From assembly GCA_031260865.1 (NCBI GenBank), contig JAISKQ010000062.1, forward strand, positions 1 through 29,196: a stretch of DNA of 29,196 nt, given 5' to 3'. The notes beneath the pieces were generated by a model. It saw only the letters and a list, made by a program, of their open reading frames with translations. It was not told where the DNA came from and ran no database searches. This DNA comes from Prevotella sp. Its GTDB lineage: Bacteria > Bacteroidota > Bacteroidia > Bacteroidales > Dysgonomonadaceae. Below are positions 1 through 29,196 of the stretch, one piece after another. Each line of letters begins with the position of its first letter. The stretch's first letter is position 1. The translations under genes and the position numbers were made by a program.

Positions 1-147
1 AGTAATGAGTAATGAGTAATGAGTAATGAGTAATGAGTAATGAGTAATGAGTAATGAGTAATGAGTAATGAGTAATGAGTAATGAGTAATGAGTAATGAG
101 TAATGAGTAATGAGTAATAAGTAATGAGTAATAAGTAATGAGTAATG
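1..147. repeat. 7-bp tandem array, 21 units of AGTAATG/AGTAATA
   Basis: The first 112 bases are 16 perfect AGTAATG units. Units 17 and 19 carry a G-to-A change in the last base, and units 18, 20 and 21 are perfect, after which the array decays into AGTTTTGAGTTTAC. The window opens inside the array, so it may be longer. The plus strand has stops in every frame. The minus strand (CATTACT repeated) is open in all frames, because 7 is not a multiple of 3 and none of its codons is a stop. It looks non-coding and slippage-prone. A shorter cousin lies at 10859-10929. Confidence 0.95.
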
Positions 148-314
148 AGTTTTGAGTTTACTAGCTTGTTAGTTTACAAGAGTTCAAATAAATTTGAATC
201 CGCTCGTATTGCTTAACGGAAATATTGAAATAAACAGTATCAGTAAATAAGTTTTCGTACGAACAGCATACAAACAATTAGTAAATGTGCATATTTGCCG
301 AATAAAATATAGAT
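148..314. other. Leader of the late block with two palindromes
   Basis: No gene is visible between the tandem array and the portal start. Two inverted repeats stand out: TTCAAAT-AA-ATTTGAA at 183-198 and the perfect palindrome TTCGTACGAA at 254-263. A near-consensus -7 box (CATATTTG, about 290-297) lies some 20 bases before the portal start codon. Either palindrome could be an operator, but only the sequence symmetry supports this. Confidence 0.4.
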
Positions 315-2327
315 ATGACAAGAAAAGCAAACCTGAAATTAGCCGCTAAATATTTTCCGAAAGAGCCAAAACCTATCATCGACACCGCGCGAAGAAGCGA
401 CGGTTCGCGAACAAACCATAATGTACTTATGGACGCGTTTGTCGCCTGGACAGGTTTGGACAGCTTCAGGAGAAAGGCTGAACGCAATAAGGTGTTTACC
501 TTCTCCGACCAATGGAGCGACAGGATACCCGATCCCGACGGCTGCGGAAGCATAACCGAAAGGCAGCATATCATCAATCAGGGCAGCGTCCCTTTGCAGA
601 ACAACAGGATAAGGGGAATCGTGCGCTCGGTGTCCGGCGTATTCCAATCGCAACAGACCGAACCTGTTTGCGTGTCCCGGGACAGGGACAAACAATCGAA
701 AGGGGAAATGATGTCTTCCACGATTCAGTATGTCTATCAGTTGAATAAGTTATGGAGCTTAGACGCTTCGTGCTTTACGAACTTCCTTGTCACAGGAGCG
801 GGCATTTTTAAAAGTAATTGGGGTTGGCGTAATGAGAAGATGGACGTTTGGAACGACCTGATAAACTATAACCGGTTCTTTGTAGATAACCACATGGAAG
901 ATCCGCGCCATTGGGATTGCCACTTGGCAGGGGAAATACATGACTTGGGGATATATGACGTCATCGCCAAGTTCGGGGATGGTTCGGAAGAGAAAGAAGA
1001 AGCATTAGAAAGAATATATGCCAACTGTGATAAAGACAGGACTATCGCGTATGCTGAAAGTTTCATGGGTAACAGCGCGAAACGCCATAAAAATTTCTTT
1101 GTTCCGGAAGATCCTACCCGATGCAGGGTCATTGAGATATGGAAGAAGGAAAGTAAAAAGAGGTACTTATGCCATGATACCTTATCGGGTGACGTATATA
1201 AAATAGAACTGTCCGATATAGGAGCTATACGGCAAGAAAACGAGATCCGTAAAACGGAGCAACTGTCCCAAGGCATAGAACCCGAAGATTTAAGGCTTAT
1301 CAAAGTTCAACGATTTGTCGATAACTATTGGTATTTCTATTTCATGTCTCCTCAAGGAGATATACTGAAAGAAGGCGAAACGCCATACTGGCATAAGATG
1401 CACCCTTATTCATTTCGTTTGTATCCGTTCTTTGACGGACAGATATTTCCGTTTGTATCGGACTTCATCGACCAACAAAAATATATAAACCGACTGATAA
1501 CATTGGATGATTTTGTAAGGCGCGCGTCAGCAAAAGGCGTGTTGGCGATACATGAAGATTCGATACCGGAAGGAACGAGCGTGAAAGATTTCGCGGACGA
1601 ATGGGCGGTATTTAACGGCGTCATCGTATATACAGGAAAATCGGGCGTGCCGGCGCCTCAACAGATTGTTTCCAACTCTCAACAATTAGGCATTACTGAT
1701 ATGCTTCAAATACAGCTGAAGCTATTGGAAGATATTTCAGGCGTACAGGGAGCGTTACAGGGTCAAGCGCCTAAGTCAGGAACACCCGCGGCTTTGTATA
1801 TGCAACAAACTCAAAACGCCGCCACATCCCTTACAGAACTGTTCGAGGCGTTTAGGGAATTGAGAGAAGAAAGGGATATAAAGAATATGAAGTTGGTGCA
1901 ACAGTTCTACACCGAACCGCGCTATATCAATATCAACGGCGGCAACGCGCGTCCCGAAACAATGATATACGATCCGAATACTGTACGCAACGCGGAATTT
2001 GACCTCTCTATAACAGAAAGCACATCAACTCCCGCATACAGGCTTGTGATGAACGACTTCCTGATGCAGCTGTTCCAAGCGCAACAAATATCATTGGAGG
2101 AATTGCTGCAAAACGGCGCGTTCCCATTCGCCGATAAATTACTCCAATCGATACAGGCTCGGAAAGAAGAAGCACAGGCGGCACAGCAAGCAATGACGCA
2201 AGGCGGTCAGATGCCACAAATGCAACAGGGCGCAATGGCATCGCCGGAGATACAACAACAGTTACAACAAAATACGAACCCGCTTGTACAGCAAATGTTG
2301 GCAGGTAATAATAAAGCACAGGTATGA
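315..2327 (+). CDS. Phage portal protein
   Basis: At 670 residues the protein has the size expected of large podovirus-type portals. It lies at the head of the capsid block. The first part has the look of a portal clip/stem region rich in aromatic and charged residues. The C-terminal 60 residues are a disordered Gln/Met/Ala tail (QQ-rich, for example QMPQMQQG), common at portal C-termini. The ATG at 315 is the first start after stops in the leader. Its stop overlaps the next start (ATGA), so the two genes are translationally coupled. The portal forms the dodecameric ring through which DNA enters and leaves the capsid. The call rests on length, position and general character rather than a catalytic motif. 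No terminase gene precedes it, unlike the common order; the large terminase is 13.5 kb downstream. Confidence 0.8.
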   Translation: MTRKANLKLAAKYFPKEPKPIIDTARRSDGSRTNHNVLMDAFVAWTGLDSFRRKAERNKVFTFSDQWSDRIPDPDGCGSITERQHIINQGSVPLQNNRIRGIVRSVSGVFQSQQTEPVCVSRDRDKQSKGEMMSSTIQYVYQLNKLWSLDASCFTNFLVTGAGIFKSNWGWRNEKMDVWNDLINYNRFFVDNHMEDPRHWDCHLAGEIHDLGIYDVIAKFGDGSEEKEEALERIYANCDKDRTIAYAESFMGNSAKRHKNFFVPEDPTRCRVIEIWKKESKKRYLCHDTLSGDVYKIELSDIGAIRQENEIRKTEQLSQGIEPEDLRLIKVQRFVDNYWYFYFMSPQGDILKEGETPYWHKMHPYSFRLYPFFDGQIFPFVSDFIDQQKYINRLITLDDFVRRASAKGVLAIHEDSIPEGTSVKDFADEWAVFNGVIVYTGKSGVPAPQQIVSNSQQLGITDMLQIQLKLLEDISGVQGALQGQAPKSGTPAALYMQQTQNAATSLTELFEAFRELREERDIKNMKLVQQFYTEPRYININGGNARPETMIYDPNTVRNAEFDLSITESTSTPAYRLVMNDFLMQLFQAQQISLEELLQNGAFPFADKLLQSIQARKEEAQAAQQAMTQGGQMPQMQQGAMASPEIQQQLQQNTNPLVQQMLAGNNKAQV

Positions 2328-2821
2328 AGCCACTTACATTTATATATTCACATGAAAATGTCTTTCAGGGCGTAAAACAAGAGAGTTCGCAGCATGCTAT
2401 CCGCAAAAGCGATAAGGATGCAAACCCTCTGTTTGAACAATTAGTATTCGATGAAGCCTATTTGCCAAAATTCAGGGAATTATTTTTCGACGCACAGGCG
2501 GAAGTCACTTCTGCCGTATCAAGATATATGAGGGATATTCCGGCGGAACCCGAATATTTTGAGACACAGGATTTCTCAAAAGACAGGGATTATACATTCA
2601 GCCTGTTGATGCCGGATGATTTTGATATGCATATGGCGAAACCTTGCGATATTAAGATAAAGCAGTTCCTGATCGCCTATATTATGTATCGATGGTTGGA
2701 AACAAAGCTGCCGGAAGAATCGGCTATCTATATGGAAAGGGCTGGCTCCGTACTGTCGGAAGCTAAAAATTTATTAGAAAGAAGGCTTAACCCTATTAGA
2801 AGGAAGCACAGGTTATGGTAA
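2324..2821 (+). CDS. Phage protein coupled to portal, possible head-tail connector
   Basis: This 165-residue protein starts inside the portal stop codon (ATGA overlap), so its translation is probably coupled to portal synthesis and its product is likely needed alongside it. It is soluble and mostly helical, with acidic and aromatic patches, and ends in a strongly basic tail (RRLNPIRRKHRLW). No membrane segment or enzyme motif is visible. By position and size a connector or portal-associated head protein is the most reasonable guess, but I do not recognise the family with confidence. It ends 8 bases from the convergent antitoxin gene, where the plus-strand late block is interrupted by the minus-strand cassette. 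Confidence 0.6.
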   Translation: MKPLTFIYSHENVFQGVKQESSQHAIRKSDKDANPLFEQLVFDEAYLPKFRELFFDAQAEVTSAVSRYMRDIPAEPEYFETQDFSKDRDYTFSLLMPDDFDMHMAKPCDIKIKQFLIAYIMYRWLETKLPEESAIYMERAGSVLSEAKNLLERRLNPIRRKHRLW

Positions 2822-2828
2822 GGTTTTC

Positions 2829-3101
2829 CTATTCTCTTGAGGCTATTTTATGTATTGCGGGGAAAATACACTTTCTTTTTTTTGCTCTCTTTTTATACAT
2901 TTCCCTTATATCCGCCTCTATACCTACCAGCAATTCATCAGCCGTCATACCTTTTTCTAAATCTTCATCTGTTATCAATCTTTCTTTTACTACCAAATGA
3001 ATCATTTTGTTTCCTCGTTTGATGACGACTTCCTGTTTCTCCGCCAAATCCAGGTATTTCTTTTGTTCGGCTCTCAATTCTGTCGGACTAATGACTATCA
3101 T
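2829..3101 (-). CDS. Orphan Phd/YefM-family antitoxin
   Basis: The N-terminal 50 residues match the Phd/YefM antitoxin fold: VISPTELRAEQKKYLDLAEK, then a VVIKRGNKMIHLVV strand pair. In this family the region dimerises and binds operator DNA, while the C-terminal tail neutralises a RelE/YoeB- or Doc-type toxin. The tail here is basic (KKRAKKRK) rather than the usual acidic or hydrophobic helix. No toxin gene lies downstream: the next gene is convergent phage structural sequence only 8 bases away. An inverted repeat containing TGTACA, the core reported for YefM operators, lies just upstream at 3133-3150. It could be a solitary antitoxin that counters host toxins, or a remnant of a toxin-antitoxin pair. 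Confidence 0.78.
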   Translation of the reverse strand: MIVISPTELRAEQKKYLDLAEKQEVVIKRGNKMIHLVVKERLITDEDLEKGMTADELLVGIEADIREMYKKRAKKRKCIFPAIHKIASRE

Positions 3102-3132
3102 GATGTACTGTTTTTTTGGTTTATGTGGTAAA

Positions 3133-3150
3133 TGTACAGATAAACGTACA
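3133..3150. promoter_or_regulatory. Candidate antitoxin operator (TGTAC-N8-GTACA)
   Basis: The inverted repeat TGTAC, 8 bases, GTACA lies 32 bases upstream of the antitoxin start. The left arm is a full TGTACA hexamer, the core reported for YefM-type operators. Phd/YefM antitoxins typically repress their own promoter through such palindromes. The surrounding AT-rich sequence contains TACATTTA and TACGTTTA on the minus strand, near matches to a Bacteroidetes -7 box. Confidence 0.45.
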
Positions 3151-3184
3151 TATATTAAAGGGATGGAGTACTTTTTTTATTACC

Positions 3185-3694
3185 TTATTTTTTAATGTTA
3201 TGATTATCATATATGGAAATCGGTATGGATATAATAAATCCTACTATCATGGATGAGAGATGAAGTACAAAATTACTGTTGTGTTTAAAGAAACTAATAA
3301 TAAGTGATATAAGAACCACAGACAGGAATAGCAGGTATTTTTTAGTATCTGCTATTTTTATATTCTTACTGTATATTGTCATACCGAAAAATAGTCCAAA
3401 CATCGCGTATATCATTGCGGATGCCCCGACAGTAGGAATATCGTACATCGCGATAAAAGAAGCCGCGAAAGAAACAGCGATAATAGACGCGGAAAGTATC
3501 CACATATTCACAAACTTTTCCATCGTGCGGAACATACCTGTAAAAGCCAATGAGTTTATTATTAAATGCACTACTCCGGAATGTTGAAACATATATGTAA
3601 AATGCGTGTATAATGGAGATTGATTTGTATATCCTAGTTCTAATCCGCAGAAAACGAAGACTATAATAAATATAAGCACATAGATATACTTCAT
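3185..3694 (-). CDS. Rhomboid-family intramembrane serine protease
   Basis: This 169-residue polytopic membrane protein carries the rhomboid landmarks in order. They are an H-S-G-V-V-H-L-I-I-N stretch (His43, Asn47) in an early helix, GASA with candidate nucleophile Ser92, and LHLSS with candidate base His145. The Ser-to-His distance of 53 residues equals that of E. coli GlpG (Ser201/His254). The usual GxSG is GASA here, a tolerated change. At least five hydrophobic segments are visible and there is no extra domain, so it is a minimal core enzyme. Rhomboids cut transmembrane segments of substrates inside the inner membrane. The start codon overlaps the upstream gene's stop (ATGA), which implies coupled expression. 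A protease of this kind is not a normal phage assembly component; superinfection exclusion or another host-interaction role is inference. Confidence 0.8.
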   Translation of the reverse strand: MKYIYVLIFIIVFVFCGLELGYTNQSPLYTHFTYMFQHSGVVHLIINSLAFTGMFRTMEKFVNMWILSASIIAVSFAASFIAMYDIPTVGASAMIYAMFGLFFGMTIYSKNIKIADTKKYLLFLSVVLISLIISFFKHNSNFVLHLSSMIVGFIISIPISIYDNHNIKK

Positions 3695-4086
3695 GTGTAT
3701 AATTTTGATTGTGGTTTTTTTAGTAGTTCGTAATAAATATCTTCCGCTCTTCTTTCCGATATATAGAATCGCGGGGCTGATTGTTCGGCAATTATTTTAG
3801 TTATCCAAAAAATGTCTATACCGGGATTCTCATTTTTTATCTTCCGGGATCTTTTCAATATTTCCAGATGCAGTAATTTTTTAATTTCATTCTTCGGGAG
3901 TTTCATTCCGTTTCGTTTAATTATGGCTGAATATTCCCTTCGGTGCAGGTAGAAAGATTTTGCAGGGTGAAGTATAGCCTTTGAGACTATTTCAGAAACA
4001 GAAAGATTTGTTTCTTTATTTCGTACCTGTTCGCAGGCGTTAAAGAAATCGCTATCCCTGTCTTCCCTATAAAACAACTGTGCCAT
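3691..4086 (-). CDS. Unknown protein coupled to rhomboid protease
   Basis: A soluble, basic, helical protein of about 131 residues when started at the ATG at 4086 (a TTG at 4092 would add two residues). It begins MAQLFYRED and ends in a lysine-rich tail. Visible features are an SEIVSKAI...HPAKSFY region and a C-terminal APRFYISERRAEDIYYELL segment that could be a helix-turn-helix-like DNA- or RNA-binding element. I recall similar APRFYVS-type motifs in small uncharacterised Bacteroidetes phage proteins, but I cannot assign a function. The last four bases overlap the rhomboid start (ATGA), so the two form a bicistron. A TAnnTTTG box just upstream suggests that the pair has its own promoter, opposite to late transcription. 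Confidence 0.65.
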   Translation of the reverse strand: MAQLFYREDRDSDFFNACEQVRNKETNLSVSEIVSKAILHPAKSFYLHRREYSAIIKRNGMKLPKNEIKKLLHLEILKRSRKIKNENPGIDIFWITKIIAEQSAPRFYISERRAEDIYYELLKKPQSKLYT

Positions 4087-4103
4087 ATACAATAATTTAC
4101 ATA

Positions 4104-4111
4104 CAAAATTA
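4104..4111 (-). promoter_or_regulatory. Candidate -7 box (TAATTTTG) for the minus-strand cassette
   Basis: On the minus strand, TAATTTTG matches the Bacteroidetes TAnnTTTG -7 consensus 18 bases before the ATG at 4086. No clear TTTG -33 element is present at the usual spacing. If real, it would let the unknown protein and rhomboid be made from the prophage independently of the late operon. Confidence 0.4.
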
Positions 4112-4232
4112 TCCGATATACAATGTTTAGATAATGAATAAGCGTTATAGTTTTCTGCCCACGCGCCTTTTCCCGCATTATCCGCATATAAATATTCGCT
4201 TATTTCTTTTTTTTGTACTCAACAGAGCAAAC

Positions 4233-4251
4233 AAAGGTCACAGACCTTTTT
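4233..4251 (+). promoter_or_regulatory. Hairpin AAAGGTC-ACA-GACCTTT with T tract before scaffold gene
   Basis: A perfect 7-bp stem with a 3-base loop is followed by further T residues, 31 bases before the scaffold start. It could act as a small terminator, ending read-through, or as a structured leader. The core GTC-NNN-GACCT followed by an AT-rich run recurs after the capsid gene (6436-6445) and at the end of the late block (18372-18381), so it may be a phage-specific control element. Confidence 0.4.
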
Positions 4252-4281
4252 ATTTTCCATTAATAATTAATTCAATTTGCT

Positions 4282-5049
4282 ATGGCAGAGATAGAAGAAA
4301 AAGTAGAAGAAGTAACAGAACAGCCCTTGAAAGGTCGCGCTGCCTGGCAAGACCGATACAGAAAGGCTAATCCTAAGGCAGGAGAAGATATTGATGATGA
4401 AGACTTGTTTGAATACGCTAACAGCGGTTATTCAGACGCAGAAAACAAGTATAATCAACTAAACAGCGCGAACAGTAAACTTGCGGAAGTTGTCGCAGGC
4501 GACCCTCGGTTAGGCGCCGCGTTGTCTATGGTTGCCGGGAAAAGTAAAAAATCACTTCCTTACGCCATGGGTAGCGTTTACGGTAAAGACTGGATGGACG
4601 GCGACTTGGAAGATTTTGAAGCCGGCTACCAAGAGAACCTGAAACAATTGGCAGAAAGCCGTAAGTTACAGGAAGAAGCCGCAAAGAATACTGAACAATC
4701 TATTCAGCATATTGACAAATACATTTCGGATAATCAACTTAGCGAAGAAGAAGCGGCACAATTGAATGAGAACATTGTCGCGTTTGCCGAAAACCTGCTT
4801 ATGGGTATTGTTCCCCCTGCCCTGATAGATTTAGTGCATAAAGGACTTAACTATGAACAGGATGTGCAGGACGCTATCGATACGGGAGCCGTACAAGCGA
4901 AGAATGAAAGGATAGATCCTCAATTAAGAAAACTAACCGACACTTCCGATGTGGTTGATATGGGAAGTGCGACAGGTTCAGGAAAGAAAAGACAGGCGGC
5001 CGGAAAGCAGAAAGGCAGCTTCTATGACGACATAAAAGAAGAAATATAA
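4282..5049 (+). CDS. Probable capsid scaffolding protein
   Basis: At 255 residues, the protein is acidic at the N-terminus (MAEIEEKVEEVTEQ), strongly charged throughout, rich in Glu/Gln/Lys helices with coiled-coil character around residues 115-165, and basic near the C-terminus (GKKRQAAGKQKG). It lies 28 bases upstream of the major capsid gene. This combination is typical of internal scaffolding proteins, which template capsid shell assembly and bind the coat protein through a basic C-terminal helix. There is no protease motif, so it is not an obvious fused maturation protease. The assignment is by composition and position, not by sequence family. Confidence 0.7.
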   Translation: MAEIEEKVEEVTEQPLKGRAAWQDRYRKANPKAGEDIDDEDLFEYANSGYSDAENKYNQLNSANSKLAEVVAGDPRLGAALSMVAGKSKKSLPYAMGSVYGKDWMDGDLEDFEAGYQENLKQLAESRKLQEEAAKNTEQSIQHIDKYISDNQLSEEEAAQLNENIVAFAENLLMGIVPPALIDLVHKGLNYEQDVQDAIDTGAVQAKNERIDPQLRKLTDTSDVVDMGSATGSGKKRQAAGKQKGSFYDDIKEEI

Positions 5050-5077
5050 TAACATAACAATCAATAATTTATTAGCA

Positions 5078-6433
5078 ATGAAACAGAAGATTTTGAAATT
5101 GAAAGATAGCGGACTGTTTATGATAATGGTCATGCTATTATGTTCCCTGTTTGGGATATGCGATGCTTCGGCGATGACCGCGGATGTGATTAAACCGGCT
5201 GACGGCGGCGCGGTAAGAACGGACGCGATGACCACTCATACGGATACAAGAGTAGATTCACCGAATTTACTTTTAGATACCATAGATGAAAAAGTTACCA
5301 AGATCAGGCCACATGACGTAGTACTGGATACTATATCCCGACAGATTAAAGATATAAAGACAAGTAATAATCAAACGATAAGGCATTATGCCATTGACGT
5401 TATCGACCTAACCGCCACGTTGAGCGCAGCGGTTACCGCGGGTTCCAGCCAAACGGCCATAACAACATCGAACGACAGCATATTCGCAAGCGAGCAAACA
5501 ATCTTAGTAGATGGCGTTCAAGGTTATAAAGAGGATGGTACGACCGTAGATCCCGACAGGCAGTTGATGTTATATATAATAGGAAAAGACACAAGTAATC
5601 ATCCTTTAGTTACCGCGGTAAACGGTTCAGGCACAAACGGCGATATTATTCCTGCTATTCCTATAAATACTAAACTAACACGTATGGGACGCGCCGGAGC
5701 AGAGACACAGATACAAACAGATGCTTATAGCGGCGTTCCTACCGACTTTCCTCAATTCCTGCAAAAATTCATGGCACAGATTGAAATGTCTGAAATATTT
5801 GAACGTGCCGACAAAGAAGTGAATTGGGACTTTACCGATACAGAAGAAGAAGCGGTGTTCGATATGAAGCGCGTGCAAAACGTAACATATTGGAAAGGTA
5901 TTCGCAGACGTATTAAGAAGAAAAACGCCCATACACAAAAAGCAGAAGATATTTACTTTACGGAAGGTATATGGACACAAGCAGGTAAGGACTTTTCATT
6001 CGGGGGCGTTCCTGTTGATGTGAAAAATATAGTCACGCTTATGAAACATGCCTTTACCGGAAATGCTTCAGGGAAGAAAAAACTGTTGATAGCCGGTAGC
6101 GATGTTATCGAAGCATACGAACAGGTTGAATATAACCGCATCGTTGACGTGGGCGCCAAGATGCAGGCGTACGGACTTGAATTTAATTCTATCGTTTCTA
6201 AATTCGGTACCCTATTGGTGGTGCACGATCAGACATTGGATGATATGGGTATGTCTGACAAGTTCTTTATTCTCGACGCCGACTTCCTTCGTAAGTGGAC
6301 GATGGGATGGCGAGTAAACGACTTCGACTTTAGAAAATCAGGACAATCCGACGCCGACGGCCGCGGATTGATGGAAATATGCGGATTGGTACTCAAAAAC
6401 CCTAAAGCGCACTCGAGAGGCTCACTGAGCTAA
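5078..6433 (+). CDS. Major capsid protein with signal-peptide-like N-terminus
   Basis: This 451-residue protein follows the scaffold gene and has features of an HK97-fold coat protein. Residues 33-110 form a variable N-arm. Residues 225-330 hold a shell-domain-like stretch with a basic WKGIRRRIKKKN loop. The C-terminal part has the pattern AKMQAYGLEFNSIVSKFGTL followed by FFILDADFLRKW, reminiscent of SU10/DUF5309-type capsid proteins. Residues 1-32 are unusual: a basic start (MKQKILKLK), a 16-residue hydrophobic core (GLFMIMVMLLCSLFGI), then CDASA before Met33, which looks like a signal peptide with an AxA cleavage site. An alternative start at 5174 (Met33) would remove it, but would leave a 124-base gap after the scaffold gene. 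The family call is moderate; the capsid role is well supported by context. Confidence 0.78.
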   Translation: MKQKILKLKDSGLFMIMVMLLCSLFGICDASAMTADVIKPADGGAVRTDAMTTHTDTRVDSPNLLLDTIDEKVTKIRPHDVVLDTISRQIKDIKTSNNQTIRHYAIDVIDLTATLSAAVTAGSSQTAITTSNDSIFASEQTILVDGVQGYKEDGTTVDPDRQLMLYIIGKDTSNHPLVTAVNGSGTNGDIIPAIPINTKLTRMGRAGAETQIQTDAYSGVPTDFPQFLQKFMAQIEMSEIFERADKEVNWDFTDTEEEAVFDMKRVQNVTYWKGIRRRIKKKNAHTQKAEDIYFTEGIWTQAGKDFSFGGVPVDVKNIVTLMKHAFTGNASGKKKLLIAGSDVIEAYEQVEYNRIVDVGAKMQAYGLEFNSIVSKFGTLLVVHDQTLDDMGMSDKFFILDADFLRKWTMGWRVNDFDFRKSGQSDADGRGLMEICGLVLKNPKAHSRGSLS

Positions 6434-6474
6434 AGTCGCCGACCTTTTTATTAATCATCTATAATATTTACGAA

Positions 6475-6882
6475 ATGGCAAAGAAAAAATATATATCATT
6501 GACAGGGATACAATATACGTTCCCTGTCATAATCAAAGTGAAAGAAAAGGATAAGGTTGTTTGGGTATCCTTAAAAGGGAATGAGAACGATTATGTGACT
6601 GCTAACGAAGATGTTCAGAAAGCGATTGAAGCCACCGACAAATTCAAGAACAAAGAAATTGGAATCTCTGAAAAGCAGTTAGCCGATGAAAATAAAAACG
6701 ATAAAAAAACCAAAATCGACTTTGATCCCGCGGAGTTTGAAAGTGTAACCGATATAAACGGCGTCATAGAAGTATTGAATGGCGAACCATATAAAGTAGC
6801 GAAGAATAAACTTAAAACTCCGGACAGTATAAAATCGGCAATGGAAACTTATAATGTTTCATTTCCGAATCTTACATTTTAA
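6475..6882 (+). CDS. Small phage head protein, function unknown
   Basis: A 135-residue soluble protein follows the capsid gene. The N-terminal half is a run of beta-strand-like segments (YTFPVIIKV, KVVWVSLKG). A charged linker follows at about residues 70-95, and a C-terminal helical segment resembles short assembly or Rho-N-like repeats (SVTDINGVIEVLNGEPYKVAKN). It could be a head decoration or head-completion protein. I do not recognise the family. The GTC-NNN-GACCT hairpin element lies in its leader and a terminator-like hairpin follows it, so it may be expressed on its own as well as with the capsid gene. Confidence 0.6.
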   Translation: MAKKKYISLTGIQYTFPVIIKVKEKDKVVWVSLKGNENDYVTANEDVQKAIEATDKFKNKEIGISEKQLADENKNDKKTKIDFDPAEFESVTDINGVIEVLNGEPYKVAKNKLKTPDSIKSAMETYNVSFPNLTF

Positions 6883-6908
6883 GATTTTATCATGATAACT
6901 ATAAAAGG

Positions 6909-6940
6909 GCTGATAGCGCTAGAATGCTAGCAGCTTTTTT
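6909..6940 (+). terminator. Intrinsic terminator within the late block
   Basis: GCTGATAGC and GCTAGCAGC form a 9-base stem with one mismatch around an 8-base loop, followed directly by six T residues (6935-6940). It sits between the head and adaptor genes. It would reduce or gate transcription from the capsid module into the tail module. Confidence 0.65.
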
Positions 6941-6988
6941 GTATCGCAGATACTTTTATTAAACAAAAGATATGACAACGGAGAATCA

Positions 6989-7648
6989 ATGAAGGCACTA
7001 TTTATAGCACGCGTGATGCAGATAATGAACGAACTCGGATGGAACGATACCGAATCGAACGCTTTTTTAGGTTCAGACGCTACTAAAGTGGAAGGACATA
7101 TAGAAAGCGTATTTGTGGACGCGTGGCGCAAAGCCGTCAATATTCTGCCAAAGAACTACTTCCGTATAAAAGATTTTTCGGAACAAAAATCAGTATCAGA
7201 CATAACCAGAGGAACAGGATATATCGTTTTGCCGGAAGATTTTTACACGTTATATTCCTTTCGGATGAAAGGCTGGCAAGTAGCTTGCGAGACGATTATA
7301 GACAGTTCAGACCCATTGGCGAGAGTACAAGCCAATGAATATACACGCGGTAATATTTGCCGTCCCGTGTGCGTGAAGAGCGTAAAAAAAACAGCTTCCG
7401 AAGAAGACCCATTAGATATTGAGTTCGTTAATGTACTTGAATATTATTCACTGCCTAAAGGAATAAAACACGAAATATCCGAAGCAATCTATATACCATT
7501 GATTCAAGAATTGAACGAGGGAATATATATAGGAGACAATTTATTTATACCACTCGCCTACTTATGCGCAAGTTTGGTATTTTATATTTTTGAAAAGCCG
7601 GATATAGCACAGGTATTAGAGAAAAAAGCAACCGAAATAATTAAATGA
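6989..7648 (+). CDS. Probable head-to-tail adaptor (tail tube A / gp4-like)
   Basis: At 219 residues it has the layout of connector or gatekeeper proteins of short-tailed phages. An N-terminal helical region (IMNELGWNDTESNAFL) is followed by a beta segment with the motif IVLPEDFYTLYSFRMKGW, recalling the LPxDFxxLxS pattern I associate with adaptor proteins. A C-terminal helical bundle follows (PLIQELNEGIYIGDNLFIPLAYL). Such proteins dock on the portal ring and join it to the tail. The start overlaps the stop of a six-codon upstream frame (6972-6992, MTTENQ) by ATGA. The next gene starts one base after its stop codon. The position between head and tail genes agrees with the role, but the family match is from memory only. 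Confidence 0.65.
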   Translation: MKALFIARVMQIMNELGWNDTESNAFLGSDATKVEGHIESVFVDAWRKAVNILPKNYFRIKDFSEQKSVSDITRGTGYIVLPEDFYTLYSFRMKGWQVACETIIDSSDPLARVQANEYTRGNICRPVCVKSVKKTASEEDPLDIEFVNVLEYYSLPKGIKHEISEAIYIPLIQELNEGIYIGDNLFIPLAYLCASLVFYIFEKPDIAQVLEKKATEIIK

Positions 7649-7649
7649 T

Positions 7650-8771
7650 ATGAGTAAATGTTGTGATAAAAAAGCAATAAACAACTTAGCGGAAGGTCTA
7701 AAAAAGATACCGGTATTACGTTACCTGAAAGACCCTGTCGTTCATTTGGAAGATTTGTATATTAAGTATCCGCAAGGAGGAGAGTACGGTTGGTTTTCTT
7801 TTGTGGAAACGAAGCAGATGTTCGCTTACTGGGATATTGAAACCAAAGAATGGAAATATTTAGTTGACCTTACTGCTATTAATAATTCAATAACTTTCAT
7901 TTTACAGCAAATCGATGACATCCATAATCAATTGGAAGGGTTTGTAAATATAGACGAAAGATTAAATGCCATTGAGGATAACATAAGCAGTATAAATGAA
8001 GCCTTAGATGATAAAGTATCCAAATCGGAATACGAATCATTATTAGAATTAGTAGAGAGCATAAAAATATACATGGATCATGTAGGGAATAACCGTTGCC
8101 TGTACTTCAAGATGGAGAGCCTTACCTCCCAAATGTTTATAGGTGAAACGCTTCAACTCTATTATGTGAAAGCGTTCAATGTGGCTTCATTGACTATCGG
8201 GAACGACACGATAGCGATAGATGAACTGATAGATTATGAAATACCGGCAGGAAGCATTATCACTGTAAATATCACAAAAGGACTTACCGATAACGAATCT
8301 TATATTTATATGCTTGCCACAACGGCGAATGAGATACCACAGCCGGAACCTATACCAGATAATTCTATTCCGAATAATGTCGTGGTCATGTACAGCGGTT
8401 CGGTAGAGAATATACCCGAAGGCTGGGCGTTATGCAACGGACAGATCGTAGACGGAAAACAAACGCCTGATATGCGAAATCGGTTTGTAGTGGGATATAA
8501 TCCCGATAATATTAATTATAACGCTATCGGTAAAACAGGCGGTAAGGATTTTATCACACTTTTACTGGCAAATATACCGTCACATACGCATGACATAAAA
8601 TATACAAATAAGAAATGGGGGGATAACGCGAATAATAGACCTTTCAACCTGTGGAATGAAACTAAAAATTCAGATTATTCAGGCAGGACAGAAGCAACCG
8701 GGAAAGATAATCCTGATCCTATCGACATTCGACCTCTTTATTATGTAATCGCCTTTATCATTAAATTGTAA
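7650..8771 (+). CDS. Tail fibre/collar protein with phage tail-collar domain
   Basis: Of the 373 residues, 1-75 form an adapter region, about 85-140 a predicted coiled coil (QQIDDIHNQLEGFVNIDERLN and following), and about 150-235 a beta-rich middle. The C-terminus is a tail-collar domain. The motifs are IPEGWALCNGQ, then TPDMRNRFVVGY and LANIPSHTHD, diagnostic of collar domains found at the distal ends of fibres in many phages and related particles. It probably forms a trimeric fibre attached near the adaptor and used for host contact. It starts one base after the previous gene's stop, which supports a head-tail operon. Confidence 0.82.
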   Translation: MSKCCDKKAINNLAEGLKKIPVLRYLKDPVVHLEDLYIKYPQGGEYGWFSFVETKQMFAYWDIETKEWKYLVDLTAINNSITFILQQIDDIHNQLEGFVNIDERLNAIEDNISSINEALDDKVSKSEYESLLELVESIKIYMDHVGNNRCLYFKMESLTSQMFIGETLQLYYVKAFNVASLTIGNDTIAIDELIDYEIPAGSIITVNITKGLTDNESYIYMLATTANEIPQPEPIPDNSIPNNVVVMYSGSVENIPEGWALCNGQIVDGKQTPDMRNRFVVGYNPDNINYNAIGKTGGKDFITLLLANIPSHTHDIKYTNKKWGDNANNRPFNLWNETKNSDYSGRTEATGKDNPDPIDIRPLYYVIAFIIKL

Positions 8772-8775
8772 CAAT

Positions 8776-8973
8776 ATGAAATATAATATAAAATATAATG
8801 ATCAAATTTTTGAGATTGACGATTTAGTTTTGTTTAGAGACCAATCTCCTGAATTTAAAGATGCTTACAATACCATTCAAAACGGTTCTGTAGCGAAGTT
8901 TGATAATGCTGTCGCCGAATTAACGTTCGGTGGTCGTGTAGTATTTACCATTAATAATGACGACAATGTATAA
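8776..8973 (+). CDS. Small protein in tail gene cluster
   Basis: A 65-residue acidic protein with alternating strand/helix character (MKYNIKYNDQIFEIDDLVLF) starts four bases after the collar gene and overlaps the next tail gene. No motif is recognised. It could be a fibre chaperone or a small accessory tail protein. The tight spacing and overlap suggest translational coupling with the following spike gene. Codon use is AT-rich like the genes after it. Confidence 0.6.
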   Translation: MKYNIKYNDQIFEIDDLVLFRDQSPEFKDAYNTIQNGSVAKFDNAVAELTFGGRVVFTINNDDNV

Positions 8974-10849
8974 TTTTAAAGATAAATACCCTGGCGTAAA
9001 TATGACAGATGATGCACTAAAATGGTGTTCCTGTTTAGGCGATAAAGACATTACTTGGAATCAAACCACCAGGCAGCATCCTAAGAATACCCATGTTAAC
9101 GTTGGCGGTAATACAGATGCTGCCGTTACAGCTTATCTGTTATCATCCGGTATTCATACCGGTGTATTTTCATTTAGCGGTGCGCCAGCCAATTCTTTTA
9201 GACATTCGATTATTTGCGGTGATAGCATGGATAACACCGTATTGACTCAGCATCCGACATATTACCAAGGAGACGGCAGGTTTAGACATGATACGTATTT
9301 TAATGATATAAAATTAGACTTTCATGTTGGTGACAGGGGATTTTCAATAATGACTTGTCGTAATTGTGATATTAAAGAATTTGGTACATACACTGATATT
9401 GGTTTGTGTAAAATAAGAAATGCAGTAACTTACACAGGAAATGTCTCAAGAATATCCGTAATTGGTGCAGAAGAACAAGAATTAAAAGGCGCTAATGTGA
9501 ATTTAACGTTGTTTGATTCAAGTAGTATCTATATAGAAGATCAAACTGTTTTAGACAAGTCTATTCAAACCTATCAGGCTTTTAATAATTGTACTTTTAA
9601 GTTTGGTAGCGAGACTGAATACGCAGCTTTGATTGGCAATACCGTTGCTGAATTACGACAGAACTTTGTTGACAGATGTACCAATCAAGGCTTTACAGTT
9701 CCTACCATCACTGAATATGGAGATACCGATTTACCGGCAGGTAGATGGATTTTCTCAAATAATTCAGCTATTGACGGTTTAGTTCTTAAATATTCCGATA
9801 TTAACTTATTTGAAATAAGCAGATTAATTAGATTCGGCTACACTGATGATAGGAATGACAGCATCCCTATCACAACAGACACGACCAAGGCGGGGTCTTT
9901 CAACCCTGCGGGGGCAAACGCTGCCTTAGACGTTACGGACGAATCAATATCTTTCCAATCAAATGTGGACATCTCGCAACCGAACACAGGTAGAGCAGAT
10001 AGTAATATAATATGGCTTGGCGGTAGGAAGCAATTGTCAAAAATAAATCTATTTAACAATTTTCCTATGATGAATGGAGTTTATGTTGACAGCACACCCT
10101 CTTTAAGTAATATTCCTGTTACGGAAGTTGAACTTCAAGAGAATGGTATGTATAAAATGTATATAGTGAGGTCTACCGATGAGGAGATTGCCACTGTTAC
10201 ATATAATGGTTCAACCTATTCATCTAGTATTGTTACCAGAAATAATTTATTTAAAAGTGTATCCGGTGTAACTACTTTTACCAGTTCAGAGAACGCCGTT
10301 GTGTATGAAGTGTTAGACTTTGTAGTTTATAATACGATTCAAATGCGTGTTATTGACCAAATTCCTACAGATATAATTTCAGCCGGAAATTTACAGACAG
10401 GGTATTGGTATCTTGTCGAACCGAACTCACCGACCGATACAACCGGCACTGTAACATACAACGGTAATACATATCCTGCATACGGCTCATTTATAGCAGT
10501 AAACGGAGTACCTAATTTTACTATTAACGGATCTGCTCATTTACGTAGATGTTACAGGCAAGACTATGATAATCCGAATGATGAAGTGACTGATTTAGCG
10601 TTCTGGTTAAATAAGCAAAAGCCTAAATGGGTTGATGTGCTACCATCTGACTTACGTTGTTTGAAGTATCTTAATAATGATAAACAAGCAGAGATGCAAT
10701 TAGATGAGAATAATAAGTATATCGCTTCAGGACACCCTGATTTTTATAACAAAATATTAGGAACAAACGGCGTTATTGAACCGTCGTTTAATATAAACGG
10801 TACTTATATACAATTACGATTATTAGTTACGACTTTAAACCCGATGTAA
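8957..10849 (+). CDS. Tail spike/receptor-binding protein, beta-helix-like, with duplicated C-terminal module
   Basis: A 630-residue protein rich in short beta turns (FNDIKLDFHV, CDIKEFGTYTDI, NCTFKFGS), as in parallel beta-helix spikes. The start is ATG 8957 or, six bases shorter in overlap, ATG 8966. The C-terminal half holds two copies of a roughly 65-residue module, around residues 388-455 and 471-535. Each pairs a MYKMYIV/YWYLVE strand with VTYNGSTY or VTYNGNTY. The module probably folds as a small beta domain for glycan or surface binding. Its AT-rich composition and duplicated domains suggest recombinational turnover of host-range determinants. No catalytic residue for depolymerase activity could be singled out. 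Confidence 0.62.
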   Translation: MTTMYNFKDKYPGVNMTDDALKWCSCLGDKDITWNQTTRQHPKNTHVNVGGNTDAAVTAYLLSSGIHTGVFSFSGAPANSFRHSIICGDSMDNTVLTQHPTYYQGDGRFRHDTYFNDIKLDFHVGDRGFSIMTCRNCDIKEFGTYTDIGLCKIRNAVTYTGNVSRISVIGAEEQELKGANVNLTLFDSSSIYIEDQTVLDKSIQTYQAFNNCTFKFGSETEYAALIGNTVAELRQNFVDRCTNQGFTVPTITEYGDTDLPAGRWIFSNNSAIDGLVLKYSDINLFEISRLIRFGYTDDRNDSIPITTDTTKAGSFNPAGANAALDVTDESISFQSNVDISQPNTGRADSNIIWLGGRKQLSKINLFNNFPMMNGVYVDSTPSLSNIPVTEVELQENGMYKMYIVRSTDEEIATVTYNGSTYSSSIVTRNNLFKSVSGVTTFTSSENAVVYEVLDFVVYNTIQMRVIDQIPTDIISAGNLQTGYWYLVEPNSPTDTTGTVTYNGNTYPAYGSFIAVNGVPNFTINGSAHLRRCYRQDYDNPNDEVTDLAFWLNKQKPKWVDVLPSDLRCLKYLNNDKQAEMQLDENNKYIASGHPDFYNKILGTNGVIEPSFNINGTYIQLRLLVTTLNPM

Positions 10850-10858
10850 GAAAAGTGA

Positions 10859-10929
10859 TGAGTAATAAGTATTAAGTAATAAGTACTTTGAACTTATTCC
10901 TTTCTTGTAACTCGTAACTTGTAACTTTT
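10859..10929. repeat. Short 7-bp repeat array between tail genes
   Basis: Four units of the form AGTAATA/AGTATTA/AGTAATA/AGTACTT are followed, after a spacer, by CTTGTAA/CTCGTAA/CTTGTAA-type units and a T run. An AATAAGT stem pairs with ACTTATT across the spacer, so the region can fold. The first units share the AGTAATA heptamer with the long array at the left edge. The region is non-coding and separates two tail genes. Confidence 0.7.
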
Positions 10930-10934
10930 TTATT

Positions 10935-11162
10935 ATGACTGATTACGATAATGGTTTGCCGCCAGAAGGCACAACGACAGACGCTAAGCTTAGCTCCGTG
11001 ACGCTGGATAGCAAGGACGCCAATACGATTCTTCCTATACAGGCTAATGCCGTGACGCTGGATAGTAAAGACGTGGAAATAATACCGAATATTGAGCTAA
11101 AGAATATTACGTTAAGTACAGAACCTGCTATCGCCGGAAAAAATTACGAAACATTTTTATAA
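10935..11162 (+). CDS. Small repeat protein in tail cluster
   Basis: This 75-residue acidic protein contains two near-identical copies of VTLDSKD (from the GTGACGCTGGATAG repeats near 10998 and 11050) and a third, looser copy (ITLSTEP). It may be a short beta-solenoid or fibre-attachment segment, possibly a split-off piece of a fibre gene. Its position between the spike and the propeller-like protein supports a tail role. No family is recognised. Confidence 0.55.
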   Translation: MTDYDNGLPPEGTTTDAKLSSVTLDSKDANTILPIQANAVTLDSKDVEIIPNIELKNITLSTEPAIAGKNYETFL

Positions 11163-11179
11163 ATTAAATAGCAAAAGCC

Positions 11180-13198
11180 ATGTTACAAATAACAACGACA
11201 GATAAGCAAGTGATTTTATCTCTAACAGGAAAAGAGCCAATTACGTATAAAAAAGATGATCTTAGATATGTAATAGGGCAAACTCTATTATCATTTTATG
11301 ATAAAAACGAGAAAGTTACCCAGGAAAATTGGTCAAACGGCATAACGTTTAACGGTACACCTGTAACAAAAGAAAATGTCATTTCTCTTTTAGAGGATAT
11401 ATTTTCTACCGGTAGTGGAGGTGGTTCAGTTGATCCATCAGACATGATAGATGATGATAATATACTTTCCAATAAGACATGGTCATCAGAGAGAATAGGG
11501 GATGTTGAGACTTTAAGGAAAGTGGTAGATGGTGAATGGGTTATTGCCTATGGTAATCTGAAACAACCAGTTACATTTACCGAATTGTTAGATGACCACA
11601 TATGTACAGTAAACGGAAATGATTATATTATTAATTACACAGATTTTAAAATTGCAGAAACTTATTCAACTATCGAGGAAGAAGAACATGATGAAGATGA
11701 TGATTATGAACCAGTAGATACAAGTCAGTTGTGTGATTCTGTAATTGGATGGTCATATATCCCAAACTGTGAAGTAGCTGTAATTGTAGGTAATTACAAT
11801 TACGTTTTATATTCTGTTGCAATTACAGACAGATTTAAAGTATTTCATAAATCAAATCCTATACCAGAAATTGCGGAGGAAGCATGTAATATTAAGGCAG
11901 TTACTTACGCTCATATAAATGGTACTGGACGCTTTATTATTATTGGGTTAAATGGTGATGTTACAGAACCATTCTTAAGTACTTCATTAGACGGTATTAA
12001 TTGGACTAATCCTGTCTTTTTTAGAGAAGATGATGCTCCAATGGGGGATACTTTTAAACTTATTTATCATAATAATATACTACACATTTATAATGAGGAT
12101 ACTACTCAATGCTATACAACAACTGACCTTGTTACATTTACACGAGTTAACTTAGGTATTGCTGATGGTTTAAATGATGGATGGGATATAATGGTTTCAC
12201 CAATGAATAATAACTTTATATTAAATAATGGTGATTATAGATGGAATCGTAGGAAATTGTATTATTCTGTTGATGGAATAACAGATTGGACAGAAATGAC
12301 AAATATACCTTTAAGTGATGTTAATCGAGAATTTATAATTGGTACGTGGATTAATAATAATAATTTGTATTTCGCAGTATATGGTGCTTCTACGAATGGT
12401 AGTGAATATGGAAGAATAGTATATACATCAAATTTTATAAATTGGACAATCATTGATATTGAGATACCTATTAATAATATCAAATTTATAGGTAATATTA
12501 TATCCCAACAAATTTCACCAGATGAAGAATGTTTAAATAATGTTTTAGTAGGTAATAGTGATATATATATTACTCATGATAATTGGGCTACTTATGAAAT
12601 TATAGATAGGACACCTACTCATACATATTTTGCAAATAGTTATAACTATTCAAAAATTATTACTGTTCAAAATAATGAAGCACATCCAATAAGTATAATT
12701 CAGCTACAAGCAAAAAAGAATGTAAGATTGATACCTGCCGATGAAGAATTAACTTTTGAAACAGACCCTTCTGTAAATTCAGCTGAAGTTTGTGATTATA
12801 TGGGTAATGTAATACCTGATGTATATGCTTCACTTGTTGGAGCATTAGCTGGTGGAGCTACTGCTGATGTTGAAGAAGGCGGATTGAAAGATGTATCTGC
12901 TCAAGACCCATTGATAACAAGATCTTTCATAAACGGTTACTTGTATTTTGATAGTGACGGTAATTTAGTACTGCCAAAAGGCGCTAAAATACTTGGGACA
13001 GCACACGATAATACGACACATGAACTTATAGGATTAAATGAGTATCAGATAGATGATGAAACTTATGACCAGATTGAGATTGGTAGTGAAACTATTCACT
13101 TGAATCTTAATACTAACAATGATCCTAATGCGGGAGTTCATGTAACTGTTGATACACCAAACGGTAAGGAAACGATTAGTTATCAGGAAGAAGAATGA
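11180..13198 (+). CDS. Large tail protein with Asp-box/beta-propeller-like repeats
   Basis: A 672-residue protein. Residues 1-85 form an N-terminal head, followed by the ILSNKTWSSERI segment (about 95-106), a motif I associate with phage fibre N-terminal attachment regions. A very acidic loop (EEEEHDEDDDYE) lies near residue 168. From about 255 to 490 there are recurring S-x-DG-x-NWT-like units: TSLDGINWTNP, YSVDGITDWTEM, TSNFINWTII and THDNWATYEI. These recall BNR/Asp-box blades of sialidase-like propellers, probably for binding or processing surface glycans. The C-terminus is a glycine-rich stretch (residues about 550-570) and an ordered tail ending in EEE. Codons are strikingly AT-rich compared with the head genes, which suggests separate acquisition. 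Confidence 0.6.
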   Translation: MLQITTTDKQVILSLTGKEPITYKKDDLRYVIGQTLLSFYDKNEKVTQENWSNGITFNGTPVTKENVISLLEDIFSTGSGGGSVDPSDMIDDDNILSNKTWSSERIGDVETLRKVVDGEWVIAYGNLKQPVTFTELLDDHICTVNGNDYIINYTDFKIAETYSTIEEEEHDEDDDYEPVDTSQLCDSVIGWSYIPNCEVAVIVGNYNYVLYSVAITDRFKVFHKSNPIPEIAEEACNIKAVTYAHINGTGRFIIIGLNGDVTEPFLSTSLDGINWTNPVFFREDDAPMGDTFKLIYHNNILHIYNEDTTQCYTTTDLVTFTRVNLGIADGLNDGWDIMVSPMNNNFILNNGDYRWNRRKLYYSVDGITDWTEMTNIPLSDVNREFIIGTWINNNNLYFAVYGASTNGSEYGRIVYTSNFINWTIIDIEIPINNIKFIGNIISQQISPDEECLNNVLVGNSDIYITHDNWATYEIIDRTPTHTYFANSYNYSKIITVQNNEAHPISIIQLQAKKNVRLIPADEELTFETDPSVNSAEVCDYMGNVIPDVYASLVGALAGGATADVEEGGLKDVSAQDPLITRSFINGYLYFDSDGNLVLPKGAKILGTAHDNTTHELIGLNEYQIDDETYDQIEIGSETIHLNLNTNNDPNAGVHVTVDTPNGKETISYQEEE

Positions 13199-13216
13199 TA
13201 TTAATGATTTTATAAA

Positions 13217-13507
13217 ATGAAAAATCTTCTTAACGGTTTAAAAAATACACCTGTATTCCTATTTATATCAGGGATGGTTATAGGCATTATCGGTTATTTT
13301 ATCAACTACGATGACGCAGCGGGTAATATCATTACCGCCACTTTGCGGGGCTTCGGACTTGTAGCCGTGATAGGGATTATCATTTGCACCGGGAATAAGT
13401 CCCTTTCGGATAAAACTCTGAAAATAGACTGGAGAGAATACCTGTATGTGATGAACGGAGGCATTCTTAGCTTGATTATTCAAATGATTATTGATTTTAT
13501 ACATTGA
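13217..13507 (+). CDS. Small membrane protein of the lysis cassette
   Basis: A 96-residue protein with about three hydrophobic segments (VFLFISGMVIGIIGYF, FGLVAVIGIIIC, GGILSLIIQMIIDFI) and short charged loops. In this position, before the coiled-coil and holin-like genes, it may be a holin, a pinholin or a regulator of lysis. The next reading frame opens within its stop (TTG 13504), or at ATG 13510 two bases after it, so translation is likely coupled. It has no recognised family motif. Confidence 0.6.
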   Translation: MKNLLNGLKNTPVFLFISGMVIGIIGYFINYDDAAGNIITATLRGFGLVAVIGIIICTGNKSLSDKTLKIDWREYLYVMNGGILSLIIQMIIDFIH

Positions 13508-13509
13508 AT

Positions 13510-13833
13510 ATGGAAACATGGTGGCAGAACATTGTAGGGGTAGTTATAACGGCTATAATCACATGGATAGCCACTCGCAGAAAGAACAGGGCGGAAGCCG
13601 CGGCGTTGGAGAAACAAGTTGAGAATAAGGTATTTGAGATGTATAAAGTTCAATTAGATACTTATCAATTTGAAATAGATAAAATGAGATATCGTATCAC
13701 TCATTATATAGAGGATGCGGACAAAGAAAGAGAGCGCTACTCAAAAAAAATTACATGGCTCGAAGAAACATTAAAACGAATGGAAAAAGATAATGCGGAG
13801 CTAAAAAAACAAATAAACGAATTAAAAAATTAA
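13510..13833 (+). CDS. Membrane-anchored coiled-coil protein, possible Rz-like/spanin role
   Basis: About 107 residues from ATG 13510 (a TTG at 13504 would add two residues). The N-terminus is one membrane segment (IVGVVITAIITWIATRR), followed by a long charged coiled coil to the end (KITWLEETLKRMEKDNAELKKQINELKN). This single anchor plus periplasmic coiled coil is the architecture of inner-membrane spanins (Rz) and some phage regulatory proteins. It lies between the small membrane protein and the holin-like gene. Sequence alone does not prove a lysis role, because it lacks a recognised family motif. Confidence 0.6.
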   Translation: METWWQNIVGVVITAIITWIATRRKNRAEAAALEKQVENKVFEMYKVQLDTYQFEIDKMRYRITHYIEDADKERERYSKKITWLEETLKRMEKDNAELKKQINELKN

Positions 13834-13837
13834 AGTT

Positions 13838-14362
13838 ATGGTAAGAATTTTATGTAAAATGCAGTTTATGACAGAAATACAAGCCTGTCTTATCGCCATT
13901 GCCGGCGTTGCGGGAGCATATTTCGAGAATACGGATAGCTTTGTATATGCCTGCCTTTTGGCTTTTTCCGTGAATATATTCGCGGGCTTCCGCGCCGACC
14001 ATGTCGGGATAAGCTTCAAGATGCGCAGGCTTGTCAATTTCGAGGGAAATAAACTGAAAGATTCCTTTAAGGAGCTATTCCTTATTTTAGGAATTACTTT
14101 TCTCATAAAATCACTTATGGATTTTATGAACTTGGGAGAGAAATCGGTTTACGCCGTTCAGATACTAATCGCCATCGCTTTGTATTACTATATCCGCAAC
14201 AGCCTGCGTAATTTACATCGGGCGTACCCGAAGATAAAATGGATTTCGGTGATTTATTACCTTATCGCTTTTGAGTTCAAAAAGCTTATGCCTGACAGCG
14301 TGAACGAGGCTATGGACGCCGCCGATAAAGACGATAACGAAAAACAAAACGAACATGGCTAA
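13838..14362 (+). CDS. Holin-like membrane protein
   Basis: A 174-residue protein with hydrophobic segments around residues 11-27, 36-50, 80-97 and 109-122, a conserved-looking amphipathic loop (RADHVGISFKMRRLVNFEGNK) and a charged, acidic C-terminus (DAADKDDNEKQNEHG). It directly precedes the endolysin and overlaps its start by eight bases. Holins form inner-membrane lesions that release the endolysin. The layout resembles the larger holin families of Bacteroidetes phages. The ATG at 13838 follows a four-base gap from the previous stop. The role comes mostly from position and topology. Confidence 0.65.
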   Translation: MVRILCKMQFMTEIQACLIAIAGVAGAYFENTDSFVYACLLAFSVNIFAGFRADHVGISFKMRRLVNFEGNKLKDSFKELFLILGITFLIKSLMDFMNLGEKSVYAVQILIAIALYYYIRNSLRNLHRAYPKIKWISVIYYLIAFEFKKLMPDSVNEAMDAADKDDNEKQNEHG

Positions 14363-14906
14363 AATAGAGGAATGGATTCCAATCGTAAAAGAAGTTGAAG
14401 GCGGCTACGTCAACAATCCGAATGACAAAGGCGGTGAAACGAATATGGGCATCACCATCGGAACGTGGAAACAAGCAGGACATGATACTTCAACAAGAAT
14501 AGCGGTTGTCAAAGTTGGAAATAAAGCTTACACCAATGCGACAAAATCGTTATATGAAATGACAGACGAACAATGGGAAGCTATCGCGAAACCAATGTAT
14601 TGGGACAGATGGCGAGCCGATGAAATAAACAATCAATCCATAGCTAATTTGGTCGTTGACTGGTTATGGGGGTCGGGTATTTATGGCATTAAATATCCTC
14701 AACAGATATTAGGCGTGAACGCCGATGGAATAGTAGGAGCAAAAACATTAGCCGCTGTTAACGACTATCCGAATCAGAAAGAACTTTTTAAAAAGCTATG
14801 GGAACGGCGAAAACAACATTTTATAAATCTTGCGAAACAACCCGGACAATCCATATTCCTGAAAGGATGGTTAAACAGGATGAACTATTTTAAATTTAAC
14901 AACTAA
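14355..14906 (+). CDS. Endolysin, GH108 family N-acetylmuramidase
   Basis: Of the 183 residues, the N-terminal catalytic domain shows the GH108 signature: EGGYVNNPNDKGGETNMGIT, with candidate catalytic Glu15. A C-terminal peptidoglycan-binding domain follows (QQILGVNADGIVGAKTLAAVN, about residues 117-137), the usual two-domain order in this family. It cleaves the beta-1,4 bond between MurNAc and GlcNAc in peptidoglycan to release virions. There is no signal peptide, so release needs the holin. Its start overlaps the holin-like gene by eight bases. The length is typical for the family. Confidence 0.9.
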   Translation: MAKIEEWIPIVKEVEGGYVNNPNDKGGETNMGITIGTWKQAGHDTSTRIAVVKVGNKAYTNATKSLYEMTDEQWEAIAKPMYWDRWRADEINNQSIANLVVDWLWGSGIYGIKYPQQILGVNADGIVGAKTLAAVNDYPNQKELFKKLWERRKQHFINLAKQPGQSIFLKGWLNRMNYFKFNN

Positions 14907-14917
14907 AAACAAGGATT

Positions 14918-15259
14918 ATGACATTAAATTCTAAAGAAAATTTAAGTTTCGGTGATGCACTTGAAGCTGTCAAGAGCGGAAAAGCCGTGGCTCGTAACGG
15001 ATGGAACGGTAAAGGGATGTGTATTTACCTGAATAAAGGAAGTGTGGATTTTGACTTACCTGTTATAACGGAATCTCCGAAATATCCGTATGGCTCAACT
15101 ATCGACGGCGTGGATTTGGGATTGTTTGAGCCGGGAGATACCGGAACTGTTACTCGCTTACCGAATATTAACATGAAAACCGCCGGAGGCTCAACCGTTA
15201 CCGGATGGCTTGCGTCGCAAACGGATATGCTTGCCGAAGATTGGTGTATATTGGACTGA
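14918..15259 (+). CDS. DUF2829 protein, Tad2-like anti-Thoeris defence protein
   Basis: This 113-residue protein has the DUF2829 hallmark blocks in order. FGDALEAVKSGKAVARNGWN with GKGMCIYL lies at residues 11-38, and NINMKTAGG, VTGWLASQTD and LAEDWCI follow at 84-111. Tad2 proteins of this family (first shown for phage SPO1) bind and sequester the gcADPR second messenger made by Thoeris TIR enzymes, blocking that abortive defence; some relatives target other signals. The residues between the blocks (40-80) are longer and more acidic than in short members. It sits just after the endolysin, an accessory spot in the late operon. The family call is strong; the anti-Thoeris activity of this copy is inferred. 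Confidence 0.82.
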   Translation: MTLNSKENLSFGDALEAVKSGKAVARNGWNGKGMCIYLNKGSVDFDLPVITESPKYPYGSTIDGVDLGLFEPGDTGTVTRLPNINMKTAGGSTVTGWLASQTDMLAEDWCILD

Positions 15260-15261
15260 TT

Positions 15262-15828
15262 ATGAAAAAAGCGACAATATCACTGCTATCCATTTTAGCG
15301 AGCCTTGCTATCGGATTCTTTATCGGACGCTCAACCGCCGATGAGGGCGAAATAAGGTACGTGAGAGGAGAACAAACATCCGGTAGTGTTCCGGCAGGAA
15401 ATATAAAGTTGATTAAGGAGGAAACCCCTGTTAGCCCTATATTGCCAATAAAATCAATAGCGACTATGCCGATAGTCGTTCCGATGTCGCCTGTCGTGGA
15501 TACCGCCGCTATTATTTTAGAATACGAAAAACGCCGAACATACAGCGCGATACTTTTCGATGATAAAAAATTAGGAAGATTAGAGCTTCACCCGACAATA
15601 CAATATAACCAATTGTCAAGTATTGATTACGATTTCACGCCTATTCAAAAAGAGATTATAAAGTGCCCGACCTTTGAGCCGTTTATTTCCGCTTCCTATT
15701 CAACACTGAATTATATCAGCGTTGGAGGAGGACTATTCTATCACAGTTTAGGATTGGAATATAAATACTGGAAGAGTTTAGGTTCACAGCCTAATGGAAG
15801 TGAGTTCGGATTAAAATATAAGTTTTGA
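15262..15828 (+). CDS. Membrane-anchored lysis/late protein, function unknown
   Basis: About 188 residues from ATG 15262. The start follows the previous stop by two bases; an upstream frame from 15205 lies inside the Tad2-like gene and is rejected. It opens with a hydrophobic segment (ATISLLSILASLAIGFFIG) that could be a signal anchor, followed by a proline/valine-rich stretch (residues 40-80) and a C-terminal part ending in GSEFGLKYKF, with the alternating aromatic pattern of outer-membrane-like strands. It resembles uncharacterised Bacteroidetes phage proteins found near endolysins (possibly DUF6808). A spanin-like link between inner and outer membranes is possible but unproven. Confidence 0.55.
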   Translation: MKKATISLLSILASLAIGFFIGRSTADEGEIRYVRGEQTSGSVPAGNIKLIKEETPVSPILPIKSIATMPIVVPMSPVVDTAAIILEYEKRRTYSAILFDDKKLGRLELHPTIQYNQLSSIDYDFTPIQKEIIKCPTFEPFISASYSTLNYISVGGGLFYHSLGLEYKYWKSLGSQPNGSEFGLKYKF

Positions 15829-17924
15829 TTAATGTAAAACAAATAATAACAGAGAACGCCCGAAGGCATAAAGAAATAAATAAACCATACGATCCGGTAA
15901 CAGGAGATGGGTGTCAGGGTGAAAGGGTGTGTCTGAAGATAAAGGACGCACCCTCACCATTATTGTACATACCTGAACCGATGATGAAAGAGGAAGTTTG
16001 TCAGCTTCTTACAAAACATGGTACCATCGCTAAACTATTCAAAGTGAATAAAGAAGAGTTGACCGAAGATGCTTATTTCGATTTTTGGATAGGATTCTGC
16101 GAACTCCGTTATAAATATGACTTTGAATTTTTCGCTATTTCTTGCATTACGATTCGACATAAACTATCCGGAAAAGATGTTCCATTCAAACTGAACAGGG
16201 GACAGCAAAGATTATTAGACCGCTTAGAGATAATGAGGTTAGCAGGCGTGCCTATTCGCCTGATACTACTTAAATCCCGTCAATGGGGAGGATCAACACT
16301 GGTACAGCTTTACATGAAATGGATACAGATTATTCACAAAAGAAACTGGAACAGTGTAATATGCGCGCACTTGCATGATGCCTCGAAGAATATACGTGCC
16401 ATGTTGAGCCGTTCGCTTAATAGTATGATGCCTATAAATGGTATAAAGCATCACTTAAAACCATTTCAGGGTACACAGAATATTAAGGAAATTCCAGAAC
16501 GCGGTTGCCTTATTACTGTTGGTACGGCTGTTGAGCCTGATTCGGTGCGTTCACAGGATACAAAGATGGCGCACTTTTCCGAAATAGCCTATTTTCCAAA
16601 CACAGAAAACAATAATCCTGAAAACTTAGAAGCATCTATTATATCTTCCATTCCCGCCGAACCTTATACGATGATTATCCGAGAGAGCACCGCCAATGGT
16701 ATAGGCGACCATTTCTATACAGAATGGGAAAAAGCCAAGAAAGGCGAATCGGTTTATGATTATATTTTTGTAGAGTGGTATATGATTGATATGTATAGCA
16801 AGCCTTTCAATGGAAATTATATTCAGCATAACGGAAAACTGAAAAAAGGGACGATAGAAGATTTTGTATTGACAATGAATAAATATGAAATCAACCTATT
16901 CACCAATCATAAGGGTTGCACGTTGGAGAATATCAACTGGAGGAGATTTATGCGCGCGCAGCTTCCGAGCGAAACGAAAATGAAGCAGGAATATCCATCG
17001 GATGATATTGAAGCCTTCCAAGATTCGGGTACGCCCGCGTTCAGGGCAGAAGATATAGAAGCCATGCGTAAATATTGCAAATTGCCGGCAGCTATCGGCG
17101 CTTTGTCTTCTTTGTGTTCTCCGAACCTTGCTAAGCTGGAACCGAAGAGGAGGAAAGAAATATTATCAGAACTCAAATTTATTCCGGATGAACAGGCATT
17201 AGAAGATTTATCGACCGGAGACAGCAAACTGAAAGAATTACGCGAAAGGGATAAGCTGAGGCTATGGGAATATCCTGATACGGATATAAATGTATCGAAC
17301 CGCTATGTAGTAGTTTTTGACCCGCAAAAGGGATTATCGGAAAAAGCAGACTGGGGCGTCATGGTCGTTTATGATCGATATTGGATGATGTATAAGGGGA
17401 AACCGGAGATAGTGGCGGAATGGCGCGGACGTATCGATAAGGATATCGCTTTGTGGGTTGCCGCGCAGATAGCAACGTTTTATTGTAACGCGCTCTTAGT
17501 CGTGGAGAGTAATACTTACGAATCGGAATCGAAGTATGATGATTCGGAATTTATATTCGATACTATCTCCAACTATTACAAGAACCTGTACAGCCGAACT
17601 TCGACAGATAAAATAAAAGAGGGCGAACCGGCGGTGTATGGATGGCATACGAATAGAAGTACCAAGCCTTTGATCATTGATAACTATGTGGCTGAACTTC
17701 GGGAAGAAGGTTATGTAGAACGTAACGAAGAAGCCCTGAATGAAGCAAGGGTATATGAACAGAAGAAAAATAAATCGTTCGGAGCAAAAGAAGGTAAGCA
17801 TGATGATATACTTATGACGCGTATGATAGGTTGTCACATCTGCCGGGAGCTTCCTTTGCCGAAAGTGATAGATGATGAACCAAAGCACAAAATTAAAAAG
17901 CCTGTCGGCGTATCCAGTTTCTAA
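15825..17924 (+). CDS. Terminase large subunit
   Basis: A 699-residue packaging motor. The ATPase part has a Walker A-like KSRQWGGST at 150-158 (Gly in place of the usual Lys at position 156) and a Walker B-like MAHFSEIAY around 248-256. The C-terminal nuclease domain shows Asp499 in VVVFDPQKG, Glu561 in LVVESN and Asp660/Asp661 in KHDDILM, the acidic triad of RNase H-fold terminases. Translation starts at TTG 15825, overlapping the previous stop; the in-frame ATG at residue 53 would drop a conserved-looking PYDPVTGDG region. The protein cuts and pumps DNA through the portal. Here it is the penultimate gene of the late block, after lysis, rather than next to the portal, and no small subunit is visible. 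Confidence 0.93.
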   Translation: MINVKQIITENARRHKEINKPYDPVTGDGCQGERVCLKIKDAPSPLLYIPEPMMKEEVCQLLTKHGTIAKLFKVNKEELTEDAYFDFWIGFCELRYKYDFEFFAISCITIRHKLSGKDVPFKLNRGQQRLLDRLEIMRLAGVPIRLILLKSRQWGGSTLVQLYMKWIQIIHKRNWNSVICAHLHDASKNIRAMLSRSLNSMMPINGIKHHLKPFQGTQNIKEIPERGCLITVGTAVEPDSVRSQDTKMAHFSEIAYFPNTENNNPENLEASIISSIPAEPYTMIIRESTANGIGDHFYTEWEKAKKGESVYDYIFVEWYMIDMYSKPFNGNYIQHNGKLKKGTIEDFVLTMNKYEINLFTNHKGCTLENINWRRFMRAQLPSETKMKQEYPSDDIEAFQDSGTPAFRAEDIEAMRKYCKLPAAIGALSSLCSPNLAKLEPKRRKEILSELKFIPDEQALEDLSTGDSKLKELRERDKLRLWEYPDTDINVSNRYVVVFDPQKGLSEKADWGVMVVYDRYWMMYKGKPEIVAEWRGRIDKDIALWVAAQIATFYCNALLVVESNTYESESKYDDSEFIFDTISNYYKNLYSRTSTDKIKEGEPAVYGWHTNRSTKPLIIDNYVAELREEGYVERNEEALNEARVYEQKKNKSFGAKEGKHDDILMTRMIGCHICRELPLPKVIDDEPKHKIKKPVGVSSF

Positions 17925-17975
17925 AGGGCAGAAAACATTACGCAGGAAAATACGAATGTATATATAGTATTGAGC

Positions 17976-17983
17976 TATTTTTG
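17976..17983 (+). promoter_or_regulatory. Candidate -7 box (TATTTTTG)
   Basis: TATTTTTG matches TAnnTTTG 16 bases upstream of the ATG at 18000. No strong TTTG lies at the right -33 spacing. It would provide a separate promoter for the last small gene of the late block. Confidence 0.35.
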
Positions 17984-17999
17984 TATAAAAATAGGTCGT

Positions 18000-18383
18000 A
18001 TGTTCAAAGATATAGTTTCCGATTTTAAGGAATTTAGGATATGGCTGTTAAACTGGCTGTTTTATCGCCGGTACGCTATAAAAATGAGTTTTGCTATTCG
18101 CCTGGCGGATATGAAACAAAAAGCATTCAATAAACAGTTTCATGTCATGCTGATGGAACTTGCTTCCGGTGATAAGCTTGTATCGGTAAACCGGGATGAA
18201 ATAAATAAGATGAAACGTAAGAAATGGCTTCCCAAAAACACGAATATGCTTTCATTGAGAGATTTGATATTTTATTCCACTCCTTTGAGCCGGAATAATA
18301 AATCTACTCCCGCAGATAGAAGGAAAGCCAAAGAGAAGTATTTGAAGTATGCGAAAAAATATATGAGCAGGTCACAGACCTAA
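18000..18383 (+). CDS. Small basic protein at end of late block
   Basis: About 127 residues from ATG 18000 (an upstream TTG at 17970 would add ten residues). It has an amphipathic/hydrophobic patch (FRIWLLNWLFYRRYAIKMSFAIRL) and a highly basic C-terminal half rich in Lys/Arg (KRKKWLPKNTN, RRKAKEKYLKYAKKY). This suggests nucleic-acid or membrane-surface binding. It lies between the terminase and the terminator, so a packaging accessory or small-terminase-like job is possible, but no family was recognised. Its last codons contain the palindrome AGGTCACAGACCT. Confidence 0.5.
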   Translation: MFKDIVSDFKEFRIWLLNWLFYRRYAIKMSFAIRLADMKQKAFNKQFHVMLMELASGDKLVSVNRDEINKMKRKKWLPKNTNMLSLRDLIFYSTPLSRNNKSTPADRRKAKEKYLKYAKKYMSRSQT

Positions 18384-18460
18384 TTTATTATTACAATATA
18401 TATTGAGAAGATATTTGATTAGTATTTTGATAGTATTAGATTTTAAGATTATGAAGAGGG

Positions 18461-18491
18461 TAGAGTTTGTCGGGAGACAAGCTCTATTTTT
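18461..18491 (+). terminator. Strong terminator at end of late block
   Basis: TAGAGTTTGTC pairs with GACAAGCTCTA (11 bp, one G-T pair) across a GGGA loop, followed by five T residues. It closes plus-strand late transcription just before the convergent 903-residue gene. Confidence 0.85.
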
Positions 18492-18517
18492 ATATAGAAT
18501 AGAAACAAGGTTCTTTG

Positions 18518-21229
18518 CTATCTCATTTTGGTATTGTTGTATTCTTGCCTTATTTGAGTGTCTAAGAAATTAATTTTGCTGCTTTGATCAACAATGCCCG
18601 CGAAAGAAAGTATAAACTGCCTAAATTTAGCGGACGCGAATAGTCCCATATCATAATCCTTTCGATTGCTTGGGTCTATTGTAAAAGCCCTTAAAGCAGG
18701 AAAATTTATTCCATCGTTTGAATAATGCGCCATTATAATAGACTTTTTATCCTCATGAACATTTTGTATGTTTACAAATAATCCTCGAAGAATAATGCGT
18801 TCTAAGTTTTTAATGTCCTGTATTGCGAATGACAGGGGGCGCGTTATAAGACAAACATACGTATTCGGATTGTCGGATTCCGAATAATCTTTTAGCTTGT
18901 TATCTTCTATAACCAATAATTTAGGAAAAACATTTTTAACGGTTTGATCTATTCGTTCCGTTGATTTATAGAACGATTGGTTAGGAAAATTAAGCACATA
19001 GCTATAATCGGAATCTTTATCGGAGATGATAAGTTCGGATTCATAAGGATTGTAAATAATGTTTTCCAAGCCTAATAGATATTCTTTAAATGATTTATCA
19101 TTGAATAATTGTATTACTCCGGCACATTGCAGTGTCGGAAGTTCAATGTTTATATTCTGATAATCTTCTTCCAGTTGCGGCGAAATAAATTGTACGGATT
19201 GCGCATTGATGATTTGCAATCCCCGCTTAGTGACAAATACGACCCCGAAAGGCGTTTCACAAATCATATCCGTTATAGGAGGTTCAGTATAAGTAGGGGC
19301 AGATTGAGTTGAATAAACAACTTCACCCGATCCTACATTCAATGTCCATATTCCTTGCGTAGTGAATATAAAAACAGGATACTGTCCATAGTTACGATCG
19401 GACACATTCATCGCGTTAGTAGCGATAGCCAGTATTGTGCCGTTCCCTATCCGGTAGGTATTTATAGACGGAAAATTCAGCGGGTTGTTTAGCTCCGATA
19501 CTTTTACTTTATTTGGTTCGTTCGTAGTAACAACAGTATTCGTATCAGGCAATTGGTCTATTAAAACAGGCGATACATTCTCTACTATCGGCAATAATCC
19601 ATCATTGAGGAAGTAAGATAAATTCAGGAAATTATGTTTTTCGAGCGGTCTTGAAAACACCTGATACCAATTCCCGCCGGAACGCCTATAAATAGTTATT
19701 CGTTTTGCCCGCGAATCGGGATAAGATAGAAAGGCGCTCATGAACATTTTATAAATTGAAGAAAGAATAACGCTCGCATATTGATATACTTTTTGAATAG
19801 CAGAATCAACTTCAATATCAATCTGTATCAATAAACTAAAAAATATCTCTCCCGGCGCATCCGCGTATTTGTATCCGTTATAATTTCCGGGAACAATATT
19901 TGTCGTCTCCGGGTATTTTATATCCGGGTATTGAGTAAGCGTATTATGCCACAGGAAATAATCGGGATTGAAGCCTTTGAAAAAAGTTGTTTTAATATCG
20001 GCTAAATTTAGCCTGTTATTATAAACAAAGCTCTTTTCAGCTCCGATGGTATGATTTGAGAAATTATCATCCGACATCACTTCCTGAAATATCAGATTCT
20101 CCATCTTGCTTATCTCTAAATCATTGGATGGTATCAATTCAGGCTGTTGTATAGAGCCTATAACTTTCCCCAGCTCAATGCTTTTTATGAAGTAAAAGGA
20201 AGATGTATTGGATATATTTTTCAGAGCGTCGGCGGAGATTCCTTTAATTAGATTATATGATCTTGTTGTAGAGAGACTGATATTGAGAATCATATCTTTC
20301 CTGATATTTTCGATATTAGAAACGCCCAACGGAGCTGACATAAATATATCCACCGATTGGATAATGTCTTTCCAATTTTCGTAGTTACCTCCTAATGTGG
20401 TATCATAGAACATTCCAATCCTATATCCAAACACACGGATATGGGATTGATTATTTACAAATTCACCCAGTATTTGTTTATATGTAATACTTTTTACAGA
20501 CTCGTTGTTTCCACTGTCCGGCTCTCCTACAATAGCCCTTACCGGCATAATAAGTATAGGCGGAGAATGTTTTGTAAGCGTTCCGTCATACAGTCGGAAA
20601 GCATAGCGGATAAAACAAGCGTCAAATAATTGTAATCCTAACGGTTCGTGATAAACGCCGTCATTATCGGTGTATCCGTCATACATCATAACATTCATCG
20701 CCTTATTGACAAGCCCTTTTGTAGCGTCTATGAAATTATCAGCGTTAATAGTACCCGAATCATATTCGGAATTAAAATATAACTCGCAAAAACTCATCCT
20801 ATCGGATGTTTTTAGATTAATCACAGGTACTTGCGGCATTTCGCCAAGGGAAGCATAGCTGCCACCCCGATAGAACAGATAGTAAATATTATCGGATGTA
20901 ATCAGTGAAACAGTATTGCCTATTTGTTGGACACTGTTTATCTTACCCGGAATATGAGGCGCGATATTTTCGGGTTGTTCATTCCGGACATCCCAATATA
21001 CGGAAGAGTAATCGCCTACGGTTGTTATTCCAAGCCAGTTCTGATAGTCGTTGTTTTGGTGTACGAAAACTATATCGTATTTTTGGGATAGTTCCTGAAC
21101 GACTTTGCGGGGAGATACAGGATGTAACGCACCATTTTTAGGGCGAAGATTGATAAGCGAAAAACATTCGCCCTCATTATATGTTGATGTTGTTGTTATG
21201 CCCGATACAGGCGTTTGTATTCTGCTCAT
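18518..21229 (-). CDS. Large phage structural protein, possible DNA-stabilisation/tail protein
   Basis: A 903-residue protein with no signal peptide and long runs of beta-strand-like sequence broken by short loops. The N-terminal block NLRPKNGALHPVSPRKVVQE is followed by repeated strand/turn units (for example YDIVFVHQNNDYQNWLGITT and NTVSLITSDNIYYLFYRG) that look propeller-like. A later unit (RITIYRRSGGNWYQVFSRP) is also beta-rich. I recall similar N-termini in Bacteroidetes phage proteins annotated as stabilisation or tail-hub proteins, which plug the portal channel after packaging, but this is not certain. It lies convergent to the late block and 36 bases downstream of the DnaA-like gene, in the same minus-strand unit. 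A virion protein on the opposite strand from all other virion genes is unusual. Confidence 0.6.
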   Translation of the reverse strand: MSRIQTPVSGITTTSTYNEGECFSLINLRPKNGALHPVSPRKVVQELSQKYDIVFVHQNNDYQNWLGITTVGDYSSVYWDVRNEQPENIAPHIPGKINSVQQIGNTVSLITSDNIYYLFYRGGSYASLGEMPQVPVINLKTSDRMSFCELYFNSEYDSGTINADNFIDATKGLVNKAMNVMMYDGYTDNDGVYHEPLGLQLFDACFIRYAFRLYDGTLTKHSPPILIMPVRAIVGEPDSGNNESVKSITYKQILGEFVNNQSHIRVFGYRIGMFYDTTLGGNYENWKDIIQSVDIFMSAPLGVSNIENIRKDMILNISLSTTRSYNLIKGISADALKNISNTSSFYFIKSIELGKVIGSIQQPELIPSNDLEISKMENLIFQEVMSDDNFSNHTIGAEKSFVYNNRLNLADIKTTFFKGFNPDYFLWHNTLTQYPDIKYPETTNIVPGNYNGYKYADAPGEIFFSLLIQIDIEVDSAIQKVYQYASVILSSIYKMFMSAFLSYPDSRAKRITIYRRSGGNWYQVFSRPLEKHNFLNLSYFLNDGLLPIVENVSPVLIDQLPDTNTVVTTNEPNKVKVSELNNPLNFPSINTYRIGNGTILAIATNAMNVSDRNYGQYPVFIFTTQGIWTLNVGSGEVVYSTQSAPTYTEPPITDMICETPFGVVFVTKRGLQIINAQSVQFISPQLEEDYQNINIELPTLQCAGVIQLFNDKSFKEYLLGLENIIYNPYESELIISDKDSDYSYVLNFPNQSFYKSTERIDQTVKNVFPKLLVIEDNKLKDYSESDNPNTYVCLITRPLSFAIQDIKNLERIILRGLFVNIQNVHEDKKSIIMAHYSNDGINFPALRAFTIDPSNRKDYDMGLFASAKFRQFILSFAGIVDQSSKINFLDTQIRQEYNNTKMR

Positions 21230-21265
21230 ATCTTTTTTGCGATGAAGTTATATGTAGTGAATCAA

Positions 21266-21556
21266 TTAAATCGCTGTTGACGCGAAAATATCTATTATAT
21301 TTTTATATGGTTTTATTAAAGAGTGATTTGTTTCAATAAGATTCTTCACTGTACGGATTCCACTTAAAATAGTTTGCTTACAGCGTCCATCCAACCGGGA
21401 TATTCTTCGGTATCCGAATCCCTGGGTATTCAAACAATACCAATATATTTCACGCGCGATAGCAACTTCTTCTTTACGGGACTTACCTGTAATATCTTCT
21501 TTGGTTATATTTAATTTTGACAGCTCTATAAATTTATCTACCGTTAGCATACTCAT
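21266..21556 (-). CDS. Stand-alone DnaA domain IV-like DNA-binding protein
   Basis: This 96-residue protein matches the C-terminal DNA-binding domain of DnaA. ITKEDITGKSRKEEVAIARE (residues 17-36) mirrors the basic loop and helix of domain IV, and RISRLDGRCKQTILSGIRTVKNLIE (51-75) occupies the place of the GRDHSTVxHA signature helix-turn-helix. The exact DHST residues are altered (RCKQT), so its target may not be a standard DnaA box. The AAA+ ATPase domain is absent. Starts at 21556 or 21550 are both possible. It is first in a two-gene minus-strand unit with the 903-residue protein. It may be a regulator or replication modulator; a direct role in replication initiation is not shown. Confidence 0.72.
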   Translation of the reverse strand: MSMLTVDKFIELSKLNITKEDITGKSRKEEVAIAREIYWYCLNTQGFGYRRISRLDGRCKQTILSGIRTVKNLIETNHSLIKPYKNIIDIFASTAI

Positions 21557-21592
21557 AGCCTTAAATATTGATTAGTAGAGTAATTATAAACA

Positions 21593-21624
21593 AAAAATCA
21601 ACCTATGTCAACAGGTTGATTTTT
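21593..21624. terminator. Bidirectional terminator between integrase and DnaA-like gene
   Basis: AAAAATCAACCT pairs perfectly with AGGTTGATTTTT (12 bp) across an 8-base loop, with A and T runs on the two flanks. It separates the integrase transcript from the downstream minus-strand structural unit. Confidence 0.85.
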
Positions 21625-21691
21625 AACGGGAATAACGTGAAATAGAGTGCCATAATATGAGATAATAATAAAATGAAAAGTTTAAACATTA

Positions 21692-22879
21692 TTAACTTTC
21701 GTTTTCTTCGTCTTCGTCCTGTGTTTCATCAATATCGAGTAGCTTTTTCATTTCATTGATGGCGGTCACTCCGAGCATGCGAGCATACAAAAGAGATTGT
21801 TTCATATTAGTATGTCCCATAATCTTTGGTATGGCTTCGATACTTACACCTTTGTTTATTAAATAGGTGCCAAATGTGTGTCTTCCAGTGTGCGTGGTAA
21901 CGTTCTTATCTATTCCGATTCGTTCTATTAGTGTGCCCAGATAGTCGTTATATTTCTGGTTACTGATAACAGGTAGTGTATAGTCGTATTTCTCTGCTAT
22001 CTCTTCCGCTATCGGGAGAAGCAAAATAACATAGGGTACTCCTGTCTTATTTCTGGTGCCGTGAATTTCCTTTTGCCCATTGATAACTTGTATGCTATCT
22101 CTACTAAACGATTCGAGGTCGGTATATGACAAACCTGTATAACATTGGAAAATAAATAAATCTCTTACCCTTCCCAGACTTTCTTTTGCTGCTCCTTTTG
22201 GCTTATAGTTTATTATTTGCTTTACTTCCGATTCGATAAGATATATAGGATCGTCCGATTTACCTTTTTTGAAAGTAAATTCATCGTAAGGATTACGTTC
22301 TATCAGTCCTCTTTTTCTGGCTTTTTCTAAATAACCTTTGAACAGAGAATGACGTTTATATAATGTAGGTTGTGATTTGATTGTTTTTTTTAGATGCAAA
22401 TCAAAGTCTTCAATTCTGCTATATGCGAGGTCGGCAAATATTTTTATCTTTCCGTATTCTTCCAGACGTTTTATGAATGAATTGTTATACTCCATCACTG
22501 ATAAGGAAACTTCACGTCTTTTTAGATCGGCTTTTATAAACTCTACTACATTAGCAGTCGATAAATCATCTTCTTTGTCCCAGTTGTCTATATCTTCCCA
22601 TGTTTCGCACTTATCGGAATAGACGTAAACCTGTACTATTGAAAAGATTTTATCTATTCGAGCTTTTATAACTGCTGCATTTGGATGTTTGATTATGGAC
22701 AGTCCACCGGAACCAACATCTGAATACTGACTTTTTAATATATATTCGTTTGTTGTAATATACTTTCTTCTTCTGGTCTTAGTGTCATACACCTTGATTT
22801 GAATAAGAGCTTCTTTCTTTGAATTATTTTTTGTTATACCTTTTCTATCAAAAACGTATGATAATACAACGCCATCCAT
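21692..22879 (-). CDS. Tyrosine site-specific integrase, Bacteroides type
   Basis: A 395-residue integrase in three parts: an arm-binding N-terminus (residues 1-90, basic DTKTRRRKYITTNE), a SAM-like core-binding domain (about 105-195) and a C-terminal catalytic domain. Catalytic positions are Lys278 (NKTG), His330-x-x-Arg333 (HTGRH), His356 (MGHTN) and Tyr365 (LLYARM). The first arginine of the family is replaced by Ser251 in CYTGLSYTDL, as in the CTnDOT integrase group. The acidic C-terminal tail (ETQDEDEENES) is non-catalytic. It faces away from tRNA-Ser and lies next to its 3' end, consistent with integration there. A -7 box and TTGTGATACC repeats lie just upstream. Confidence 0.92.
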   Translation of the reverse strand: MDGVVLSYVFDRKGITKNNSKKEALIQIKVYDTKTRRRKYITTNEYILKSQYSDVGSGGLSIIKHPNAAVIKARIDKIFSIVQVYVYSDKCETWEDIDNWDKEDDLSTANVVEFIKADLKRREVSLSVMEYNNSFIKRLEEYGKIKIFADLAYSRIEDFDLHLKKTIKSQPTLYKRHSLFKGYLEKARKRGLIERNPYDEFTFKKGKSDDPIYLIESEVKQIINYKPKGAAKESLGRVRDLFIFQCYTGLSYTDLESFSRDSIQVINGQKEIHGTRNKTGVPYVILLLPIAEEIAEKYDYTLPVISNQKYNDYLGTLIERIGIDKNVTTHTGRHTFGTYLINKGVSIEAIPKIMGHTNMKQSLLYARMLGVTAINEMKKLLDIDETQDEDEENES

Positions 22880-22904
22880 AACTACTGATTTTAAGATTGT
22901 GCAT

Positions 22905-22912
22905 CAAAGATA
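22905..22912 (-). promoter_or_regulatory. Integrase promoter -7 box (TATCTTTG)
   Basis: On the minus strand, TATCTTTG is an exact TAnnTTTG -7 element, 25 bases upstream of the integrase ATG. A TTTG -33 at canonical spacing is not clear. The adjacent TTGTGATACC repeats overlap the expected upstream promoter zone, so integrase may be repressed by whatever binds them. Confidence 0.6.
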
Positions 22913-22928
22913 TAACTTTTTTCGAACT

Positions 22929-22972
22929 TTGTGATACCCATTGTGATACCCAAACCATTTTTGGTATCACAA
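22929..22972. repeat. TTGTGATACC repeat cluster, probable integrase or repressor sites
   Basis: Two adjacent identical 12-mers (TTGTGATACCCA at 22929-22940 and 22941-22952) are followed by an inverted TTGTGATACC at 22963-22972. A fourth partial copy (TGTGATAC, minus strand) lies at 23045-23052. The cluster sits between the integrase start and tRNA-Ser, where integrase arm-type sites or excisionase/repressor operators belong. Confidence 0.7.
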
Positions 22973-23066
22973 AAGCCAAATATTACCATATTTTGGCACA
23001 TATCGACATACAATCACATATACTATCATATAGATGATAAAACAGTATCACAGAGGTATATATACG

Positions 23067-23092
23067 AAAAAAGACGGCTACAAACCGTCTTT
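23067..23092 (-). terminator. Terminator of tRNA-Ser
   Basis: AAAGACGG pairs with CCGTCTTT across a 7-base loop (8 bp, no mismatch), with TTTT following on the minus strand. It starts 15 bases beyond the tRNA 3' end and would terminate tRNA transcripts. It may be of phage or host origin depending on where the junction lies. Confidence 0.75.
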
Positions 23093-23107
23093 CTTACTTA
23101 TTTTCAG

Positions 23108-23192
23108 CGGAGAGATAGGGATTCGAACCCCAGGAACCTCTCAGTTCAACGGTTTTCAAGACCGCCGCAATCGACCACTCTGCCATCTCTCC
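23108..23192 (-). tRNA. tRNA-Ser (anticodon TGA), presumed phage attachment site
   Basis: The minus strand folds as an 85-base class II tRNA. The acceptor pairs are GGAGAGA/TCTCTCC with discriminator G at 23108, the anticodon loop CTTGAAA contains TGA, there is a long variable arm, and the T loop is GGTTCGAATCC. CCA is not encoded. The 3' end points towards the integrase, so the att core probably lies in the 3' half of the tRNA, which would be restored by phage sequence on integration. The second att copy is not in this window. Confidence 0.96.
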
Positions 23193-23219
23193 AAAAAATG
23201 CTTCTCTTCAAAAGCGATG

Positions 23220-23249
23220 CAAATGTAGCTTTTTTTTTTTATATACAAA
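23220..23249 (-). promoter_or_regulatory. tRNA-Ser promoter (TTTG / TACATTTG)
   Basis: On the minus strand, a TTTG -33 element and a TACATTTG -7 element are separated by 18 bases, matching the Bacteroidetes consensus. The -7 box ends 27 bases before the tRNA 5' end. Confidence 0.75.
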
Positions 23250-23293
23250 TAATTTTCACAACTTTTTTATGTCCAACCGTAATTCGTATTTTA

Positions 23294-23326
23294 TTTCGTG
23301 TAACTTACAACTTATTTCTATCTTTG
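23294..23326 (+). promoter_or_regulatory. prfB promoter (TTTC / TATCTTTG)
   Basis: TATCTTTG at 23319-23326 is an exact -7 box 39 bases before the prfB ATG. TTTC at 23294-23297 provides a near -33 element with a 21-base spacer. The A/T-rich leader lacks a Shine-Dalgarno sequence. Confidence 0.6.
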
Positions 23327-23365
23327 CATCTCAAAATATTTTGAATAACTAATAATATTAATTTT

Positions 23366-24479
23366 ATGATTACTGCAGACCAACTCAAAGAAGTGTTGGA
23401 GCGCGAGGACGCGCTGAGGAGGCATCTTTGACGTCGATGCTAAAAAAATACAACTCGAAGAGGAAGAATTAAGAACCCAAGTTCCCGGATTCTGGGATGA
23501 CGCGAAAACAGCGGAAGCCCAAATGAAAGTTATACGCGGATTAAAAGGCTGGATACAAGGATATAGCGAAGTAAAAGGAGCTGCCGAAGAGCTACAACTC
23601 GCTTTCGACTTCCAGAAAGAAGGCGTAACTTCTGAAGAAGAGGTAGATATAGCGTACGAAAACGCGTTGGAACGAATAGAAGCCCTTGAACTGAAAAATA
23701 TGCTCCGCCGCGAAGAAGACAAACTGGGCGCGGTTCTGAAGGTAAACAGTGGCGCAGGCGGAACCGAAGGGCAAGACTGGGCTTCGATGTTATTCCGCAT
23801 GTATCAACGCTGGTGCGAATCGAAGGGTTATAAAACAACCATCACCAACTGGCAGGATGGTGACGAAGCCGGAATAAAAACAGCCACATTACAAGTCGAA
23901 GGCGAATATGCTTATGGCTACCTGAAATCGGAGAACGGCGTTCACCGCTTGGTGCGCGTGTCGCCTTACAATGCGCAGGGAAAACGGATGACGTCTTTTG
24001 CTTCGGTATATGTCGTTCCTTTGGTAGATGATACAATTGAAATAGACATTAATCAATCCGATATCACATGGGATACATTCCGTTCGAGCGGAGCGGGAGG
24101 GCAGAATGTAAATAAGGTGGAAACGGGCGTCCGTCTGCATTATAAATACAAAGACCCTGAAACCGGCGAAGAGAAAGAGATTGTGATAGAAAACACGGAG
24201 AGCCGTTCACAGTTTGGGAATAAAGACAACGCGATACGTTTATTGAAATCTCAACTTTATGAACTGGAACTGGAACGACGCAGCCGCGAGCAATCTAAAA
24301 TAGAAGCCGGAAAGAAAAAAATAGAATGGGGATCGCAAATCCGCAGTTATGTCTTCGACGACCGCAGGGTGAAAGATCACCGGACAAATTATCAGACATC
24401 CAATGTGAATGCTGTAATGGATGGCGACTTAGATGCTTTTATCAAAGCATATTTAATGGAATACGGCGAAGAAGCATAA
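23366..24479 (+). CDS. prfB: Peptide chain release factor 2 with programmed +1 frameshift
   Basis: The frame from ATG 23366 reads 21 codons to an in-frame TGA at 23429-23431, then continues in the +1 frame from 23430 to 24479, giving about 370 residues. The site has the classic layout: AGGAGG, a three-base spacer, then CTT TGA C. The internal Shine-Dalgarno and UGA let RF2 levels control their own synthesis. The GGQ peptide-release motif is at 244-246. The stop-codon-reading loop is SPY where E. coli has SPF, a variant I recall from other Bacteroidetes. The gene is not broken. RF2 reads UGA and UAA in the ribosomal A site and triggers hydrolysis of the finished peptide. Confidence 0.97.
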
Positions 24480-24530
24480 TAATATGCCTATATGCTAATG
24501 TTTTAAATGAAGAATGACGAATTTTCACGC

Positions 24531-24560
24531 TTTGTGTCAATTGGCTCATCGGTATATTAT
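24531..24560 (+). promoter_or_regulatory. Candidate promoter for the S9 peptidase gene
   Basis: TTTG at 24531-24534 and TATATTAT at 24553-24560 are spaced 18 bases apart. The -33 element is exact and the -7 box is a partial match to TAnnTTTG. The start codon is 35 bases downstream. Confidence 0.4.
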
Positions 24561-24595
24561 CACATTGGTTCATTAATTTATAACTTTTTATCATT

Positions 24596-27370
24596 ATGAC
24601 TGGAAAAATATACTTTAAATGTGTTGTTCTCGGCATTGCGGCATTAATGGCTTTGCCGGGGACAGCGCAAAAAAAAGTGTTGGATCATACGGTTTATGAT
24701 TCATGGAAAAGCCTTACCAATGTTCAAGTGACCCATGACGGGAAGTACTCGGTTGTCCTTGTCAGAGAACAAGAAGGCGATGACTATTTGCTGGTAAAGG
24801 ATTTGAAAAACCTCAAAGAGCTTCAAATCCCTCGCGGATACACATTTTCGGTTACACCCGACCAAAAACATGTCGTTGCCCTGATTAAAGCCCCTTACAT
24901 TGTGACGCGGCAGGCAAAGATTAAGAAGACCGCTGATGAAAAGATGCCGAAAGATTCGCTGGCGATTATTTCATTAGAGAAGTTCTCCCTAACCAAGATT
25001 CCGAATGTGAAGAGTTATAAAATAGGGAAGGACTATTCCGATTACGCAGCTTATAATCTTGACGATACGTTGAAGGTGAAAGACAAAAAGGATATAAAAG
25101 CCAGCACGCTGATTCTTCGCAATATCCTCACATGCAAAGAGGATACGCTCAAACACGCTACCGAATTTGTTTTCAGCCGAAACGGAAAGGCTTTTGCCAC
25201 CATCTTGAAACCAAGCGCGAAAGATACCGTTAACAAGCCGGGCGTGCTGTATATAGACCTGAATAACTTCGCCAAACAAACGGTGTCGGTTGGAAAAACC
25301 ACATACAAGAATCTGGCTTTATCCGAATCGGGAAGCAAGCTGATCTTCTTGGCGACAGGCGATAGCCTGAAAAAAGAGATAAAAGATTATGCTCTGTATT
25401 ATTTCAAGACGGGCGTTGATTCTGCCTCTGTGGTAGCGGATAAAGACAAATCGGGTATGCCTGCCGAATGGAATGTAAGCGAAAACTATAACCCTGTGTT
25501 CAGCAAAGACGAGAAACGCCTGCTTCTGGGTATAGCGCCGATAGCTTTGCCAAAAGACACTACGATTCCTGATTTTGAAAAAGCGCAACTTGACATTTGG
25601 AATTGGCGAGACCCGCTGGTGCAGCCTCAGCAACTGGTGCAGCTGAACAGAAAACTGAAGGAAACATATCTTTCGTATATCGACCTGACAAATGGGGAAA
25701 CGTTCTATCAATTAGCAACGGAAGATATGCCGCATGTAACTATTTCGGACGAAAACAGCGGGCGGTATGCTTTAGGTACATCAGAACTGAAATACCAACT
25801 GGAAACGCAGTGGGATGTCCGTGCGGGTACGACAAACGACATCTGGATACTTGACTTGAACACAAATACACGAAAACAGATAAAAACGGCATTGCAAGCC
25901 CGGTTGATATTTTCCCCGCAGGGTAATTATCTTGCATGGTATGATGTGAACGACCGTCGGTATTATGCCTATTCGGTTATGACAGGCGAAGAAGCTTGTC
26001 TTACCGATAAACTTGATGTAAATTTCTGGGATGAAAAAAATGATATACCTTCCGTTCCTAATCCGTATGGATATGCCGCGTGGATGGAGAATGACGAGGC
26101 AATTCTTGTTTATGACCGATATGATATATGGAAATTAGATCCGGCAGGCGTAAAAGCCCCTTTGAATATCACGAAAGGTGCGGGACGCGACAAAAAGGTC
26201 ACATTACGCTATATAAAGACCGACCCGGATAGCCGGTTCGTAAAGCCGAATGAAAAATTGTTATTGTCGGCGTTTGACAATACATCCAAGGAAAGAGGAT
26301 TTTATGAACTGGATAACAAATGGGTGTTGAAACCGCTTGTGTTGGCGAAATATACCTATTCCGATCCGGTGAAGGCAAAGGACAAGGATGTATATTGCTT
26401 TACAAAGAGTAACTTTAATACTTCGCCCGATTTGTATGTAACCTCGAATCTGTGGAAAACCGACACGAAGCTGTCCGATATTAATCCTCAAATGAAGGAT
26501 TATAATTGGGGTACGGCGGAATTGGTGTCATGGACTACCTTCGATGGAAAACCGACACAGGGAATTGTCTATAAGCCTGAGTATTTCGATCCGAACAAGA
26601 AGTATCCTGTGATGATTTACTTCTACGAACAGCACACCGATAATCTGTATCAATATTTTCCACCGGCTCCAAGCCGTTCGATCATTAATATTCCATTCTA
26701 TTGCAGTAGAGGATATATCGTATTCACGCCTGATATACAATATACAACAGGTCATCCGGGCGAAAGCGCTTACAATTCCATTGTATCGGGAGCGGAGATG
26801 CTGGCTGAAAATACGTGGGTCGATAAGGATAATATGGCGATACAAGGTCAAAGTTGGGGCGGTTACCAGACAGCCTACTTGGTTACGCGTACCAATATGT
26901 TTAAAGCGGCGGGCGCGGGCGCTCCGGTATCCAACATGTTCAGCGCTTATGGTGGCATCCGTTGGGAAAGCGGTATGAGCCGCCAGTTCCAGTACGAACA
27001 AACTCAATCCCGCATCGGCGCCACTCTATGGGAAGCTCCCGAACTGTATAAGGAAAACTCGCCTGTATTCTTTGCTGATAAAGTACAGACCCCATTGCTG
27101 ATTATGCACAACGATAAAGATGGAGCTGTGCCTTGGTATCAGGGAATTGAATACTTCATGGCTTTGCGTCGTTTAGGAAAACCTGTATGGATGCTGCAAT
27201 ACAATAATGAGGCGCATAACCTTCTAGAACGCAGGAATTGTAAGGATCTAACTATACGGTTACAACAATTTTTCGACCATTACCTCAAAGGTGCTCCGAT
27301 ACCTGTATGGATGTCGAAAGGCGTACCGGCGACAGAAAAAGGGAAAAACTATGGGCTGGAATTAGAATAA
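24596..27370 (+). CDS. Exported S9 family (prolyl-oligopeptidase type) serine peptidase
   Basis: This 924-residue protein starts with a signal peptide (MTGKIYFKCVVLGIAALM...TAQ, cleavage near residue 25), so it acts in the periplasm or at the outer membrane. The long N-terminal region (about 30-650) has the WD-like beta-propeller character of S9 peptidases. The C-terminal alpha/beta-hydrolase domain carries Ser753 in GQSWGGY, Asp842 in HNDKDGAVPW and His874 in NEAHNL. S9 enzymes remove dipeptides or cleave after proline or alanine in short peptides; the exact specificity cannot be read here. The length is typical of large Bacteroidales S9 peptidases. It is followed by a strong terminator. I give no symbol because several subfamilies share these features. 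Confidence 0.9.
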   Translation: MTGKIYFKCVVLGIAALMALPGTAQKKVLDHTVYDSWKSLTNVQVTHDGKYSVVLVREQEGDDYLLVKDLKNLKELQIPRGYTFSVTPDQKHVVALIKAPYIVTRQAKIKKTADEKMPKDSLAIISLEKFSLTKIPNVKSYKIGKDYSDYAAYNLDDTLKVKDKKDIKASTLILRNILTCKEDTLKHATEFVFSRNGKAFATILKPSAKDTVNKPGVLYIDLNNFAKQTVSVGKTTYKNLALSESGSKLIFLATGDSLKKEIKDYALYYFKTGVDSASVVADKDKSGMPAEWNVSENYNPVFSKDEKRLLLGIAPIALPKDTTIPDFEKAQLDIWNWRDPLVQPQQLVQLNRKLKETYLSYIDLTNGETFYQLATEDMPHVTISDENSGRYALGTSELKYQLETQWDVRAGTTNDIWILDLNTNTRKQIKTALQARLIFSPQGNYLAWYDVNDRRYYAYSVMTGEEACLTDKLDVNFWDEKNDIPSVPNPYGYAAWMENDEAILVYDRYDIWKLDPAGVKAPLNITKGAGRDKKVTLRYIKTDPDSRFVKPNEKLLLSAFDNTSKERGFYELDNKWVLKPLVLAKYTYSDPVKAKDKDVYCFTKSNFNTSPDLYVTSNLWKTDTKLSDINPQMKDYNWGTAELVSWTTFDGKPTQGIVYKPEYFDPNKKYPVMIYFYEQHTDNLYQYFPPAPSRSIINIPFYCSRGYIVFTPDIQYTTGHPGESAYNSIVSGAEMLAENTWVDKDNMAIQGQSWGGYQTAYLVTRTNMFKAAGAGAPVSNMFSAYGGIRWESGMSRQFQYEQTQSRIGATLWEAPELYKENSPVFFADKVQTPLLIMHNDKDGAVPWYQGIEYFMALRRLGKPVWMLQYNNEAHNLLERRNCKDLTIRLQQFFDHYLKGAPIPVWMSKGVPATEKGKNYGLELE

Positions 27371-27394
27371 AGGGAATGAAATGAAGAATTATAT

Positions 27395-27425
27395 ACTCAC
27401 GGTTGACTGTCAGCCGTGAGTTTTT
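27395..27425. terminator. Bidirectional terminator between S9 peptidase and pdxB
   Basis: ACTCACGGTTGA pairs with TCAGCCGTGAGT (12 bp, one T-G pair) over a CTG loop, followed by a T run. It lies 25 bases after the peptidase stop and 23 bases beyond the pdxB stop, serving both convergent genes. Confidence 0.88.
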
Positions 27426-27448
27426 AGTTTTAGTTCACAGCCTTACTA

Positions 27449-28564
27449 TTAGCTGATAAAGAATCCCCAATTATTCAAGAGTTCCAAATCGCTTCCGGAT
27501 ACGTTTTTAACCGTGTAAGCCGAATATTCCCTCCGCGACGGGTATCTGTTCCTCAACTGCTTAAAGTCGGAAGGAGTCGCTTTTAAACGGCTGAAGTCCC
27601 CCATCGGATTATAAGTTTGTAATAGAACGTCGTAAACAGGGTTGGCGGATTTTGAAAAATCGTTTAAGTCGATTACGGGATTTGCAGGAACGGGAACTTT
27701 TATTTGTGATATAGGTTCTTTACTCAATCCGTAGAAGTCGGCGATGGATGCCAACGACATACGGGTCGCGTTCGCTTTTCCGTCGGCGGAATAACCCGCT
27801 ATATGAGGGGTTGCTATATCCGCCAAATTCATATATTCGAGGTCAATCAGGGGTTCATTCTCCCAACAATCAACGACAGCTCCGGCTATTAGGTTTTCTT
27901 TCAAGGCTTTTTTTATAGCCGCCGTATCTACAATACCCCCTCTGGCGGAGTTGATGATAATAGGCTTTTTCTTTAGCGCGGAAAAGAAAGCATGGTCGGC
28001 AAGGTGGTATGTTTTATATTCCCCTTCTTTTGTCAAAGGAGTGTGAAAGGTAATAATATCGGCTTCATCCATTATTTGCTCCAAGCGGACAAAGCTATCG
28101 TCACCCTCGGCTGCTTGGCGGGGCGGGTCATTGAGTAGTGCTTTCATTCCTAACATTTCACAGGCTTCGCCTACTTTCTTGCCTACGTTGCCCACGCCTA
28201 CGATGCCGATTGTTTTACCATTCAGGTCAAATCCGTTCTTCCTCGCTATGGTAATCAATGCGGATACGATATATTGCCGCACCGAACTTGAATTTGAGCC
28301 GGGCGCGTTTTTCCACACGATGCCGTGCGCGTCGCAATAAGCCGTGTCAATATGGTCATATCCTATTGTAGCGGAGCAAATCAGCCGCACGTTCGTCCCT
28401 TTCAGAATGGCTTCGTCGAAACGGGTAACTGTACGCACAATCAAGGTATCGGCGTTTTTTATTGCTTCATGCGAAAAATCCGCCCCGTCAAGATAAGTGA
28501 CATTTCCGTATTGTTCGGCTATGCCTTTCAGGTAGGGGATATTTTTATCAGCTATTATATTCAT
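27449..28564 (-). CDS. pdxB: Erythronate-4-phosphate dehydrogenase
   Basis: A 371-residue member of the D-2-hydroxyacid dehydrogenase family. It converts 4-phosphoerythronate to 3-hydroxy-4-phosphohydroxy-alpha-ketobutyrate in the DXP-dependent pyridoxal phosphate pathway. The N-terminal MNIIADKNIPYL and TIGYDHIDT motifs are PdxB-like. The NAD fold has GIVGVGNVGKKV (120-131). The catalytic positions Arg208 (NSARGG), Glu237 (WENEPL) and His254 (PHIAGYS) lie where expected. The C-terminal dimerisation extension beyond the common dehydrogenase core is present. Its start overlaps the end of the upstream ABC ATPase gene by 17 bases, suggesting a shared operon and translational coupling. Confidence 0.95.
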   Translation of the reverse strand: MNIIADKNIPYLKGIAEQYGNVTYLDGADFSHEAIKNADTLIVRTVTRFDEAILKGTNVRLICSATIGYDHIDTAYCDAHGIVWKNAPGSNSSSVRQYIVSALITIARKNGFDLNGKTIGIVGVGNVGKKVGEACEMLGMKALLNDPPRQAAEGDDSFVRLEQIMDEADIITFHTPLTKEGEYKTYHLADHAFFSALKKKPIIINSARGGIVDTAAIKKALKENLIAGAVVDCWENEPLIDLEYMNLADIATPHIAGYSADGKANATRMSLASIADFYGLSKEPISQIKVPVPANPVIDLNDFSKSANPVYDVLLQTYNPMGDFSRLKATPSDFKQLRNRYPSRREYSAYTVKNVSGSDLELLNNWGFFIS

Positions 28565-29196
28565 TTGTCAGAGTATGAAAAGTTTGTTCCACGGATTCTA
28601 TCTCCGTTATTTGCTTGTCAACCACAAGCTCTCCCTTGTTTAAGAGAATCAACCGGGTACAAATATCCCTCACTTCCTGCAAAATATGGGTGGAGAATAA
28701 GATGATTTTGTTCGCGGATAGTTCAACAAAAAGCTTATTCAGGCTTTCACGCTGATTGGGATCTAATCCCGATGTGGCTTCGTCCAAAATCAGGAAAACA
28801 GGGTCGCCGATCAGGGCTTGGGCGATACCTACGCGTTGCCTGTTCCCTTTCGACAAGGCTTTTATTTTCTTCTTGTACTCAGTTTGTAATCCTGTTTGTT
28901 CGATAATCCGTAAAACGAAATGTTTATCCGCTTTGTATATTCCGGCTACATATTCGAGGTATTCTTTCACATACATATCCTCGTACAGCGGATTGTCTTC
29001 CGACAAGTAGCCTGTTTGTTTCTTTATATCCAAGGCGTCGGCAGACAGCTCTTTCCCGAAGAAAGTAACCTGTCCGCTATCGGGAGGTATTATGCCGGAA
29101 AGGATTTTCATCAAGGTGGATTTTCCGGCTCCGTTTACGCCGAGCAATCCGATGATTTCACCTTTTCGCATGGAAAAATTCACGTCTGACAGCGCG
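28548..29196 (-). CDS. ABC transporter ATP-binding protein, partial (start outside window)
   Basis: The frame is open to the window edge and enters with ALSDVNFSMRKGEI, so the true start lies beyond 29196; a GTG at 29183 is unlikely to be the start. All nucleotide-binding motifs are present: Walker A GVNGAGKST, a Q-loop-like YLSEDNPLYEDM, signature LSKGNRQR, Walker B FLILDEATSG and the H-loop FSTHIL. The layout matches ABC-2 type ATPases, such as the GldA-like proteins of Bacteroidetes, which energise multidrug or motility-related export. The C-terminus after the H-loop is short (about 45 residues). The gene overlaps pdxB by 17 bases. The specific transporter cannot be named. Confidence 0.88.
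   Translation of the reverse strand, partial: ALSDVNFSMRKGEIIGLLGVNGAGKSTLMKILSGIIPPDSGQVTFFGKELSADALDIKKQTGYLSEDNPLYEDMYVKEYLEYVAGIYKADKHFVLRIIEQTGLQTEYKKKIKALSKGNRQRVGIAQALIGDPVFLILDEATSGLDPNQRESLNKLFVELSANKIILFSTHILQEVRDICTRLILLNKGELVVDKQITEIESVEQTFHTLTNEYNS

Follow-up and report, generated by a model that had tools for sequence, protein, structure and literature searches.

The prophage in the window (the whole stretch of 29,196 nucleotides analysed here) encodes a minimal rhomboid intramembrane protease, the gene of which is a fixed member of the head and packaging module in a single large lineage of tailed Bacteroidota phages. The major capsid protein (MCP) of this lineage bears an N-terminal membrane segment, and we consider it close to an even chance that this segment is the likeliest substrate of a rhomboid that would reside in the host inner membrane. 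The full model remains tentative and falls short of an even chance: the MCP would be made with an N-terminal membrane anchor, a dedicated rhomboid from the packaging operon would cut it, and head maturation would proceed by intramembrane proteolysis.

A known enzyme fold apparently serves here in an unexpected, core role. If the model is true, three Bacteroides phage isolates offer a way to test membrane-bound capsid assembly and release by an intramembrane protease. Bacterial rhomboids, for which to our knowledge few natural substrates have been described, would gain a natural substrate class, and cleavage of the MCP segment would be an unfamiliar route of virus head construction.

The prophage and its gene order

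The host assembly consists of 335 contigs and is 74% complete; the window is its contig 80 and comprises a prophage followed by host-like genes (Table 1). The start codon of the MCP gene lies 28 bases past the stop of the putative scaffold gene. The gene for the large terminase subunit (TerL) is located away from the rhomboid; its product found no match in Pfam and reached only 12.7 bits in NCBIfam against a cut-off of 150. Beside the Phd/YefM-like ORF no toxin gene was recognised, and since no match to this ORF was listed for the nine loci compared below, it is not counted as part of the conserved gene pair.

Table 1. Features of the window and positions of the catalytic codons
Feature	Position	Strand	Basis or remark
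Portal protein	315..2327	+	P22_portal, 123.5 bits
Head-side gene	2324..2821	+	phrog_19255, function unassigned; far side of rhomboid in nine loci
Phd/YefM-like small protein	2829..3101	-	PF02604 20.1 bits, below 29.8 cut-off
Rhomboid intramembrane serine protease (predicted), 169 aa	3185..3694	-	Profile, fold, conservation
His145 codon	3260-3262		Rhomboid ORF
Ser92 codon	3419-3421		Rhomboid ORF
Asn47 codon	3554-3556		Rhomboid ORF
His43 codon	3566-3568		Rhomboid ORF
Partner gene, 133 aa	3691..4092	-	ATGA overlap with rhomboid start
Putative scaffold	4282..5049	+	phrog_22323, function unassigned; name "scaffold" from position
Major capsid protein (MCP)	5078..6433	+	SU10_MCP, 84.2 bits, cut-off 24.1
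MCP N-terminal hydrophobic, signal-peptide-like segment, residues 12-37	5111..5188	+	Proposed rhomboid target
Large terminase subunit (TerL)	15825..17924	+	Similarity to isolate genes whose records note terminase
Tyrosine integrase	21692..22879		Adjoins tRNA-Ser
tRNA-Ser	23107..23192	-	Likely attachment site with integrase (window 21692-23192)
Release factor 2-like ORF	23523..24479		By eye

The partner gene encodes an all-helical protein with two similar halves, as judged by eye, for which fold searches returned no match. Its product is possibly the small terminase subunit, a candidate assignment from position: in the rhomboid-less loci L049 and L173 the gene lies directly upstream of TerL.

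A minimal rhomboid with an intact catalytic dyad

The rhomboid ORF starts with ATG and contains the catalytic-motif residues H43-x3-N47, G90-A-S92-A and H145. The 53 residues from Ser92 to His145 equal the spacing between Ser201 and His254 of GlpG. The rhomboid profile PF01694 matched the ORF with 48.7 bits (E 1.2e-12) against a cut-off of 22.6, and the match is therefore not due to chance. It was the only profile matched at E up to 1, when the prohead protease profiles PF04586, PF01343 and PF00574 were included. Among 49 related records 17 matched PF01694 at E up to 1 and 15 of them above the cut-off, the two weaker ones being the rhomboid-carrying loci L039 and L042.

The structure model of the ORF presents a small, bare six-helix rhomboid core. 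Ser92 is kept in 104/104 aligned rows and His145 in all 103 rows with a letter at this position (one fragment is gapped there); of the rows, 37 are locus copies and 67 are proteins from databases, and near-duplicates occur among them. Sequence and model together thus describe a minimal rhomboid with an intact active site, for which enzymatic activity, a membrane location, late expression and a substrate are predicted.

The first-pass annotation had read the same motif order and dyad spacing in this ORF and had named a rhomboid protease with an intact dyad, placed on the opposite strand within the head gene block in an AT-rich cassette. The description holds throughout, with activity as a prediction: profile, fold and conservation agree, a structure model and an alignment of homologues (the two checks it had named) returned the rhomboid core and the conserved dyad, and the gene lies between the portal-side gene and the scaffold and capsid genes. 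The GC content of the ORF is 0.325, lower than that of the portal gene (0.46) and of positions 315-18383 as a whole (0.387).

A fixed place in the head and packaging module

Nine loci were collected in the first scans of viral sequences and genomes. In all of them (9/9) the head-side gene and the scaffold lie on either side of the rhomboid, which runs counter to scaffold and MCP; additional ORFs precede the head-side gene in some. The partner gene was found upstream of the rhomboid in 8/9 loci in the first comparison and in the ninth (L011) in a later one. In the Bacteroides phage isolates BF1-TP2, BKO1-TP3 and BS-TP4, the partner, rhomboid and TerL genes follow one another in this order and diverge from scaffold-MCP. 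Their records name two of the rhomboids as such, and the third is labelled a glycoside hydrolase with a note on rhomboid structure. The gene 3' of the rhomboid is publicly annotated as "tail spike protein" in PQ571263, PQ571269 and PQ571277; two of these records, PQ571263 and PQ571277, have a note on the gene that indicates a terminase, and we identified it as TerL in PQ571263 and PQ571269.

From all searches together 72 loci were retained, 37 with and 35 without the rhomboid; L017, L018, L021, L027, L029, L030, L035 and L087-L090 had been left out ahead of any counting as contig repeats. Carriers were contributed by rhomboid searches, the MCP search, capsid similarity in a phage collection and a genome search. 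The comparison set consists of 25 non-carriers and 28 carriers, the latter being the window and 27 others with capsid cores at least 10% apart. At 90% core identity 70 MCPs collapsed into 52 (27 from carriers, 25 from non-carriers), with the truncated L174 left out and L096 being devoid of an MCP. No match in the phage collection was obtained by tblastn with the rhomboid, though three records there contain distant relatives.

In 28/28 carriers the rhomboid is encoded on the other strand than scaffold and MCP. TerL was visible in 14 of them, and in 11 of these 14 the rhomboid is the gene immediately upstream of it. Inheritance is linked to the scaffold: a single branch of the scaffold tree separates the 28 carriers from 21 non-carriers, with support of 94/85, just under the level that the tool marks with a star. 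The TerL tree (14 carriers, 22 non-carriers) requires two changes. A moron gene is recognised by patchy presence and a variable site; all 28 carriers share one site and one side of the scaffold tree, a result to be read with the provisos that some loci were found via the rhomboid itself, that the MCP-only search found the rhomboid in 21/53 loci and that the TerL tree needs two changes. The rhomboid is a fixed gene of the phage head and packaging module, unlike the usual swapped cargo, though some of the loci were found via the rhomboid.

These data bear on lysogenic conversion or superinfection exclusion, where the rhomboid would cleave a membrane protein of the host or of an incoming phage in the lysogen. 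The separate strand and a GC content below that of the head genes would suit such a role, as would the rhomboid of the Stenotrophomonas phage DLP5, which passages of the original paper place among moron genes (PMC5834331). Yet the invariant strand relation, the adjoining TerL and the single side of the scaffold tree argue against it, and no model matched the rhomboid gene in PADLOC, which covers described systems only; we regard this role as unlikely. The earlier claims that the protease is not needed for virion assembly, and that it represents a superinfection or host-remodelling function, find no support in the same observations.

Two individual loci deserve mention. L012 and the window are 40% identical in the MCP, 77% in the rhomboid and 84% in the scaffold, and it seems from these sequences that the capsid core was exchanged between phages and its neighbours were not. 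The L032 stretch reads as a sequence joined to its own reverse complement, with arms of about 4.9 kb, which is probably an assembly artefact.

The N-terminal segment of the major capsid protein

The MCP of the window contains a stretch of 17 residues from residue 12 with a Kyte-Doolittle mean of 2.54, followed by DASAMTADV, and resembles a signal peptide in this part. A hydrophobic segment precedes the capsid core in 36/36 carrier loci with an MCP and also in 34/35 non-carrier loci, the remaining one (L174) being cut by the contig end. In L031 and L036-L038 the segment is situated well inside the ORF. The distant rhomboid-less capsid relatives L169 and L170, as well as the capsid of phage SU10, are devoid of it.

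Carriers conserve the segment at the sequence level. At MCP-core identities of 0.3-0.5 the segments of carriers are 0.339 identical (219 pairs; shuffled 0.225) and those of non-carriers 0.220 (232 pairs; shuffled 0.215), a descriptive contrast between pairs that are not independent. Measured against the scaffold, carriers and non-carriers are far apart in the middle bins (0.49 versus 0.22 at 0.3-0.4) and close at the ends (0.24 versus 0.21 at 0.1-0.2), and the gene g6989 behaves like the scaffold. TerL, available for 14/28 carriers, yields a small contrast (0.26 versus 0.22 at 0.4-0.5). In 14 carriers, identical residues share the same codon at a rate of 0.39 in the segment versus 0.31 in the core, which argues that selection in the segment acts mostly on the protein level.

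A specific co-evolution of rhomboid and segment was also considered. Their divergence correlates with a raw r of 0.82 and, when the MCP core is controlled for, a partial r of 0.77. Once the scaffold, the partner and g6989 served as controls, the partial r shrank to 0.52 (n=28), 0.31 (n=24) and, within the subclade of the window, 0.24 (n=20, p 0.03). The raw co-divergence appears largely to reflect shared ancestry, and we keep the strong first result as weak support. A strict tie between rhomboid and capsid segment was rejected, since non-carriers also possess the segment and most of the examined loci resembling gene transfer agents (GTAs) are devoid of the rhomboid.

GTA-like capsid clusters in Bacteroidales chromosomes

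The MCP was detected in 34/393 genomes of the order, in many of which the clusters do not look like complete prophages. Among 20 chosen stretches, scaffold-MCP pairs lie beside a class I fumarase gene in eight (L161, L163, L164, L165, L167, L168, L178 and L179), which carry the five family labels f60, f88, f109, f28 and f68, and beside an aminopeptidase P gene in three (L162, L166 and L176; f21). The identity of these neighbours was checked with Pfam on two of each. TerL is present in 16/16 MCP-bearing genomes tested, one of which (G065) contains an ordinary prophage. In the others TerL lies on the same contig at a distance of 13 to 92 kb in five genomes and on another contig in ten, where the draft contigs do not show the distance. 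The partner gene occurs in 27/31 genomes. By analogy, the scaffold-MCP clusters at recurrent sites with TerL elsewhere look like a Bacteroidales gene transfer agent. Faecalibacterium GTAs and lateral transduction in Bacteroidales are treated in passages of a paper on gut GTAs (PMC12946183), the main text of which does not contain the words "rhomboid" and "fumar".

A rhomboid follows the partner gene in two of 22 GTA-like loci (L181 and L186) and is absent or unrecognised in the other 20. By eye, both loci (L181:14533-15929 and L186:742-2162) show the partner and then a rhomboid ORF that extends into a spanin-like region; a similar gene without the rhomboid is present in L191 from G324 of the same genus.

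The two ORFs are pertinent to lysis or release, in which the rhomboid would process a spanin, a holin or another late phage membrane protein. The rhomboid frame continues into a lipobox and a C-terminal membrane helix, a region that we liken to a one-piece spanin, and this continuation makes lysis-related processing a serious rival to capsid cleavage. In the window, however, the membrane proteins around the endolysin are some 10 kb off, and overall such a role has a low probability in our view.

Proposed cleavage of the capsid protein and its alternatives

According to the capsid cleavage model, the rhomboid would sit at the host inner membrane and cut the N-terminal transmembrane segment of the MCP. 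The cut would detach MCP or proheads from the membrane; alternatively, it would rescue capsid protein taken by the export machinery. Prohead proteases (Peptidase_S78, S49 and ClpP-type enzymes, or T4 gp21) are soluble and act inside proheads. The window rhomboid would resemble them in acting in head maturation. The S78, S49 and ClpP-type profiles (PF04586, PF01343 and PF00574) matched 0/47 records of the lineage and its kin (29 carriers, 18 non-carriers), many of which are fragments, in a scan that covered these three profiles. Since the 18 non-carriers also gave no match to the three profiles, non-carrier capsids may need no protease, a point against the model. In T4, prohead formation is described as starting from an inner-membrane-bound portal (PMC9958956). 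The release of MCP or proheads by the rhomboid is suggested by this precedent, by the ability of rhomboids to cut membrane segments, by the conserved MCP segment and by the unmatched protease profiles.

Several observations weigh against this reading. Nearly all non-carrier loci keep the segment, and so do the GTA-like loci L161-L168 (8/8 capsids seen), although the rhomboid is scarce among such loci. The N side of the segment is basic, and by the positive-inside rule a basic N side predicts a periplasmic capsid domain; this predicted orientation is odd and counts against MCP cleavage. The segment also resembles an ordinary signal peptide, which host signal peptidase could cut, and other phage membrane proteins may be substrates of the rhomboid. 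The correlated divergence of rhomboid and segment, largely a matter of common descent, and the small conservation contrast obtained with TerL also count against the model.

General quality control during infection, with orphan or mis-inserted membrane proteins being cut and no single dedicated substrate, is improbable. The small bare six-helix form would fit this task, and three further rhomboid matches in the host assembly imply that the activity as such is nothing new to the cell; against it, the tight linkage to packaging genes and the conserved capsid segment in carriers suggest specificity. A non-proteolytic rhomboid-fold protein serving as binding or insertion factor is very improbable: the residue after the catalytic Ser varies (Ala, Ser, Thr or Gly, not always Gly) and three carrier loci (L039, L042 and L013) have HxxxC or HxxxT in place of HxxxN, but Ser and His occur in every aligned row reaching them, and pseudoproteases, by contrast, are not known to keep both.

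Relation to known rhomboids

GlpG-type rhomboids (PF01694; E. coli and H. influenzae structures) share with the window protein the six-helix core, HxxxN, GxSx and the His of the last helix. Unlike GlpG, the window rhomboid has no cytoplasmic domain, consists of just 169 aa, is phage-encoded and is fixed in a head and packaging module; it scored far below the GlpG equivalog cut-off (TIGR04239; 12.7 versus 250 bits).

Rhombosortase is a small rhomboid seemingly dedicated to a GlyGly-CTERM partner, whose gene it adjoins in most single-target genomes (PMC3237569). The likeness would lie in a small rhomboid that serves the sorting-type membrane segment of one partner. The window ORF reached 20.9 bits against the rhombosortase cut-off of 84 (TIGR03902), and the target proposed here is N-terminal and located on a capsid protein.

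In the one literature library searched, a search on phage rhomboids gave no match on the phrase, and papers on DLP phages were among the matches when major capsid protein was added. Searches on membrane-anchored capsids and on the isolate names found nothing, those on DUF5309 and on rhomboid protease with prophage and Bacteroid returned only matches judged unrelated, and "intramembrane protease" appeared in none among the matches listed for phage capsid or prohead.

The Stenotrophomonas phages DLP3 and DLP5 encode rhomboids, that of DLP3 being gene 93 with 175 aa (PMC7326821, PMC5834331). In the DLP3 table only a few genes separate it from genes for sugar and deacetylase functions (PMC7326821), and in the passages available the DLP rhomboids have no link to head genes. 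The DLP5 rhomboid is classed as a moron, whereas the window rhomboid is a fixed head and packaging module member in a lineage whose MCP bears a membrane segment.
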